Shown: positions 1 through 64,000 of the stretch, piece by piece
How the letters are laid out: every line of letters begins with the position of its first letter
Position numbering within the stretch: the stretch's first letter is position 1
NCBI RefSeq assembly: GCF_030518215.1
Contig: NZ_JAULRT010000060.1
Span: 248,001 to 312,000, forward strand
DNA: 64,000 nucleotides
Source of the DNA: Gilvimarinus algae
GTDB taxonomy: Bacteria; Pseudomonadota; Gammaproteobacteria; Pseudomonadales; Cellvibrionaceae
Direction of reading: 5' to 3'
Translations under genes and position numbers: made by a program
The notes under the pieces: generated by a model
What the model saw: the letters and a program-made list of their open reading frames with translations, nothing else
The model's database searches: none
What the model was told of the DNA's origin: nothing

Positions 1-386
1 ATAAAGTGGGCGTGTTCTTGATGGAGGATATGGTTGCGGATCGGCAAGCGTTTTTTGCCAACATTGAGCGGTTTATGGGTATTGGCAACGTTAATGCTGA
101 GTTGATTGCGGATAAACACCTGAATAAAGGATTGACGGTTGCCGAGTTTGAGTTCCTCCAGGCCATTGATGCCTCTAAGGTCCAGCGCAAACAGTGGTTG
201 GCGTTGAGTCCACAGGAGCGCCGGATGAATCTTAAGGCAATTGCGCAAGAAGGGAATGTTGAAAGGTGCAGAGTTGTCTTGAGTGATTCTCAGCGCGAGT
301 TGATCGAATCTCGCAGCCGCGATCTCAACCGCTGGTTGGTGGATACCTACGGGCTTGAGTTAGAACGCCATGGGTATCCGCTGTGA
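1..386 (+). CDS. C-terminal part of a sulfotransferase-like protein (cut by window edge)
   Basis: The reading frame is open to the left edge, so the true start lies outside the window and the GTG at position 6 is probably not the start. The visible ~126 residues contain an 'EDMVADRQAFF' stretch followed by 'RFMGI'. They end in 'LNRWLVDTYGLELERHGYPL'. Both patterns are typical of the PAPS-dependent sulfotransferase C-terminus. The stop overlaps the next gene's GTG start in a GTGA, so the two are translationally coupled. The coupling to a glycosyltransferase fits modification of a surface polysaccharide. The catalytic PAPS-binding loop is not in view, so the family call rests on the C-terminus only. 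Confidence 0.6.
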   Translation, partial: KVGVFLMEDMVADRQAFFANIERFMGIGNVNAELIADKHLNKGLTVAEFEFLQAIDASKVQRKQWLALSPQERRMNLKAIAQEGNVERCRVVLSDSQRELIESRSRDLNRWLVDTYGLELERHGYPL

Positions 387-1843
387 ATTCGACTAAGCCT
401 GATCGGCGTCGGATATTTGTTGAGTGTACCCACACTTATTTAGTGGGCGGCAGCAGCGGCATTCGGCGGGTGGCTCGCAGCTTGGCCAATGCGCATAAAG
501 AGGCGTCTAGCGATGAGGCGCAGCTGCTGCCATTGGTTTGGGCTGGGCGTGGTTTTTTGCGCCCACGTCAGCCGCTTACCGAGGCCCCTCACCCCCTTAT
601 GGCATGGGGGCACAGAGTGGCGGGCTGTATCGGCTTGATCACCCGTTGGATTAGCAAGGTGGCACACTGGCCCCTGTTTTCCTCTCTAAGAGAACCGGTG
701 AAAGCGGCCATCCGTAAGCGGCGTAGGGGAGCGAATAGCCAGTTGGAGTTACCTAAAGCTGCCCCCAGCGAGTTCAGCCCGGAGCAAGAGCGCAGTAATT
801 CGGATGCGTTCTATCGGCTGTTTGGCTTGGCAGCACGGCCCTTGGGTTGGCTGTTCGTCGAGCCCGTGCGCTTCCGGCCTGGGGATATTGTAGTGTTGGT
901 GGACTCCACCTGGGATTCGCCGGCCATGCTTGAGGCGCTGTTTGCTGCAAGTGAGCGTGACGGCATTCAGGTGGGTGCTATGTTGCACGATTTATTCCCT
1001 CTTACCATTCCGCAGATGTGTCAGGCGAGCACCGTTGCCGGGTATGCCGGCTGGTTCCGGCAGATGGTGCTGGGCGTGGATTTTTTTATCACTAATTCAG
1101 CCGCAACCACTCGCGCGCTGCAGAAGTATCTCCAGGAATCTGGCCCAGCAAGCGCCTGTCGTTTGCCTGCAGGCAACTTTCGCTTGGGGGCGGAGCTGCG
1201 CCGGCCTGTTGCACGTTCGAGCCCTGATTCGCTGCCGCCTTTATCTGGGTTTGTGGTCTTGGCGGTAGGAACCATAGAACCGCGTAAAAACTATCAGGTC
1301 ATCCTTGATGCGTTTGACTTACTGTGTGATAAACATGACGTCAGCTTGGTGATTGTCGGTCGGCCGGGCTGGTCCAGCGAAGATATGCTGGGGCGATTGG
1401 CCGGGCATCCCCAGAAAGGCTCGAGGTTGCTGCACTTAAGCGATGCGGATGACGGCACGCTGGCAGCGTGCTATCAGCGCGCAGATGCTTTGGTGTGCGC
1501 CTCCTGGGCAGAAGGTTTTGGGCTGCCGATCGTTGAGGGGCTGTGCCACGGCGCACCGGTGTTGGCTTCAGATATTGATGTGTTCCGTGAGGTGGGTGGC
1601 GATGCTTGCCGCTACTTTGCCCCTGACCGACCAAACGCCTTGGCGTTAGAGTTGGAGCAAGTGCTGGAGCAGTGGCAAAAAGGTATCTCTGTTAGGCAAA
1701 AAGGCGCGTTTGATCTCGCCATCAGTTGGCAAGACAGTGCCGCTCAATTTCGCGACGAGGTACTTCGCCTGGCGGCGGCTGCCTCACAGAGCACCGACAA
1801 GGTGGCTTCGGCGGCTCTGTCCCAGCAAAAAAGCGATGCCTGA
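383..1843 (+). CDS. GT4-family glycosyltransferase
   Basis: A 486-residue GT-B enzyme predicted to move a sugar from a nucleotide-sugar donor onto a glycan acceptor at the cytoplasmic face. The C-terminal half carries the Glycos_transf_1 signature. 'GTIEPRKN' opens the donor-binding domain near residue 295, and 'EGFGLPIVE' at about 377-385 supplies the E-x7-E motif. The N-terminal half has a 'CTHTYLVGGSSGIRRV' acceptor-domain start and a long charged insert around residues 105-140. It starts at a GTG overlapping the upstream stop by 4 nt. Its last 100 bp overlap the 3' end of the convergent glycosyltransferase, so the C-terminal ~30 residues are encoded on a doubly coding stretch. The exact sugar is unknown. 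Confidence 0.85.
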   Translation: MNSTKPDRRRIFVECTHTYLVGGSSGIRRVARSLANAHKEASSDEAQLLPLVWAGRGFLRPRQPLTEAPHPLMAWGHRVAGCIGLITRWISKVAHWPLFSSLREPVKAAIRKRRRGANSQLELPKAAPSEFSPEQERSNSDAFYRLFGLAARPLGWLFVEPVRFRPGDIVVLVDSTWDSPAMLEALFAASERDGIQVGAMLHDLFPLTIPQMCQASTVAGYAGWFRQMVLGVDFFITNSAATTRALQKYLQESGPASACRLPAGNFRLGAELRRPVARSSPDSLPPLSGFVVLAVGTIEPRKNYQVILDAFDLLCDKHDVSLVIVGRPGWSSEDMLGRLAGHPQKGSRLLHLSDADDGTLAACYQRADALVCASWAEGFGLPIVEGLCHGAPVLASDIDVFREVGGDACRYFAPDRPNALALELEQVLEQWQKGISVRQKGAFDLAISWQDSAAQFRDEVLRLAAAASQSTDKVASAALSQQKSDA

Positions 1844-2904
1844 GCCTCGGCAGCTTTTGCGAGTGAGACTTGCAGCGGCAGGTCCTGAACTATGCGCCGC
1901 AGGCCGTTGGCAATAGAGTCCGGCGTCAATGAGTCCACCAGTAACCCCGCCGGTCCTGCTACCTCGGGCATGCTGGAATTGTCAGACGTCACTACTGGCA
2001 GGCCGTATCTTAGGGCTTCAACAATCGGCAGGCCAAAACCTTCGTATAGCGAAGGCATCACCAGGCACAGGGCATTCGCGTATAGAGCGGCCAGCCTAGG
2101 GTCTGTGACCGGCCCCAGCAGATGGACACGGCCGGCCAGCTGCCGCTGTGCGATCAATGCTTTTAAGTTTTCTCCTCCCCAGCCATTGCCGCCCGCAATG
2201 ACCAGTGGCGGGAATTCGGGTTGCATTCGACTGGCCATGGCGTAAGCCTCAAGCAGCCGCGGCAGGTTCTTGCGCGGCTCTGGCGTCCCCACAAACAATA
2301 AATACCCCCGCTCTTGCAGGCCTGGCGCGACGCTAGTCAGAGGCACTGGTGGGGGCAGGCTCTCAGCCGCGTTATGAATCACGCAAGTCCGCTTCCCGGC
2401 AGCCGGCCAGCGCTCGGCAACATCGGCAGCGGTTGCATGTGATACGGCGATCACGCGCTCGGCGGACATGACAGAGTGTGCCATCAAGCTGCGGTCCAAT
2501 AAGCGGGTAGTGCGACGCAGCGTCTCGGGCACCCGATTCCAGGCGAGGTCATGGATGGTGACCACCCCGGCAGTGGTCGGCGGCAGCCACAATGGCAGTC
2601 GGTGGGCGGGGGCCCAAAAGACATCGGGCTTATCGCGCCAGGACCATATAGGGAGTGAAAGAACGGGTGCGAGAACCCGGCCGATATGCTCGTGCAGATG
2701 ATCTTGGCGCAGGCGCTTAGCGGACGGCAGCTCCCTGCATGAGGCATCAGAGCGCGCGTATAAATACCAGTCGATATCGCTGCTAGCCAGGGCCATCATG
2801 CGCGGCAGCAGAGCACATAAATAGCGACCTAGGCCACTGTTGCTTACAGAAAGCAGGCTGCAATCGACGGCAATCCTTATTCTGGGTTGATTCTTTGTGA
2901 TCAA
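1744..2904 (-). CDS. GT4-family glycosyltransferase
   Basis: A 386-residue GT-B transferase. The sequence shows 'IAVDCSLL...GLGRYL' at the N-terminus, 'VTIHDLAW' and 'VIAVSHATAADV' in the acceptor domain, then 'VGTPEPRKNLPRLLEAY' and the donor-site motif 'EGFGLPIVE' near residues 285-293. This layout is usual for mannosyl- or rhamnosyl-type transferases of polysaccharide loci, but the sugar cannot be read from sequence. It is transcribed towards the preceding GT4 gene and overlaps its 3' end by 100 bp. Gene family and start (ATG, 'MITKNQPRIRI') are clear. Confidence 0.88.
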   Translation of the reverse strand: MITKNQPRIRIAVDCSLLSVSNSGLGRYLCALLPRMMALASSDIDWYLYARSDASCRELPSAKRLRQDHLHEHIGRVLAPVLSLPIWSWRDKPDVFWAPAHRLPLWLPPTTAGVVTIHDLAWNRVPETLRRTTRLLDRSLMAHSVMSAERVIAVSHATAADVAERWPAAGKRTCVIHNAAESLPPPVPLTSVAPGLQERGYLLFVGTPEPRKNLPRLLEAYAMASRMQPEFPPLVIAGGNGWGGENLKALIAQRQLAGRVHLLGPVTDPRLAALYANALCLVMPSLYEGFGLPIVEALRYGLPVVTSDNSSMPEVAGPAGLLVDSLTPDSIANGLRRIVQDLPLQVSLAKAAEAQASLFCWDRAAEATLSVLCEAAAARRSTSSRN

Positions 2905-2937
2905 TGACTCAATCCCTGTTGTATTAATACGAATTTT

Positions 2938-4347
2938 CTACCACTCGAGCAATAGATTGTAACCGGGCTGAGTGAAGTTGCCTTTTGCGAGAATCAGCGA
3001 ATGATCGCTCCATCTATCGATTAAGCCGCCACATCCTGGCAGGGTGTGCTCAAGCCGAAACGGGGTGAAGTAAGGCGCCTTCTTGTTGCCTATGAGCAGA
3101 ATGTCTTGAGCCGAGTCGATAGGGGGAACGAAATCAGATGGGGGATGAGGACCGCCCTCCCACCAATCTGAAGCCACAAACCTGGGGCCACAATATGTTC
3201 CTTGTGAATGATTATTTTGTACAAGATACAAGTCTAAAAAACCGTTTTTGTCGGCGTCCACTACTGATACGTCAACAGCTTCGTAGGGGGTATAGTACTC
3301 GAATATTGGCGTTTCAAAATTAAATAGTTCGGGAAGGTCAGGATTACCCAAATAGATACGAAGGTAGGGTTCTATCGTTCGTCCTGGTCTGGATGGGCCG
3401 ACGGTAATCAGATCTTTTGTGCCGTCGCCAGATACATCGGCCAATCGCGCGTTCGCCCACTTGGAGTGCAAGCCACTGACTTTATCTAAATTAATGGCTC
3501 GCCAGCTCAAGTCTTCGGATTGCAGAAAAAATCGAGTTGGGCCATCTTTATCTCCTACGATAAGGTCGGTGATACCGTTATGGTCGAGGTCGGTGGCCAA
3601 AACAAAACTGACTCTAAACTCCTCTACCCACGGACCATTGGGATTTACTTCATGAAAATAGGGTCTGGCCTTACCGCCATCGCTCACAGAGCCAAGCCGG
3701 AATAAACGATGCGCATTGGGTTTTCCGTCACCGCGTGGAGCACCTTGTGTAGAGATAAATAACAACTGCCCCCCGTCAGCGGCGTCCAGTGCGGTTAAGT
3801 ATCGTGACCGCATACTGGGGTATTTCTGTAAGCCATGGTCTTGCTTTATTTTATATAAACTACCGTCTGCGTTCGTGAGGTAGACTTCATTAAAACCCTG
3901 TCCTTGACCTTTTCCAGCACCGATAACGCAAACAAGGTCTGCTCTGCCGTCGGCGTTGAAATCAATGGATGCGCAACCGTGTCGGTCAATGTATTCGCGG
4001 CCCAAGGTTTCGTGGGGCTTATCAATAGTATCAAGTTCGGCAATGCCGGGTTGCGTCCAGGTTCCATCCTCGCGCTGGCACCAAGGTGTTTCGGGGTTGT
4101 TGTCGTGTCCTGTTAGCCAGTACGTTGGCTGATGGTGACACCAGGGAGAGCCTTCTGGCTTCGATACCGAAGCAATTGCTCTTCGCGCCGGCGTTGATTC
4201 CACCACGGTGACCTTAGGTTGCAAATGAGGTGGTGCCATTGGTGCTAGATTGGTTGGTTTGTTGTTTTTACTGCTCGCGAGTATCAACCCACTTAATAGT
4301 GACGCACAAATGATAGCCGTGATGACTGTAAAATTTTTTTTATTCAT
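2938..4347 (-). CDS. Exported FG-GAP/VCBS-repeat protein
   Basis: I place the start at the ATG at 4347, 'MNKKNFTV', because an N-terminal hydrophobic signal/anchor segment follows directly. An upstream in-frame start at 4383 would add 12 non-hydrophobic residues. The ~469-residue product has repeated Asp-rich blades such as 'DFNADGRADLVCV', 'DLDHNGITDLIVG', 'DVSGDGTKDLITV' and 'DADKNGFLDLYLV'. These are FG-GAP/VCBS calcium-binding blades of a beta-propeller. Several Cys residues near both ends suggest disulfides. It probably sits in the periplasm or on the cell surface next to glycan synthesis genes. Its function is unknown. Confidence 0.75.
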   Translation of the reverse strand: MNKKNFTVITAIICASLLSGLILASSKNNKPTNLAPMAPPHLQPKVTVVESTPARRAIASVSKPEGSPWCHHQPTYWLTGHDNNPETPWCQREDGTWTQPGIAELDTIDKPHETLGREYIDRHGCASIDFNADGRADLVCVIGAGKGQGQGFNEVYLTNADGSLYKIKQDHGLQKYPSMRSRYLTALDAADGGQLLFISTQGAPRGDGKPNAHRLFRLGSVSDGGKARPYFHEVNPNGPWVEEFRVSFVLATDLDHNGITDLIVGDKDGPTRFFLQSEDLSWRAINLDKVSGLHSKWANARLADVSGDGTKDLITVGPSRPGRTIEPYLRIYLGNPDLPELFNFETPIFEYYTPYEAVDVSVVDADKNGFLDLYLVQNNHSQGTYCGPRFVASDWWEGGPHPPSDFVPPIDSAQDILLIGNKKAPYFTPFRLEHTLPGCGGLIDRWSDHSLILAKGNFTQPGYNLLLEW

Positions 4348-4442
4348 TTGCTTGATACTCCATAGACCTAAAGCTGTAGGCAAACTCCATCAAAACTTAA
4401 GGTGAATGACTCGGCCTCTTTTTGCCACCGAAAAGTGCACTT

Positions 4443-6899
4443 TTAATGCTGGACGGTACACAATATGCCACGCGAACTCAGGACGGAGGGTTTGGTGCGC
4501 TCCAGTGGTGGAGGGCATCTATTGTGTATGCTGGTCTCTTTGCCAGACAGCCAGATTGCGGCGTCCATCGATTTAATTTGGTGTGTTGACACCTGGCCTT
4601 TTTGGATGTGTACGGCGTGGGGAAGCAGTGTGTATTTGATGCGACGTGAAGCAAAGCGGTCGTAGTCGTCTCGCTTTGGTGTAACTATCAGTATATGACG
4701 AGGCTCCTGACCGAGTGTCTCGCGAATTTGACGCGCCATCTCGAATAGGGCGACGTCATCGCCTATGTCCAGGGCATCGGGTTCGGCGGTGTTGGTATAG
4801 TGGGCCTGGGTAGCCCGGGCTTGATGGTAACTGTTGTGAATCCATCGTGCATCCAGTACTAGCCATGCAAACATCGCCACGCCGAGCATTGACCGTAGCG
4901 GTGTGGCGCCTGTAAAAAGTCTTAGGGCAGCCCAGCATAACAGAACCCATAATCCTACCAGCAGAGGAAGAGCCGGCAAGCTTTGTTTCGAGCTTAACTG
5001 AGTGCGGTGGGCGGAGGCTTGGGTCCAGAAGTTGGGCGTAACCCAGTCTGAGGCACTGAGGTAAAGCAGCGTCATTGGGGTAGACGCCTCAAAGGTCAGC
5101 TCGTGCAGGGTTACGGTATGATTGGCGGCAGGGTAAAGTATCAACCCTGCCTCTACTATTTTACCTTGCCAGTCACTGAGTTCACTGAGGACGATCTGTC
5201 CGGAGTTTATCGAAAAATCCTGGACAAATGGCTTAGAAGGGTTGGCTGCAGTGCGCCAAAAAAAAGTCTGTGCACTTTGTTCTTTACCCTCAACCTCTAT
5301 GTCTAAGGTAAGAATATCAAACTTCGCAGCGTCAAAGTCTACCGGACCCGTGCTTACAATGGCGCGACCTTCGGTCGCCGGCGGCAACCTAAGCTGTGAG
5401 CCTGCTGAACGCATGGGGCCGTATACTACCCGCAATTGCTGCGCTTTGAACTCCAGAGTTGGTGCCGGACCGGTGGTTATGTTTGCGCTGGATAACATCC
5501 ACCCGCCCAGCGCAAGCAGAAGGCACAGTGAGCCAGCCACAACGGCCGCAGGGCAACGCCATCCGAGTCGGGTTTTCTCCTGTCCGACGATTGAGGCTGC
5601 AAGGCAGACTAAGGCGAAGATAAATAGAGGCGAGACCTGCAGTAATAGTCGGCTAGCGGCGGTAATAATCCAACTGCCCGCGCTGGTAGCGCCGAACAGC
5701 AGTATCTGACTAGATAATAAAACGGTGATTATTAACCCGAGTATTTTCGCCGTTTTGCGCGCATTTGAGCCTGACAGAAAGGTGAGCAGCAAGACCCCTG
5801 GGAGCAGGTACCAAAGGAGGTGCCAGCTTTCTAGGAGCCATAAAATTTCGCCATAGGAAGCAAACTCCCCATTGAGCTTCAGGTCTATGGGTGAGAGGCT
5901 GAGTGAGAGAAGTCCCACAATTACAGCCCCACACAGTGTCAAGATCTTGGTCTTGGTGCCTTGAATTCTGAGCAGACCAACGAGCAAAACGCCGCAGATT
6001 AACCAGATAATCGCGTCGTGCTTGACCAGTAGGCCCAGTGCCAGCATTACCACCCCGCCCCATAGCTGTCCTTGATGTGACTGCAGCAAGCCCCGAGCAA
6101 GAGCAACGAGCCCCAGCCCGCTAAAGCCCATCAGCCACAGGTCGGCATAGCCGGCTATAGCGGTGTGAGTGTTGAGAAGCGGCAACGAGAGCAGTAGGAA
6201 GGCGGCTAAGGGGCCGGCCAGACGCAGGCGAGTGACGGCTACGACTTGTCCCCACAGAGCTAGGCCCAGGGCCAAGGCTGCCGCCAGCGCTGGCCATAGC
6301 ACCCGGCTTTCCTGCCACGCCCCCAGAATACTGGCGAGCCACCATGATTGCGCAGGCGGCAGCCAGGGGTAGTGGTCTCCTTGCACGGTATAGATGCCAT
6401 CGTTGGGGAGCGTGGCCCACTGGTTAGGCGGCAGCATGTCTATCGGGCTGCCGTTGAAGTACCACGCTTTAGCCGTGTAAAGCCAGGTTTGCCAAGCGTC
6501 CCAGGGATACACGGGGCGCCAGTACAGCTCGAAGGCGGCAAAAACCAGATGCAGGGCAATCAATACCACAAGCAGGCAGGCTACCCAGCGCTCGCCTCTG
6601 GAAGTCTGAGGCAAGTGGAGCGGCTCAGAGCAGGGCAGTTGCGGGGCAAACCAGGCTGCGCCAAGGTAGGTTATTAAGGTTGTGGCCGCCAAAAACAGAA
6701 TGAGCCCTGGGGTGGTGGCCAGCCAGGGAATAAGCGAAGCGAGTAGGGCGCTCGCGGTTATGAGGGCTGCGCCGAGAAAATAGCCATAACCCAGCCATCC
6801 GGTAAGGGTGAAGCCAAGACGTTCGCGCAATGGTCGCAGCGCCGCAGCGCCCGCTAGCCAAGGGAGCAGCAGGGCGATTAAGAATACCGCGGTGCTCAT
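4443..6899 (-). CDS. Polytopic GT-C-type membrane glycosyltransferase-like protein
   Basis: An 818-residue membrane protein. About eleven to thirteen hydrophobic helices occupy residues 1-450 and again ~615-665. A mostly soluble segment lies at ~470-610 and a soluble tail at ~690-818. The first external loop carries an acidic 'YPWDAWQTWLYTAKAWYF' stretch, in the place where GT-C enzymes that use polyprenyl-phosphate sugars keep a catalytic Asp. The gene follows a DPM1-like synthase and a DUF2304 gene in one ATGA-coupled operon. The synthase would make a lipid-linked sugar that this protein uses on the outer face. A flippase-like or unknown role is possible. Confidence 0.65.
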   Translation of the reverse strand: MSTAVFLIALLLPWLAGAAALRPLRERLGFTLTGWLGYGYFLGAALITASALLASLIPWLATTPGLILFLAATTLITYLGAAWFAPQLPCSEPLHLPQTSRGERWVACLLVVLIALHLVFAAFELYWRPVYPWDAWQTWLYTAKAWYFNGSPIDMLPPNQWATLPNDGIYTVQGDHYPWLPPAQSWWLASILGAWQESRVLWPALAAALALGLALWGQVVAVTRLRLAGPLAAFLLLSLPLLNTHTAIAGYADLWLMGFSGLGLVALARGLLQSHQGQLWGGVVMLALGLLVKHDAIIWLICGVLLVGLLRIQGTKTKILTLCGAVIVGLLSLSLSPIDLKLNGEFASYGEILWLLESWHLLWYLLPGVLLLTFLSGSNARKTAKILGLIITVLLSSQILLFGATSAGSWIITAASRLLLQVSPLFIFALVCLAASIVGQEKTRLGWRCPAAVVAGSLCLLLALGGWMLSSANITTGPAPTLEFKAQQLRVVYGPMRSAGSQLRLPPATEGRAIVSTGPVDFDAAKFDILTLDIEVEGKEQSAQTFFWRTAANPSKPFVQDFSINSGQIVLSELSDWQGKIVEAGLILYPAANHTVTLHELTFEASTPMTLLYLSASDWVTPNFWTQASAHRTQLSSKQSLPALPLLVGLWVLLCWAALRLFTGATPLRSMLGVAMFAWLVLDARWIHNSYHQARATQAHYTNTAEPDALDIGDDVALFEMARQIRETLGQEPRHILIVTPKRDDYDRFASRRIKYTLLPHAVHIQKGQVSTHQIKSMDAAIWLSGKETSIHNRCPPPLERTKPSVLSSRGILCTVQH

Positions 6900-7300
6900 G
6901 GCGCCGAGTGGTTGTCGTCGTTGTTTACGCGCATATGCTCGCTCTGGGCGCGTTGTTGGTCAATGCGAGTGCGTTGCTGAAGGCTGCCTTCCAGCATGGC
7001 TACCCGCTGAATCAGCCGCTGCAATTGAACCTCCTGGTGCGCCTGGTCTATATCCATCATAAGTATTTTGATCACCAAGACGGCGATAATCGCGACTATG
7101 GCAAGCACTGGTGGATAGCCGACGCCCAAGACCCTTGCGAGCCAGTCCACCAGCGTGGGGGCAAATCCCAGCCCGGCAAAGGCAAAGGCCAGGAGCAACC
7201 AGAAAACGCCATGGCGCACATGGAGTTTATCCCGACGTATAAGGAACAGAATGGTAGCGGCCACCAGCAATCCGACAACGGCGCTTATCCAGAAAATCAT
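6896..7300 (-). CDS. DUF2304 small membrane protein
   Basis: The start is taken at the ATG at 7300 ('MIFWISAVVG'), giving 134 residues. This ATG overlaps the stop of the upstream GT2 gene as ATGA, whereas the longer open frame to 7387 would run deep into that gene. Three hydrophobic helices lie at roughly 1-21, 32-50 and 62-82. They are followed by a coiled coil with many Gln, Arg and Glu residues. The layout and the family partner (a dolichyl-phosphate-mannose-synthase-like GT2 directly upstream) match DUF2304 proteins. It also overlaps the next gene by 4 nt. It probably assists the synthase or transferase at the membrane; the biochemical role is unknown. Confidence 0.75.
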   Translation of the reverse strand: MIFWISAVVGLLVAATILFLIRRDKLHVRHGVFWLLLAFAFAGLGFAPTLVDWLARVLGVGYPPVLAIVAIIAVLVIKILMMDIDQAHQEVQLQRLIQRVAMLEGSLQQRTRIDQQRAQSEHMRVNNDDNHSAP

Positions 7301-8013
7301 GATTTGCTCCCCGTAGGCGCTCCCAATAGGCGTTTGGAGAGGCCCAGTATCAGAGTTTGCAGCAAGTAACGCCCAACCACTAGCCAAGAGTGGAAAACCC
7401 GTGAGGCCCCCTCGCTGCGAACACGCATTTGCACCGGTATATCCAGCAACCTCAACCCGGCACTTTGCAGGCGCAGAAGCACACCGACATCCTGATAGTC
7501 CAGCAGGGTGGCACGGGCGTCAGCCAGTTCTATCATCGCCCGCTGGTTATATACCCTGAAGCCAGAGGTAATGTCCTCAAGCCGCAAACCCGAGGTGGTT
7601 TTCATCATCATCCAGGCGATCAGGCGTAGGCGAGACATTCGCTCTGGGCAGGTGCCAATTGCGACATCTGTTGCGCCATTTATGACAGGCTCGAGCAGGA
7701 GGTGTAGCGAGCCTGGCTCGTGCTGGCCATCGCCGTCCAGGGTTACGACTACGTCGTAGCCTTGTTGCAGTAAGTAGCGGATACCTGTTTGCGTCGCGCC
7801 CCACGCCCCCAGTCTGGCGGCCAAAGGTAGCACTTGGGCGCCTGCTTTTAGCGCTATGGTCGCAGTGTCGTCTTCGCTGTTGTCGTCGACCACTACCACG
7901 GGATAGTGATACCGTGAACGCAGGGTACAGATCACCGAGCCGATGGATGCCGCCTCGTTCAGTGCGGGGATGACAACGCCGACTCTGGGCGAAACACTGG
8001 CTCGTGCTGTCAC
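7297..8013 (-). CDS. GT2 polyprenyl-phosphate glycosyltransferase (DPM1-like)
   Basis: A 238-residue GT-A enzyme without membrane helices. The N-terminal nucleotide-binding strand reads 'VGVVIPALNEAASIG'. It is followed by 'VVVVDDNSEDDT' and the metal-binding 'TLDGDGQHEP' near residue 92. 'DITSGFRVY' is typical of dolichyl-phosphate-mannose-synthase-like members. The likely reaction is transfer of a hexose from a nucleotide sugar to undecaprenyl phosphate. It is the first gene of an operon with DUF2304 and a GT-C-like membrane protein, joined by two ATGA overlaps. This supports a three-part lipid-carrier glycosylation unit. Confidence 0.85.
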   Translation of the reverse strand: MTARASVSPRVGVVIPALNEAASIGSVICTLRSRYHYPVVVVDDNSEDDTATIALKAGAQVLPLAARLGAWGATQTGIRYLLQQGYDVVVTLDGDGQHEPGSLHLLLEPVINGATDVAIGTCPERMSRLRLIAWMMMKTTSGLRLEDITSGFRVYNQRAMIELADARATLLDYQDVGVLLRLQSAGLRLLDIPVQMRVRSEGASRVFHSWLVVGRYLLQTLILGLSKRLLGAPTGSKS

Positions 8014-8254
8014 GTAATATCCTTTTTCAGAGTGCGCTGCTTAAACCGGCGAGTATAGGCGAGGCGACGATCAGATTCTATGGTGGGCGTTTGATTTCCA
8101 GCCTTAATTTAATGCGGCTTTGCCCGCATGTCTAAATTTGCGCCATGAGTGTTCGGGGAAGCGTTAAAGCGGTGCCGCGACGTCTGTGTTAAAACCAGCT
8201 GCTGAGGGGGGGGGTGAGGATTGTGTATGCCAACTTTCTTGGGCGCTATTGGGC

Positions 8255-8274
8255 GCCGGCCTCTAAGGGCCGGC
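8255..8274 (-). terminator. Hairpin just downstream of the metalloprotease gene
   Basis: GCCGGCC and GGCCGGC form a perfect 7-bp GC stem with a 6-nt loop. It starts 5 bp after the minus-strand stop codon at 8280. No T-run follows on the minus strand, so it may be a weak or Rho-assisted terminator or an mRNA 3'-end stabiliser. Confidence 0.4.
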
Positions 8275-8279
8275 TCAGT

Positions 8280-9479
8280 TTACAAGCCGATATTCGGGTC
8301 GGTTTGTACCCGGAAGGTGGCGCCTTGCTCCACCGTGAACCCGTTTTTCAGCACAACTTCCCGGCCGGCGGTTGCAGTAGTATCGCCTTCGTAGATCAGT
8401 GCGCCATCGTAGGTCACGCTTACGCAGGCATTGTGCTCGTTAGTGCCGCTGTACAGTGAAGAGAGCGTCAAGCGGTATGAGGCGAAGTTGCAGTCATTCG
8501 CCGGTACGTCGTTCCAGCCGATATCCTGCAGCAACTCACCCGTGATTAAAAGCTTCTCAGAGCCTGTGGCGCTCGGTTCCATCAGCTCGTGATTGCCGTT
8601 ACTGTCCTCAATAGCGGTGTCCCAGTGGGAAACCGATGACCCCCCTTCCAGGGTCTCCGGCGCGTACATATGAGCGTGGCCGTCAGAAACACCACCCGTG
8701 AGCGGGCCAAGTGCCGCCATAACATTAGGGCCAACCCAGTGCAGATCGCTGGGGTCGGTTGCCGATGCCGCTCGCTCGGAGTCCGTCATATCGGGCCAGA
8801 GTTTGCCTGTGCTGTGGTCCAGCAGGAACTTCATGTAAATATCGTCCATTTCCCACAGCCTGGAGCCGCTGGCCTTGTCAACAAAGGTCAGGAAGCCAAT
8901 GCCGTGGCCGATTTCATGCAGCGCGGTGGCGAAAAAGCTGATGGTCCCTGAAGGAGCCTCGCCCAAGGCGTAATACCATGAGGTTTGAAAAAGGCAGCCA
9001 TCGCTTTCGTCAATTTGTTTATTAAACGTAGCGCCGATATCCGGGTAGTCCACATCCAGGTCTCGATTGGCAAGGCGGTTTGCCAGCGCTGAAGGGTACA
9101 CAGTGTTGGCAAACGCTGGAGAGCTGCCGCCCGCGCTGGGCACCCAATCGGCATAGGCCCAGTCTGGGCCTGCCGATCCTAATACCGCACCGCTGAAACT
9201 GCAGGAAAGATCATTCATTTCTGCAGCCACTTCAATAACGACGTTACTGTCGAGCCTGAGCTCCCAATACTCCAGTGCGCGCTCGAACGCCCAGCGCCGC
9301 TGCTCACCTAAAGTGGTTCCCGGATTACCATCGGCGGTAGAGGCGGCATGCGGAGCATCGTTGGAGTTAAACCCTTCAAGAGCGCCGTCGAGGTACACAG
9401 GGGAGAATACGGAATCAGCCATGGCGCTGCTGACGCAGAAGAGACAAGCCAGGGTCAGGATGAGGTGCGGACGGGTCAT
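8280..9479 (-). CDS. Secreted HExxH metalloprotease-like protein
   Basis: The 399-residue product starts with a clear signal peptide ending near 'SSAMADS'. 'ALHEIGHGIGF' at about 187-195 gives the zinc-binding HExxH. The further 'SHWD' and 'LMEP' motifs (around residues 290-310) recur in secreted zinc proteases with a HEIGHGxGF core. The C-terminal ~90 residues are beta-rich and end in 'LKNGFTVEQGATFRVQTDP', resembling a surface or coat-hanger-type beta module. The start ATG overlaps the stop of the upstream 158-aa gene as ATGA, so the pair is co-translated. The substrate is unknown. The third zinc ligand is not at the metzincin position, so a classical M10 assignment is not supported. Confidence 0.7.
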   Translation of the reverse strand: MTRPHLILTLACLFCVSSAMADSVFSPVYLDGALEGFNSNDAPHAASTADGNPGTTLGEQRRWAFERALEYWELRLDSNVVIEVAAEMNDLSCSFSGAVLGSAGPDWAYADWVPSAGGSSPAFANTVYPSALANRLANRDLDVDYPDIGATFNKQIDESDGCLFQTSWYYALGEAPSGTISFFATALHEIGHGIGFLTFVDKASGSRLWEMDDIYMKFLLDHSTGKLWPDMTDSERAASATDPSDLHWVGPNVMAALGPLTGGVSDGHAHMYAPETLEGGSSVSHWDTAIEDSNGNHELMEPSATGSEKLLITGELLQDIGWNDVPANDCNFASYRLTLSSLYSGTNEHNACVSVTYDGALIYEGDTTATAGREVVLKNGFTVEQGATFRVQTDPNIGL

Positions 9480-9952
9480 GGGGTCTTCGCCTCACTCTTA
9501 TCATCGCTGCTCTGTTCATGCAGGCGGCGGCTGATGTCTGGTCCATCGGGGCCCATAAACATCTCGTCACCGATTCGATGAATGCTTACTGTCCCGTCAC
9601 CGCTAATGGTCGCTGCGCTGCCCTGGCGGAATCGTCCCTGCAGATTAATGGCCGTCATGCCGTCCTGTCTGGTCTCAGGAATAATGTCCTCGTCGGAAGT
9701 GCTGAACTGGCGCATGGTTTGGTCGTTCAGCCGAAGGACTACACCCTCTGGAGGCTTTTCCTTTGACAGCTCACCCGTCTCGGGGTCGAGCCATGCGGTC
9801 CATCCCGCCTGGAGGGAGGCGGTCTCGGCTTCTGGCTGCTTATCGTTATCTGGGCCGGAGAGTAACAGAGGCGTGACCAGTAGGGCTGACAGCAAGGCAA
9901 TGGCGGCTAGGCCCCAGCCAAGCCGTTTGTTTGATAAGAACATCCGTTTCAC
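9476..9952 (-). CDS. Membrane-anchored post-PEP-CTERM-1-like protein
   Basis: A 158-residue protein with one N-terminal hydrophobic segment ('WGLAAIALLSALLVTPLLL'). The rest is predicted to lie outside the cytoplasm. The 'AWLDPETGELSKEKPPEG' segment resembles the short 'post-PEP-CTERM-1' motif (D-P-x-T-G-x-L). It is coupled by ATGA to the metalloprotease gene. That motif is commonly found beside secreted proteases and sorting-tail proteins, which fits the two sorting-tail-like proteins elsewhere in this window. The role is unknown. Confidence 0.55.
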   Translation of the reverse strand: MKRMFLSNKRLGWGLAAIALLSALLVTPLLLSGPDNDKQPEAETASLQAGWTAWLDPETGELSKEKPPEGVVLRLNDQTMRQFSTSDEDIIPETRQDGMTAINLQGRFRQGSAATISGDGTVSIHRIGDEMFMGPDGPDISRRLHEQSSDDKSEAKTP

Positions 9953-10100
9953 CAGTATCGCATTATTTTATCGGGGCAGAGGATGGGAGTTTAAGCGCCA
10001 CGCTGGTTGATTTCAAGATGTGCCTCAGGTGTTAACGGCACAAAAAGTGACTGCGACTTCGACGATGCTTGCGAGCGAATTAACCTTCAGTCGTTGATTG

Positions 10101-12389
10101 TTAGAATACAATAACCTTATCTTCCGGCAGCAAGCATATTTCATCATTGCAGGCCTGCAGCGGTAGACGGATCTGCGCTCTGTTCACGAGCTCTCTTGAT
10201 ATTTTTGAAACCTGGATAACGAACTCGCCCTCAAATAAGCCTAAAGGCTCGTCCTGAAAGCCCAGCCTGATCACTTGCTGTTCTGGGTATTGAACATCGA
10301 GTGGTGTGTCGGATTCAATGCTCGTCGGCTTCAGGTAGTCTTGCAGCGGGGTGTTGGAGTTTATGTGCCAGCCCTCTTTGAGGCTAAACTGAATTTCAAT
10401 AGCGGAACAGACTTGCGCTAGCCGCTTTTTACAAACAATGTGGAAGTGGCCGACGCCGTTTGCAAAATATCGAGTATTCCCTGCGCTTCCGGCCGCTTCG
10501 TTGTTTAGGTAAAGCAACGATGAAAACTGATTAATGGCTGACTCTGAAGCGCGGGTTTTAATAAAATTTACGTGCTCAGGGTCTGGTGTAAATGCTTTCG
10601 CATCGAAAGTTCGATTTTTGAGCGAGAGCTCGACCGCCTGAAGTGCGATTTTTGGGGAAATGAGCTCTCCGTCGGCCAAGCTGGAAGAGATGCTTGGTCC
10701 TGGCTCAGTGGTAGTTTGATGTTGAAAGGAAGAAAACTGAGTGGTGGCTGCTTGATAAAGCGCTTCTGCTCGATCCAGCCACTCTGGGTTTTGTGTGATG
10801 TCATAAAGCCCGATAAAGCCTCGGCTAAGATAGGCGTAGTCTTCGAGGCTGAAAAGCTCTTGGCTCCTGTCTGAAGTTCTAAACAATTTTCCTGTTTTTC
10901 GATCAAATCGGGATTGCCAGATGTCCCCTGCAACTTTTTCGGCGATAGTTAGATATTTGCGTTCATCAAATGCGTGTGATGCCATGGCCAGAGAGTAAAC
11001 CATTAACCCATTCCAGCTCGTGATGACTTTGTCGTCTCTGTGCAACTCTCCGCGATTATGTCGTTGTTTAGACAGTGTGCTCAACGCCTCTGTCATTGTC
11101 TCGCTGCGCAAGTGTGTGTCGGTCAAGATGCCAAGCTTACCGTCATAACCTTTATCGCCGGAAAAGGTGTAGGACGTGATGCCGGGAATGCTTAAGAAGT
11201 CCTCCAGGTCAGTCTCTGACCATAAATAAAATCCGCCCTCTTCACCGTTAAAGTCGGCGTCCAAGGCCGAGTAAAAACCATGGTCTGGCTGGTAGAGTCG
11301 CTCAATGGCAAAATCAAGCGTTTCCTGAGCAATGAGCCGGTAGTTGTCATTATAAAAAACCTGCCAGGCTTCCAGGTACACCTGAGCCATCAGTGCCTGG
11401 TTGTACAGCATTTTTTCGTAGTGGGGGATTATCCACTCTTTGTCCGTCGAGTATCGATGAAAGCCGCCGTCAACATGGTCCCGGATTCCGCCGTTCATCA
11501 TGTTATCAAGCTGTATCGACACGAGCTTTTTCAGATTGTGGTCTTCAGTTCTTCTTAATTCGTCGAGCAAGTAGAGCAACAGCGATTCCTGAGGGAATTT
11601 GACCTGCCCATTCAGTCCGCCAAATTCAACGTCCAATGCCGCGATAATTTTCTGCTTGGAAGTTTCTAAAAGCTCATTCGTGTCAATAGTGGCTTGGCCG
11701 TCATTTTTGCTTTCAGTAGTGGCGATCAAGCCAGAAAGCGTTTTAGCTGAGGCGATCAAAAAATCCGGATTCGTGTCCCAGGTGCCCGCCACCCGCTCTA
11801 GCAGGGTAATGAGTTTTGCTTTTGAAAGGTAGGAGTCTATAAATATGGGCAGGCCATCGCCATTGATAATGGCCGTAATCGGCCAGCCGGCGGAACCTGT
11901 TGCGGCTTCCAGCAAGGCGGCGTAGTGGCGATCGATCTGCGGCAATTCTTCTCTATCGACTTTTATGGCGACATATGTGCTATTGATTGCCTTGGCCACC
12001 TCTGCATCCGAAAAGCTTTCCTTGGCCATCGTATGGCACCAGTGGCAGGTGGAGTAGCCAATAGACAGGAAGATGAGTTTGTTGTCCGACCGTGCCTGCG
12101 CTAAATACTGATTGCGCCACGGTTTCCAATTGACGGGGTTTTTCGCGTGTTGGCGCAAGTAAGGGGAGGTGCTTTCCACCAGAGCGTTTAAGTGCCTTCC
12201 TTTTGCGTCGGAGAAGACTCCGTCTTCGTGCTTCTTTTGCGCGGACTTCAGCCATTCATCAAATTCAGGCTTTTCCCGTTCAGGTAAATTTGGCGGCTGA
12301 TAGAACTCTGTCTCAGCCTTCGGTGAAAGGCTGAGACAGATGAGAATGGCTGTTAATCCAGCGTATGTTATGGTTCTAATCTTGAGCAC
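10101..12389 (-). CDS. Exported DUF255 thioredoxin-like/AGE-fold protein with C-terminal DsbD-alpha-like domain
   Basis: A 762-residue protein. A signal peptide covers residues ~1-25. A DUF255 (YyaL/SSP411-type) thioredoxin-like domain follows, with 'SPYLRQHAKNPVNW' at ~75-88 and the active-site 'CHWC' at 115-118. The middle (~240-600) is the alpha/alpha-barrel AGE-like region typical of the family. The last ~110 residues read like a DsbD N-terminal domain, including 'LKEGWHINSN' and a Cys pair in 'ACNDEICLLPE' near the end. Most family members are cytoplasmic and lack this tail. The signal peptide and the DsbD-alpha-like end suggest a periplasmic thiol role. It follows the CRTAC1-type gene by 6 nt. 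Confidence 0.8.
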   Translation of the reverse strand: MLKIRTITYAGLTAILICLSLSPKAETEFYQPPNLPEREKPEFDEWLKSAQKKHEDGVFSDAKGRHLNALVESTSPYLRQHAKNPVNWKPWRNQYLAQARSDNKLIFLSIGYSTCHWCHTMAKESFSDAEVAKAINSTYVAIKVDREELPQIDRHYAALLEAATGSAGWPITAIINGDGLPIFIDSYLSKAKLITLLERVAGTWDTNPDFLIASAKTLSGLIATTESKNDGQATIDTNELLETSKQKIIAALDVEFGGLNGQVKFPQESLLLYLLDELRRTEDHNLKKLVSIQLDNMMNGGIRDHVDGGFHRYSTDKEWIIPHYEKMLYNQALMAQVYLEAWQVFYNDNYRLIAQETLDFAIERLYQPDHGFYSALDADFNGEEGGFYLWSETDLEDFLSIPGITSYTFSGDKGYDGKLGILTDTHLRSETMTEALSTLSKQRHNRGELHRDDKVITSWNGLMVYSLAMASHAFDERKYLTIAEKVAGDIWQSRFDRKTGKLFRTSDRSQELFSLEDYAYLSRGFIGLYDITQNPEWLDRAEALYQAATTQFSSFQHQTTTEPGPSISSSLADGELISPKIALQAVELSLKNRTFDAKAFTPDPEHVNFIKTRASESAINQFSSLLYLNNEAAGSAGNTRYFANGVGHFHIVCKKRLAQVCSAIEIQFSLKEGWHINSNTPLQDYLKPTSIESDTPLDVQYPEQQVIRLGFQDEPLGLFEGEFVIQVSKISRELVNRAQIRLPLQACNDEICLLPEDKVIVF

Positions 12390-12395
12390 ATTGAA

Positions 12396-15300
12396 TTACT
12401 GCTGTTCAACCACATGAGAGCGATTTAATGCCAACGTGTCCATAGATGTTTTTTCACCATTGGGCCAGGTGATTTCTATGGAGTTGATTTTCTGGTCGCC
12501 CAGGCCAATATGCTGCTCTTTCGGGTGTACAGACATATAGCCAATAGTGCTGTGGACTTCACGCCAAATTTTTTGCCCGCCGGAGGTGTGAAGGATAATC
12601 CGCGCACCAATGGCATCCCTTGAAACACCTTTGCTCGGGTTTCCGATAAGCTTGATCTTCACCCAGTTTGAACTGCTGCCTGAGGCATCCAGTTCGTTTT
12701 TGTAAAAGTAGGCCTTTTCATGGTAGTTGTTGAGGATGACGTCAAGGTCGCCATCATTGTCAAAGTCTAGGTATGCGGCGCTTCTCGAGTTGCCGACCAA
12801 GTCCATCCCGGACTCTTTGGAGCGATTGTTAAGCTTGCCGTTTTGGTTGACAAAAAATACGTTCGACTCTTTTGTCGCCACAGGCATATAGATTTTTTTC
12901 GCCTCATTGGAGTGAGGGTCGGTATAGTAGGGGTTCTCGCTACTGTAGATGTTAAACTCATTCATGCCGTTGGTGACATACAGGTCGTTGTCGCCATCGT
13001 TATCGAAGTCAAAAAAGTCTGCGTCCCATGACCAGCCAGTCGACGAATAGCCTCTGCCCACAGCATCGCTCAGCTCGTAAGAGAGCGTGTTGCCTAATTT
13101 GGATAGGAAGAGATCGTTGGCTTCTACCACTCTCATGTTCGCCAACTTCTCGGCATTGAACTTCATTGTGGTGTCTTCGTTGGGTAAGACATACTTTTCG
13201 TCTTTGTTCATGGTGACGATGTTTGAGATGTATATGTCAGGCTGCAAGTCCTGGTTCAGGTCCGCAATGCCAATGTTCATTGTGTAGGACGGTTTGTCAG
13301 TGCCCAATTCTTTTGAGATGTCTTTGAACTGGTTGTTGCCCATGTTCTTCAGGTAGGCGTTTACGCCAAAGTCATTGCCGACAATTAAGTCCTGTAGGCC
13401 GTCGCCATCAAGGTCTGTGTGCGCCGCGGCTTGTCCCCAGCCGGTGTTTGCCGTGCCGCTTCCCTCGGTAACGTTTTTAAACTTGAATCCGCCCATGTTT
13501 TTAAAGAGCTGGTTGGGGAGCCCGTTGTCGTTTCTTCTTTTAAGTGTGGGTAGCACACCTTTTGTATAGTGGCCGAAATAGGTGATGTAGATGTCCAGCA
13601 GCCCGTCATTGTCAAAATCGGCAGCCGTTGCGGGTCCGCCGACTAGGTTCTCTCCGCCTAAGTTAGCGATGTCGGTAACGTCTTCAAACTTTCCATCGCC
13701 CAAGTTCTTGTAGACCCGGTGTGCGTCCTCCACGTAGGTGATCACAATATCCTGTAGGCCGTCGTTGTCCAGGTCGGCGATAATGGGTTGGCGAGGCTCC
13801 CCAGGTGTGTTGTCGGGCTCGCGCTTCCACTCCAGGCCGGCGGCCTTGGTGATGTCGACAAATTTCTCGCCGTTTTGGTTCAGGTAGAGCTTGTTGCCCA
13901 AGCCCCCGAGAATCAGTATGTCGTCATAGCCATCGTTGTTGATGTCCTCGGCAGCAACGCCGCCCCCACCAAAGGCGGGGGGAATGGTAATCACGCCGAC
14001 GCCCTGGCCTTTATCCAGATAGCTGCGCAGCTGACGATTGAGCCAATCCGAAGTGCGGTGCATAAAGTCAATGCCGACCGCCGAAGAGGCATCGGTAAAG
14101 AATTGTGTGTCGGATGTGGGAGAGGAGTCGGCCCCAGAAGAGACAATGGTGTTTTCTTTGGTGTCGACATTTTTAATGGCCGCGTGACGATCCACTCTGT
14201 CCTGAATGGATTTTAGCCCGGCAATAAATACCTCGGACGAAATTCTCTCCTGATCCTTCGATTTTGCGATGTTGCCTGCCGTTCTTAGTGATAAAACGCC
14301 AAACTGAGCGATATTCTCTACAATAAGCTCCAGCGCGAAAGGGTCCGGCTGCAGCTTTGCGTTAAAATCTGGAGCGTTCAGCGCAAATTCCAGGTAACGC
14401 CAGTGCAGCCCGCTGTCGCGGAAGGAGTCCATATCGTAGGATTCGATGGCTACCTGGTCTTTGTGACCGAGCTTGGGGAAGAACAGCGCGTCTTCGTATT
14501 CATTGATTTGATGGGGGATAAACACATCCACCAACGATTGGACATCGCTTTCCCGGATGGTTGAGTGTCCTCTGGAAAGCGCAATTTTTTCGGATTCCAG
14601 GTAGAAATCTCGCGCAAACTGAACCAGGGTTTCAATGTAGAGGTTCTGGAAGTTCTTTGCTTCTTCGGGGTCCTTCGGCCAGCTGACCCGGGCAAAATAG
14701 ACCTGCAGGTTCCTGACGAACAGTTGCTCTGATATGTTGTTATACACTTCGTACGAAGCGACTTTTTGTTCGATGATTCGTTTGACCAGAGAAAGGTCGG
14801 CCGCTTGGGGCGCAGCGCTGCCGCTGGAGGCTTTGCTTGCTTGCACTAAGGCCTGATCTCCCAACAGCTCTGTCCAAACGGAGACCAGGTTGTCCACGGT
14901 AACTTCGTGGTCGTCATTTCTTCTGGCTTTTTCGTCGGCTATTTTTAAAACGGCCAAGCTGTGCAGGTCTAAAGCTTCTTTTAACTGGCTAATCACCTCC
15001 TGGTCGATGGGGAGCAGTGTGGAATCGGCGTCAAACAGCGACTCCTGCTGCACCGCCAATATAGCCCGCAAGGCATAGGCAATGGTCGAGTACTGCCGCT
15101 TATCCACTTTGTTGATATTGACTTGCTGACCCTCGGGATAGGTGACCTCCCAGTGGTCGTTCTTGCCGCGCTTGTAGGCAATAGAGCTGGCCAGTGCTTG
15201 GTTTAATGTTTCTAAAGTGACGGCACTCTGCCCATTTTCTCTCGCCTTCTCGCTGGCCAGCTCCCAAATAGACTGGGCAAACTGCTTTTGCAGCAGGTTT

Positions 15301-15521
15301 TTACTAAAACGCGCCTCGTTTGAGAGGGGCGTGCCGAACATAAAGTCTTCTAGCCTGGAGGCCGTGGCATAACATTTCGGGTCTCTCTCCTTCTCGAGGA
15401 GTTTGATCTGATTGACGATGTCCGCAATGGAGTCTTCAGGTTGCGAGCTTGTCTCGGCAAGGCTGTAGGCCGAACAGAGTAGGGCACAAGAGAAAATGGC
15501 TGTCTTGCTGATCGTCATCAT
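12396..15521 (-). CDS. Exported CRTAC1-type FG-GAP/ASPIC-UnbV protein with helical N-terminal repeats
   Basis: The start is placed at the ATG at 15521, because 'MMTISKTAIFSCALLCSAYSLAE' is a clean signal peptide. The open frame extends to 15728 without features. The ~1041-residue product has three parts. The first is an alpha-helical region (~30-460) with four related units at ~80, ~177, ~292 and ~393. The second is a string of FG-GAP/VCBS blades (for example 'DINNDGYDDILIL' and 'DLDNDGLQDIVIT'). The third is a C-terminal ASPIC/UnbV domain with 'GARIILHTSGG' and 'ITWPNGE'. It is the first gene of an operon with the DUF255 protein. It is probably periplasmic or surface-bound and calcium-binding; the function is unknown. 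Confidence 0.8.
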   Translation of the reverse strand: MMTISKTAIFSCALLCSAYSLAETSSQPEDSIADIVNQIKLLEKERDPKCYATASRLEDFMFGTPLSNEARFSKNLLQKQFAQSIWELASEKARENGQSAVTLETLNQALASSIAYKRGKNDHWEVTYPEGQQVNINKVDKRQYSTIAYALRAILAVQQESLFDADSTLLPIDQEVISQLKEALDLHSLAVLKIADEKARRNDDHEVTVDNLVSVWTELLGDQALVQASKASSGSAAPQAADLSLVKRIIEQKVASYEVYNNISEQLFVRNLQVYFARVSWPKDPEEAKNFQNLYIETLVQFARDFYLESEKIALSRGHSTIRESDVQSLVDVFIPHQINEYEDALFFPKLGHKDQVAIESYDMDSFRDSGLHWRYLEFALNAPDFNAKLQPDPFALELIVENIAQFGVLSLRTAGNIAKSKDQERISSEVFIAGLKSIQDRVDRHAAIKNVDTKENTIVSSGADSSPTSDTQFFTDASSAVGIDFMHRTSDWLNRQLRSYLDKGQGVGVITIPPAFGGGGVAAEDINNDGYDDILILGGLGNKLYLNQNGEKFVDITKAAGLEWKREPDNTPGEPRQPIIADLDNDGLQDIVITYVEDAHRVYKNLGDGKFEDVTDIANLGGENLVGGPATAADFDNDGLLDIYITYFGHYTKGVLPTLKRRNDNGLPNQLFKNMGGFKFKNVTEGSGTANTGWGQAAAHTDLDGDGLQDLIVGNDFGVNAYLKNMGNNQFKDISKELGTDKPSYTMNIGIADLNQDLQPDIYISNIVTMNKDEKYVLPNEDTTMKFNAEKLANMRVVEANDLFLSKLGNTLSYELSDAVGRGYSSTGWSWDADFFDFDNDGDNDLYVTNGMNEFNIYSSENPYYTDPHSNEAKKIYMPVATKESNVFFVNQNGKLNNRSKESGMDLVGNSRSAAYLDFDNDGDLDVILNNYHEKAYFYKNELDASGSSSNWVKIKLIGNPSKGVSRDAIGARIILHTSGGQKIWREVHSTIGYMSVHPKEQHIGLGDQKINSIEITWPNGEKTSMDTLALNRSHVVEQQ

Positions 15522-16132
15522 TGAGTGGGCCGCTCCAGGGTAGCCGGGGAGCCCAGACTTGCTGCTTGACCCCCATAAATTATGTTTGGTGTTGCTATTT
15601 TGTTTTGCCCGGGAGCGGAAAATAAGAGCTCCGGGTTTTGGTGTGCCAGGTATTATGAAGGATTCCCAAAGAGTAAAAAAGCCAAGAGGTGAGGCCTGAT
15701 TCTGGGGAAGGGGCTTTTGCCGTATCACCCGTTTGCGATTGCCCCACCCTATGGCACGCCGGATTTTGTGGTTTGAATGAACAGGCTGAGTTTTCGTGAC
15801 GGGCAGGGCGGCTGCCTGAATTTTAGTAACACGTTGAAAATCAATGAGTTTATTTACACTTCGCAGCCCAGGTGGTAACCGCCGGGGGTGGGTGCTGCGG
15901 TTAATAAATGCTCACTGTGACTCTTTTCACAAAGCCGTGCCGGTGGTACCCTAAGCACCAGCAGGTGGACCGGGAATTTCGCGCCACCCGATAAGTTGAA
16001 AAGGGACGCTAGGAGCTGTTGGAAGGCCTATTGTCGCTCGTAACCGGCCAGATGATTGGGTTTGATGGGGAATATCCAGTCTTGTGGTTTGCACTACTTC
16101 TAACGCTCAGCATAAGAATCAAGGCAGATAAT
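15522..16132. other. Divergent control region of the CRTAC1-type and DUF7933-repeat genes
   Basis: No supported gene lies here. The stretch holds a perfect CRP/Vfr-type palindrome at 15916-15931. It also holds a 7-bp inverted repeat, TAACCGC...GCGGTTA, at 15876-15903. In-frame extensions of both flanking genes reach into it but lack signal peptides. I see no riboswitch that I can name. Confidence 0.6.
15916..15931. promoter_or_regulatory. CRP/Vfr-type binding site
   Basis: The sequence is TGTGA-CTCTTT-TCACA, which matches the TGTGA-N6-TCACA consensus in all ten conserved positions. It lies 202 bp before the start of the 1502-aa repeat protein and about 395 bp before the divergent CRTAC1-type gene. 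The promoter it serves is not resolved. A weak -10 (TACCCT) lies at 15947-15952. Confidence 0.65.
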
Positions 16133-19100
16133 ATGAATTTCAAGTACGCCGCCAGCCGCCCAGCATTGTTGAGCCGGGTCGCTAAGACGCTCGTTGCCCC
16201 TCTTTTCGCATTGGCGTTTGCCGGCGAGGCCGCAGCCCAGGCCAGCTTCTCAAAAACCTTTAGCCCCGATGTCATCGGGCCGGAGAGTACCTCTGCTCTG
16301 ACCTTTACCATTACGGCGCCGGCCGCGGCGACGGATTTTGAATTTACCGATGTACTGCCGCCGGGGTTGGTGCTTGCCTCGCCGCCCAGTCCGACCTTAG
16401 GGGCCGGCTGCGACCTGGGAACCTTGGTGACCGCACCGGCCGGAGGCGATACGATAACCTTCTCCTCGCCCCGGTTGGGCGCTGGCGGCACCTGTACCTT
16501 GACGGTAGATGTCACCGGTGACATTGGGGTCGCCTCAGGCAACTATGACAACGTCAGTAGCGACTTGATCTCCAGCGCGGGAAACAGCGGCCCGGCTGCC
16601 GACACCTTGGAGATTGATGAGAATCGCCCTAGCTTTAGCAAGTTATTCTCCACCAATAGCACCGCCCCAGGACAAATCATTCGGCTGAGCTTTTTTATCG
16701 ATTATACCGGGGGTAGCCCTGTCACCGGCCTCGGTTTCACGGACAACTTGCCCGCGGGTTTACAAGTAGCGGCGGCGCCCGATGTTCTTAATACTTGTTC
16801 CGGCGGCACCTTTACCGCAACGGCGGGAGCATCCTCAGTTTCTTTGGTTAATGCTTTCCTGCTCGCCGGTACCAGCTGCGAAATAGGCGTTAATCTGGAA
16901 GTCACCGGTTTGGGTACGCTTAATAACCGTACCACCAATGCCGGCTCGTCATTGGGTAACTTGGGCTACGCTGTAGACCAGGTGGTTTCCAGCCTGGACC
17001 CCGTTGGGCTGACAAAGCGTTTTGACGATCCCGTGCCCCCAGGCGGCACAACGGATTTGGTATTCACCCTGACCAACAGTACCCGTGATACCGTTACTGG
17101 CATTAACTTTACCGACGACCTGGATGCTACGCTGTCTGGTCTTGTGGCGAATGGCCCATTCTTGTTGTCGCCCTGTGGCGCTGGCTCCAGCATTTCTGGT
17201 AGCAGTCTGCTCAGTTTTAGCGGCGGCAGCCTGGCCAGCGGTGAGTCCTGCACCTTCTCTGTCGAGGTTACGGTACCCGGCGGTGCCGCCGCGGGTAGTT
17301 ACCCCAATACCACCAGCAACGTAGGTTCCAGCGCCGGCACTTATTCACCGGCGACTGACACTCTGAACGTTGGCTATGCACCGGTTTTGGTGAAGGAGTT
17401 CTGCGAGTCAGGCGCCGCGACGACAGATCCCTGCGTTGCGGTTGAGCAAGTAGAGGATGGGGAGCTGATCACCGCTCGGTTCACGGTGAGCAACCCACAC
17501 CCATCTACCACCGTAACGGATCTTACTTTTGATGATGACTTCATCGCCTTTGTCGGCGCTGCCAGTGTCACCCCTTTCAGTGTTCCTGGCGCCTGCGGGG
17601 CGGGGTCGACTTTCTTTGATATCGATGGTGGGTCTTCCAATCGGACTTACCGCCTTATCGACGGTTCTCTGGCGGCTGGAGCTTCCTGTACCTTCCAGGT
17701 GGATGTACAGCTGCCCTCTAGCGTTCCCCCAGGGACTTATATCAACCAGACCACACCGATTTTGGGTGACTATGGCAGTGGCCAGGTGGCCGGCAACCGC
17801 GGCGTGGATCAGGTTAGCCGCGGCGCTGCGCCGCAGCTAAGCAAAACTTTTGATGACCCGGTAGGCGCCGGCGATACGGTGGACTTGGTGTATACGCTGG
17901 ATGCCAGCGAGAGCCCGGAGGACTTTACCAATATCGCCTTTACCGATGACCTGGGCGCTGCACTCACCAATCTTACGGTAGATACCTCTCCGCTCTCGCC
18001 CTGTGGCGGTGCGCTTTCCACGGGCGGCGGCGTGGTATCCCTATCCGGGGCCAGCCTTACGGCCGGGGACACATGCACTTTTACGGTTGTTCTCCAGGTG
18101 CCTGTGGATGCTGCGCCCGCAAGCTACCCCAGCACCACCAGCACGGTTACCGCCACGGCCGCTGGCGAGCCCGTTGTGGGTAGCCCCGCCAGTGATAATC
18201 TTGATATCGCGTATGTGGATTTTCAGAAAGGCTTTATCGACGACCCGGTGGTATCGGGCGGCACCGTAACTCTGACCTTTTTTATCGACAACCTGAGCGC
18301 CGATCCCCTGACTGCGCTGTCGTTTACTGACAATCTTGGGGCGGTATTGACTGGCCTGGCACCTACCGATATGCCGCAGAGCAATATTTGTGGCGCCGGC
18401 TCTTCCGCCAGTTTCTCTGGTGGGGTGTTGACCATCACGGGCGGTAACTTGGCGGTGGGTGAAAATTGCACCTTTTCTACGGTGCTGCAGGTGCCTGCAG
18501 GCACCGCTGCCGGCAATTACGCCAATGTGACCTCTAACCTTACCGGTTCCGCTGACGGCACCCCGTTTGTTGCTCCCGGGGCGGTTGATAGCGTGTTGGT
18601 AACCGATCCCTTGGCGTTGACCAAGGAGTTTATTGACGATCCCGCCGCTCCGGGTGGCACAGTGACCTTGGAGTTTACGGTCACCAACACCAGCCCCAGC
18701 GATACCATCAGCAATATTGCCTTCACGGATGACCTCGATGCGGTATTCTCCGGCCTGGTCTCGGCAAGTGGCGCTCAGGCGGGTGTTTGTGGTGTTGGCT
18801 CCCAGCTCTCGGGTACCAATGAATTAACGTTAACCGGTGGCGAACTCGCCCCCGGTGCATCCTGCACCTTTTCGGCTACGTTGAGCATCCCGGCCAGTGC
18901 TTCCGGCAGTGCGGTTAACACTACATCGACGGTCACGGGGACCATTGGCGGCGTGCCCATCGAAGGCACCGCCGCAACCGATACGCTGCAAATCAACAAT
19001 GTGACCTTTACCAAGAGTTTTTCCGGGCCCAGCACGGCCACAGGTGCGGTCACGCTGAGCTTCACCATTGAGAATCTTGATGCTGGCAATGGCGTCAGTG

Positions 19101-20641
19101 GCCTGTCCTTTACCGACAGTCTTAGCTCGGTAATGGCCGGTTTGGTGGCGACCAATACACCGCAATCCAATGTGTGTGGCGCAGGCTCGCTTTTGGGCGG
19201 CACAAGCTTGCTGACCTTTACCGGCGGAGATCTTGGCCCCGGCGACTCTTGCTCTTTTAGCGTCCAGCTCCAGGTTCCGGCGTCTGCCACAGCCGGCAGC
19301 TACACGAACACCACATCTAACCTGACCAGCAACGGCTTGCTTGTGGCTGACCCTGCCTCAGACGCGCTGCAGATCGAGCCGCCGCCGACCTTTGCCAAGG
19401 TGTTTGCACCCAGTGCCATTGCGCTTAGCGGCACCTCGACCCTGACCTTTACGATCGACAACAGCGCCAGTGCTGTGGCGGCGACGTCACTGGACTTTAC
19501 CGATAACCTGCCTGCTGGACTTCAGGTGTCTGGTACACCAAATGGCTCGACCACCTGCACCGGTGGAACGCTCACCGCAGTTGCCGGAAGCAGCACCGTT
19601 AGTTATACCGGCGCCACTGTCGGGGCCGGCAGCGTGTGTACTGTGCAAGTCGATATCATCAGCACTGCCGAGGGCAACTTTATCAATACCACCGGTGATC
19701 TGACCTCGAGCTCGGGAAACAGTGGCACGGCCACTGACACTCTGGATGTTGTGACTGGCGACTTTGTCATGCTCAAATCGTTCCGCAGCCAGCCAGTATT
19801 GCCGGGCGGCCTCGTGGAAATGGAGCTGTCGTTTGTGAATGGCTCGGCCTTTGCGCTCACGGACATTGCGTTGACTGACGATCTCGATGCCGTTCTGTCA
19901 GGCCTGGTGGCTGAGGGTCTGCCTATTGCCGATGCTTGTGGCACTGGTTCGAATGTATCGGGCACAAGCACTGTGACTGTGACGGGGGGCAACCTGGCCG
20001 CTGGCGGCTCTTGTACTATTGTCGTTCCGGTACGTGTTCCAGCTGGCGCTGCGAGTGGTACCTACACCAACACCACTAGCGTGGCTACCGGTTCGCGAGG
20101 TGGCATTGCGGTTGAGGCGACCGCCGCCAGCGGCGATCTGGTCGTTGAGTCGCTGGCATTTACGGCAGCCATTGACCCAAGCACCGTTCAGCCGGGTTCT
20201 ACGACAACAGCGACCTTTGAAATCATTAACCCGGATCCGGCCAATGCACTGTCTGGACTGGGTTTCAGCTTTGATCTGGATGCATTTGTGCCCGGCATGA
20301 CCGCTACGACTACGCCCCTGAATGACGCGTGTGGGACTGGCTCTGTGGTTAACGGAACATCGACGGTCGCGTTGACCGGCGGTGCGATTGCGGCTGGTGG
20401 CTCGTGTTCGTTCCAGGTAGTGTTGAGCATTCCCGTCTACACTGCGCCCGGCTCATATTCTGGTGTCACGAGCGAGCTGGCCTCTGATCTTGGCAACACC
20501 GCCGGCGCGCCGGTATCTCTATCGGTAGGCGAGGCGGCACCTCTGCCGGCGATCAACACACTGTGGTTGACCTTCATGACTCTGCTAATGGCCATTATCG
20601 GTTGGCGGGCTCTGAGAGTCACAGCTCGAACAGGTTTTTGA
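16133..20641 (+). CDS. Large secreted DUF7933-like repeat protein with sorting-type C-terminus
   Basis: The start is taken at the ATG at 16133 ('MNFKYAASRP'), which is followed by a typical signal peptide ending 'AGEAAAQA'; the frame is open 38 codons further up. The ~1502-residue product is built of eleven repeats of ~120 residues. Each opens with a pattern like 'F-x-K-x-F-x-D-P-x-x-x-G-G-T', passes 'FTDDL' and 'CGAGS', and closes near 'YxNxTS...G'. This is the DUF7933/DUF11-like beta-sandwich type found in long surface stalks. The end is 'PLPAINTLWLTFMTLLMAII' plus basic residues, similar to IPTL-CTERM sorting tails. A single conserved Cys pair per repeat suggests stabilising disulfides. 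It is probably a surface fibre or adhesin. Confidence 0.8.
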   Translation: MNFKYAASRPALLSRVAKTLVAPLFALAFAGEAAAQASFSKTFSPDVIGPESTSALTFTITAPAAATDFEFTDVLPPGLVLASPPSPTLGAGCDLGTLVTAPAGGDTITFSSPRLGAGGTCTLTVDVTGDIGVASGNYDNVSSDLISSAGNSGPAADTLEIDENRPSFSKLFSTNSTAPGQIIRLSFFIDYTGGSPVTGLGFTDNLPAGLQVAAAPDVLNTCSGGTFTATAGASSVSLVNAFLLAGTSCEIGVNLEVTGLGTLNNRTTNAGSSLGNLGYAVDQVVSSLDPVGLTKRFDDPVPPGGTTDLVFTLTNSTRDTVTGINFTDDLDATLSGLVANGPFLLSPCGAGSSISGSSLLSFSGGSLASGESCTFSVEVTVPGGAAAGSYPNTTSNVGSSAGTYSPATDTLNVGYAPVLVKEFCESGAATTDPCVAVEQVEDGELITARFTVSNPHPSTTVTDLTFDDDFIAFVGAASVTPFSVPGACGAGSTFFDIDGGSSNRTYRLIDGSLAAGASCTFQVDVQLPSSVPPGTYINQTTPILGDYGSGQVAGNRGVDQVSRGAAPQLSKTFDDPVGAGDTVDLVYTLDASESPEDFTNIAFTDDLGAALTNLTVDTSPLSPCGGALSTGGGVVSLSGASLTAGDTCTFTVVLQVPVDAAPASYPSTTSTVTATAAGEPVVGSPASDNLDIAYVDFQKGFIDDPVVSGGTVTLTFFIDNLSADPLTALSFTDNLGAVLTGLAPTDMPQSNICGAGSSASFSGGVLTITGGNLAVGENCTFSTVLQVPAGTAAGNYANVTSNLTGSADGTPFVAPGAVDSVLVTDPLALTKEFIDDPAAPGGTVTLEFTVTNTSPSDTISNIAFTDDLDAVFSGLVSASGAQAGVCGVGSQLSGTNELTLTGGELAPGASCTFSATLSIPASASGSAVNTTSTVTGTIGGVPIEGTAATDTLQINNVTFTKSFSGPSTATGAVTLSFTIENLDAGNGVSGLSFTDSLSSVMAGLVATNTPQSNVCGAGSLLGGTSLLTFTGGDLGPGDSCSFSVQLQVPASATAGSYTNTTSNLTSNGLLVADPASDALQIEPPPTFAKVFAPSAIALSGTSTLTFTIDNSASAVAATSLDFTDNLPAGLQVSGTPNGSTTCTGGTLTAVAGSSTVSYTGATVGAGSVCTVQVDIISTAEGNFINTTGDLTSSSGNSGTATDTLDVVTGDFVMLKSFRSQPVLPGGLVEMELSFVNGSAFALTDIALTDDLDAVLSGLVAEGLPIADACGTGSNVSGTSTVTVTGGNLAAGGSCTIVVPVRVPAGAASGTYTNTTSVATGSRGGIAVEATAASGDLVVESLAFTAAIDPSTVQPGSTTTATFEIINPDPANALSGLGFSFDLDAFVPGMTATTTPLNDACGTGSVVNGTSTVALTGGAIAAGGSCSFQVVLSIPVYTAPGSYSGVTSELASDLGNTAGAPVSLSVGEAAPLPAINTLWLTFMTLLMAIIGWRALRVTARTGF

Positions 20642-20822
20642 TGGAGCAGGGAGCTGTTAACCCTGCGCGAGTGCTAAAAATGCGCCATAATGCATATATA
20701 ACAACCAGCCGTGGTAGACCAGACCCGGCGACAAACAGACAAATGATCTGGCGCGGTCCGCAGGCCGTGCTAAAACAACAACGCTGTATCCCAATGCCAA
20801 TGCAAGCTGAGAGGAGCTGAAG

Positions 20823-22361
20823 GTGAACACATACAAAACAATTAAAATGACCGCATTGGCGATAACTATCGCCGCGGCTTGTTCGTGGGCAAATGCCCAG
20901 AACTCGGTTCTCTTTGAGAGTCACACACTGCCTGACGCGGTGGTTTTCGAGCCGACAGATATTATGGGGTTGGATGCCGAGGTCGACCTGATTATCTCGG
21001 GCCCGGAAGGCTATTATGAGCGCTTCAGCTTTTCCGCTGGGGGGCCGATAGAGTTTGTCCCCGCTGCCTTGGCTGGGGACAACTTGCCCGATGGTACTTA
21101 CCGCTACGAGCTGCGCATTATGGGTGTTCCGGGGATGTCGCGCGATCGCAACAGCGACCAGCCGGTTACTATTGAGCCAATCGAGGGCGGGTTTGGCAGC
21201 TTCTCGATACAGGGCGGGCAGCTCGTCACTTCGAATGTCGCGGAGGCACCCTATAAAGGCTCAAGCTTTCGAGCCTCCAAAGTTGTCGGTGAAGAGCGCG
21301 GCGAGCTTGTTGCTGAGGAGCAAACGTTCGTTTCAGACGTAGAAGTCCAGGGCAGCCTGTGTGTCGGCGTCGACTGTACCACCAGCGAAAACTTTGGCTT
21401 CGACACCATTCGTTTAAAGGAGAACAACCTTAGAATCAAGTTTGACGATACCAGTAACTCCGGAAGCTTTCCTAACCACGACTGGCAGCTCACTGCAAAC
21501 GAGACCAGCAATGGTGGTATGAATAAATTTTCCATCGATAATACAACAACCGGACGCACTCCATTCACCGTGGAAGGCAACGCGCCTAATAACACTTTGT
21601 ACATCGCCGACGAAGGTCGAATTGGTATCCGAACCACCACGCCAGTTGTGCCGGTACACATGACAGACGGCAATACACCTGCTGTGCGGCTTGAGCAAGA
21701 CGGCAGCTCCGGCTTTGCCGCTCAGACTTGGGATGTCGCTGGAAATGAAACCAATTTCTTTATTCGCGATGTAACCAATAGCAGCAAACTCCCTTTCAAA
21801 ATCCGTCCAGGCGCGCCGACCAACTCGTTTTTTATTGATACCGATGGTGACGTGGGGGTGGGCACTGATTCCCCAGATGCCAAGTTCGAAGTCTCGTCGG
21901 TAGCCAGCTTTAACTTTTTTCGTTTAACGGCTACGCAGGCCTCGCCCAACTCTTCGGTAGACTTCACATTTACTGATGCTGGTGCCGACGGGCAGTTGCG
22001 TATCAATATTGTGGATGCAGACGCTCAAGAATTTGCGCTAGATGCAGATGGGAATCTCACAATAAGCGGCACCTTAACCGCCAATGGTTCAACTTTTCCG
22101 GATTACGTATTTGCTGATGATTATGTGCTAATGCCTCTGAATGAAGTAAAGAAATTTATTCAGAAAAATCGTCATTTACCTAATGTGCCTTCCGCGAAGG
22201 AGATTGAAAAGGATGGCCTGAATATGACCGATATGCAGAAGCTAATCATGGAGAAGGTTGAGGAGCTTACGCTCTATACGATTCAGCAGCAAGAGGCGAT
22301 TGAGGAACAGCGCAAGTTAATTGCTGAGCTCAGGAAAGAGATTGAGAGCATGAGGCAGTAA
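20823..22361 (+). CDS. Secreted tail-fibre-like protein with C-terminal coiled coil
   Basis: The start is a GTG at 20823, supported by AGGAG at 20811-20815 and an immediate signal peptide ending 'SWANAQ'. The 512-residue product has an N-terminal beta domain (residues ~25-150), then repeats of the type 'GRIGIRTTTP' and 'GDVGVGTDSP'. These are common in fibre-like 'tail fibre domain' proteins. 'DYVFADDYVLMPLNEV' and 'NRHLPNVPSA' lead into a coiled coil that begins 'MEKVEELTLYTIQQQ'. The C-terminus is typical of trimerising, chaperone-like ends of secreted fibres. It lies 181 bp after the repeat protein on the same strand, perhaps in one transcript. A shorter paralogue is encoded at 30.2 kb. 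Confidence 0.75.
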   Translation: MNTYKTIKMTALAITIAAACSWANAQNSVLFESHTLPDAVVFEPTDIMGLDAEVDLIISGPEGYYERFSFSAGGPIEFVPAALAGDNLPDGTYRYELRIMGVPGMSRDRNSDQPVTIEPIEGGFGSFSIQGGQLVTSNVAEAPYKGSSFRASKVVGEERGELVAEEQTFVSDVEVQGSLCVGVDCTTSENFGFDTIRLKENNLRIKFDDTSNSGSFPNHDWQLTANETSNGGMNKFSIDNTTTGRTPFTVEGNAPNNTLYIADEGRIGIRTTTPVVPVHMTDGNTPAVRLEQDGSSGFAAQTWDVAGNETNFFIRDVTNSSKLPFKIRPGAPTNSFFIDTDGDVGVGTDSPDAKFEVSSVASFNFFRLTATQASPNSSVDFTFTDAGADGQLRINIVDADAQEFALDADGNLTISGTLTANGSTFPDYVFADDYVLMPLNEVKKFIQKNRHLPNVPSAKEIEKDGLNMTDMQKLIMEKVEELTLYTIQQQEAIEEQRKLIAELRKEIESMRQ

Positions 22362-22730
22362 GGGTAAAATATTCTCGCGCCCTTTGAGAGTGCGTTTCTT
22401 AGGGCGCCGAGCTTTTGCTCTTCCAGATCAATTCAATAAATCTCAGCCTAAGTCGATTGGCTAGACAAAAATGCTGTCTCCACAAGACGATAATGCGAAA
22501 CTAGTGCCGAGACAGATGAGCTTCCTCGCTCCACTATTTATAGGTTTTTGCAAAGCCTTTCCGCCGCGAACGGCGGATCAACGCTCTATTCGAGTTGGTG
22601 AGTCCGCCTTACAAGTCACTTGACTAGCCCCTTTACCCTATTTAGTTTTTGAAATGTCAAATAAGCTGAGGCTGGCTAACTAAAGGGTAAGATAGGCTGT
22701 CGAGCGCGAATATTTCGAGGAGCATATTTT
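22362..22730. other. Intergenic region before the methyltransferase cassette
   Basis: No gene is supported. The stretch holds an inverted repeat at 22377-22407 after the upstream stop. It also has a compact hairpin CCGCCG-CGAA-CGGCGG at 22561-22576. A strong ribosome-binding site GAGGAG at 22717-22722 belongs to the next gene. I do not recognise the hairpin as part of a named repeat family. Confidence 0.5.
22377..22407 (+). terminator. Possible terminator hairpin after the fibre-like gene
   Basis: GCGCCCT pairs with AGGGCGC across a 17-nt loop, 15 bp after the stop codon. The downstream tract (CGAGCTTTTGCTCTT) is only partly T-rich, so the terminator is weak or Rho-assisted. Confidence 0.35.
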
Positions 22731-23357
22731 TTGAACCCTGATAACTATTTTTTAAAGCAGGACTATAGGAGTCATAAGATTCCTCGCCCATTTAACGACT
22801 CTGAAGAGGATGCGTTGACTTACCAGTTGGAGGTCTATCAATTTGCAGCTGATGTTATCCAAAAGCTGGGGTGTCGAAGTGTTCTCGATGTCGGTTGTGG
22901 CTATGCTCTGAAGCTGGCTAAGTATATCAGGCCCCTCTGCGAAAAAATCGTTGGTGTCGATCAGGATCATGCGATCGACTACTGCAATAGCAATCATGCT
23001 TTTGGTCAGTGGATAGTTGATAATCTTGAGGTTCCGCAGACATCATTCAACGAAAAGTTTGATCTTATTGTTTCGGCGGACGTTGTCGAACATTTGGTAG
23101 ATCCGGATTCACTTCTTAACTACATTCGAAGGTGTGCATCAGAGAATTCTAGAATAATTATATCTACACCAGAGCGAGATTTGCGCCGCGGGGCTGACTC
23201 TATGGGGCCTCCAGCTAATCCAGCTCACGTCCGAGAGTGGAACAAGTCTGAGTTTGCAGCTTATTTAAAGGATCGAAATTTCCGAATTCTTGATCACCAA
23301 ATAATGAACCTAAAAGAGGGGATGCCAACTTGCCAAACAGTGTTGTGCACTATTTGA
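22731..23357 (+). CDS. Class I SAM-dependent methyltransferase
   Basis: A 208-residue enzyme started by a TTG at 22731. GAGGAG at 22717-22722 lies 8 nt before it and no nearby ATG is in frame. Motif I reads 'VLDVGCGYALKLAKYI' (residues ~47-62) and motif II ends in 'VGVDQD'. 'FDLIVSADVVEHLVDP' is the motif IV/post region of the Methyltransf_11/23 type. It is likely to methylate a sugar or glycan intermediate, given that neighbours encode two more methyltransferases, a capsule-type transferase and GT2 enzymes. The acceptor is not identifiable. Confidence 0.8.
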   Translation: MNPDNYFLKQDYRSHKIPRPFNDSEEDALTYQLEVYQFAADVIQKLGCRSVLDVGCGYALKLAKYIRPLCEKIVGVDQDHAIDYCNSNHAFGQWIVDNLEVPQTSFNEKFDLIVSADVVEHLVDPDSLLNYIRRCASENSRIIISTPERDLRRGADSMGPPANPAHVREWNKSEFAAYLKDRNFRILDHQIMNLKEGMPTCQTVLCTI

Positions 23358-23651
23358 CATGCTTTCCTCGCCAAGCTCCGGTGGCTTTGTTGTGCCCATA
23401 CGATGGCGGCGAAGTGGGTGTGTGAAAGTTGCTGAGAAAAACATGGTGTTAATTTGGTTTGTGCAAGTAGTAGGCGATTGGGGGCAGTGTGGCAGCAAGG
23501 CGCTTTAATCGTGCGCCAGCATATACTTTAAGTCAATAGCTCCGCGGGTACTGATATGAAAAGGGGGTAGTTCCTATGTTCTATAGACTTCTTGTGCTAA
23601 ACCTGACTTGAGTTCTTTCATCCGTTCCAAAAAAAATACCACCTTTCTTAA

Positions 23652-24653
23652 ATGAAGATGCCCATGCTATACGACAGAGTTGCGCTACTCACTAGTTATC
23701 CGAAATTGAACCCGACAAAGAAGTCGGTTCACCGAATCGTCTCTAAAGTTGCGGGGGCTTGCGAGTGGTTTTTCCCACAGCTGTCATGGCAAGGAACGCA
23801 GCAGTTTCTCTTAAGTTTGAGTCGGTTTCGTCCTACCTTGGCAATCGTTATTAATGACGCCGAGCCGGCGGCGCAATGGATGATACAATTGGTGGCAAGA
23901 GAGTGTCCGCTAGTTTTAGTGGAAAACGGATTGTTGCCGCAAAAAAATCACATTATTTTCAACTGTTTCGGCACAGGCCTTTCCTATCAGGGTCGTCCGC
24001 ACGCCGGGAGTGCCAAGGCGGCTGAGTGCGACGAATATATTGAAAGCTATCGAACGAGTATTGGCTTTAGGCGCTCATGTGTAGATAAGATAAAGCGTGA
24101 ACAAAAAGTACTTTTTGCCGGCCAAATTTGGTGGGACTCTGCAAATTATCGTTACCGAAGCTCGTTTCTAGAGATAGAACATTCCAATCAGCGTGACTTA
24201 GACTTTGTGGCTAATTGTCATCCAGGTGAAAGACTCGTGTTTTGTCCCCATCCGCTTGACTCATCTACAATAAAGCTGCCCCAGCATTTGAGCCACATTT
24301 CGGTCTCTCGATTCCAGACACACCAAGAACTACAAAGTGCAAAAGCAATTTATGCTCACTCTTCTACCGTGTTGGTTGAGTCATCAGCGCTTGGCGTGCC
24401 GGCCCGAGCCTTGGCAAAACCACTTGGCCAACCGTCAGAAGAATCGATATTTGGCTTGCCGGTCAAATCTATGCATAACGGATCTTTGAGGTCAGTAGAC
24501 TTTCTTGATATTTTGTGTTCGCAATGCCATACTCTTCGCGAAACGCCGGAAGGGGTGGATTTTTCGATAAGATTCGCCTTGAGACAAGTGGATGTAGATG
24601 ATATGTCGCAGGACAAACTGCGATTTAAAAATGATATTGTCGGTGAACAATGA
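23652..24653 (+). CDS. Capsular-polysaccharide-type transferase-like protein
   Basis: A 333-residue soluble protein without a signal peptide. A central 'VLVENGLLPQ' and later 'VFCPHPLDSS' and 'AKAIYAHSSTVLVESSALGVPARAL' resemble the GT-B-like capsule proteins of the KpsC/KpsS kind. In those, a His-Pro motif is followed by a conserved Ser/Glu-rich donor site. Its stop overlaps the next methyltransferase start by ATGA, which ties it to the cassette. The family call is by motif resemblance only; a different glycan enzyme is possible. Confidence 0.5.
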   Translation: MKMPMLYDRVALLTSYPKLNPTKKSVHRIVSKVAGACEWFFPQLSWQGTQQFLLSLSRFRPTLAIVINDAEPAAQWMIQLVARECPLVLVENGLLPQKNHIIFNCFGTGLSYQGRPHAGSAKAAECDEYIESYRTSIGFRRSCVDKIKREQKVLFAGQIWWDSANYRYRSSFLEIEHSNQRDLDFVANCHPGERLVFCPHPLDSSTIKLPQHLSHISVSRFQTHQELQSAKAIYAHSSTVLVESSALGVPARALAKPLGQPSEESIFGLPVKSMHNGSLRSVDFLDILCSQCHTLRETPEGVDFSIRFALRQVDVDDMSQDKLRFKNDIVGEQ

Positions 24654-25318
24654 GTACATCTGCAAACCAGATATCTTTGAACCTTCTCAATTGTTTAGAC
24701 AGCGAAGACGAACGTAAGTTGTTGGCTCGTTTTCTTACGTGCGAGTGTGTGCTTCCCGATCGCCCCGGTGTCCTTGGTATTGCTTCGGAGCGTGCGCCTA
24801 GTAAAGGCTCTATTCTGGAGTTCGGTGTGTATAAGGGGGCGTCAATCAGATATTTATCCGACCTATTTCCAGGCCGCAGAATATATGGTTTTGACTCTTT
24901 TGTCGGTTTGCCAGAGCCTTGGGTTCGAACCACCGATGGGAAGTTCTATGGTGTGGGGCATTTCAGGCTAACTCAGAAACCGACGGTGCCAGATAACGTA
25001 ACGCTCGTTGAGGGCTATTTTGAGAGCACACTGCCTGTTTGGCTATCCAGCTTTAATGGGATAGTCGCTCTCCTGCATATTGATGCCGATCTTTATAGCT
25101 CAGCAAAATTCGTGCTTGAATCCTTGGATCGTTACTTGGTTCCAGAAGTTGTGATCGTGTTTGATGAGCTGTGTGATTGGCAGAATTCGGGGGTCTATTC
25201 AGCATGGCCGGATGGTGAGTGGAAAGCTTTCTGTGCATGGATTAATGCTTCTAAGTTCAATTTTGAAGTTATTGCCAGAGGGGTTCAGTATTCTGCCGCA
25301 ATTCGGATTACTGCCTGA
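24650..25318 (+). CDS. TylF/MycF-type O-methyltransferase
   Basis: A 222-residue class I SAM methyltransferase of the macrocin-O-methyltransferase (TylF) family. 'GSILEFGVYKGASIRYL' is the SAM-binding motif. 'IYGFDSFVGLPEPW' and 'LVEGYFESTLP' are highly characteristic of the family. 'LLHIDADLYSS' provides the metal-binding Asp cluster. TylF-like enzymes methylate sugar hydroxyls in a metal-dependent way, which supports O-methylation of a glycan here. It is coupled to the upstream gene by a 4-nt overlap. Confidence 0.85.
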   Translation: MSTSANQISLNLLNCLDSEDERKLLARFLTCECVLPDRPGVLGIASERAPSKGSILEFGVYKGASIRYLSDLFPGRRIYGFDSFVGLPEPWVRTTDGKFYGVGHFRLTQKPTVPDNVTLVEGYFESTLPVWLSSFNGIVALLHIDADLYSSAKFVLESLDRYLVPEVVIVFDELCDWQNSGVYSAWPDGEWKAFCAWINASKFNFEVIARGVQYSAAIRITA

Positions 25319-25370
25319 GCTAGCTCTTGGTCTAATTGATAATAATTCGTGGCGATAGTCGGAAATTTGT

Positions 25371-26054
25371 ATGTTAAAAACGCAGGCCGAACGTCTACAG
25401 TTCCGTAATGGAACAGTTTCCTCTCCCTTTTCAATGCTGCCTTTTGCCGGTGAAACTCTGGCTTATTTTTTGGAGAATTTTGAATTTGATACTGTTCTCG
25501 ACATTGGGAGCGGCTCTGGCGCGCATAGCCAAATTATGGCTGATATGGGAAAGGTAGTTACGGCTGTTGACTACGGAACTTCGGTGTACTTTGAAGGCAG
25601 GGAGTCTAGCTATGCGTGCCTGTTTGGTGATTACAACTCAATGGAGTTTGACGAACAGTTTGATGCGGTTTGGGCCTCACATATACTCGAGCACCAATTA
25701 AACCCAAATATATTCTTAAAAAAAATAAATAGAGATCTTAAAGAAGGTGGAGTTCTCGCGGTTACTGTTCCTCCTTTAAAGCATCAGATTGTTGGTGGGC
25801 ATGTCACTCTCTGGAATGCTGGGCTGCTACTTTATCAATTGGTTATGGCGAATTTTAATTGCCGAAATGCTTCTATTAAGTCTTATGGTTATAATGTCTC
25901 GGTTGTTCTAAAAAAGGAGTTTATAGATTTGCCGTCAGACTTAACCTATGATCAAGGTGATATTAAGAAGCTTTTTAAGTTTCTACCGAATGGCACTACT
26001 GAGCCATTTGATGGTCGCATTGAATCTTTAAATTGGGCAGTCCGTCAGGACTAA
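25371..26054 (+). CDS. Class I SAM-dependent methyltransferase
   Basis: A 227-residue methyltransferase. 'VLDIGSGSGAHSQIMADMG' is motif I (residues ~42-60), 'VTAVDYG' follows, and 'FDAVWASHILEHQLNP' is the Methyltransf_11-type motif IV. The C-terminal ~70 residues are specific and unassigned. It is the last plus-strand gene of the cassette, and the convergent sulfotransferase ends 168 bp away. The substrate is probably a glycan or a lipid-linked sugar, inferred from neighbours. Confidence 0.8.
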   Translation: MLKTQAERLQFRNGTVSSPFSMLPFAGETLAYFLENFEFDTVLDIGSGSGAHSQIMADMGKVVTAVDYGTSVYFEGRESSYACLFGDYNSMEFDEQFDAVWASHILEHQLNPNIFLKKINRDLKEGGVLAVTVPPLKHQIVGGHVTLWNAGLLLYQLVMANFNCRNASIKSYGYNVSVVLKKEFIDLPSDLTYDQGDIKKLFKFLPNGTTEPFDGRIESLNWAVRQD

Positions 26055-26222
26055 CGAGGGTCTTTATTGCATTTCCCTCATCATGACACCTCCATGGAGC
26101 AAGTTTGGCTCACGATTCCCAGTGTGGCGATATCTAGACTTTTGCATATTGCTTTCCAGTGTTTTACCTCCGATATCCCGAGGCTTTAAGGCCGCGCGCC
26201 ATCCCTGATGTGATGCATGCCG

Positions 26223-27320
26223 TCACGGGGTGAACTGACTCCAGGGCTCTATTTCGGCAGGGTTGCTGATTTCCTCAAGTGTCTCGGCAACACTTAGGGC
26301 TGCGCGCGCCGCCAGCGAATCGCGACTAATGATTGTGGCGAAAGCAAAGACAGATATCGCAGTGTGAATACGATTTTCGATACATTGACTATTCTTGTGA
26401 AGTGAAAGCAGCTGTGACTCTGCTTCCGCCTCGTGGTCAATGGTTAGGAAATGCCTTGAGGGGAATGCTTCCTTCGCAATTGCATATACATTTTCTGGGC
26501 CTAGTAGTGCGATTTCGAGTGCTGAAGACGAGTAAGATTTTTGACGGGGTGGCCTTATCATTTGTAGTGCAACCTCTAACCAACACGTGTCAGTTTTTAA
26601 GTTAGAAAATTCCATAACTTTTGTGAGAATTGACCTGGGTTCTTGCAGTAAGTCATCGTAAGAGCATTCAAAGTACTGATGATCCGGAATTCTTGATGCC
26701 TCATTCCTGATCCTCTTCAGTCTTCTGTGCCACGAAGAGGTGTAATCTTTTAAAGGTAGGGCGCGCATTTCATACTTTTCATATAAGCCGTCATATGAAA
26801 GGCTGCACCAGTTATCGTAGCCGGCACTTACCATCAACTTGCATCCTGAGTGCTTTGACATTGAACGGCTTGTATCTAAGCCGTCCCGAGTGATATGGAT
26901 AAATTTGCAATCAGGCCATAGCTCACGAATGGTCCCCATGTAAAAACCGTAGTCCGGAGTTTTATCACCCCATACAATATTCTCACCAAAAGTCGTTTGT
27001 GCAAGCTCATCCATAAATTCTGATATTGTTAGCAGTTTTCTTACTTCTAGACGACGATAAAGTTCGGCTCTAAGAGATGTGTTTGAGTCGTGATGGGAGT
27101 ACGCTGAATTGACATCAATAAGATTCTTTCCTGTATCCCAGGTGGTTTTCTCTGCAACATCAATCAAGCGCTTGTAATTTACCCGTTGTGTGCCAAAAAA
27201 TTCAAACATTCTCGGGATCCAGTGAGTTTCATTAAACACCGAGATATCCGGGTGGGAGTGAATAAGGTTGCGTAGAAGTGTCGTTCCGCACCGGCTTGTT
27301 CCTACAATACATATCTTCAT
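26223..27320 (-). CDS. PAPS-dependent sulfotransferase family protein
   Basis: A 365-residue protein beginning 'MKICIVGTSRCGTTLLRNLI', the 5'-phosphosulfate-binding loop of sulfotransferases. 'HPDISVFNETHW' follows. 'WPDCKFIHITRDGLDTSRSM' near residue 135-155 matches the 3'-phosphate-binding region. It would transfer sulfate from PAPS to a carbohydrate. It is the last gene of a three-gene minus-strand operon, separated by 2 nt from the GT2_4-type gene upstream. Together with the C-terminal fragment at the left edge it suggests a sulfated surface glycan. PAPS synthesis genes are not in the window. Confidence 0.8.
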   Translation of the reverse strand: MKICIVGTSRCGTTLLRNLIHSHPDISVFNETHWIPRMFEFFGTQRVNYKRLIDVAEKTTWDTGKNLIDVNSAYSHHDSNTSLRAELYRRLEVRKLLTISEFMDELAQTTFGENIVWGDKTPDYGFYMGTIRELWPDCKFIHITRDGLDTSRSMSKHSGCKLMVSAGYDNWCSLSYDGLYEKYEMRALPLKDYTSSWHRRLKRIRNEASRIPDHQYFECSYDDLLQEPRSILTKVMEFSNLKTDTCWLEVALQMIRPPRQKSYSSSALEIALLGPENVYAIAKEAFPSRHFLTIDHEAEAESQLLSLHKNSQCIENRIHTAISVFAFATIISRDSLAARAALSVAETLEEISNPAEIEPWSQFTP

Positions 27321-27322
27321 CT

Positions 27323-28264
27323 TTATTTGGCTCCAAGATGCGATAACTGCTTCCGATACCGCATTAGTCCAAGCTCAACAAGCTGCATGCTGTTTTCATA
27401 TCTCTCTGACAAAGAGCACATTGGGTTTAGGTCGGGACAAGCTTTAACGACACTTGAATAGACAGCATACTGCCCGGCATCATCCCAGTGCTCTTTTCTG
27501 CTTGCTTCTAAGGCGACAGATTCGGAAAAATCGGAAAGCATTTTAAAGTGAAGGAGTGCGCCGGAGGTGCTGCCGGGCCGGGCTCCTTGGACGATATGAG
27601 TGGATGCCTCTAAGCGCATCTCTCTATTCCATTTGACTAAAGGTGTCTTAGCTAAGTAGGGGGGATTTGCAGTATGTTGTATGCCGTCCCAAAACAGCCG
27701 TTGTCTTGCGCCGCCCCTTACCGGCAAGCCCTTAAAATAACCTGCCTCGGCTAGGGTGTATCCAGACCGATCGAAATATGGGCAGGTAGAAATAAAAGAT
27801 CCTTCTTGAGAATACTGAATCTTGCTAATGGGGCCTTCGCCATACATATCAAGTAGAAAAGTCGGTAAAGCGTTTGCGCCTTCATGCTCTAAGCAGTCGG
27901 TTAGCTCACGAAGTGGTATGCTCTCAATCTTCGGGAAAACCAATATTTCGTCAGCATCAACAATTAAAACCCATTGCTGCCCTTCAAGTTGTGACAACAA
28001 CTGGTTGATCCAATCAATTCCACAACAGCTTTCGGAGTATGGCTGGTCGGTCCAGAAAACCGTGCAGTCGTCCTGCTCAAGAAGAAATTGGGTAGTGCCG
28101 TCAGTTGATGCATTGTCTACAAAAACAAATTCTTGGAAGCCAAGCGTGCGATAATACTTAAGAAAGTAAGGCAATCTTAGGGTTTCATTCCGAACACAGC
28201 AAAATAAGGGGAAATGCTCTTCACTGGGGAATTTGGATCGATAATCTTTTCCAATTAATTTCAA
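27323..28264 (-). CDS. GT2_4-type glycosyltransferase
   Basis: A 313-residue protein of the Glyco_tranf_2_4 (GT92-related) type. It opens with 'FCCVRNETLRLPYFLKYYR'. 'FVFVDNASTDGTTQFL' follows, and 'WVLIVDADEILVFP' supplies the D-x-D metal-binding motif. It has no membrane segment. It lies between a similar glycosyltransferase (41 nt upstream) and the sulfotransferase (2 nt downstream), so it probably extends the glycan that is sulfated. Donor and acceptor are unknown. Confidence 0.8.
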   Translation of the reverse strand: MKLIGKDYRSKFPSEEHFPLFCCVRNETLRLPYFLKYYRTLGFQEFVFVDNASTDGTTQFLLEQDDCTVFWTDQPYSESCCGIDWINQLLSQLEGQQWVLIVDADEILVFPKIESIPLRELTDCLEHEGANALPTFLLDMYGEGPISKIQYSQEGSFISTCPYFDRSGYTLAEAGYFKGLPVRGGARQRLFWDGIQHTANPPYLAKTPLVKWNREMRLEASTHIVQGARPGSTSGALLHFKMLSDFSESVALEASRKEHWDDAGQYAVYSSVVKACPDLNPMCSLSERYENSMQLVELGLMRYRKQLSHLGAK

Positions 28265-28305
28265 TTCTCTGTCCTTAGTTTTAACATTGCTAGGTGTTCT
28301 TGGAT

Positions 28306-29157
28306 TTATTGCTGCTGGCCGTAAAGTTCTGTCATATAAAGCATGAATCGTGTATCTGAGACAAGAGATTCGTTAACTATTCCTTGTTTTATCTCTTCGT
28401 CAGTATAAGTTGAATCAGTAAAATACTCCTGAAGCTCTCCTTTTCTATCCAGCTCGTAGAGTTCTCGCCAAGTGTCGCCGACAGCTTTATTGAGTCTTTG
28501 GTTTCGGTCGTACGCTGCTCCTCCTTGCTGTATTCTTTTCTGGAACTGCTTGAAGCCCCTTTTTTGAAAATGAAAAATGAGAATGTTCCCGCACTGCTCT
28601 GTGCGCGGGGCTCGGTTTTCAAATCCAAAAGAGTGATTTCCTTGGCTGACTTTTATGTCTGACGTCCCGCGATGGCAGACTTTGGGGGGAAGTGGTCGGC
28701 CAAGAGGGTTCAGTGATTTTTTCTCGCGTACGGTTAGTTGCGTGAAGAACGGAGATCGGTCATCGTAGTTCTCAATAGGAACGAAGTTGCTCCTTGGTAC
28801 TATTAAGCCGTCAATGCTATTGTCCACAGATTCAAGAATTTTTGGAATTTTTCTTCCGTCGGATGGCCACCAGAATTCGTCTGCATCGACGTGCATGATC
28901 CAATCAGCTTTGTATTGCTCAGCCGCAATTCTTGCCATTCGCGTAACCCATTGGTCTTGAGAGTAATCATCATCTGGCTCAAAAATATAGTGCAAAACCC
29001 CCCTTTTTTCGTACTCCCGTAGTATGTCGGCTGTACTATCTTGTGAACGGTTGTCCGTGGCAACAATAAAGTCTACACCCCGACTCAGGTGATAATCGAG
29101 GTTTGCCCGGATTAACTCTTCTTCGTCACGCACAAGGATTGTCATGCAAAGCTTCAA
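28306..29157 (-). CDS. GT2_4-type glycosyltransferase with TTG start
   Basis: I choose a TTG at 29157. It is preceded by AAGGA at a spacing of 9 nt on the minus strand, and it gives the family-typical start 'MKLCMTILVRDEEELI'. In-frame ATGs further up (29184, 29217) have no ribosome-binding site. The ~283-residue product has 'ATDNRSQDSTADIL', then 'WIMHVDADEFWWP', the D-x-D motif of Glyco_tranf_2_4 enzymes. It is the first gene of the three-gene operon towards the sulfotransferase. The reaction is sugar transfer in glycan assembly, specificity unknown. Confidence 0.75.
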   Translation of the reverse strand: MKLCMTILVRDEEELIRANLDYHLSRGVDFIVATDNRSQDSTADILREYEKRGVLHYIFEPDDDYSQDQWVTRMARIAAEQYKADWIMHVDADEFWWPSDGRKIPKILESVDNSIDGLIVPRSNFVPIENYDDRSPFFTQLTVREKKSLNPLGRPLPPKVCHRGTSDIKVSQGNHSFGFENRAPRTEQCGNILIFHFQKRGFKQFQKRIQQGGAAYDRNQRLNKAVGDTWRELYELDRKGELQEYFTDSTYTDEEIKQGIVNESLVSDTRFMLYMTELYGQQQ

Positions 29158-30163
29158 TTTAGTACGTCCTTCTAAAAAACACATGCATTGGCAAGTCGGT
29201 GTATGATTTGGCCTCATCTAGCTGTTCGGCGCTGGGAGTCTGGAGTGTATGCGGCCCACACCTCCAGTTCAAGTATCTTCCCCTCGCGCAAATGGCCTCA
29301 AGCTAAAAGTGGTTACACAGTCATTTCAGCGGGCTAGAGATGGCATATGTTGAACTGTGAATGACATTCCACCTGAGTTAGCTTTGACTGGTAAGATGTA
29401 AGGCGTGTGGCTGCTTAGTGGGGCATTGTAATATACTATCGGGAGGAGGCTCGATATTTGTTTTGGCCGTACTTTTGAATATGGACTGAGATTGTTGAGT
29501 CGATTAAGTATTGCTTGCAATTCTATAGAGATCTTAGTTCTAAGCCAGAGTGGTATTGTTTAGTTTTTCGGCGATGACTATTTGGAGGGGGGGCTGAGCC
29601 CGTTTTGCCTAGGTAGAGTGCTAGAAAAGCGCTCGAATGGACGGTTTGGTCAGCCATTTCCCCTGTGGGACTTGATTGGCCTTATACGGGGCACTGCCGT
29701 TAGTACTGTGGTTCTGGGTATTTAGGCAGTGCTGCATTTAATCACAAAGGCATGGCGTGCTGTGGTGGGGCAGGGTGACTTGACCATTCCAGTCCAAAGG
29801 GTGAAAATTGCTAAATGTTAAGATTAGGTTGATTTTTAGGAGAATATTAGGGGCTGGGTGCTTCGTAATCTCTCCGGGGAAATACGCTCTGAAGTAGGGC
29901 GGTGAAAGAATAGCACGACTGAGATAGTGTTTTAGAGCACTGCCCTGAACCACTTTCTTGGCCCTTGAGGGATTAAAGTCTTCAACACGCTATTTTGCTT
30001 CTCTGGAATTCAACAACTAATATTAGAGTATACATCTCGCGTTGGAGCGACGCTTTCTTACTTGATGGCCGAGCTTCCCGCCTTGGTAGTGCGTTAGCCG
30101 ATTTTGTCCAGGCTGAAGATAGCCCAGCGGCAAATGCGGCCACTAAACTAATAAGGAATTTCC
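29158..30163. other. Long non-coding gap before the short fibre-like paralogue
   Basis: About 1 kb holds no open frame longer than ~86 codons with any recognisable motif on either strand. Base composition is mixed and several short frames are broken. The last ~15 bp contain AAGGA, the ribosome-binding site of the next gene. The rest could be decayed sequence or a control region. I see no tRNA, repeat or mobile-element end. Confidence 0.5.
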
Positions 30164-30823
30164 ATGCTGAATTCACGCCTTGTCTTATTGACTGTAATGC
30201 TGGCGCTGGCCACTGGCGCCACTTTGTCTCAGGCTCAGGATGCCTTGTTCGTTAATAGTGATGGGAATGTCGGGGTGGGCACCAACACTCCGGGGGCACC
30301 TCTAACGGTGTCGACCACCGAAACTTATAGCTATTTTCGCATTGAAGCTTTGGGCGCTCCGGTGAACGTTTCCGCGGACATGACGTTTACTGCTGGGCCC
30401 AACGGTAACGGTGAGTACCGCATCAATGTGGTGGATGGCGACGGACCAGAAATGCGTGTTGATGCTGAAGGATTCGTGATTGCCACTGCAGGGTTCAAGG
30501 TCGGTGGTACCACGCTAAATGTGCCCGATTATGTATTTGAGCCGGATTACTCTCTGCTGCCACTGTCTGAGGTCGCCGCCTTTATCGAGGCCAATCGCCA
30601 CCTTCCTGACGTGCCTTCTGCGGCAGATGTGGCCCGCGAAGGGCTTGACATGACAGGCATGCAGCTGACCCTCCTAAAAAAGGTCGAAGAGTTAACCTTA
30701 TACACTCTCGCACAAGAAGAGGTTATCGCTGATCTGCAGAGGACCTTGGCGGACGAGCGAGCGCGCACTCAAGCCGCCCTAGAGGTACTAAATCATCGGC
30801 TGAACAGCATCGATGGGCGTTAG
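30164..30823 (+). CDS. Short secreted paralogue of the tail-fibre-like protein
   Basis: A 219-residue protein with a signal peptide ending 'LSQAQD'. It is directly followed by 'DGNVGVGTNTPGAPLTV', 'YRINVVDGDG', 'PDYVFEPDYSLLPLSEV', 'NRHLPDVPSA' and the coiled coil 'KKVEELTLYTLAQEE'. This is the same order as the last ~210 residues of the 512-aa protein at 20.8 kb, so it is a paralogue lacking the long N-terminal region. AAGGA precedes the ATG. It is probably a secreted trimeric fibre cap or anchor. It sits on the far side of the methyltransferase/sulfotransferase cassette. Confidence 0.75.
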   Translation: MLNSRLVLLTVMLALATGATLSQAQDALFVNSDGNVGVGTNTPGAPLTVSTTETYSYFRIEALGAPVNVSADMTFTAGPNGNGEYRINVVDGDGPEMRVDAEGFVIATAGFKVGGTTLNVPDYVFEPDYSLLPLSEVAAFIEANRHLPDVPSAADVAREGLDMTGMQLTLLKKVEELTLYTLAQEEVIADLQRTLADERARTQAALEVLNHRLNSIDGR

Positions 30824-31015
30824 AGCTTTAGTACACTGCTGGTTTTTCACTTAGGGCGCTCGGAACTGCGCTTCCTTGCTGGTGTTGATGTGTTTTTATT
30901 GCGGCACGTTAAATGCTGGACCTATCAGTCTCGATCACCTAAATTGTAGTGCTGTTCAACGGGGCGAACTTAAATATCGCTTGAGGAGTGTTAAATAAAG
31001 GATGTCATATTCCTA

Positions 31016-32185
31016 TCATTTATTTTTTACGCCGTCGGTTAATTCCCTATAGATATCTGCAATCCCGCCTGCTGACGTATCGATAGTGAACCTCTCCCTG
31101 AATCGCGTCAGACCGGCTTCCCCCATTGCTTTGCAAAGAGCCCGATTTTCCGCCAGGCGGACCAGGGCGTTGGCCAATGCATCGACATCGTTGGGGGGCA
31201 CTACCAGGCCGGTTTGCTCGTGTTCTACGACCCAAGCCATACCAGTGCCCGTTACCGCGGTGACTAGGCAGGCCTTGCCCCTGCTCATGGCTTCCAAAAG
31301 CACTACGCCAAAGGCTTCTGTACGCTCGATGGAGGGCAGGCATAGGCAGTCGCTGGCGCGAAGCCGTCGATCCAGCTCCACCTCCGATAGGTTGCCCAGC
31401 AGGGTCACCCGTTCGCTCAGTTGCAGTTGCTCTATGAGAGCCTTGAGCTCGTGTTTGCGCTCGCCATCGCCGACAATATCCAGAGTCACGTCCGGGCACT
31501 GTTGTAAGGCTCGAAGCAGTACATCAAAACCCTTGTAATAGGCAAGCCGGCCTACGGCAATGAGCTGCAGGGGCTCGGCAGGTGTAACGGGAGGCTTGTC
31601 TGAGGGTGGAGGCTCGTTAATGCCCAGTGGAACCACCCGGCCCCGCTGGGTAAAAGGCGCCAGGGCTGGGCTGCTTTGCAGGTAGGGGGGCGAAGTGGTC
31701 ACGATTACCGCGGCCCGGTTGAGTACCCAGCGTTCAAACGGGCGATAAAAGCGGTAAAACCACCGCAGCCCCCAATGAAGTGCGCCCACGGGTACGTCCG
31801 CATGCCAGTGCACTACCCAGGGAATCCGGCGAGCCCGGGGTAAGAATAGCGCCCAGAAAACCGAGACGTTGGGCATATGCAAATGCAGGATCGCTGGTGA
31901 TTCATCGCGCAACAAACGGTTAAGTCGCCAGGGAAAGCCGGGGCTGATGGGGGTAAACAAGAGATTGGCCCAGACGGGAACACGCACGACTTTGGGGCCG
32001 CTGCCGCTTTGAGGTTCGCTTGGCTCTGGGCCTGGGGATCGGTGCACTAAGGCCAGACAACGAATGCCGCGCTCATGGAGCGCCATAAGCAGGTCGCGCA
32101 GGTAGGTTTCCATGCCGCCCCGATGGGGCGGGTAGAACTTACCGACGTGCAACGCCGTGCATTTTACGGGGTCGTTTGAGGCCAA
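31016..32185 (-). CDS. GT4-family glycosyltransferase
   Basis: A 389-residue GT-B transferase. 'LHVGKFYPPHRGGMETYLRDLL' marks the typical Glyco_transf_4 start. 'LIAVGRLAYYKGFDVLLRAL' and 'LLGNLSEVELDRRLRASDCLCLPS' are in the donor domain, and 'RTEAFGVVLLEAM' gives the E-x7-E motif. The first codon of the longest frame is a TTG at 32185 without a visible ribosome-binding site, so the start is uncertain by some codons. It lies 44 bp downstream of a 600-aa glycosyltransferase-like gene on the same strand. Confidence 0.85.
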   Translation of the reverse strand: MASNDPVKCTALHVGKFYPPHRGGMETYLRDLLMALHERGIRCLALVHRSPGPEPSEPQSGSGPKVVRVPVWANLLFTPISPGFPWRLNRLLRDESPAILHLHMPNVSVFWALFLPRARRIPWVVHWHADVPVGALHWGLRWFYRFYRPFERWVLNRAAVIVTTSPPYLQSSPALAPFTQRGRVVPLGINEPPPSDKPPVTPAEPLQLIAVGRLAYYKGFDVLLRALQQCPDVTLDIVGDGERKHELKALIEQLQLSERVTLLGNLSEVELDRRLRASDCLCLPSIERTEAFGVVLLEAMSRGKACLVTAVTGTGMAWVVEHEQTGLVVPPNDVDALANALVRLAENRALCKAMGEAGLTRFRERFTIDTSAGGIADIYRELTDGVKNK

Positions 32186-32229
32186 TGCTGGTACCCGCCG
32201 AGTTTATGGAGGCGCAACGGTAGCACGCG

Positions 32230-34032
32230 CTACTCGGTGCCTGCCATCGCCAGAGATTGGGCTTCGCCGAGCTGGCGGCAATGATCCCAGGCCGTGTGCC
32301 AGCTGGCCAGAGCTTGGCTGTAGCGCTCGGCGCGCTGGCGCAATTGGGCAAGCGTGGCGGTAAGCGCTTGTTGATCCGCACCGATGTCCCGAGTCGAGCG
32401 TGTCAGCAGCAGTTGCATGTCTTCCGCCAGATAGGGTGGTGGTTGCAGCGTTTGCAGGTTGCGTATCAGCTCTCGCGCCATAGAGCTTCGATCATCACTT
32501 AGGTGGCGGCGGTATTCGCTTGCCAGCGTCGCCTCGGGCGCTTGTGCCAGCGTTTTTAGCGATTGGCCCAACCACTGCAGCCGTGTTTGAGGCTCAGCAC
32601 TCGGCACAGTGTGGCGCAGCCGCCGCAGGTAGAGTGTCATAAAACGTCCGGAATCGACGTTGGCGGGCTGCAGTAATTTGTCGCGGTCAAACTGTCGTTC
32701 CCGCTCCGGCTCATGCTTAAGCATCCAGGGCAGTTGAGCGAATAGGCTATCGGGATACACGCAGCACAAAAGTTCGACAAACACCGCATCTTCCCCGCGA
32801 CCATTGGGGATGGTCGGCGGCATCAGCGTGCGATTGTCCACACCCACCAGAGGCGTTAGCAGTGCATGCCGCGGTATTAGCTTATGGCCCTGGGGGCGGC
32901 GCGCCAGCAGGCGGCGGGAAACCAGCTGCCGGTAAGTGTCTTCACTCTGCAGCCAGGGGCTTAACTGCTCAGGTGGCAGTGTGTAGAGCCAGCTGGCTTG
33001 GCCGGTACCTGGGTCGCCGAGCAAACCGTTGGCGCTGACTTTCACGGTCGCCCCAGGTTTCAAGTTGTGCAAGTCAGCGCTGGTCACCGATTGCCAAAAG
33101 TCACAGGGGTTTTCCGTTTGCGCAGACAGCGTGCTGAGCGACTGTCCAAGCCAGCGGCTGTGAGCTGCCAGCGGATCGATATCCAGTGGCGACCAGGCGC
33201 TTTGCAGGGCTTCGGTGCTGGCGTACATGCTCCAGTGGGCCACTTCACTGCCGGCAACGCCCATCTGCGATGCTTCTTGCGGGTCACCGTAGGGCGTCAG
33301 CTGGGCGTCGTCATCCATGATGGCGGTGGCTGTGCCTGCGCTGAGTAGCAGTGCGGTATTAAAGGTGGCCCCGGCGGTCATCTCGGGGTCGTTCGGGTCG
33401 CCGTTGAGCCACCAGCGCAGATCTTGGGCATCGGCCCCCGAGGCCGCCGCTAAAGTGTCTGCCAGACGCTCCCGGTCGGCCCGCGTAATATGGATTACAG
33501 TGGCGGACAGTTGTGGGCGCCATTTACTCAGCAGGGTGCGGCTGAGATCAAGATCCGACGCCTCGCGGGCGTCGTCCACCACCACCAGGGTGTTTACCGA
33601 GGCGCCAGCGCGACCATTTTGAAGGCTGCTCAGCAAACGTTCGAGCGCGTTCGGGCAGCGATAAGTGCGCACATACAGCGTTTTAATGGGCTCGGGTGCC
33701 GGCTCTGAGGAGTCTGGTTTGGCGTAGACTTGACTGAGCTTTGCAGCGTCCACTAATAGCCCTCGCTCGACCATATGCTTCAGCCCCTGCAGCAGTTGTT
33801 GAGTGTGGGGCTGTAGGACTGGCATCTTCTCAATGGCAACTGCTGTATGCTCCTCAAGGCTGCGCCACTGATCGCAAAGTGTCAGTACCTGCGCGAGGGT
33901 CTCGTGCAGGGGGGTGGGCGAGACGTCGTTTTCGGTGAGTACCAGCCGCTCGGCTTCGTGCAGGGGCCAGCTGAAAAATGGAAGAGCAATGTACTGGACC
34001 GCAGTGCCAGTTTGGGAGTCTTGCACAGCCAT
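32230..34032 (-). CDS. GT-A-like hypothetical glycosyltransferase
   Basis: A 600-residue soluble protein. AAGGA lies 6 nt before the ATG at 34032. Residues 1-115 form a helical front domain. From ~118, 'TLYVRTYRCPNALERLL' looks like the start of a GT-A fold, and 'TAIMDDDAQL' near residue 241 supplies a candidate D-x-D site. The C-terminal ~200 residues are helical with many Leu, Gln and Arg. I do not recognise a named family. Its position before a GT4 gene and after the glycan cassette supports a role in surface-glycan synthesis. Confidence 0.6.
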   Translation of the reverse strand: MAVQDSQTGTAVQYIALPFFSWPLHEAERLVLTENDVSPTPLHETLAQVLTLCDQWRSLEEHTAVAIEKMPVLQPHTQQLLQGLKHMVERGLLVDAAKLSQVYAKPDSSEPAPEPIKTLYVRTYRCPNALERLLSSLQNGRAGASVNTLVVVDDAREASDLDLSRTLLSKWRPQLSATVIHITRADRERLADTLAAASGADAQDLRWWLNGDPNDPEMTAGATFNTALLLSAGTATAIMDDDAQLTPYGDPQEASQMGVAGSEVAHWSMYASTEALQSAWSPLDIDPLAAHSRWLGQSLSTLSAQTENPCDFWQSVTSADLHNLKPGATVKVSANGLLGDPGTGQASWLYTLPPEQLSPWLQSEDTYRQLVSRRLLARRPQGHKLIPRHALLTPLVGVDNRTLMPPTIPNGRGEDAVFVELLCCVYPDSLFAQLPWMLKHEPERERQFDRDKLLQPANVDSGRFMTLYLRRLRHTVPSAEPQTRLQWLGQSLKTLAQAPEATLASEYRRHLSDDRSSMARELIRNLQTLQPPPYLAEDMQLLLTRSTRDIGADQQALTATLAQLRQRAERYSQALASWHTAWDHCRQLGEAQSLAMAGTE

Positions 34033-34324
34033 GAAATATCCTTTGCGTAGAAAACCACAGGGCCAGTAATCACCCTGCCCTGGCGGGCATACTACCGCGG
34101 GCTACTGGTATCAACAAGTTTATAGTATACGGTAGATTGAAAGCGTTTGAGCACCAAGGCTTTGCTTGGAGTCGGAGTAGAGGGGGTGCTTGTGGGAGAT
34201 GAAATCTTCTTCTTGTGGACAGGTGGCTTTGGTGTAAATACTTAGCCGTGCCCTTAGGCGATTCTGTACTTCATCTATTAGTGGTGGGAAGATTTATCGG
34301 TGTTGGAGATATTGAGTCAGATAT

Positions 34325-35140
34325 CTAGAGTAGCGAAATATACTCTTGAATGAAATCTTCGAAAGAGTATTCTTGGCCTAAGTAAAGATGCTTAAGATCT
34401 CTTTTATAAAAATTCAGATTTAATGAATCTGCAGTTGCGGGGTGAATGGGTAAGTTTTGTTCGGCGTGGCCAGGAATTTTTTCTGCGGCGGCAGTGGTGA
34501 GCTTTGGAAGTTCAAGGTGTCTTAAAAGTTGATTTGTAATCAACAAATACAACTCATTTTTGGGGTGGTTAAATATCTTGAAGAGTTGCCTTTCTTGAAA
34601 ATTATTTTCAATGTATTTTCTTACAAAGAAAGGTCCGTCTCTGCTGTCTAGTCGATTCAGATATTCAAAATCTGAATCTAAGATTCTGAGCGCTCTGTCT
34701 CCAATCTCACTTTTCATGTGTAGGTATGTATCAATTAGCCTCTCTTTAGATGAAATTTCATCTGCCAGCCTGTCTAAAATTTCTGATCGGTATGGTATTC
34801 TGCCATACGGAAACTCAGTACTTTTCCCGAGTGGTCGATCGGGGATTCGCCCAAAGTCGGGCCAATATGCACTAAACGTAATGTACGGAATCTGGAGTTT
34901 TATGGATTCTTGGGGTAGCAAATCAGATAGAAATTCTTCGGAAAATTCTTTTGATGGATGATATAAAAAAATCTCACAGTTTCTTAATGTTTCTTGATCA
35001 ATTGTGAACTGCGGGGATCCGGGTGTTGAAAAGTTCGAATAATAAAAAACACTGTATTTCTTCTTGATTTCGTCGGATTGAAGCAGTAAGTCTCGAAAGG
35101 GTATGCCTTGGCAAGTGGCATAAATTATAATGTTCTTCAT
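34325..35140 (-). CDS. WcbI-like polysaccharide biosynthesis protein
   Basis: The start is taken at the ATG at 35140 ('MKNIIIYATCQG'). The frame is open to 35278, but the extra 46 residues look non-coding. The ~271-residue product shows 'YATCQGIPFRDLL' and 'CEIFLYHPSK', then 'IPYITFSAYWPDFG'. This matches the WcbI family of capsule and LPS acetyl-transfer-type enzymes, which have a Cys/Gln loop and a conserved aromatic patch. The gene is A+T-rich compared with neighbours, suggesting acquisition. It is separate from other glycan genes by ~290 bp. Its exact reaction is unknown. Confidence 0.65.
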   Translation of the reverse strand: MKNIIIYATCQGIPFRDLLLQSDEIKKKYSVFYYSNFSTPGSPQFTIDQETLRNCEIFLYHPSKEFSEEFLSDLLPQESIKLQIPYITFSAYWPDFGRIPDRPLGKSTEFPYGRIPYRSEILDRLADEISSKERLIDTYLHMKSEIGDRALRILDSDFEYLNRLDSRDGPFFVRKYIENNFQERQLFKIFNHPKNELYLLITNQLLRHLELPKLTTAAAEKIPGHAEQNLPIHPATADSLNLNFYKRDLKHLYLGQEYSFEDFIQEYISLL

Positions 35141-35577
35141 TTTAGTTTCGTTTCGCTTCATTGGTGGGGGTGGATGTAATTTAATCACACTAGTCGGGAG
35201 TATCACAATATGTTCAACAGTCGGCTCGAGTTTTCGTACCAATCGATTGTTACGCTCGTAGAGTTCTATTCCCCCCAAAAATCGGTAGGAGCAAATAGAG
35301 GTAACGTTATTTGGGAGTTCGATTAGCGCACTTCAAACTGTTGAGTGGCTCAATACTCTTGGGTATTGGCCTTTCTTTGGGTGCAGCAGTCAAAGAGCTG
35401 GCCCGTACGGTTTTTAATCGGGGATATACTTATCCAGGGCTATGGTTAGGGTAAGACTTCCGCGTATTGATTCTTTAAGCATTGGCGCCCAATTGCCCCC
35501 AGAGCTCTGTGATACAGTCTCACCCTTGTGTAGGTGATTTGACCCCTGCCGCTATTGGGTTAACCAACAACTTTGGC
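35141..35577. other. Divergent gap between WcbI-like and selO genes
   Basis: No gene is supported. It includes the non-coding-looking 5' extensions of both neighbours' open frames. I see no clear hairpin or regulatory palindrome, so promoters for both genes are presumed here but not resolved. Confidence 0.4.
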
Positions 35578-37284
35578 ATGTTTATGAGCAAGCAAAATCG
35601 CGAAAATACGTCCCAACCCGTGGCCAGCCTTGAGGCACTTGCCGGTCTGGCCGACTATTCGCTGCTGGATACCTTAAAACGAGATCCAGATGCAACGGTC
35701 GATGGCGAGGACTACCGCCCGCGGCAGGTGTTTTCGGGGCATTATGTGCCGGTTAAGCCCACGCCTATAGCCGAGCCCGAGTATGTCGCACACAGCGAGG
35801 CGCTCTTTCGCGAGCTCAATTTTGACGACTGCCTTGCGCACACCGCCGGGTTTCGCCGGTTGTTCTCTGGCGATATGTCTGGCGTTCCCGCGCCCATGCG
35901 CAAACTCGGTTGGGCCACGGGGTACGCATTGTCTATTTATGGCACAGAGTACACGCAGCAGTGCCCGTTTCAAACGGGCAACGGCTACGGTGATGGGCGA
36001 GCTGTGTCGGTGCTTGAGGCCGTGATCAACGGCCAGCGCTGGGAGATGCAATTAAAAGGCGGCGGTCGCACGCCATACTGCCGCGGCGCTGATGGCCGCG
36101 CAGTGTTGCGTTCCAGCGTGCGCGAGTTTTTGGCACAGGAGCATATGCACGCGCTGGGTGTGCCAACCTCCCGTTCACTGTGTTTGTTTGTTTCCAAAAC
36201 CGAGTCAGTCCAGCGGCCCTGGTACTCGGAGGGCTCGTCCAACGCCGACCCGGATACGCTGGTCTCTGAGCCTGTGGCCATTTCAACACGGGTAGCGCCT
36301 TCGTTTTTGCGGGTGGGCCAGTTGGAGCTGTTTGCGCGCCGGGCTCGGGAACAAGCCCATGCCAATTCAATGGATGAGCTGGAAAAGATCGTTCTGCATT
36401 TGATCGGCCGCGACTACCCGAGCGACATCCACCCCGATTTGTCCATGGCCGACAAGCTGGTGGCGCTGACCGCTGCCTTTCGCGAGCGTTTGACGGCGCT
36501 GATCGCCAACTGGTTGCGGGTGGGTTATTGCCAGGGCAACTTTAACAGTGACAATTGCGCGGGGGGCGGCTACACGCTCGACTATGGCCCCTTCGGTTTC
36601 TGCGAGCGTTTTGATCCCTATTTTCAACCCTGGACCGGTGGCGGTCAGCATTTCTCGTTCTTTAATCAGCCCGCGGCGGCGGAGCAGAACTTTCAAATGC
36701 TCTGCAGCGCACTGCGACCTTTGCTGCTTTCTCATCCCGAGCAGTTACAAGCATTCGATCAGCTGAAAAGCGGCTTTGCGGCTGTGATGCAACAAAAGTT
36801 GGAGAGCATGTTTGCCGCAAAGCTGGGCCTGCAAACCCATAACGCCGAGCTGCTCAATGAGCTGTTGGCGCTGATGATGAAAACGCCGGTGGATTACACC
36901 ATGTTCTTCCGTGAGCTTGCCCATATACCCGAGAGCATTCAGCCGCTGCAGAAAAGCTTTTACCAAGAGCCCACTGCTACGCTTATGCAGCAATGGTCGA
37001 GCTGGCTGGAAAAGTGGCAGTCGCAGTTGGCCGACGGCGATACCGCCGAGCTGTCACAGAAAATGTTGCAGATTAACCCTAAATACACTTGGCGCGAGTG
37101 GTTGGTAGTGCCCGCGTACGAGCGGGCCAAGCAGGGCGATTACACCCTGGTGCGAGAGCTGCAGGCGGTACTCACCCGGCCCTATGATGAGCAATCGCCG
37201 CAAGTGGAAGAAAAATACTACAGGGTCAGGCCTCAGGAGTTTTTCCATGCCGGTGGGGTATCCCACTACAGTTGTTCTTCCTGA
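35578..37284 (+). CDS. selO: SelO/YdiU-family protein AMPylator (divergent)
   Basis: The start is placed at the ATG at 35578 ('[10 protein letters not shown]'); the longest frame begins with a TTG at 35482 without family-like sequence. The ~568-residue pseudokinase transfers AMP to protein side chains in known members. '[27 protein letters not shown]' is the nucleotide-binding region. 'NFNSDN' and '[13 protein letters not shown]' carry the catalytic-loop Asn and the Asp of the metal site. The usual sequence after this ('PNHSDxxGRYSF') is replaced by '[15 protein letters not shown]'. It also lacks the C-terminal Cys-x-x-Cys spacing in a typical form, though 'HYSCSS' ends the protein. It is therefore a divergent branch. 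Confidence 0.8.
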
Positions 37285-37402
37285 GGTCACGAGGCCGGGC
37301 GCAGGGCAAGCGTCAAACAAACCCATGGCGCGTAAACATTATCCTCAACCCTGAACAACTTATAGGGTCGCTTGCTTTCAAAGGAAATGTCACGTGTTGT
37401 CC

Positions 37403-37765
37403 CTAGGGATGGTTGGAAGTAAGTCGCCTTGCCGCCTCTTTGGCAAAGTAGGTCAAAGAGGCGGCACCAGCGCGTTTGATGCACTTTAGTGACTCCAGTA
37501 TCACTTCATCACCGATGATACCTTGCTCAAAGGCCATCTTATGTAAGCTGTACTCACCGATGACTTGGTAAGCAAACGCGGGCACACCAAACTCTCGCCT
37601 AGCTCTATGCAGGATATCCAAATAGGGAAGGCGAGCTATACCGTAACCAACTCGACGCCCTCGGATAAGTCGAGGGCGATCTCGTGCAGCGCTCGCTACA
37701 GCATAAATCTGTGCTTGCCGGAGGAGTGCGGGAGCTTGTCTCGCCACGAGAAATGACATGGTCAA
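37403..37765 (-). pseudogene. hemB: Decayed C-terminal remnant of hemB (delta-aminolevulinate dehydratase)
   Basis: Residues ~46-115 of the minus-strand frame read 'LPYLDILHRARREFGVPAFAYQVIGEYSLHKMA...'. This is the HemB C-terminal core, including the Schiff-base-region 'YQVSGEY' equivalent and 'LTYFAKEAARRL'. Upstream of 37636 the homology continues in a different frame as 'ALHEIALDLSEGVELVTV'. It is followed by an in-frame TAG (37636-37638, where HemB has Lys) and an apparent 1-nt deletion before 'LPYLDIL'. The N-terminal two thirds are missing. It lies 12 bp after zrgA on the same strand, where zinc-sparing hemB paralogues are often part of Zur regulons. Confidence 0.85.
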
Positions 37766-37777
37766 GATGGCTCTCCA

Positions 37778-38389
37778 TCATTGTTCAAATGTAGTTTTCG
37801 TAAGATTTGGGCTAAGGGTGCCTCCCCCCTGAGCCGTGGGTGATACCCACGTAAGCTCGATCTTATGGATGGCCGGGTAGTGCTCGAAAAGTGTTAATGC
37901 CACCCCGGTTGGATAGGCATTGTTCTCGCAGTGATAGTGGTACTCGGCAATGATGTCACCGTGCGCTGAGTCATGATCTTGTCCATGTTCCCCGTTGTGG
38001 TCATGCTCATGCCCATGGCCTGGCTCATCTTTTATGCCGCTCAGCGCCGAGGTGTCGACCTCTGAGTGCAAAAAAACGCACTCGCCATCGCTGAACTTAA
38101 TCACGGTGTCGGGTTGTTGCAGTTGCGAGCGCACTTGGCTCAGGGCGGCTTTCTCGTCTTTGCTGCGGGCCCGGTGCTCAAACCCCAGCAGATTGGCGGC
38201 GGGGGAGATCAGTTCAATCATCAAGGTGTCTTGAGCCATTACCAGTGTCATTTGCGCGTGACCGTGGCTGTGCGCTTGCATAGTGCCCGCTCCTGCGGGC
38301 AGTGCGCATAGCGCTGAGAGCGCGAGTGCGCCCATAGAGTGGCGCGCTTTGCAAAAGGCACTCGGAAAGTGCTGGATCTTTACCCTCAT
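37778..38389 (-). CDS. zrgA: ZrgA/DUF2796-family zinc-uptake protein
   Basis: A 203-residue exported protein with a signal peptide ('ALSALCALPAGAG'). 'HSHGHAQMTLVMAQDTLMIE' and 'SPAANLLGFEH' are the DUF2796 signature. A His/Asp-rich segment (~residues 120-145, 'HGHEHDHNGEHGQDHD') can bind zinc. ZrgA is a periplasmic zinc-uptake helper in the Zur regulon. It overlaps the DUF1826 gene by ATGA and is the last intact gene before the hemB remnant. Confidence 0.85.
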   Translation of the reverse strand: MRVKIQHFPSAFCKARHSMGALALSALCALPAGAGTMQAHSHGHAQMTLVMAQDTLMIELISPAANLLGFEHRARSKDEKAALSQVRSQLQQPDTVIKFSDGECVFLHSEVDTSALSGIKDEPGHGHEHDHNGEHGQDHDSAHGDIIAEYHYHCENNAYPTGVALTLFEHYPAIHKIELTWVSPTAQGGGTLSPNLTKTTFEQ

Positions 38390-39048
38390 GTGATCGCATC
38401 CATGGTTACAAAGAGTCGGCGCTGAGATTCCTCAAGCGGTGGTGAACGGTGGACGATGCCGTTACCCTCATTGCCGGGCCAAAGCTCACCTTTTAGCAGC
38501 GCGACATCACCGGCGCTAAGCTGATAGATTGAGTCCGGTCGCGAGTAGAGGCCTGATTCGCTGTCGGGTTTTCCTTCGGCGCCTGGGCCGAGCTTGTTGC
38601 GATCAATATCGTTGTTGTCCAGCCACTGGGTGGCGGGCCCGCGATAAGTGGTGATTAAGCGACAGCCAAGTTTATCGACATGGAAGCGGGGACAGGTTGC
38701 ACTGCTGGCAACGCAAAAGCGCATCCCCACGGCTTTGGCACCGAGAAGACACGTCAGCATGTCGGCAAGAATAATAATATTGTCGGTAAACGCTTGCCGT
38801 GCGCAGTGTGCGGGCAAGGTTTTTGTGAGCTCGCGTTCGAGCTCCGTCAGTGTGCCGGTTAGCCGAATCTCGGTGGCATGGTGATGGTGATTGAGCAAGT
38901 AGTCACTGTAGTGGATAATCTCCGGTGGTAACTCGCGCTGCCAGACGCACAGATTTGTGCTGCCGTTGTAAAGCTCAGTGAAAACGGCAGGGTCTGTGCT
39001 CTGGCTAAGCCCATCCGGTGCCGTCAAGGTCATTGCCGTGTTTAGCAT
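38386..39048 (-). CDS. DUF1826 protein of the zinc-limitation operon
   Basis: A 220-residue cytoplasmic protein. 'CPRFHVDKLGCRLITTYRGP' and 'TQWLDNNDIDR' are the DUF1826 core. The His/Asp and Cys residues there suggest a metal site. The family sits in Zur-controlled operons next to COG0523 GTPases, as here (11 nt after zigA's stop). A 4-nt overlap links it to zrgA. The biochemical role is not established. Confidence 0.85.
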   Translation of the reverse strand: MLNTAMTLTAPDGLSQSTDPAVFTELYNGSTNLCVWQRELPPEIIHYSDYLLNHHHHATEIRLTGTLTELERELTKTLPAHCARQAFTDNIIILADMLTCLLGAKAVGMRFCVASSATCPRFHVDKLGCRLITTYRGPATQWLDNNDIDRNKLGPGAEGKPDSESGLYSRPDSIYQLSAGDVALLKGELWPGNEGNGIVHRSPPLEESQRRLFVTMDAIT

Positions 39049-39059
39049 AGAGGTTAGCC

Positions 39060-40265
39060 TTACTCTGTCCAGCTTGGGAAAGGGTCGGGGAGTGCTTTCC
39101 AGTAATCCTTGCCGGCAACCATCTCGTCATCGCTGAGCAGACAATCGTCCAAAATCTCGGTCATTCTTTGCTGGTTCAACCCCTGGCCAATAAACACCAG
39201 CTCCTGACGCATATCGCCAAAGGGCTCCTGCCACTTTTCTTTAATGAAATTGAGCGTGTCCTCGTCCTCTGGCCAGTACTGTTCAGGTACGGCGCGCCAG
39301 AACATACCGGCTGCGCCGTGGCGAGCGATACCACCGGCCTGACTCCACTGACCGGCAAACTCCGGCCGAGAGGCAAGCCAAAAGTACCCCTTAGAGCGAA
39401 TCAAGCGACCCTCAGGCAAGGAGGCCTGGGTGAATTCGTAAAATTTGCTCGGGTGAAAAGGGCGGCGCGCGCGGTAGACGAAGCTGCTGATTCCGTACTC
39501 TTCGGTTTCCGGCGTGTGCTCGCCGCGCATTTCTTTAAGCCACAGGGGTGATTGCTGCGCTCGTGCAAAATCAAAGCGGCCGGTGCCGAGTACTTTTTCC
39601 AGCGGTACCTGACCCAGTTGAATAGGCACAATTTCGGCGTCGTGATTGAGCCCGCGAAGTAAACCTTTGAGGTTATCCAGTGCCTGGGCGTCCACCAGAT
39701 CGGTTTTGCTGATCAAAATGACATCGGCAAATTCGACTTGTTCTACCAGCAGATCGGTAACACTGCGTTCGTCCTCTTCACCGAGGCTTTCGTCTGAGTC
39801 TTTTAAGTCTTTTGCCTGCTGATACTCCGCCGAAAAATTGACCGCATCCACCACGGTGACCATGGTGTCCAGTTTGGCAATATCCGATAAGCTGACGCCG
39901 TCTTCATCGGCAAAGGTAAAGGTTTCGGCGACGGGCAAAGGTTCTGAAATACCGGTGGACTCAATCAGCAGGTAATCGAACTTGCCGGATTGCGCCAGTG
40001 CGCGCACCTCCAACAGCAAGTCCTCGCGCAGGGTGCAGCAGATACAGCCATTGCTCATCTCCACCAGCTTCTCTTCGCTGCGGTTGAGTGAGACATCGTT
40101 TTTCACCGAATCGGCGTCGATATTGACTTCACTCATGTCATTGACAATGACCGCCACCCGGCGATTTTCGCGGTTGTGCAATATGTGATTGAGTACGGTG
40201 GTTTTGCCCGCTCCGAGAAAGCCGGACAACACCGTTACTGGCAACTTGTTCTGTTCAGTCTGCAT
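39060..40265 (-). CDS. zigA: COG0523 zinc metallochaperone GTPase (ZigA-type)
   Basis: A 401-residue G3E GTPase. Walker A 'GFLGAGKTT' covers residues 15-23. The metal-binding 'CICC' is at 74-77. '[11 protein letters not shown]' is the G4-type region, and a CobW C-terminal domain follows, including a '[18 protein letters not shown]' stretch. ZigA-type members are zinc-starvation GTPases thought to deliver zinc to client enzymes. The start overlaps the end of the dksA2-like gene by 11 nt, so it belongs to the Zur-boxed operon that starts at 41027. Confidence 0.9.
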
Positions 40266-40659
40266 AGAATTTCTCTTTTTGTTCGCTAATCACTTTGATA
40301 TCGGTGCCGAACTCTGCGGTCGGTCTTATCAGTAGTCGCTCAATGCCAATGGGCTCGCCGGTTTCCTGGCAGTAACCGTATTCGCCGTTGTGCAGGCGGC
40401 GCAGTGCGTCGTCGATTTTGCTCAACAGCCGATACTCCCGGTCGGCCAGCCTGAGCTTAATTGCCATGTCATCTTCCAGTTGCGCGCGGTCAGCTTCGTC
40501 ATTGCACTCGGGAGGGTGCGCAAGCTGCTGTTTTATCTGCTCAATGTGATCTTGAGTTTCTTGCTTCAGCGTCAGCAAGCGATGTTTAAAAAAGGCCTGT
40601 TGTTCATCGTTCATGTAATTTGCAATGGGGGCTTTACGTAGTTGTCGCTTTGTTAGCAT
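40255..40659 (-). CDS. dksA2: DksA2-like zinc-independent transcription factor
   Basis: A 134-residue DksA/TraR-family protein. The coiled-coil tip 'DEADRA' (residues 54-59) carries the D-x-x-D-x-A motif that acts in the RNA-polymerase secondary channel. The C-terminal globular part '[20 protein letters not shown]' keeps only one (C97) of the four zinc-finger Cys residues. The others are Thr100, Gly118 and Ile121. This is the pattern of zinc-free DksA2 paralogues that replace DksA in zinc-starved cells. It overlaps its neighbours on both sides (7 and 11 nt). Confidence 0.88.
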
Positions 40660-41027
40660 GCTGCATTCTCAGCTTTTAAAAGGCGGTTACAGTGAAAGCG
40701 GTTGCTCAGGTGCGCGCCGATCAGCAGCAGGCCACCGCCGATGGACAGCGCTGCCTCGGCTTCATGGGGTGCGAACAGAGCGGTGACCAGGAGCGCCAGC
40801 CCCAGGGAGCCGGCCACAAACGGTAACCGGCGACGGTGGCGCTTCCAGCCGCTGGGCAGGCTCGCCAGGGCCAGCAGAGCGATAGGCAAAATCAGCACGA
40901 CATGTACCCACTCGGAGGTAAAGGCACTGCCAATCAGTCCCAGCCCGCCGAGCGAGAGCAGTACGGGCGTGGCAAGGCAGTGAATTAGGCACAGGCCTGA
41001 GCACAAAGCGGCGGCTTCGTCTTTCAT
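40653..41027 (-). CDS. MerC-family membrane protein
   Basis: A 124-residue protein with four hydrophobic helices. 'LCSGLCLIHCLATPVLL' carries the Cys/His residues typical of MerC-domain transporters, and the C-terminus adds 'HCNRLL' and a final Cys. It is the first gene of the zinc-limitation operon. A 12/13 Zur-box match lies 40 bp before its start. Because the operon is otherwise zinc-related, a metal-transport role is inferred rather than mercury resistance. Confidence 0.8.
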   Translation of the reverse strand: MKDEAAALCSGLCLIHCLATPVLLSLGGLGLIGSAFTSEWVHVVLILPIALLALASLPSGWKRHRRRLPFVAGSLGLALLVTALFAPHEAEAALSIGGGLLLIGAHLSNRFHCNRLLKAENAAC

Positions 41028-41066
41028 GGTGGTAAAGCTCTAAGCAATGTTTGGTGAATTAGCAAT

Positions 41067-41079
41067 GTTATAACATAAC
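41067..41079 (-). promoter_or_regulatory. Zur-box-like operator of the merC-dksA2-zigA operon
   Basis: GTTATAACATAAC matches the gammaproteobacterial Zur-box core GTTATANTATAAC at 12 of 13 positions. It also contains the perfect palindrome ATGTTATAACAT (41065-41076). It lies 40 bp upstream of the first gene of the operon and overlaps a TATAAC-type -10 on the minus strand. Zn-loaded Zur would block transcription. Confidence 0.75.
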
Positions 41080-41153
41080 GAAATATATTTGAAATGAAGC
41101 CCTCTCGTCAATAAGTGCTGCGGTATGGCCGCCGGGCGGTGTTTGATTGAGGG

Positions 41154-42131
41154 TTAGGCGGGGGCCAGGCAGTGCTGCATCTGCTCGGCCAGTGCGTCCC
41201 AGTCCAGAGGTTGGTGGTGAATGACTTCCAATCGGCTGTCGTCACATTCGTCCAGCTCCAGCGTCTTTAACACGCCGTCGGCAAGGTTGAGCGCAATAAT
41301 GCCGTCAGTGGTGATCAGCACCGCTTTCAGTCGGTCGCAGGTAAGGCCGCTGACCCAGTGAAAAACCGCGTCCGGCTCGAACACCTTGGCCGGGTGCAGG
41401 GCCCAGCCGCAGCTGTAATAGCCCTGCCCCTGATGGCGCTTGCTTACAATTGGCTGCGCTTCGCTGGGCGTTGGCAGGGTCGCTGCCGGGTAATTGCCGC
41501 CGTGGTGATGGCCGGTCTCGGGTAGCACGGCGTGCGCCTGGTGGGGCTGGTCGAGCCAGTGCAGGGCGAGCTGGCCGTTGTTCGCCTGGGTGAGTGGCCT
41601 GTCGCTGAGCTGCCAGGCGGCGAGCTGTCGCTGCATGGCGTTTAGGTGTGCGTTTTCGGTTAGGTCCAGTTTGGTGGCGACCAGTAGGTCGGCGACTTCC
41701 AGCTGCTGGTGGAAAGTATCGTTACTGAGGTGGCGCTCGCTGCTGAAGTGGCGCGGGTCAATCAGCGTCAGGCAGGCCTTCAGATCAATAACGTCCGCAA
41801 AATGGGTCTGCAGGGTTTGCAGGACTTCCAGCGGATGCCCCAGGCCGGTGGGCTCGATAATCAGGCGGTCAAAGCGCTTCTGGCGCAACAGCTGCGTCAG
41901 GCCTACCTGCATGGGCAGGCCCGCTACGCAGCACATGCAGCCGCCGGGAATTTCCTTCACCGCTGTGCCACCCTCGCGCAGCAGGGCGCCGTCGATGCCC
42001 ACCTCGCCAAACTCGTTGACCAAAATGGCCCAGCATTCCAGTTCAGGCTTGGTGGCCAGCAGTTGTTTGATGAGCGTGGTTTTACCCACGCCGAGAAAGC
42101 CGGTGATGATGTTGGTGGGGATGCGCGACAT
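41154..42131 (-). CDS. Second COG0523/CobW-family GTPase
   Basis: A 325-residue G3E GTPase with Walker A 'GFLGVGKTT' (11-19) and the metal-binding 'CMCC' at 65-68. A 'HHHGG' patch lies near residue 215. It is shorter than the ZigA-type member and resembles the YeiR-like subgroup. It is transcribed divergently from the TonB receptor. The 187-bp space between them holds a Zur-box-like site and two TATAAC-like -10 elements, so both genes are probably repressed by zinc. Confidence 0.85.
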   Translation of the reverse strand: MSRIPTNIITGFLGVGKTTLIKQLLATKPELECWAILVNEFGEVGIDGALLREGGTAVKEIPGGCMCCVAGLPMQVGLTQLLRQKRFDRLIIEPTGLGHPLEVLQTLQTHFADVIDLKACLTLIDPRHFSSERHLSNDTFHQQLEVADLLVATKLDLTENAHLNAMQRQLAAWQLSDRPLTQANNGQLALHWLDQPHQAHAVLPETGHHHGGNYPAATLPTPSEAQPIVSKRHQGQGYYSCGWALHPAKVFEPDAVFHWVSGLTCDRLKAVLITTDGIIALNLADGVLKTLELDECDDSRLEVIHHQPLDWDALAEQMQHCLAPA

Positions 42132-42221
42132 GATCGTCCTGGTGGTTAGATAGTGTCCAGATGTTGGGCGCAGTGTAGGGCATCGGACATCAGGTGTCTT
42201 GGATAATGGAACGTTATACTG

Positions 42222-42249
42222 TTGCGTTTAAGTATTGTTACGTTATAAC
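42222..42249 (+). promoter_or_regulatory. Zur-box-like operator and promoter before the TonB receptor gene
   Basis: TTGCGT (42222-42227) and TATAAC (42244-42249) are separated by 16 bp and form a plausible sigma-70 promoter. The -10 is the right half of GTTACGTTATAAC (42237-42249), which matches GTTATANTATAAC at 11 of 13 positions. A weaker GTTATACTGTTGC at 42213-42225 may serve the divergent GTPase. Zur binding here would block both genes. Confidence 0.65.
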
Positions 42250-42318
42250 ATATTTGCTTCAGGCGCGGTACCGCGCCGCACCAATTCGATTTTCCTGTCT
42301 CAATCACTAGGGGGTTCC

Positions 42319-44697
42319 GTGTTGAAGCGGTCTTTACTTTATGTCGGCCTTGGTTTTCTGGCGCTGCCGGGGCTGGCCAGTGCGGCAACTATTCAGGGTG
42401 TGGTGCTCGATAGCGCAGGTCAACCCGTCAGTGACGCCACGGTAGAAGTGGTGGGTTCGCGTACCAGCGCGAGCACGGACGCTAGCGGCCAGTTCACGCT
42501 GGAGGACTTGTCCAGCGACGATGTAGAGCTGCATGTACGTGCACCCCGCTATATGCATAAGCATGTGCACGTGCACGGCGATGCCGAGTCGTTGCAGATC
42601 ACCTTGGATTCTACGGTCATAGAGGTGGTGGATGTCACCGGCATGCCCTGGCATATCTCGCAATTAGAATCGGCCACGCCGGTTTCTGTGTTAAGTGGCG
42701 ACGCGCTGCGCGATCAACAGTCGGCAACCCTCGGCGATACCTTGAATAAGCAAGTGGGTGTGCATTCGAGTTATTACGGCCCTGTAGCGGGTACGCCAAT
42801 TATTCGCGGCTTGTCCGGCCCTCGAGTGCTGGTGGCGCAGAACGGCCTGGATGTGGGTGATGTGTCGCGGTCGGGCCCCGATCACGCTGTTACCGGTGAG
42901 GCTACCACGGCGCGTCAAGTCGAAATTCTGCGCGGCCCGGCCACTTTGTTTTATGGTAACGGTGCCATTGGCGGTGTGGTCAATGTGGTGGACGACCGTG
43001 TACCTCAAGACGCTGATACCTTTGGGCAGTGGCAGTTAGAGTACAACAGTGCGAATAACGAGCCTTTGATTGAAGGCAGCGCGAATATTGGTGTGAGTGA
43101 CAATTTCGCGGTGCATGTAGACGGCTTTTGGCGCGAGGCAGACGATCTGGAAATTCCGGGCTACGCCGAAGCTGAGCCGGAAGAGGGCGCAGCCTACGGG
43201 ATCTTAGAAAATTCCGCCTACGACAGTCAGGGCGCGACTATTGGTGGCAGTTACATTGGCGAAGAGGGTTTTGCGGGTGTCAGTGTGGGCCGGCTTGAGC
43301 GCACTTATGGCATTCCCGGCCACAGCCACGACGGCGTGGCGGTTCAGGCTGAACTTGAGCAGGATCGCCTGCAGTTTGTCAGCGAGCGCAGTTTTGATCA
43401 CGACGTTCTTGCTGAGGCGCGCTTGCGTTACGGCTACACGGATTATCAGCACCGAGAACTCGAGGGCGATGCCATAGGCACGACTTTCGAAAACGAACAA
43501 CACGAGGCAAGACTTGATCTGTTCCACCAGCCTTTTGCCGAATGGCGCGGCGCAGCCAGCTTGCACGTTAAACGCCAGGAAAATGCCGCTCAGGGGGAGG
43601 AAGCCTTTACCCCGCCGTCGCTCACAGAGTCTTACGCTCTTGCATTAATGGAAGAAAGGCACTTCGGTGACTTTCTTGTGCAACTCGGCGGTCGTATTGA
43701 GCGGATTGAGGTTGACGCTCATGATGTGATTCTGGACCCCGAAGGTGAGCGCGGCACCTACCGTTTGGGTCAAACGTTTACCCCATACAGTTTTTCCATC
43801 GGAACCGTGTGGGACTTTACTGATGGCTACAACCTTGGTGTAAACCTGACCCACTCGCAGCGCGCACCCTCTGCTACCGAGGTCTTCTCCTATGGCCCTC
43901 ACATTGGGGCGGGCAGTTTCGAGGTCGGTGCGGTGTTCGATATCCTGGCAAATGACGAAGGAGACTGGGTTGTTAACTTCTCCGGCGATCCCATCGAGCT
44001 GGAAACCTCGAATAACATAGATATTTCCCTGCGTAAATTTACCGGCGATCTGGGCTTTGTTATCGGCGCTTTCTACAATCAGGTGGATGATTTCTACTAC
44101 GCCCGCGCCACCGGTCTGGAGGCGGAAAGCGGCCACGACCACGATCATGGACATGAAGACGAACATGACCACGAACACGATCATGCTCACGATCAAGAGG
44201 ACGAGCACGATCATGAAGAAGAACACGACCATGACCACGAAGATGAGTTGTTGCCGGTCTATCAATTCACGGCCGCCGACGTCGAGCTCTATGGCTTTGA
44301 GGGCGAGGTGCACTGGCAGGTTAGCGACCCGTTGATGTTGCGTTTCACCACCGACTACATTCGCGCGACCCTGCGCGATGGTGGCAATTTACCGCGTATT
44401 CCTCCGCTGCGCGCCGGCCTGGCCGCCGAGTATGAAGTGGGTGCCTGGGCTCTGCACGCCAGCGCTACCCACTACTTTGAAGCGGATAAAACCGCTGAGC
44501 TGGAAACGACCACCGACGCCTACACATGGGTCGATGCCGAGGTCAGTTACACCCTGCCCTTGTGGGGCGGTACCAAAGTGTATGTACGCGGCGACAACCT
44601 TTTGGATGAAACCGCTCGCGTCCACAGCTCGTTTATTAAAGACATTGCCCCGCGTGCAGGCCGTTCGGTTTCTGCTGGTATTCGCGCGAGCTTTTAA
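42319..44697 (+). CDS. His-rich TonB-dependent receptor (ZnuD-like zinc receptor)
   Basis: The start is a GTG at 42319, or a TTG one codon later with better spacing to AGGGGG (42309-42314). A signal peptide follows ('LLYVGLGFLALPGLASAA'). The longest frame to 42235 has no signal-like start and runs into the promoter. Residues ~25-110 are carboxypeptidase-regulatory-like, ~110-240 the plug, and the rest a beta-barrel ending in Phe ('AGIRASF'). A loop of ~38 residues around 606-643 is almost only His, Asp and Glu, as in zinc receptors of the ZnuD kind. The gene has a Zur-box promoter and is followed by the AztD-like lipoprotein 20 nt later. Confidence 0.85.
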   Translation: MLKRSLLYVGLGFLALPGLASAATIQGVVLDSAGQPVSDATVEVVGSRTSASTDASGQFTLEDLSSDDVELHVRAPRYMHKHVHVHGDAESLQITLDSTVIEVVDVTGMPWHISQLESATPVSVLSGDALRDQQSATLGDTLNKQVGVHSSYYGPVAGTPIIRGLSGPRVLVAQNGLDVGDVSRSGPDHAVTGEATTARQVEILRGPATLFYGNGAIGGVVNVVDDRVPQDADTFGQWQLEYNSANNEPLIEGSANIGVSDNFAVHVDGFWREADDLEIPGYAEAEPEEGAAYGILENSAYDSQGATIGGSYIGEEGFAGVSVGRLERTYGIPGHSHDGVAVQAELEQDRLQFVSERSFDHDVLAEARLRYGYTDYQHRELEGDAIGTTFENEQHEARLDLFHQPFAEWRGAASLHVKRQENAAQGEEAFTPPSLTESYALALMEERHFGDFLVQLGGRIERIEVDAHDVILDPEGERGTYRLGQTFTPYSFSIGTVWDFTDGYNLGVNLTHSQRAPSATEVFSYGPHIGAGSFEVGAVFDILANDEGDWVVNFSGDPIELETSNNIDISLRKFTGDLGFVIGAFYNQVDDFYYARATGLEAESGHDHDHGHEDEHDHEHDHAHDQEDEHDHEEEHDHDHEDELLPVYQFTAADVELYGFEGEVHWQVSDPLMLRFTTDYIRATLRDGGNLPRIPPLRAGLAAEYEVGAWALHASATHYFEADKTAELETTTDAYTWVDAEVSYTLPLWGGTKVYVRGDNLLDETARVHSSFIKDIAPRAGRSVSAGIRASF

Positions 44698-44717
44698 AGG
44701 TTACTAAGGAGTCATTT

Positions 44718-46052
44718 ATGTTGCTAGAAAACAAACTTAAGCCATTGTCGGCCATCTTTCTCGCCTTGATGCTGGGCGCCTGTGGTGGCGACAGTGAAAC
44801 CAATATCTATGCCCAGGACGTGGCCGAACCGGGTCATGACGATCACGATCATGACGATGACCACGACCATGATCACGAGGAAACCAGCTCCGCTCGCCTG
44901 CTGTTGGTGGAGGCCGGCACTGAGCTTGTGCATATTTTTGAGGCAGCCGATGGCGATGAAGTGGCCGAGCTAACACTGCCCGCGCCGATTAATTATGCGT
45001 ACCCAGTGGCAGGCTATCGCTATGCGGCTTTTGTGCACCGCAACGATAACTGGGTGAGTTTTGTCGATGGCGGCGTGTGGATTGAAGACCACGGCGATCA
45101 CGACCATCCCTACGCCGAAGCGCCTGCCGTGCAGGATTTCTTTTTGGATGGTGTAAGACCCACGCACTACACCTTTAACGATGAGCAGGTGGCGGTGTTC
45201 TACGACGGCAACAGTGAAACCGGTGATGTGGCTGGTGTGGCAACCTTTGATGCCGCTGCCGTGGCGGAAAATGGTATGGCCAGCACCTTGAGCTTTGACA
45301 CTCATATGCACGGTGCCGCTCAGGCGCGTGGCGAGCACCTGCTGGCGACCATTCGCGACGCCGGCAGCGCCAGTACCCTGCCGGATAAAGTCGGTCTGTA
45401 TCATTTGCATGACACTGAGTACGAGCTGGAAATGGTTTTCGGGGAAACCTGCCCCGGATTGCACGGCAGTGCGCAAAATGAAGACAAGATCTTCTTTGGT
45501 TGCACCGACGGCGTTCTGGTCATCGACGAGAGCGCTGACTTTAGTGCAACCAAAGTGGGCAATGGCGAGGCTCTGGTTGAGGGTGCCCGCGTGGGCAGCT
45601 TGCGGGCTCACCATCACGTTGCAGAGGCAATTGGTATTGCCGCCGGTGGATTGGTTCGCGTTGTGCCTGGTGAGGCCGAGCTGCAAGCGCTGCCCGAGCC
45701 GCTGCACGAAGAGGACTCGGTCGTGGCCAGCGAGTTTGCCGCCGACGGCGAGTTTTTTGTCGCGCTCACCTCTGAAGGTGCACTGGTGGTGCTGGACACT
45801 CACGACTGGGCCATACACGGTGAGCTAAGCGTTACTGACGCCGGTCAGCTGGGCGAAGGGCAAAGCTTGAAGTTGGTGGTGCCGCCAGAAGGCCACCATG
45901 TGTATGTACTCAACCCGGGTTCGCAATCGCTGGTTGCGGTGGATGTCGAAGCGCTTGAGGCCGAAGAGCCCTGGAACTTTGACTTTACTCCACTCACCGC
46001 GGTGTGGCTCGGCTACGCCGAGGAAGGCGAAGAGCACGATCACGAGCACTAA
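44718..46052 (+). CDS. AztD-like zinc-binding lipoprotein
   Basis: A 444-residue protein. Lipobox 'LGAC' puts the lipidated Cys at residue 22. A His/Asp-rich stretch (~residues 40-56, 'HDDHDHDDDHDHDHEE') follows. The rest looks like a beta-propeller with 'CPGLHGSAQNEDKIFFGCTDG' in the middle. This order matches AztD-type periplasmic zinc chaperones, which load zinc-ABC binding proteins; here it is lipid-anchored. AAGGAG lies before the ATG. A strong terminator follows. The homology is from motif pattern, so the exact family should be regarded as likely, not certain. Confidence 0.7.
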   Translation: MLLENKLKPLSAIFLALMLGACGGDSETNIYAQDVAEPGHDDHDHDDDHDHDHEETSSARLLLVEAGTELVHIFEAADGDEVAELTLPAPINYAYPVAGYRYAAFVHRNDNWVSFVDGGVWIEDHGDHDHPYAEAPAVQDFFLDGVRPTHYTFNDEQVAVFYDGNSETGDVAGVATFDAAAVAENGMASTLSFDTHMHGAAQARGEHLLATIRDAGSASTLPDKVGLYHLHDTEYELEMVFGETCPGLHGSAQNEDKIFFGCTDGVLVIDESADFSATKVGNGEALVEGARVGSLRAHHHVAEAIGIAAGGLVRVVPGEAELQALPEPLHEEDSVVASEFAADGEFFVALTSEGALVVLDTHDWAIHGELSVTDAGQLGEGQSLKLVVPPEGHHVYVLNPGSQSLVAVDVEALEAEEPWNFDFTPLTAVWLGYAEEGEEHDHEH

Positions 46053-46066
46053 TTCAGTGCGCAAGG

Positions 46067-46096
46067 CCCGGCCGCGTCCTGCGGCCGGGTTTTTTT
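46067..46096 (+). terminator. Rho-independent terminator of the zinc island
   Basis: CCCGGCCGC pairs perfectly with GCGGCCGGG around a 5-nt loop and is followed by seven T. It starts 15 bp after the AztD-like stop codon and ends the TonB receptor operon. Confidence 0.92.
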
Positions 46097-46212
46097 CTTT
46101 TCTGGCTTATTCCCCCTGTCGCGAAACGCCTGACTCTCTTATCATAAGTGCCTGAGCACTCACCGTGGCATGCAGTTTCCTGCACCAGGGAGTCATTGGT
46201 GTTGGAGACACG

Positions 46213-47970
46213 ATGGTAAGAACCAAGGTCCAGGCAGACGCTCTGGCACAGGCTTTCGCGGATATTCGTCAGTGGTCGGGCGCAACCGGGGCTCTCAATA
46301 GTGCTCAGGCTCAGTCATTGATGAACGCCCAGCGCATGGGCTTGGCTGACTTTGAGCGTCTCGCACCCGGCGCTGACCTCGGTTATCTGGTTGGGCTCTG
46401 GGTGGTGCGTGGCGTGCGCGAAGCGCTCTCGTGCGATCCGGCCCTATCCGAAAGACTCACCACTTTTTTAACGCAGTTGCTGTACCTGACCGCCGCCGAT
46501 GCCGAATGTCGCCTCTGGCAAAATACCCGCTGGTGCACGGCCATTGATCGGCTCTTGTTTCATTGGCAGTGCTGGTACGGCTCGGGGGATCTCAGTACTG
46601 ACCGCTTTTTGCAAAGGTGCGATGATCTGCTTTTGCAGTGCCGCGACGCAAAGGCCTCTGTTTGCCTGGAGGTCATAGAGTCGTTTAATCGGCGTGCCGA
46701 CAAAGAGCTGGACCGCGCGGCCCTGCTCGCCTCGCGCATTGCCGATACCGAGCGGGGCAAGCTCAAACGCCAGCAGGCTGAGGAGCGTGTCACGGCATTG
46801 TTGAACGAGTGTTTCTCGGGCAACAGCGTGCCTGATGCCATTTACCGTTATATCACCCAATCTTTGTCGCCCGCACTGCAGTTTTGCCTGATCAATGATC
46901 GTGAGCACCTCTGGGAATTTTGGACAGAAATGCTCACACAGTTGGTGCAGGCCTTTAGTCTCAACAAAACCGCGGAACAACAGCAGGCGTTTTTTTGCCA
47001 GGGACCACAGCTCGGTGCCAGGCTGAGCGCCGCCGCACCGCCGCCGGGGTGTGAGCCGAACGAGTACCACGAGTTTGTCACTCAGGTGATTGTGGATATT
47101 GAGGCCCTGCTCGCCGGGCAGCGCGTGCACACTGTGATTGCACCTCCGGCGCCGGCGAGCGTTGCCACCGTTTCAGTGAAAGCCCACCCGCGCGATGGCG
47201 AGCCCTGTCCCATTGCCAGCGGCGACTGGTTAGTGTTCGATTCGCCCCACGAAGGGCGCATCCACTGCCAGCTGTTGCTGCAAATGCCGGGCAGTCATGA
47301 CCTTGTGTTGGTCAACCGGCAGGGACATAAAGTGCTTCAGCTTTCCGTTGGGCGTATGCTCGATGCGCTCGATCGTGGTTCGGTAAGCCCCCTGGCCGAC
47401 ATCAAGGCCTACAGCACCGCTCTGAACCGGGCGGCGGCGCGCCTGGAGTATTGCCATAGCGATCTGGCGGCCAAGCGGCGGCTGGCCTCACGAATGGAGG
47501 CGCAGCGCCAGGCACAGGCTAAGCGCCAGCAAGCGGCGCGCGAGCAGGCGGCCAAGGCCCGGGCAGACGCCGATAGAACCCGGCGGCAGCAGGCGATGGC
47601 CGAGGAGCGCAGGCGCCTGGAGCGGGAAAAGCGCGAACGCGAAGCCGAAGAGCGGGTGGCTCAGCGCGAGTACGAGCAGCAGCGCTTGACCGAAGCGCTG
47701 GCCCGGGTGGATGAGTTGGCAACCGGCAGTTCGGCGGACATCCCCCTTGCCGACGGCAGCCAGTGCCGTGCTCAGTTGGGCATGATCATGCCCTCGACGG
47801 GCAAGCATTTGTTCTACGATCGCTTTGGCCGCAAGGTCGCTGAGTGGCGGCGCGAACAACTGGCTGAACTTCTGCTGGAAGGGCGCGCGGTTTTCTACGA
47901 AGCCGAGCCCGGTTTCGAGAGCCGGCTGGAGCAAATTGTCCACGCGCAGCGCAAAGTGCCTGTGCTATAA
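46213..47970 (+). CDS. DUF1631-like protein with two C-terminal barrel repeats
   Basis: The start is the ATG at 46213, with GGAG 5 nt before it; the open frame reaches 46165. The ~585-residue cytoplasmic protein is helical up to about 310. Two similar ~70-residue units lie at ~330-395 and ~515-575. Each has a 'G-x-W/L...G-x-H-x-L-x-Y/V-x-x-R-x-G-x-K-V' core. A charged coiled coil of Arg, Gln, Glu and Ala lies between them (~415-505). This recalls the C-terminal part of DUF1631 proteins (PilZ-like barrels). The role is unknown. It is followed by a TPR gene 48 nt on. Confidence 0.6.
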   Translation: MVRTKVQADALAQAFADIRQWSGATGALNSAQAQSLMNAQRMGLADFERLAPGADLGYLVGLWVVRGVREALSCDPALSERLTTFLTQLLYLTAADAECRLWQNTRWCTAIDRLLFHWQCWYGSGDLSTDRFLQRCDDLLLQCRDAKASVCLEVIESFNRRADKELDRAALLASRIADTERGKLKRQQAEERVTALLNECFSGNSVPDAIYRYITQSLSPALQFCLINDREHLWEFWTEMLTQLVQAFSLNKTAEQQQAFFCQGPQLGARLSAAAPPPGCEPNEYHEFVTQVIVDIEALLAGQRVHTVIAPPAPASVATVSVKAHPRDGEPCPIASGDWLVFDSPHEGRIHCQLLLQMPGSHDLVLVNRQGHKVLQLSVGRMLDALDRGSVSPLADIKAYSTALNRAAARLEYCHSDLAAKRRLASRMEAQRQAQAKRQQAAREQAAKARADADRTRRQQAMAEERRRLEREKREREAEERVAQREYEQQRLTEALARVDELATGSSADIPLADGSQCRAQLGMIMPSTGKHLFYDRFGRKVAEWRREQLAELLLEGRAVFYEAEPGFESRLEQIVHAQRKVPVL

Positions 47971-48018
47971 AGACGCGTAAACGCAACCGGCAGTGGCGCT
48001 AAAGAATAGGGAATAGCC

Positions 48019-49665
48019 ATGGACACTCTCAACGATCTGGAGCGGCTGGAACAGGCCCGCCAACTGATAGATGACGGCAAGGCAAAAGCCGCTCTGAAAA
48101 TACTCAACGCTCTCTACAAAGCGGACGAAGATAACCGCGATGTCATCGACGCCGTGGTGGATGCGCTGGAGGCGGCCGAGCTTTGGAGCAAGGCGCGCAC
48201 GGTTTTGCTGCGTGCGCTGAGTCGCCAGCCGCAGGTGCCCGAGCTGTGGATCAGGCTGGCCTATGTGTTTCTTGCGGAGGACGACCAGAGCTCGTCTACG
48301 CAGGCAATAGAAAAAGCCCTGGTGGCCAACCCCAATCACCCGCAATTGATGTTGGAGCGCGCGCGGCTGGCCGCCGGTCGCGGCGAGCGCGAGGTCATGC
48401 ACCAAACACTGGACGCGGCCATGGCGGCGCAGCCAGATAACCGCGTGGCGCTTTTTATCGAGCGGGCCGACCTGTATCAGAGTCTGGCGCTCACCCCCTC
48501 GGAGGATGAAGCGCAGATCAAAGATGCTCTGGGCATGAGCTGTGCGGTTGTGCCCATGCAGAGAGCGCTACGGGATTTGGCCGCGGCCATCGCACTCGAC
48601 CCCGACTCCTGGCGGCTGCACGTCAAACGCGCCGAAGTGCACAAACGCCTGCAGGAGTTCGACGCGGCCATCGAGGATTACGACCGGGCCCTTGCGTGCC
48701 TCGATGAAGAAGGCGAATCCATGCGGGCGTTTATCGAGCAGGAGAGAGAAGGTTGCGGCAACGGTGGGCGCAATGAGCGCGAGGCACTGGCCAACAGCAT
48801 GCGCGAGGCGATGAAATCGGCCGATGGCGGCGAACTGAACTTTGACGATCATCTGGCCAATAACCTGGTGGACGCGCTCGCCGGGCAATACGCCGAGGGC
48901 AATGACATGCTGGGGCTGCTCGAAGAGGTCAGTGATGACCCCAATGAGGCCCTGGCGCTCAGCATGGCGCAGGATATCTTAAAAAACGCCCGCGAACCTT
49001 TTGCCGATTACCAGCCCGTGGCGCAAAGCGATTTCTCCGCAGCGGCGCGGGCCTACTGTGCCAAGGCCGAAAAAGCACTCTCAGGCAGGGGGTTTGTCAC
49101 TCTCGGCGACTTTGAGCCGGTGGGCTTGCGGCAGGTGATCGGCAAGCGGGCACTGGTGCGCCTGTTCCTCTCGCAGGATAGGCAGGTGTGCGCCGCGGCC
49201 TATCGGTATACTCCGCTCAAGCCCGGTTTTTGGGTTTGGCTGATTTTGGTCGTGCTGCGCCAGTGGAGGCATCATCACATCGTCGAGCTCGAGAGTGCCA
49301 CCCGCGATGGACGTTTTCTGGTGACCAATAATACCGGCAAGCTGAATCCATTTATCGACTCTGGAGCGTCTATCGATATCCTGGCCTTGCCACCTGGCAC
49401 CGGGTTTGAGTCTCTCATAGACGCGCACTTGGCGCGTATGAGCGCTGCAGGGGGCGACTGGGCAGACTACCAGGACACCGATGGCGTTTTGGCGTATCAG
49501 GAGCAGCTGCGTCTGAGCAAAAACGCCTATCGGGAAAGCATTGGTTTTGTGAGCGACGCGGAGCTTCACACTATGCTGGGCAAGCAGTACGATAAGTTTG
49601 CACCCAAGATTAAAAAGTACCTGCAGCTTCTGACGCGCGCGAACGCATCGAGTACATCAAACTAG
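48019..49665 (+). CDS. TPR-repeat protein of unknown function
   Basis: A 548-residue protein. TPR-like helix pairs run through residues ~1-230 ('ARQLIDDGKAKAALKILNALYK', 'PELWIRLAYVFLAEDDQ', 'WRLHVKRAEVHKRLQEF'). An insert-rich middle follows. A C-terminal domain from ~350 has one hydrophobic segment ('GFWVWLILVVLR') and 'RFLVTNNTGKLNPF'. The first codon has AGGGAA before it. It sits between a DUF1631-like gene and a DUF4870 gene, all on one strand. The C-terminal domain is not recognised. Confidence 0.6.
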   Translation: MDTLNDLERLEQARQLIDDGKAKAALKILNALYKADEDNRDVIDAVVDALEAAELWSKARTVLLRALSRQPQVPELWIRLAYVFLAEDDQSSSTQAIEKALVANPNHPQLMLERARLAAGRGEREVMHQTLDAAMAAQPDNRVALFIERADLYQSLALTPSEDEAQIKDALGMSCAVVPMQRALRDLAAAIALDPDSWRLHVKRAEVHKRLQEFDAAIEDYDRALACLDEEGESMRAFIEQEREGCGNGGRNEREALANSMREAMKSADGGELNFDDHLANNLVDALAGQYAEGNDMLGLLEEVSDDPNEALALSMAQDILKNAREPFADYQPVAQSDFSAAARAYCAKAEKALSGRGFVTLGDFEPVGLRQVIGKRALVRLFLSQDRQVCAAAYRYTPLKPGFWVWLILVVLRQWRHHHIVELESATRDGRFLVTNNTGKLNPFIDSGASIDILALPPGTGFESLIDAHLARMSAAGGDWADYQDTDGVLAYQEQLRLSKNAYRESIGFVSDAELHTMLGKQYDKFAPKIKKYLQLLTRANASSTSN

Positions 49666-49676
49666 AGGACGTGAAC

Positions 49677-50171
49677 ATGGATTTGGAAAAAGTGGAAAAG
49701 CTCAACGAGCTGAAAGAAAAGGGCATGATTACCGAAGAGGAGTACGCCAAGGCCAAAGCCAAGGCGCTCGGCGCTAGTGGCTCATCGGATACCCCGGCGG
49801 ATCTGGATAACCGCACCTACAGTATGCTCATGCACTTTGCCCAGCTGTGTGGCTTTATTCTGCCCATGTGTGGCTGGATCGTGCCGCTGATACTGTGGAT
49901 TATCAAGCGTGAAGACCCCTACATCAACGAGCAGGGCAAGGTGGTGTTTAACTGGATCATCAGCTCGTTTATCTATTTTATTATTTGCTTTATTTTGTGG
50001 TTCATCGTTATCGGCATTTTCCTCACCATCGCCCTGGGGATCGTCTCAATCATCTTTATTGTCATCGGCGCCATTCGGGCCAAAGACGGGGTCATCCAGA
50101 ATTACCCCATGAGCATTTCGTTTTTTACGATTGACCCCGATGCGGCCAGTGCGGCAGACGATACGCCCTGA
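49677..50171 (+). CDS. SHOCT-DUF4870 membrane protein
   Basis: I choose the ATG at 49677 because AGAGGA (49664-49669) is 7 nt away; a GTG at 49671 is only 1 nt from it. The 164-residue protein starts with a SHOCT motif ('LNELKEKGMITEEEYAKAKA') and then has about three membrane helices. The 'GFILPMCGWIVPLILWIIK' and 'YINEQGKVVFNW' stretches match DUF4870. The stop overlaps the ldhA start (TGATG). The function is unknown. Confidence 0.8.
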   Translation: MDLEKVEKLNELKEKGMITEEEYAKAKAKALGASGSSDTPADLDNRTYSMLMHFAQLCGFILPMCGWIVPLILWIIKREDPYINEQGKVVFNWIISSFIYFIICFILWFIVIGIFLTIALGIVSIIFIVIGAIRAKDGVIQNYPMSISFFTIDPDAASAADDTP

Positions 50172-51151
50172 TGAAACTGGCGGTCTTTAATACAAAGCGC
50201 TACGACCGCCTGCATTTGGGCGAGCTGTCGGGTTGGTCCTTTACCTTTATCGAGGCGCATCTGAATGAGCAGACGGCGCCTCTGTCTGAGGGGCACGACG
50301 CGGTCTGCTGCTTTGTCAATGACCAGCTCAACGAGGCGGTACTGCAGCGTCTCGCCGGGGCAGGCGTGCGGTTGATTGCCATGCGCTGCGCCGGGTACAA
50401 CAATGTGGACATCGCCGCCGCCGAGCGCCTCGGTTTGGCGGTGTGTCGGGTGCCTGAATACTCACCCTGCGCGGTGGCCGAGCACGCGGTGGCGCTGATC
50501 CTTGACTTAAACCGACACATTCGCCGCGCCTACAGTCGGGTGCGGGAGCAGGACTATTCGCTGGACGGCCTGCTCGGTTTTGACCTCCATGGCAAAACCG
50601 TGGGTATTGTGGGCAGCGGCAAAATTGGTCTCGCCTTTGCGCGCATCATGCATGGCTTTGGTTGCCGGCTGCTCGTGCACGACCCTCAGGTCAACGACGA
50701 GATGGCGCGCATGGCCGACTATGTGGCGTTGGATCGCTTGTGGGCCGAGGCGGATATCGTATCGCTGCACTGCCCGCTGCTGGAAGCCACTCATCACCTG
50801 GTCAGTGCCGGGAGCATTGCCCAAATGAAGCGCGGCGTTATGTTGATCAATACCAGTCGCGGCGGCTTGATTGACACCCGTGCGGTGATCGAGGGCTTGA
50901 AAAGCGGCCAGGTAGGTTACCTCGGGCTCGATGTCTATGAGGAAGAGGCCAGCCTGTTCTTTGACGACCTTTCCGACACCATTTTGCAGGACGATGTCTT
51001 CGCCCGCCTGCTCACCTTCCCCAATGTCCTGGTGACCGGTCACCAGGGCTTTTTTACCGGTGAGGCCCTGGCGCAGATCGCCAAAGTGACCCACGAGAAC
51101 CTGCAGGCTTTTGCCCGCGGCGAGCGCCGTGGGCCGACGTTTGTTATCTAG
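50171..51151 (+). CDS. ldhA: D-lactate dehydrogenase (2-hydroxyacid dehydrogenase family)
   Basis: A 326-residue NAD-dependent enzyme that reduces pyruvate to D-lactate. The Rossmann motif reads 'VGIVGSGKIG' (144-153). The catalytic triad of the family is visible as Arg230 ('NTSRGGLID'), an acidic residue near 258 ('DVYEEE') and His291 ('GHQGFFTGEAL'). 'AGYNNVD' near 74-80 is typical of LdhA. It overlaps the DUF4870 stop by one base. The following ~180 bp lead to glyA. Confidence 0.92.
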   Translation: MKLAVFNTKRYDRLHLGELSGWSFTFIEAHLNEQTAPLSEGHDAVCCFVNDQLNEAVLQRLAGAGVRLIAMRCAGYNNVDIAAAERLGLAVCRVPEYSPCAVAEHAVALILDLNRHIRRAYSRVREQDYSLDGLLGFDLHGKTVGIVGSGKIGLAFARIMHGFGCRLLVHDPQVNDEMARMADYVALDRLWAEADIVSLHCPLLEATHHLVSAGSIAQMKRGVMLINTSRGGLIDTRAVIEGLKSGQVGYLGLDVYEEEASLFFDDLSDTILQDDVFARLLTFPNVLVTGHQGFFTGEALAQIAKVTHENLQAFARGERRGPTFVI

Positions 51152-51331
51152 GGCCTGTTTGACACGGGGTACAAAAAAGCGTCAACAGATCCGCTCCGGC
51201 ATCGCCTAATTTACCGTGGCGAATGGCTGGTTGATTGGTGTACAATCGCGCCTTCTTTTTTCCACCGAAAACCATCAACCCGGTAGTGCCGGCGCGCTGC
51301 TTGCTCTGCCCGTTAGTGTAGGAATTGCCCC

Positions 51332-52594
51332 ATGTTTGATAAAAGCCAAACAATTGCCGCTTTTGACCCGGAAATCTGGGACTCGATCGAGAACGAGAGC
51401 CGCCGTCAGGAAGAGCACATCGAGCTGATCGCCTCGGAAAACTACACCAGCCCCCTGGTGATGGCGGCGCAGGGCACCAAGCTGACCAACAAATACGCCG
51501 AGGGTTATCCGGGTAAGCGCTACTACGGCGGCTGCGAATACGTGGACCGCAGCGAGGCCCTGGCTATCGAGCGCGCTTGTGAGCTGTTTGGCGCCGATTA
51601 CGCCAATGTGCAGCCGCACTCCGGCTCCCAGGCCAACTCCGCTGTCTATGCGGCGCTCTGCGCCCCCGGCGATACCGTGCTGGGCATGAGCCTGGCCCAC
51701 GGTGGCCATCTGACCCACGGTGCCAAGGTGAATTTCTCGGGCAAGATGTACAACGCTGTGCAGTACGGCCTGAATCCGGATACCGGTCTGGTGGACTACG
51801 ACGAAGTCGAGCGCCTGGCGCTTGAGCACAAGCCGAAGATGATTGTGGCCGGTTTCTCGGCCTACTCGCAGGTACTGGACTGGGCCAAATTCCGTGAAAT
51901 CGCCGACAAAGTGGGTGCCTACCTGTTGGTGGATATGGCACACGTGGCCGGTCTGGTGGCGGCGGGTGTCTATCCGAGCCCTGTGCCGCACGCCCACGTG
52001 GTGACCTCCACCACCCACAAGACCCTGCGCGGTCCCCGCGGCGGGATTATCCTGGCCAAGGCCAACGAAGAGATCGAGAAAAAGCTCAACTCTGCCGTTT
52101 TCCCGGGCGGGCAGGGCGGTCCCCTCATGCACGTGATTGCCGCCAAGGCCATCAGCTTTAAAGAAGCCATGAGCGATGAGTACAAAACCTATCAGCAGCA
52201 AGTGGTGAAAAACGCCAAGGCCATGGCCAAGGTGTTTATCGAGCGCGGCCTGGATGTGGTCTCTGGTGGCACCGAAAACCACCTGATGCTGGTGAGCCTG
52301 ATCGGTAAAGACTACTCGGGCAAAGACGCCGACGAGGCTCTGGGTCTGGCCAACATCACCGTGAACAAGAACGCCGTGCCCAACGACCCGCGCTCGCCCT
52401 TCGTTACTTCGGGACTGCGTGTCGGCACCCCGGCCATTACCACCCGCGGTTTTGGCGAGAGCGAATGTATCGATCTGGCCCACTGGATGTGCGATGTGCT
52501 GGACGGCCTGGAAAAAGGTAACGCCGATGAGGTGATTGCCTCGGTCAAGCAAAAGGTTCTGGACGTGTGCGCCAAGTTCCCGGTGTACGGCTAA
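51332..52594 (+). CDS. glyA: Serine hydroxymethyltransferase
   Basis: The 420-residue PLP enzyme converts serine and tetrahydrofolate to glycine and methylene-tetrahydrofolate. The PLP Lys is in '[14 protein letters not shown]' (Lys230). '[18 protein letters not shown]' near 55-72 is the family signature. AGGAA lies before the ATG. A sigma-70-like TACAAT is at 51241-51246 with no clear -35. A hairpin terminator follows at 52671. Length and sequence are canonical. Confidence 0.97.
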
Positions 52595-52670
52595 TAAGAC
52601 CCGGCGCGCCTGAGCTCAGGCATCGGGTGCGGTTGGGCAGCGTCCGAGGCGTGACGCCCGGCGCTCTTAA

Positions 52671-52699
52671 AGGCGGCTCTGCAGGGAGCCGCCTTTTTT
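52671..52699 (+). terminator. Rho-independent terminator after glyA
   Basis: AGGCGGCTC pairs with GAGCCGCCT around a 6-nt loop and runs into six T. It lies 76 bp after the glyA stop codon. Confidence 0.9.
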
Positions 52700-52804
52700 A
52701 TGGTCGCGTCCTGAAAGGCCAGGTGCGACAATCGCTTGGCTGTGGTTCTAGGCGCCGCTCTGTCCCGCACCCCATAGCATACGGGCATTGCCCAAAATTT
52801 AACC

Positions 52805-52833
52805 TTGCTTTCCTCCCCCCAACCCCCTAGAAT
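52805..52833 (+). promoter_or_regulatory. Sigma-70 promoter of the rpsF operon
   Basis: TTGCTT (52805-52810) and TAGAAT (52828-52833) are 17 bp apart. This predicts a start near 52840 and a ~120-nt leader before rpsF. The leader contains CCG-rich segments (52914-52932) that could form an S6:S18-type autoregulatory fold, but I cannot prove that fold. Confidence 0.65.
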
Positions 52834-52960
52834 ACCGCGCCCTTGTGTTCCCTAAGAGCACAGGTGAAACCGGCCCCGTAACTGTTGTGGGGCTACTCCT
52901 TGTCTTACCGGTGCCCGCCGTTTGGGGCGTTGGAAGGCTTTAACCCGTAAGGAGCAATGA

Positions 52961-53404
52961 ATGCGTCATTACGAAATCGTATTTATGGTCCACCCGGACC
53001 AGAGCGAACAAGTGCCGGGCATGATCGAGCGCTACACCGCTACCGTTACCAATGGCGGCGGTCAGGTTCATCGCCTGGAAGATTGGGGTCGCCGTCAACT
53101 GGCTTACTCCATCAACAAAATCCACAAAGCACACTATGTTCTGATGAACATCGAGTGTAGCGAAGAGGCGCTCGAAGAGCTGACCACTAACTTCCGCTAC
53201 AACGACGCTGTGCTGCGCAATCTGGTGATCCGCACCGACGAGGCGATCACTGAAGAGTCTCCGATTGCCAAGGCCGATAAAGAAAGCCGTGAGCGCAAGC
53301 CGCGCGCCCCGCGCCGTGAAGAGTCTGATCGCAAATCCGCTGACGAGTCCAGTGAAGATGACTCGGACACCGAAGATCAGACCGAAGAGCAAGAGGAGGA
53401 ATAA
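52961..53404 (+). CDS. rpsF: 30S ribosomal protein S6
   Basis: A 147-residue S6. The core '[25 protein letters not shown]' and '[22 protein letters not shown]' is canonical. The C-terminal ~45 residues are a long acidic/basic tail ending in 'TEEQEEE'; E. coli S6 also has a Glu-rich tail that is modified by RimK, so this tail may be modified too. AAGGAG precedes the ATG. It is the first gene of the rpsF-rpsR operon, and rpsR starts 3 bp after the stop. Confidence 0.97.
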
Positions 53405-53407
53405 TCC

Positions 53408-53635
53408 ATGGCTCGTTTTTTTCGTCGTCGCAAGTTCTGCCGTTTTACCGCTGAAGGCGTCAAGCAGATCGATTACAAAGATCTGGAAACCTTGAAAGCC
53501 TATATCACTGAGACCGGCAAAATCGTACCCAGCCGTATCACGGGTACCAAAGCCAAGTACCAGCGTCAGCTGTCGAGCGCTGTTAAGCGTGCGCGCTACC
53601 TGGCACTGCTGCCGTACACGGACAGCCACGAGTAA
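53408..53635 (+). CDS. rpsR: 30S ribosomal protein S18
   Basis: A 75-residue S18, pairing with S6 in the small subunit. '[21 protein letters not shown]' and '[30 protein letters not shown]' are standard. It follows rpsF by 3 bp. The next gene, a membrane protein, begins 11 bp on. Confidence 0.97.
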
Positions 53636-53646
53636 GACTAACGATT

Positions 53647-54495
53647 GTGCGTGCGCTCGCTGAATTTATTATGCGCGGCCGCACGCAGGCTGCAGCGGTC
53701 GCCCTGATAGGGCACTGGATTCCCTTGGTGAGTCCGGCCACCGTTGCACTGGTAACGCTCAGGCGGGGCCTGGCCGACGGGGCTTTGGTACTGCTCTGGG
53801 CGTTACTGCCGGCGCTGGTGTTGCTGGCAATGGGGCAGCAAAACGCGTTTTTGGCCGTGACCGGCGCGGTAAGCGTCTGGGCATCGTCACTGGTGCTACG
53901 CACCAGCTCCTCCTGGCAGCACACGCTGATGGGGTTGGTGGCGCTCAACACCTTAGGTGCTTTGGCGCTACTGGTGTTTTGGCCGCAACTGGTGGCGGAG
54001 TTTGTCGCCATGTGCAAAGAGCTGTTCGAGGCGCTGCAGGCTCAGGCTGAGCAGCCCATTGAATTGCCCGAGCCGGATGCCGCTATGGTGCTGGGTCTGT
54101 TGGCCGCGATGACCGCTCTCAGCGGTGCACTCGGGCTGATACTCGGGCGCTGGTGGCAGGGGTTGCTCTACAACCCCGGCGGTTTCGCCACAGAGTTTCG
54201 TGCTCTGAGGTTGCGACCGGTGGCTTCGCTGGTGTGTATCGCGGCGGTGGTTTACTGCTACCTGCAGCCGGCTGGGGTCAGCGTTTGGGCGCTGGTGTTT
54301 GCCCAGCCCTTGCTGTTCGCCGGCATTGCCCTGGTGCATGCCATGGTGGCCAAGCGAGGCTTGGGGGTGCAGTGGCTGGTGCTGTTTTATCTGGCGCTGG
54401 TACTTTTGCAGCCGTTAAAAATATTGTTGGTTTTTGTCGCCTTTGGCGACACGTGGTTGGATTTTCGCGCAAGGGTCAAAGCCAAATCTGCTTGA
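53647..54495 (+). CDS. DUF2232/YybS-like membrane protein
   Basis: A 282-residue, strongly hydrophobic protein with about eight helices. It begins with a GTG at 53647; an ATG at 53671 is the alternative. The location between rpsR and rplI is where pseudomonad-like genomes carry a DUF2232-type membrane protein, which supports the call. Sequence similarity is otherwise not diagnostic. It has few charged residues except a 'RARVKAKS' tail. The function is unknown. Confidence 0.65.
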   Translation: MRALAEFIMRGRTQAAAVALIGHWIPLVSPATVALVTLRRGLADGALVLLWALLPALVLLAMGQQNAFLAVTGAVSVWASSLVLRTSSSWQHTLMGLVALNTLGALALLVFWPQLVAEFVAMCKELFEALQAQAEQPIELPEPDAAMVLGLLAAMTALSGALGLILGRWWQGLLYNPGGFATEFRALRLRPVASLVCIAAVVYCYLQPAGVSVWALVFAQPLLFAGIALVHAMVAKRGLGVQWLVLFYLALVLLQPLKILLVFVAFGDTWLDFRARVKAKSA

Positions 54496-54532
54496 CCGGC
54501 GCAGGCAAAATTGAAACTAGAGGGTTAACGAG

Positions 54533-54979
54533 ATGGAAGTTATTCTGCTCGAGAAAGTGGGTAAGCTTGGCGCCATTGGCGACAAAGTCAGCGTAAAAGC
54601 TGGTTTTGGCCGCAACTTCCTGGTGCCGCAAGGTAAAGCTGTACCGGCAACCGCTGATAACGTTGCCGAGTTTGAAGCGCGTCGCGCTGATCTGGAAGCC
54701 GCCGCCGAGGCCAAAAAAGCCGACGCACAAGCGCGCGCTGAGAAGCTGGCCGAGCTGACAGTGACCATCGCCGCCAACGCCGGTGACGAGGGCAAGCTGT
54801 TCGGTTCTATCGGTACTCGCGATATCGCCAACGCCATCACCGATGCCGGTGTGAAAGTGGTGAAATCCGAAGTGCGTCTGCCGGAAGGTGCGATTCGCGA
54901 AGTGGGCGAGTACGAGATTGACGTACAAGTTCACGCCGAAGTGATTCAGGCCGTTAAGCTGTCTGTTATCGCTGAGTAA
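54533..54979 (+). CDS. rplI: 50S ribosomal protein L9
   Basis: A 148-residue L9. '[40 protein letters not shown]' is the N-terminal domain signature, and '[16 protein letters not shown]' begins the C-terminal rRNA-binding domain. It ends the ribosomal gene cluster. A terminator follows, and dnaB starts 169 bp downstream. Confidence 0.97.
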
Positions 54980-55052
54980 TGGCTTGCCACCGCGCCTGAA
55001 AAGGCGGCGGTGCTCAGTAAGCGATTACACACGCTGACAAAACAGCGAAAAT

Positions 55053-55100
55053 CGGGCACACTCGACAGCCTTTGGCGTGTCGATGGTGCCCGTTTTTTTT
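55053..55100 (+). terminator. Terminator between rplI and dnaB
   Basis: CGGGCAC pairs with GTGCCCG, with an inner CGACA/TGTCG stem, and the hairpin is followed by eight T. It separates the ribosomal operon from dnaB. Confidence 0.88.
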
Positions 55101-55148
55101 GCTCCGACATTTTACAACATCAGATACACAAGGTTTGGCTGACTGACT

Positions 55149-56549
55149 ATGTCCTCTGAGGCTCTGTCCCACTATCAGGATTCGGATAAATCCGCCTCCT
55201 CGCTCAAGCTGCCCTCGTCGGTAGAGGCCGAGCAGGCGGTGCTGGGTGGGCTGATGCTGGACAACAGCCGGCTGGACGCGGTGCTGGAGATTGCCTCGGA
55301 GGTCGACTTCTACCGCGACGACCACAAGCTGATCCTGCGCATGATGATCGAGCTGCAGGAGGATGCGCAGCCGCTTGACGCCGTCACGCTATCGGAGGCG
55401 CTGGAGCGCCACGGCGAGCTGGAGCGCGCCGGTGGTCTGGGCTACCTGGTGGAGCTGGCAGCCAACACTCCAAGCGCTGAGAACATTACCGCCTATGCGC
55501 GCATCGTGCGCGAGCGCTCCACCTTGCGCCAACTGATTGCCGCCGCCCAAGAGATCAGCCAGTCCAGCTACAACCCCGCTGGGCTCGACTCGGACGACCT
55601 GCTGCAGCTGGCGGAAAAGCGTGTGGCCCAGATCGCCGAAGACCGGCCCAAAGAGGGCGGTTTGCGCGAGGTTAATGGCCTGCTCAAAGAGACGGTCGAG
55701 CGCATTGACGAGCTGTTCCGCTCGGGCGACGACGTCACCGGGGTGCCCACCGGCATTACCGACCTCGACGGCAAAACCTCCGGTTGGCAGCCGGGCGAGC
55801 TGGTGATTCTCGCCGCGCGCCCGTCCATGGGCAAAACGGCCCTGGCGCTCAACTTTGTCGAGTCGGCCATTTTCAGCCAGCAGCGCCCCGTGCTCGTGTT
55901 CAGCATGGAGATGCCCTCGGCGGCACTGGTGATGCGGATGATGTCCTCCATCGGCCGCATTGACCAGGGCCATATGCGCAACGGCAAGCTTACCGAAGAG
56001 GATTGGCCCAAGCTCTCTGCCGCAGTGAGTAAGCTCAAGGACAAGCCCCTGTTTATCGACGATACCCCCGGCCTCACGCCGCAGGAAATGCGCGCACGCA
56101 CGCGGCGCATTGCCCGTGAGCACGGCAACCCCGGCATGATCATGGTGGACTACCTCCAGCTGATGCAGGTGGCTGGCGCCAGTGAGGGCCGCACCCAGGA
56201 GATCTCCGAGATTTCCCGCGCCCTGAAAGCCCTGGCCAAAGAGTTTGATTGCCCGGTTATCGCCCTGTCGCAGCTGAACCGGAGTGTGGAGCAGCGTCCC
56301 AATAAAAGACCCATGAACTCCGACTTGCGTGAGTCGGGCGCCATTGAGCAGGACGCCGACGTGATTCTGTTTATCTACCGCGATGAGTATTACAACGAAG
56401 ACAGCCCCGACAAAGGCGTGTCCGAGTTGATCATCGGCAAGCAGCGTAACGGCGAGGTGGGCACTGTGCGCGCCGCCTTTGTCGGCAAATACACCCGCTT
56501 TGACAACCTCGCCGCCGAGTACTTTGCCCAGCGTGAAGAAGGGTTTTAA
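55149..56549 (+). CDS. dnaB: Replicative DNA helicase DnaB
   Basis: A 466-residue hexameric helicase. The N-terminal collar is 'LPSSVEAEQAVLGGLMLD'. Walker A 'ARPSMGKTAL' lies near 223-232. 'MVDYLQLM' is Walker B, and 'ALSQLNRSVEQRPNKRPMNSDLRESG' contains the sensor and arginine finger. No intein or insertion interrupts the core. It follows the rplI terminator, so it has its own promoter, which I do not resolve. Confidence 0.97.
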   Translation: MSSEALSHYQDSDKSASSLKLPSSVEAEQAVLGGLMLDNSRLDAVLEIASEVDFYRDDHKLILRMMIELQEDAQPLDAVTLSEALERHGELERAGGLGYLVELAANTPSAENITAYARIVRERSTLRQLIAAAQEISQSSYNPAGLDSDDLLQLAEKRVAQIAEDRPKEGGLREVNGLLKETVERIDELFRSGDDVTGVPTGITDLDGKTSGWQPGELVILAARPSMGKTALALNFVESAIFSQQRPVLVFSMEMPSAALVMRMMSSIGRIDQGHMRNGKLTEEDWPKLSAAVSKLKDKPLFIDDTPGLTPQEMRARTRRIAREHGNPGMIMVDYLQLMQVAGASEGRTQEISEISRALKALAKEFDCPVIALSQLNRSVEQRPNKRPMNSDLRESGAIEQDADVILFIYRDEYYNEDSPDKGVSELIIGKQRNGEVGTVRAAFVGKYTRFDNLAAEYFAQREEGF

Positions 56550-56768
56550 GTTTCCCCCAAGCTAGACGCCAAAATCATTATTGTTGTATTCTCCGCCATT
56601 GAGGCGGATCTTCTCAATGACAACTCTACCCCCGGCGCTGCCTGTAACCCTGGGGTCCACTGGTCTGGTCAGTCTCTTTCCTGAGTGGCAGTGCGTCGCC
56701 ATGCATCACTGGTCGGTGCGCTGCAAAAAGCTCTGCTACTCGATACTTTTTATAATAAGGACAATGTT

Positions 56769-57803
56769 ATGAGACCGAATCAGGCTCCGGCCGCTCGCTG
56801 CATGCTGGTTATTGCGCTTTCATTTTCCGCCTGCACAGCGCATGCACTTGATCCGCTTTGGGGCGCGGGCGCTCCGGCAGGTTCAGTGGATGGCGAATTT
56901 CAAAATGCTTTTGTAAACACCACAACCGCAGGCAGCTACGACCCTACGCAATGGAGCGCCCTGTCGGTGTCTGATGGAAACGGTGCGCCGGGAGCGGCCT
57001 ACTGGGTACGCAGTGCGAATGGTGAGGCTCAGGGCGCCTACTGGGGAAGCCGCAGCCCCATTGCTTCTGATACCCCCTCAAATGGTGCGGCCTTGTTCGA
57101 TTCGGACTTTCTCGACAATGGCGGGACGATCGGAGGTTTTGGTACCGGGAGCTCGCCCTCGCCTCACGTCGGTGAGCTTATTTCCCCCAGGATTGATTTA
57201 ACCGGGCAAACGGATCTGCCATTGGCGGTAGAGTTCTTTTATAAAATCCGGAACTTTACTATCTCAGAGGCCAGCGTTTCTCTCTCAGTGGATGACGGGG
57301 CCAGTTGGAATACGGTGAATATGCCGCTACCCGGTTCGCAGAATGATGCCGAGGGCAGCTACATCGCTCTGTTTCCCACAATTACTGGTGGCGTTGCGAA
57401 CCTCTCACAAGCTCGACTCAAGTTTACCTTTAACGGCGATTACTATTACTGGATGGTGGATGATGTTACCGTGGGCCTTCCGGAGCCTATCGATATTATT
57501 CGCTTGGCAGCGGGCACTGTTAATAGCATAACGGCGGCCCAGTTAAACGCCGTAGACGGTGTCAGCGGGGCCGTGCCGGCTAATGAGGCGGCCTACCAAG
57601 CCGCAATTGAGGCCGCAACAGAAGACGAGCTAGATACCCCGGCAGAGATACAGGCATTGGTTGATGGCGTCAATGATGCGAGCGCGCCTGAGCCTTCCAA
57701 TGTTGCCAGTTTGCCGGCGACCCAGTTGCCAGGGCAGTTAGTTTTGGGTTTACTGATGCTGTTGGCTGGCGGACGTTGGTTTGCGAAACGCCGTCCAAAA
57801 TAA
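56769..57803 (+). CDS. Secreted protein with sorting-type C-terminal tail
   Basis: The start is the ATG at 56769, supported by AAGG at a fitting distance; the open frame to 56685 has no signal peptide. The ~344-residue product has a signal peptide ending 'ACTAHA'. A beta-sandwich-like region (residues ~30-225) is followed by an Ala/Glu/Asp-rich helical stretch (~235-300). The C-terminus is 'LPATQLPGQLVLGLLMLLAGG' plus 'RWFAKRRPK'. This recalls exosortase-type or LPxT-like tails: a short motif, a helix and basic residues. It may be a surface protein processed after export. The function is unknown. Confidence 0.6.
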   Translation: MRPNQAPAARCMLVIALSFSACTAHALDPLWGAGAPAGSVDGEFQNAFVNTTTAGSYDPTQWSALSVSDGNGAPGAAYWVRSANGEAQGAYWGSRSPIASDTPSNGAALFDSDFLDNGGTIGGFGTGSSPSPHVGELISPRIDLTGQTDLPLAVEFFYKIRNFTISEASVSLSVDDGASWNTVNMPLPGSQNDAEGSYIALFPTITGGVANLSQARLKFTFNGDYYYWMVDDVTVGLPEPIDIIRLAAGTVNSITAAQLNAVDGVSGAVPANEAAYQAAIEAATEDELDTPAEIQALVDGVNDASAPEPSNVASLPATQLPGQLVLGLLMLLAGGRWFAKRRPK

Positions 57804-57818
57804 TCTTTAGGTTAGGCG

Positions 57819-58364
57819 ATGATCAACTCTCAGGCGCGATTACTCGACAGACTGTGTGATGGCATGAAGCCCGGACAGCTTGAGTGGATCGGCCTGAGAA
57901 GTGAGCACCGCGGCCAGATTGATGTGGTCGAGCAAGCTGACGCGATTGCCGGCTTCGGTTTGGCGGGTGACCATCGCAGTCGCAAGACGCCCGGCTCGGG
58001 TCGCCAGGTCACGTTGATCAGTCGCGAGTTTATTCAGCAGGTTTGCCTGCACACCGGCCACAGACACATCGACCCGGTGTTGCTGCGGCGCAATCTAATG
58101 ATCAGCGGAATGAACATGAATCTTCTGCGCTACCAGCGACTTCAAATCGGCGAGGTGATTCTCGAGCCCGCCGCGCTCTGCCATCCATGCTCGCGCATGA
58201 ACCAAGCCTTGGGGCCGGGTGGTGCAGCGGCCATGTACGGTTACGGTGGACTGTGTGCCCGTATTGTCCAAGGTGGCACTTTGTCAGTGGGTGATGCGGT
58301 GGTCCGTCTAGCCCCGGAGCCTAAACCGGAAGGTCAGCGGCAGAACTCGCTGCCCGGTCTGTAA
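57819..58364 (+). CDS. MOSC domain-containing protein
   Basis: A 181-residue protein. 'RRNLMISGMNMNLLRYQRLQIGEVILE' and 'CHPCSRMNQALGPGG' form the MOSC core, with the conserved Cys of the sulfur/molybdenum-cofactor-binding fold. MOSC proteins act with molybdenum enzymes or transfer sulfur, but no such partner is nearby. It begins 15 bp after the sorting-tail gene. Confidence 0.85.
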   Translation: MINSQARLLDRLCDGMKPGQLEWIGLRSEHRGQIDVVEQADAIAGFGLAGDHRSRKTPGSGRQVTLISREFIQQVCLHTGHRHIDPVLLRRNLMISGMNMNLLRYQRLQIGEVILEPAALCHPCSRMNQALGPGGAAAMYGYGGLCARIVQGGTLSVGDAVVRLAPEPKPEGQRQNSLPGL

Positions 58365-58925
58365 AAGCGGCACCACCATTTCCTTTTGATTGAAACTTCG
58401 TGCTGCTAAAAACCATGGGAAGTGTTTTATTGCATGGACCATTGGCCGCACTCGCTCTTTTGGCACACCTAAGCGTGTGACGCACTTGGCAGTATCGAAC
58501 CAAAAGCGGCTGGTTAAAAAGTTCCCTGCATTTTTTGGCGCAGTCAGCGACCTGATAACGCGTTTTCTCTGTAAAAAATGCAAGCCGTTTTTTCTCCATC
58601 TTTTCGCCTTCTCTTGTGTGATTTTTTAAGCTCGCGCGCGCCTCATTTTTTTGGCATTTGCCATGGCGCCTGTGCGCTGGTGCACAAAGTCCCGGCGCGC
58701 CGGAAGAGAAAAATTTACATCGCCTATTTCGCGCGGTGTTTTTTACCGTAAGAAAACTTATTGTTGGGTGTGTGTTCTTGTGCGCTCCATCACTAAAAAT
58801 CACCGGTAGCTTTTTGTTTTTGCGTTTTTGTCGCCGCGCCGCCTGGCACGGCTCTGGCAATAGCCAAATTGCCTACGTAGCTTTGCTACTTATTGCAATC
58901 AACCACACTTTTTGAGGTGACATTT
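58365..58925. other. Gap before the EF-hand gene with candidate sigma-54 promoter
   Basis: About 560 bp without a supported gene. Open frames of 60-80 codons exist on both strands but show no motif. The right end holds the TGGCAC...TGGCA element at 58844-58859 and the GAGGTGA ribosome-binding site of the EF-hand gene. I see no repeat or mobile-element end. Confidence 0.5.
58844..58859 (+). promoter_or_regulatory. Sigma-54-type promoter of the EF-hand gene
   Basis: TGGCACGGCTCTGGCA has the invariant GG and GC exactly 10 bp apart and differs from the TGGCACG-N4-TTGCA consensus at one position. It lies 66 bp before the ATG of the EF-hand protein. An enhancer-binding site has not been identified. 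Confidence 0.5.
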
Positions 58926-59195
58926 ATGAAAAAGCTATCTGCATTGACCATGTCTCTTTTACTGTCTTTGGGCGCTCTGACGGCTGTTGCCGACGACACC
59001 GGTAACGGTGACACAGGCGCTAAGTCGGCTTTCGCCATGGCGGACAAAAACAGTGACGGCTCTGTCGACAAAAGCGAAGCCAGAACCAGCGGCATCGACA
59101 ATGACCGTTTTGAAAAGCTGGACAAAAACGGTGACGGCAAACTCTCCGAGTCCGAGTACCGGGGCGCCGATCGCGGCACGAGTGGCGGCTGGTAA
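58926..59195 (+). CDS. Secreted EF-hand calcium-binding protein
   Basis: The start is the ATG at 58926 with GAGGTGA before it; a longer frame from 58893 would put 11 non-signal residues before the signal peptide. The 89-residue product has a signal peptide ending 'LTAVADD'. It has two EF-hand loops, 'DKNSDGSVDKSE' and 'DKNGDGKLSESE', each with the D-x-[DN]-x-D-G spacing. It is probably a small periplasmic calcium-binding protein. The partner is unknown. Confidence 0.85.
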   Translation: MKKLSALTMSLLLSLGALTAVADDTGNGDTGAKSAFAMADKNSDGSVDKSEARTSGIDNDRFEKLDKNGDGKLSESEYRGADRGTSGGW

Positions 59196-59252
59196 AAGCC
59201 GGTCAACTCACGGCCCCTTACCACCAGCCGTGATGACCGGTCTCTAATCGAC

Positions 59253-59299
59253 ACCACCGAGGCGGTACGCAGTTGGCGTGCCGCCTTGTGGTTTCTTTC
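59253..59299 (+). terminator. Terminator after the EF-hand gene
   Basis: ACCAC...AGGCGGTACGC pairs with GCGTGCCGCCT...GTGGT, with one G-T pair and a small internal loop. It is followed by TTTCTTTCC. It separates the EF-hand gene from panC. Confidence 0.6.
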
Positions 59300-59443
59300 C
59301 GTTGGCTTCTCCCCGTCCGGCATTTTGCCAAGCTGAGCATTAGATCTGGCTCTGTAAGGTGGGCCAAGTGCTCTAAAAATGTACATATTCTCGCCAAAAG
59401 TGTATTATCCGCCCCCCGGAAATCCCGGCACCTGAGGGGCAAT

Positions 59444-60295
59444 ATGCAGGTTTTTCATCACATAGGTTCACTGCGCGCTGAGCTTGCCAATGCGCGGCGC
59501 GAGGGCAAGCGCATCGGCTTTGTGCCCACCATGGGCAATTTGCACGATGCCCATCTGGCCCTGGTGCGCCAGGCGCAGAAAAGCTGCGACTGCGTGGTGG
59601 TGAGTATTTTTGTCAATCGCCTGCAGTTTGGCCTCAACGAGGACTGGGACCGCTACCCGCGCACCCTGGCCGACGACACCGCCAAGCTCGAAACCGTGGG
59701 CTGTGACTTTCTGTTTTGCCCCGAAGAGACTGAGATGTACCCCAACGGCATGGACGAGCAGACCCGCGTGATCGTGCCCACCATGACCGATGTGCTCTGC
59801 GGTGCCAGTCGCCCTGGGCACTTTGAGGGTGTGACCACGGTGGTCACCAAACTGTTTAACATCGTCCAGCCCGACGAGGCGGTGTTCGGTATCAAGGATT
59901 TTCAGCAGCTGGCGGTGATCCGCCGCATGGCCGAGGACCTGTGCATGCCGGTACAGATCAGCGCCGGGGAGATTTTCCGTGAAGACGACGGCCTGGCACT
60001 GAGCTCGCGCAACAGCTTTATTACCGACGACGAGCGCCCCCGCGTCAGCCAGCTGAACCGCACCCTAAACTGGGTGGGTGAGCAAATACAGGCCGGTGAG
60101 CGCGATTTTTTGGCCCTGCAAGAGGCCGGGCGCGGCCTGATCGAGCAGGCCGGTTTTAAGGTGGACTACCTTGAAATCTGCAACAGCCGCACGCTCAAGC
60201 CGGCGGCACACGATGACAGGGAGATTACCGTGCTCGGGGCCATGTATACGGAAGGGGCCCGATTGATTGATAATATATCCCTGCAAGTGGTCTAA
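59444..60295 (+). CDS. panC: Pantothenate synthetase
   Basis: The start is the ATG at 59444 with GAGGGG before it. The open frame runs back to 59273 but those 57 residues are not family-like. The 283-residue enzyme condenses pantoate and beta-alanine using ATP. '[12 protein letters not shown]' carries the nucleotide-binding H-x-x-H; the usual Gly is Ala. '[21 protein letters not shown]' has Arg in place of the usual Pro. '[14 protein letters not shown]' and 'SSRNSF' are typical. panD lies 43 bp downstream, which supports a pantothenate operon; panB is not present here. Confidence 0.93.
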
Positions 60296-60338
60296 CATAC
60301 CCCTTGCCCTGATGACGAAATACCCAGGAGGAAGAGCC

Positions 60339-60719
60339 ATGCTCTCTACCATGCTCAAAGGCAAGCTGCATATGGCCGCCGTGACCCAGGCGGAGCTGTG
60401 GTATGACGGCTCCTGCGCCATCGATGCCGATCTGGTGCAACTGGCCGGGCTGCGCGAGTTTGAGCAGATTGACATCTATAACGTCAATAACGGCGAGCGC
60501 TTTACCACCTACGTGATTCTCGCCGAGCCGGGCTCCGGCACCATTTCCATGAACGGTGCCGCCGCGCGCAAGGTGCAGGTGGGCGACCGGGTGATTATCG
60601 GCGCCTACGGCCAGTACACCGAAGAGCAGCTGAAAAGCTACAAGCCGCGGCTGGTGTACCTGGACGAGCACAACAAAGTCGAGCGCACCACCAACACCAT
60701 CCCCATGCAGTTGGTGTGA
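60339..60719 (+). CDS. panD: Aspartate 1-decarboxylase
   Basis: A 126-residue proenzyme that makes beta-alanine from aspartate. '[11 protein letters not shown]' contains the self-cleavage site Gly24-Ser25, which gives the pyruvoyl group. '[20 protein letters not shown]' follows as usual. The ATG at 60339 has AGGAGG at 60326-60331. It completes the panC-panD pair and is convergent with the G8 lipoprotein gene. Confidence 0.95.
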
Positions 60720-60779
60720 CGGGGTAGGGCTGCCGGTAAGCGATCAATCACCGTCAGCTCCGCCCCCCCTCCCTTGTTA

Positions 60780-63700
60780 TCAGTTCACCGACACTCTCAC
60801 TTCCCCGCGATGCGCGTTGCCGTGCTCGTCTCCCACCCAGTAGTGGAACACATCGGTACCTCGCACGCCCGGGTAGGCGTGATAGGTGATGCGGCTACTG
60901 TTGTGTGAAACAGTGCCGTAGAGCGGACTGACCACACTGAGTATGCGCAGTGAGTCGCCCTCAGGGTCCGAATCGTTGGCAGTTAGGTTGAGGGTGAGTT
61001 CTCTGCCGGCGGCCACCGCGCCGGAATCGTTTTGTGCGACGGGGGCCCGATTGTCCAAGTCAATGAGGCCTCGGTAGTGGGCGTTGCGCCAAGCGTGATA
61101 CTGATTTCCCAGCAGCCCGACGACATCGGGCCCCAACCGGATTTTTAGTGGCTGCATATACACCTCGCCCGTGGCCCGGTCGCTAAAATATTCTTGCTTA
61201 ACCGCGTAGTGCTCGCCGTCTGCGGTTTGGTAATAGCCCGCCTGGCTCACTAGGGCGATCATGTCCTTGCTGTACATCCCCAGTGAATCGTAACCGGCGG
61301 GAATGGGGTTGGGGCCAATGCTGTCGGTTTTGGTGCCGCTGAACTGAATGCCCGTGCCGGCTGTGGTGGCCGGGTCCAGGTACTCGTAGTGGCCGTTCGT
61401 GTTTAAACCGTCGAACGTCAGCTCAAAGTGGCCGGGGCTCAGGTCGCTGTTTTCTATGATGACATCACTGGCGTCTTGTTCTTCATAAATCTGCGCTACC
61501 CCGGTAATCTGCCCGCCAATCACCACAAACTGGTCTTTGCCCAGCGGGTTGGTGCTGACGTGATCTTTACTCAAGTCTATGCCAAACTCAAATCCTTCAA
61601 TCCGCGCATCGTGTACCACCATGTCGGTGGTGTTGCGGCCAAACTCAATACCGTATTCCGCATGACGGAAAGGCTCTGAAGTCAGGCCAATCAGATCAAA
61701 ATCGCGCAACAGGTAGTGGGAGGTGTATTCGATGGACGCACCGGTTTTTACTTCCCAGGCGGTAAAGTCGCTCATCACGGTGTAAATGTCGTGCCCCTGC
61801 CGTGGATTGGCTTTCACGACAAATGCGCCGATGGTACTGGCGTAAGCCTCGTTGCCGTGAAAGTGACGAATCGGAATCTTATCGGCGGAGGACGTGCGAT
61901 CTAAGCCCAAAGCCTGAGGAGCCATAAAAAGGTTTGGATCGGTGCCGATCATGGTGCCGGAGTGGTCGCGATGAAAGTAGGTAAACCCTCGGTTGGCGCT
62001 GGTGGCAATATTGCCGATGGCCGCCACCATACGACCCTGAAACCAAAAAGCATCGCCGGTACGTGCAATATCGTAAGCGTATATATCGTTGCCGTTTTTC
62101 GGATTGTAGACCCCGTTTCGGCCTTTAGAATTTACAGCCAAATTATGGGTCCAGGCGCCGGTTTCGTTGCCGGTTTCGGCCACAAAGCCCGCCCCTAGGG
62201 TGTTGTAGCTGACGTTGTTGTGCAGCATGGCGTGGCTGTCGTGGTGCACATAGCCCCAGCCAGGTGAGCCAAAAACGGCATTGCCAATACCGATGGCGGG
62301 GTTGCGTTGGTCGTGGGTACCGGATCGGTGAAAGTGGAAGCTGTAGCGGCCGCGCACATTGGTGTTGGGGCGCATGACGGAAACGTCTACCGCTTCTTGG
62401 CTGTCGCGTGATTTGTCCGTGCGGCCCAGCTCAAAGAACTCGGCGTAGCGAACGTCAATGTCATTGTTGTGCATAAACATAACGTGACCGCGTTGGTGCA
62501 CGGGTACTGAATCCGCATTCTCGGTGACAAAGCGCACATTGCGGGTGAAGTTGCCTATGCTGGCTTTTAAATCGCTGCGCGGCGATTCGTGGTTGTATTG
62601 CAGGGGCTGATTTAAAGTGACAATCGTGCCACTTACATTGGTAATGGTGCGTACTTCGTCTTGAGCCTCGTGATAGCGCACTGCACGCAGGCTGTTATCC
62701 CATTTCCAGCCGGAATATCGCGTGCCAGTCACCACCAAAGTGTCGCCCACTTTCCAGCCTTGGGGGCGGGACTCTAGGTTTAGTGCACTGGTGCCGGCCG
62801 AGGCGTGACTGGATAGTTTGACGTGCGGTGTCTTCGTTGCGCCGTGAATTTTCAGTCTGCCGTGGGCGATTAGCCCGCGGCTGAGCAGCAGTGGGTCCCA
62901 GTCAACATCAATGTCGCCATTGGCGGCAAAGACAATCTCGGCGTTCACCGAGTGGTTGACGGGTTGGCTTTGGGTGCCAATGGTCAGAGTGCCGCGTGGG
63001 TCCACAAACAGAGTGTCCAGGGTCATGCGGGTGTCGCTGTTGGTGGCGAAGTTGAGTTCCCCATCAACACGCAGCGTGTGTAGGCGGGCGGTATCACTTA
63101 ACGCATAACTGACGGCATTATCGCGTCCGATCACCACGCGTGCCCCATCGCCCGGTACAGCGCCATTGTGCCAGATGCTTGGGTCGCACCAGTCGCCGCT
63201 GGCAATGGTGGCGTGGGTGGCTCGGTCGTAAGCCACCAGCTCGTGCGCTGACATGTGTTCTGCCATTTTGGCGGGGTTGGTATGGTTCATACCGCTGTCG
63301 CTGAATGTGGGCAAGTCTGCGTCGGGGTTGGGGTTGCCGCCCGGAGCGCAGGCGCTGTTTTCACTAAAGGCGGGCATCGCGGTAGAAGAGCTGGAGGAGC
63401 TGCTGGCCTGCAGGCTCGATTGTGACGAGGACGAGTCAGAGCTTGAGCCTACACTCGAGCTGGAACTGGAACTGGAACTGGAACTGGAACTGGAACTGGA
63501 ACTGGAACTGGAACTGGAACTGGAACTGGAACTGGAACTGGAACTGGAACTGGAACTTGAAGTGGGACTGTAGCTGGAACTGCTCGATTGCTGAGGCGGC
63601 GGAGTATCGCTTGAAAGTGCGCTGCTGCTACTCGAACTTTGAGCCGAGCTTGCGACGCTCGAGCCCAGGCCCAGTCGCTCTTGTGAGCTGGATGAGCGAG

Positions 63701-63911
63701 CGGGGGTTGAGCCCGCCCCAGAGCTGTCCGGCTCCAGAGTTGGTTGTGCGCTTGAGGTGCTCTGCGGTGAGTCGTTGATACTCTGTGCCGAAGAGGATGC
63801 GCGAGCTTGCACCGAAGAGCCCCCGTCATTCGACGGACCTGTTGAGCCGCCACCACCGCAAGCGGCTAAGAGTGTGCAAGAGAGGGTTGTCGTCAGTAGA
63901 GCGAGGCGCAC
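60780..63911 (-). CDS. G8-domain/beta-helix lipoprotein with poly-serine linker
   Basis: I choose a GTG at 63911. AAGGA lies 8 nt upstream on the minus strand, and the GTG gives a short lipoprotein signal ending in 'LLAAC' (Cys18). The longer frame to 63962 lacks a ribosome-binding site. The ~1043-residue product has a Ser-rich linker (~25-185) and a G8 domain (~230-360, 'DWCDPSIWHNGAVPGDGARVVIG'). A right-handed beta-helix-like region follows to ~930. A C-terminal cadherin-like domain ends it ('DNRAPVAQNDSG', 'LTANDSDPEGD', 'DVFHYWVGDEHGN'). G8 proteins of the CEMIP type act on or bind polysaccharide. It is probably an outer-surface glycan enzyme or adhesin. Confidence 0.75.
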   Translation of the reverse strand: MRLALLTTTLSCTLLAACGGGGSTGPSNDGGSSVQARASSSAQSINDSPQSTSSAQPTLEPDSSGAGSTPARSSSSQERLGLGSSVASSAQSSSSSSALSSDTPPPQQSSSSSYSPTSSSSSSSSSSSSSSSSSSSSSSSSSSSSSSSSSSSSVGSSSDSSSSQSSLQASSSSSSSTAMPAFSENSACAPGGNPNPDADLPTFSDSGMNHTNPAKMAEHMSAHELVAYDRATHATIASGDWCDPSIWHNGAVPGDGARVVIGRDNAVSYALSDTARLHTLRVDGELNFATNSDTRMTLDTLFVDPRGTLTIGTQSQPVNHSVNAEIVFAANGDIDVDWDPLLLSRGLIAHGRLKIHGATKTPHVKLSSHASAGTSALNLESRPQGWKVGDTLVVTGTRYSGWKWDNSLRAVRYHEAQDEVRTITNVSGTIVTLNQPLQYNHESPRSDLKASIGNFTRNVRFVTENADSVPVHQRGHVMFMHNNDIDVRYAEFFELGRTDKSRDSQEAVDVSVMRPNTNVRGRYSFHFHRSGTHDQRNPAIGIGNAVFGSPGWGYVHHDSHAMLHNNVSYNTLGAGFVAETGNETGAWTHNLAVNSKGRNGVYNPKNGNDIYAYDIARTGDAFWFQGRMVAAIGNIATSANRGFTYFHRDHSGTMIGTDPNLFMAPQALGLDRTSSADKIPIRHFHGNEAYASTIGAFVVKANPRQGHDIYTVMSDFTAWEVKTGASIEYTSHYLLRDFDLIGLTSEPFRHAEYGIEFGRNTTDMVVHDARIEGFEFGIDLSKDHVSTNPLGKDQFVVIGGQITGVAQIYEEQDASDVIIENSDLSPGHFELTFDGLNTNGHYEYLDPATTAGTGIQFSGTKTDSIGPNPIPAGYDSLGMYSKDMIALVSQAGYYQTADGEHYAVKQEYFSDRATGEVYMQPLKIRLGPDVVGLLGNQYHAWRNAHYRGLIDLDNRAPVAQNDSGAVAAGRELTLNLTANDSDPEGDSLRILSVVSPLYGTVSHNSSRITYHAYPGVRGTDVFHYWVGDEHGNAHRGEVRVSVN
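63461..63556. repeat. Hexanucleotide tandem repeat (16 copies) in the serine linker
   Basis: Sixteen uninterrupted copies of TGGAAC lie here and encode Ser-Ser repeats on the minus strand. Because the unit is six bases, gain or loss of copies changes linker length in steps of two serines without a frameshift. Confidence 0.95.
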
Positions 63912-64000
63912 AATAATATTCCTTATATCGGGGGCCGCAGCCGTTATCTTTCCGTTGGGCAATGAATGGCAGCGCTACTTTCTCGGCAAGCGATCGCGAA

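What the first reader, a model, noticed from the sequence alone, without database searches (positions are those of the whole stretch)
12396..15521. Four periodic histone-fold-like helical units in an exported CRTAC1-type protein
The N-terminal ~430 residues contain four units starting near 80, 177, 292 and 393, about 100-115 residues apart. Each has a long helix ending in an 'A-x-E-x-A-R/K-x-x-x' pattern, then a short loop and 'V/I-T/S-x-x-x-L/V' plus a last helix. Examples are 'EKARENGQSAVTLETLNQAL', 'EKARRNDDHEVTVDNLVSV' and 'SRGHSTIRESDVQSL'. This is the loop-2 to helix-3 pattern of histone folds. A tandem array of such folds on an exported FG-GAP protein would be unusual. Resemblance by eye is the only evidence.
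Basis: partly seen in the sequence, partly recalled or inferred. Interest (0 to 1): 0.7.

Follow-up and report, generated by a model that had tools for sequence, protein, structure and literature searches.

The report
Exported bacterial protein with four histone-folds
A marine-type bacterium exports a large protein whose front end is predicted to be four copies of the histone fold, the shape that packs DNA in our cells, joined to a calcium-binding-type propeller; outside the cytoplasm the fold most likely grips proteins or another ligand rather than DNA.

Summary
The gene at 12396..15521 (-) encodes a 1041-residue protein with a Sec-type signal sequence (by eye). Residues ~28-448 match no Pfam model above cut-off. 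A 74-sequence profile of this region hits 11 PDB chains at E<=10, all histone-fold, best 0.0027; a six-sequence reversed control hits none (0 of 8). AlphaFold2 gives pLDDT 92.8, pTM 0.92: four alpha1-L1-alpha2-L2-alpha3 units with bridge residues in all eight loops. Foldseek's best PDB matches contain histone doublets.

The four folds are two double histone folds made by internal duplication (hhalign 95%, E 3e-8; reversed 0.7%), fused to a CRTAC1-type FG-GAP propeller and ASPIC/UnbV domain, in a sparse family with seven phylum labels.

Most DNA-contact signatures are missing and the domain is usually acidic, so I read it as an extracytoplasmic protein- or ligand-binding scaffold (inferred). 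Recurrent neighbours: an exported thioredoxin/DsbD-like protein and a fibre-like protein.

Not unprecedented: archaeal four-histone-fold chains (PMC13260811) and double histone folds (PMC13088155) are in print; my searches found no exported or propeller-fused one. New variant of a known kind.

The parts
12396..15521 (-). Whole gene: exported protein, 1041 aa (four histone folds + FG-GAP propeller + ASPIC/UnbV)
   Evidence: ORF and translation; single copy in the genome
15456..15521 (-). Sec signal peptide, residues 1-22 (MMTISKTAIFSCALLCSAYSLA)
   Evidence: By eye; most family members also begin with signal-like N-termini (starts picked by script, seven rows picked at an internal Met). No signal-peptide program was run
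15387..15440 (-). Helix alphaN1 ahead of histone fold 1 (residues 28-45)
   Evidence: AF2/DSSP
15192..15371 (-). Histone fold 1 (residues 51-110); its alpha1 (YATASRLEDFMF) is the most conserved element
   Evidence: AF2; conservation
15372..15374 (-). Codon of Cys50, present in 74 of 74 aligned members
   Evidence: also in 47 of 47 members not selected by the pattern that contains it
15114..15179 (-). Three-stranded beta insert between histone folds 1 and 2 (residues 115-136)
   Evidence: AF2
14862..15077 (-). Histone fold 2 (residues 149-220), pairing with fold 1 as a double histone fold
   Evidence: AF2; doublet modelled alone pLDDT 92.0, pTM 0.88; Foldseek
14739..14792 (-). Helix alphaN2 ahead of histone fold 3 (residues 244-261)
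   Evidence: AF2
14520..14729 (-). Histone fold 3 (residues 265-334); best sequence match to solved histone-fold chains
14445..14513 (-). Three-stranded beta insert between histone folds 3 and 4 (residues 337-359)
   Evidence: AF2
14178..14408 (-). Histone fold 4 (residues 372-448)
   Evidence: AF2; hhalign to the other units
12642..14084 (-). CRTAC1-type FG-GAP beta-propeller with DxDxDG-like loops (about residues 480-960, limits approximate)
   Evidence: Pfam FG-GAP_3 1.5e-36 and FG-GAP 1.7e-17; 4-7 DxDxDG-like motifs in 66 of 66 long uncut relatives
12417..12614 (-). ASPIC/UnbV domain (residues 970-1035)
   Evidence: Pfam UnbV_ASPIC 3.7e-16
10101..12389 (-). Next gene downstream: signal-like N-terminus (by eye) + DUF255 thioredoxin (CHWC) + DsbD-alpha-like C..C tail (by eye)
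   Evidence: Pfam Thioredox_DsbH 6.1e-53; homologue in 27 of 76 related loci; one copy in the genome
20823..22361 (+). Fibre-like protein with a signal-like N-terminus, recurrent neighbour of the family
   Evidence: Homologue in 45 of 76 related loci; PHROGs tail fiber 3.3e-7; one full-length copy and one partial in the genome

Best explanation
It is a protein with a Sec-type signal, built from two tandem double histone folds (four histone folds, shown by prediction and profiles), an FG-GAP propeller of the calcium-binding type and an ASPIC/UnbV domain. Each neighbouring pair of histone folds forms an intramolecular pseudodimer, and the second pair is a duplicate of the first (shown by profile comparison). 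The fold is used outside the cytoplasm as a rigid binding scaffold, not to package DNA: the alpha1 helices and the segments before them carry most of the conserved residues and dock a protein or ligand (inferred). It probably acts in the envelope with a neighbouring fibre-like protein, and in Proteobacteria and some Acidobacteriota an exported thioredoxin/DsbD-like partner may keep its invariant cysteine reduced (inferred, weak).
For: PDB profile search: 11 of 11 hits histone-fold, best 0.0027; half-domain profiles 6 of 7 and 20 of 25. Six-sequence forward profile 3 of 4 histone-fold; reversed 0 of 8. Pfam CBFD_NFYB_HMF in 23 of 74 members at E<=1, best 2.4e-5. AF2 pLDDT 92.8, pTM 0.92, four units with alpha2 of 28-32 residues and bridges in eight of eight loops; first doublet alone pLDDT 92.0, pTM 0.88. 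Foldseek: first 35 and first 41 PDB rows all histone-fold. Internal duplication, hhalign 95%, 3e-8. Signal-like N-termini. Net charge of the domain: median -8 over 74 members. alpha1 conserved (means 0.62-0.90), L2 and alpha3 not (0.27-0.45), basic L2 residues mostly not conserved. Neighbour and co-occurrence data.
Against: No experimental structure exists and the coordinates could not be inspected here. Sequence E-values are modest (first-half profile best 0.042). No whole-domain PDB fold match reaches E 0.001 (best 2.1e-3); the top three rows are fused constructs with TM near 0.25 and rmsd near 20, and plain doublets score only 0.43-0.65 by target length. The Aquifex double histone fold 1r4v matches poorly (prob 0.13, TM 0.24). 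In Pfam the AAA+ lid models ring in as many members as the histone model (28 and 24 against 23 of 74), and single members reach similar E-values with unrelated models (DUF6730, 1.2e-5). Neither neighbour is universal: DUF255 27 of 76, fibre-like 45 of 76. The link between single-cysteine proteins and DUF255 does not survive correction for the tree (5 independent pairs: 2 same way, 0 opposite, 3 no difference; p 0.5). One L1 position of fold 3 is K or R in 99% of members, so nucleic-acid binding is not excluded.
Confidence: 0.75

Rival explanations
1. The invariant polar residues on or near the alpha1 helices (Cys50 with Lys49, Arg56, Arg71, Arg152, Asp363, Asp365, Arg368, Asp369, His373, Glu398, Glu402) form a catalytic, metal or cofactor site. 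The exported thioredoxin/DsbD-like neighbour then services the cysteine.
For: 24 columns invariant in 74 of 74 members, mostly polar; Cys50 kept in 47 of 47 members that were not selected by the pattern holding it; it is the only cysteine of the domain in 58 of 74 and of the protein after the signal region in 28 of 66; 24 of 26 single-cysteine proteins lie beside a DUF255 gene against 3 of 34 others.
Against: The association follows phylogeny. Bacteroidota keep Cys50, and none of their loci shows a DUF255 neighbour. No coordinates to test whether the residues meet in space. Part of the invariance around residues 47-64 is helped by the search patterns.
Confidence: 0.15
2. An exported histone that binds extracellular DNA, as a surface or biofilm nucleoprotein.
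For: alpha1, part of the face that binds DNA in histones, is the conserved element; K or R at one L1 position of fold 3 in 99% of members; fibre-like and DUF7933 neighbours suggest the cell surface.
Against: Domain usually acidic, range -32 to +7; L2 loops of folds 1 and 2 lack conserved basic residues (0-20% K/R per position).
Confidence: 0.06
3. Not histone folds but repeats of the AAA+ C-domain (lid), which shares the helix-strand-helix motif with histones.
For: Cdc6_lid in 28 of 74 and LonB lid in 24 of 74 members at E<=1; ORC1/Cdc6 models in NCBIfam (10 of 74 members, best 4.6e-4); RuvB-like protein 2 among the second-half hits. Alva and colleagues (PMC1847821, passages read) propose common descent of the two folds.
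Against: The first 41 fold matches of the first doublet are all histone-fold and none of the 50 listed is an AAA+ lid. The central helix is continuous for 28-32 residues in all four units, whereas C-domains have a hinge there (PMC1847821).
Confidence: 0.04
4. Generic all-alpha repeats; the histone resemblance is accidental.
Against: Profile, fold and reversed-control results.
Confidence: 0.02

Closest known systems
Acidic quadruplet histones, cluster 5, of Poseidoniales archaea (PMC13260811; passages read)
   Different: Archaeal; its main text has no occurrence of 'signal peptide' or 'secreted'. Homology could not be tested here (no sequence at hand; none of the 76 loci is archaeal)
Double histone fold proteins: Methanopyrus histone 1f1e, Thermus 1wwi, SOS1 N-terminal domain 1q9c (PMC13088155; abstract, first part of its section 3 and passages read)
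   Same: Two histone folds in one chain forming a pseudodimer; 1f1e TM 0.65, 1wwi 0.61 and 1q9c_A 0.54 by target length
   Different: One doublet, not two; the review has no occurrence of secreted, extracellular, periplasm or propeller. The Aquifex member 1r4v matched poorly
Prokaryotic histone categories of Schwab 2024 (PMC11390915; abstract, one section and passages read)
   Same: Bacterial histone folds, some without DNA-binding residues
   Different: Main text has no occurrence of periplasm, secreted, signal peptide or propeller. Its alpha3 family has a 3-4 residue alpha3; here alpha3 has 8-20. The supplement was not read
Plasmodium oocyst rupture proteins ORP1/ORP2 (PMC13323700; abstract and passages read)
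   Same: Histone folds working outside the nucleus, at an oocyst capsule, with an unlikely role in DNA binding; ORP1 (9rif) is a weak hit of the second-half profile, E 0.59
   Different: Two separate proteins forming an NF-Y-like trimer with ORP3; eukaryotic; no propeller mentioned in the passages read
CRTAC1 / ASPIC-UnbV FG-GAP proteins
   Same: C-terminal ~560 residues
   Different: The ~420-residue quadruple histone-fold domain is an addition; CRTAC1-type genes beside hydrazine-synthase homologues (PMC12758564, one section and passages read) are not described there as having it

Membership tests
Histone fold | alpha1-L1-long alpha2-L2-alpha3 with short L1/L2 beta bridges | tested here: met
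   AF2/DSSP: four units, alpha2 28, 28, 32 and 28 residues, bridge residue in each of eight loops. Prediction only
Histone fold | Sequence relationship to known histone-fold proteins | tested here: met
   reversed control negative. Significance modest
Histone fold | Structural match to solved histone folds | tested here: met
   Foldseek prob 1.00 for most top rows; plain doublets TM 0.43-0.65 by target length
Double histone fold | Two folds of one chain pair as an intramolecular pseudodimer | tested here: met
   First doublet modelled alone, pTM 0.88, matches single-chain H2A-H2B over roughly 170-220 alignment columns. Second doublet inferred from hhalign and the whole-domain model; coordinates not inspected
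Nucleosomal (DNA-wrapping) histone | DNA-contact signatures: RKTV in L2, R-D clamp, RV in L1, RT pair (as named in PMC13260811) | tested here: not met
   Tested only as K/R frequency in L1 and L2: at most 20% per L2 position in folds 1 and 2; up to 65% at one position of fold 3 and 47% of fold 4; one L1 position of fold 3 is K/R in 99%
alpha3 histones (Bd0055-like, face-to-face etc.) | alpha3 truncated to 3-4 residues, alpha2 shortened | tested here: not met
   alpha3 of 8, 12, 11 and 20 residues, alpha2 of 28-32
Archaeal cluster-5 quadruplet histones | Common descent with the Poseidoniales proteins | not testable with these tools
   No archaeal locus among the 76, which is pattern-limited
CRTAC1 / ASPIC-UnbV | FG-GAP repeats plus UnbV_ASPIC domain | tested here: met
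AAA+ C-domain (lid) | Two helix-strand-helix motifs joined by a hinge, closing on themselves | tested here: not met
   Continuous alpha2 of 28-32 residues in all four units

The most novel reading that the evidence does not exclude
A widespread bacterial lineage turned a tandem double histone fold into an extracytoplasmic active or cofactor site. The invariant cysteine and polar residues sit on the alpha1 side, where other histones hold DNA, and are kept reduced by a dedicated exported thioredoxin/DsbD-like partner. This would be a catalytic or cofactor-binding histone fold.
Probability: 0.12. Interest if true: 0.88.

Novelty: new variant of a known kind. Interest (0 to 1): 0.68.

Why it matters
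Histone folds are studied almost wholly as intracellular DNA or transcription-complex proteins. This family shows the fold multiplied to four, given an export signal and welded to an adhesion-type propeller, in genomes labelled as seven bacterial phyla. Pfam models miss it or score it only marginally, so surveys based on those models would pass over it. It gives a natural test of the proposal of Alva and colleagues (PMC1847821) that the beta-bridges of this fold first bound proteins and only later DNA.

Tried and rejected
TPR-like or chance helices: rejected. AAA+ lid repeats: considered because; rejected on the continuous alpha2. Hydrazine-synthase context: PMC12758564 reports CRTAC1-type genes beside hydrazine-synthase homologues. 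I did not search for those homologues directly; among the recurrent neighbour clusters printed the CxxCH counts come almost wholly from the cluster whose thioredoxin motif reads CHWCH. Viral origin: the profile scan of viral contigs found no relative (pattern-limited). Classical histone in this genome: PF00808 finds nothing at E<=1, not even this gene. DUF255 and single cysteine as linked traits: raw counts strong, not independent of the tree. A second structural aligner (pdb_via) was not on the machine. Position labels are too high by two (offset printed 24, true 22) and are not used. In one search several recurring clusters are antisense open frames and were ignored. Paper search was too broad to be useful.
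Full report
Observation. The gene at 12396..15521 (minus strand) encodes 1041 residues from an ATG. Pfam sees FG-GAP repeats and UnbV_ASPIC in the C-terminal part and nothing above its cut-off in the N-terminal ~450 residues (Cdc6_lid 0.036 and PCP_red 0.087 are below it); NCBIfam sees nothing. The protein is single copy in its genome.

Family. Counting the window's own genome each time, the N-terminal region was found in 4 of 58 relatives, 3 of 369 genomes of the class (one of the three is a marginal 79-position match at E 6e-4) and, with the larger profile, 1 of 398 of the phylum (the window's own genome). So it is sparse. A scan of one genome per species found 76 loci. Two peptide patterns limit that scan, so 76 is a lower bound. 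The alignment of 74 domain sequences holds the window, two loci and 71 of the 76; L027, L058, L077 and L081 (partial) and L039 (same contig as L008) were left out, as were L086 and L087. On its tree the rows carry seven phylum labels, read from record titles, many of them metagenome bins: Bacteroidota 30, Pseudomonadota 28, Acidobacteriota 6, Verrucomicrobiota 3, Planctomycetota 2, Hydrogenedentota 1, Omnitrophota 1, none 3. They cluster by phylum with some exceptions (10 changes, shuffled mean 32.1). The tree was built by the quick method, and two long branches (L072, L084) are unsure. The nearest named relative is Gilvimarinus gilvus, 82% identical; its contig has the same length as that of G004, which one search puts in the window's genus. 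No relative was found in viral contigs.

Architecture. I looked for complete fusion proteins in the window, L007 and the related loci. Nine frames cut by a contig edge (L008, L014, L029, L039, L054, L057, L058, L077, L081), two short frames (L027, 478 aa; L065, 806 aa), a duplicate (L006) and two loci missed by the motif filter (L072, L084) were dropped. The remaining 66 of 66 have 4-7 DxDxDG-like motifs. N-termini look like Sec signal peptides by eye in most rows; in seven the script picked an internal Met.

Histone-fold evidence. (a) The profile of 74 sequences against the PDB: 11 of 11 hits at E<=10 are histone-fold proteins, best 4wzs_B at 0.0027. The first-half profile gives 6 of 7, best 0.042 (the other is a designed TIM barrel). 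The second-half profile, built from 37 of 74 sequences, gives 20 of 25, best 0.0013; the other five rows are Tim9 and four RuvB-like protein 2 chains. I counted Plasmodium ORP1 as a histone fold on the strength of PMC13323700, and HPhA, HmvA, HapC and Ghd8 from recall. (b) Control: six of the 74 sequences forward give 3 of 4 histone-fold hits (best 0.0088; the fourth is an MHC chain); the same six reversed give 0 of 8, all LAMTOR1, best 0.27. (c) Pfam per member at E<=1: CBFD_NFYB_HMF in 23 of 74, best 2.4e-5, but Cdc6_lid in 28 and LonB lid in 24, and one member reaches 1.2e-5 with the unrelated DUF6730; weak evidence. (d) AF2: mean pLDDT 92.8, pTM 0.92. In model numbering (add 22 for the precursor) the units are 29-88, 127-198, 243-312 and 350-426, each with a single bridge residue in L1 and in L2. 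The first doublet alone gives the same elements, pLDDT 92.0, pTM 0.88. (e) Foldseek on the PDB: whole domain, the first 35 rows are all histone-fold-containing and 43 of the 50 listed (485 matches at E<=10, none at 0.001 or better). First doublet: the first 41 rows and 44 of 50 listed, counting the poorly matched 1r4v (919 matches at E<=10, four at 0.001 or better). Plain doublets have TM 0.43-0.65 by target length; fused constructs score lower. Viral library: one of 425 matches at 0.001 or better, a Marseillevirus histone protein at 9.8e-5 with a low TM (0.27 and 0.21).

Anatomy. Each half reads helix alphaN - histone fold - three-strand insert - short helix - histone fold. The halves align by hhalign at 95% (3e-8) over 137 columns, from mid-alpha2 of the first fold to the end of the second, against 0.7% for a reversed half; the equivalence of the alphaN and first alpha1 helices rests on the order of elements only. 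The six unit pairs give 65-87% against 0.07-0.44%. So it is a duplicated double histone fold.

Conservation and charge. The most conserved elements are alpha1 of fold 1 (mean 0.90), L1 of fold 1, the short helix before fold 4 (0.87), the segment before fold 1, then alpha1 of folds 2 and 3, L1 of fold 3 and alpha2 of fold 4 (about 0.70). L2 and alpha3 (0.27-0.45), the first beta insert (0.30) and the linker (0.19) are the least conserved. Twenty-four columns are invariant in 74 of 74, including Cys50. The search patterns cover residues around 47-64 and so favour conservation there; but Cys50 and Lys49 are kept in 47 of 47 members that do not match the first pattern, and Arg56 and Gly63 in 7 of 7 that do not match the second. 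Net charge of the domain ranges from -32 to +7, median -8. Basic residues in L2 are not conserved in folds 1 and 2, and only partly in 3 and 4; one L1 position of fold 3 is R in 58 and K in 15 of 74. The fold is therefore unlikely to wrap DNA, though nucleic-acid binding was not tested.

Neighbourhood. Directly downstream lies a protein with a signal-like N-terminus, a DUF255 thioredoxin domain (CHWC) and a tail that by eye resembles the DsbD alpha domain. A homologue is in 27 of 76 related loci, 22 of them on the same strand within a short gap; several loci are cut too short to tell. A fibre-like protein (window 20823..22361) has a homologue in 45 of 76 loci; these were not inspected one by one, and the match in L028 lies in a frame overlapping the family gene and is doubtful. 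In the 58 relatives, the four genomes with the family gene all have a match to both partners. The other 54 have a DUF255 match in 7 and a fibre-like match in 5. In G049 the DUF255 match is on another contig, the family gene being cut by a contig end. Chance would give such overlaps in 7.8e-4 and 3.0e-4 of draws, but two of the four genomes are congeners and the queries come from the window, so these numbers flatter the link.

Mechanism. Shown by prediction and profile: four histone folds in two pseudodimers, propeller, ASPIC/UnbV; export signal by eye. Inferred: the histone array is a rigid extracytoplasmic docking platform, with the conserved alpha1 side as the contact site and the propeller as the second binding part. 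Weakly inferred: the partner is the fibre-like protein, and the thioredoxin/DsbD-like protein guards Cys50. The cysteine correlation (24 of 26 against 3 of 34 in the 60 loci where both could be read) is mostly phylogeny.

What is known. Double histone folds are reviewed in PMC13088155 (abstract, first part of its section 3 and passages read); the bacterial ones in that part are doublets. PMC13260811 (passages read) describes archaeal 'acidic quadruplets', so four histone folds in one chain are already in print, and it notes quadruple combinations in giant viruses. PMC11390915 (abstract, one section and passages read) sorts prokaryotic histones into 17 categories; its main text has none of the words periplasm, secreted, signal peptide or propeller, and its supplement was not read. 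'Histone fold' with 'FG-GAP' gives 0 papers; 'histone fold' with 'periplasmic' gives 6, and from titles and the starts of their abstracts none is on this (one was checked by passages); five phrases for tandem or quadruple folds give 11 papers, of which I read passages of four. These searches cover one open-licence library only.

Verdict. What is added is the duplication into two doublets, the distribution, the conserved side, the loss of most DNA signatures and the genomic company. The name DUF1931 for the Thermus and Aquifex proteins and the DsbD-alpha resemblance are recalled or by eye. Mended after a check against the calls: the search-pattern bias, the weak and contrary hits, and K/R instead of Arg in L1 of fold 3.

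Noticed in passing
window 8280..9479 (-): Protein with a signal-like N-terminus and an HEIGHG metalloprotease-like motif (by eye) but no Pfam family at E<=0.01; 70% identical homologue downstream of the family gene in Gilvimarinus gilvus.
   Followed up: no
window 16019..20641 (+): 1540-residue repeat protein with 11 DUF7933 stretches; homologues lie in 15 of 76 related loci.
   Followed up: partly
window 30239..30766 (+): Partial second copy of the C-terminal part of the fibre-like gene (45% identity over 173 residues), the only other match in the genome.
   Followed up: no
window 10101..12389 (-): The thioredoxin motif CHWCH also fits the haem-c pattern CxxCH, which can mislead automatic cytochrome counts.
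   Followed up: yes
window 7297..8013 and 22731..25318: A glycosyltransferase gene and methyltransferase genes flank the region, as in a surface-polysaccharide locus.
   Followed up: no
L027:1037-2470 and L065:5926-8343: Family genes with shortened frames (478 and 806 aa); both loci also appear in a cluster of frames related to a full-length family protein, so the genes may be broken or mis-sequenced. Left as found.
   Followed up: no
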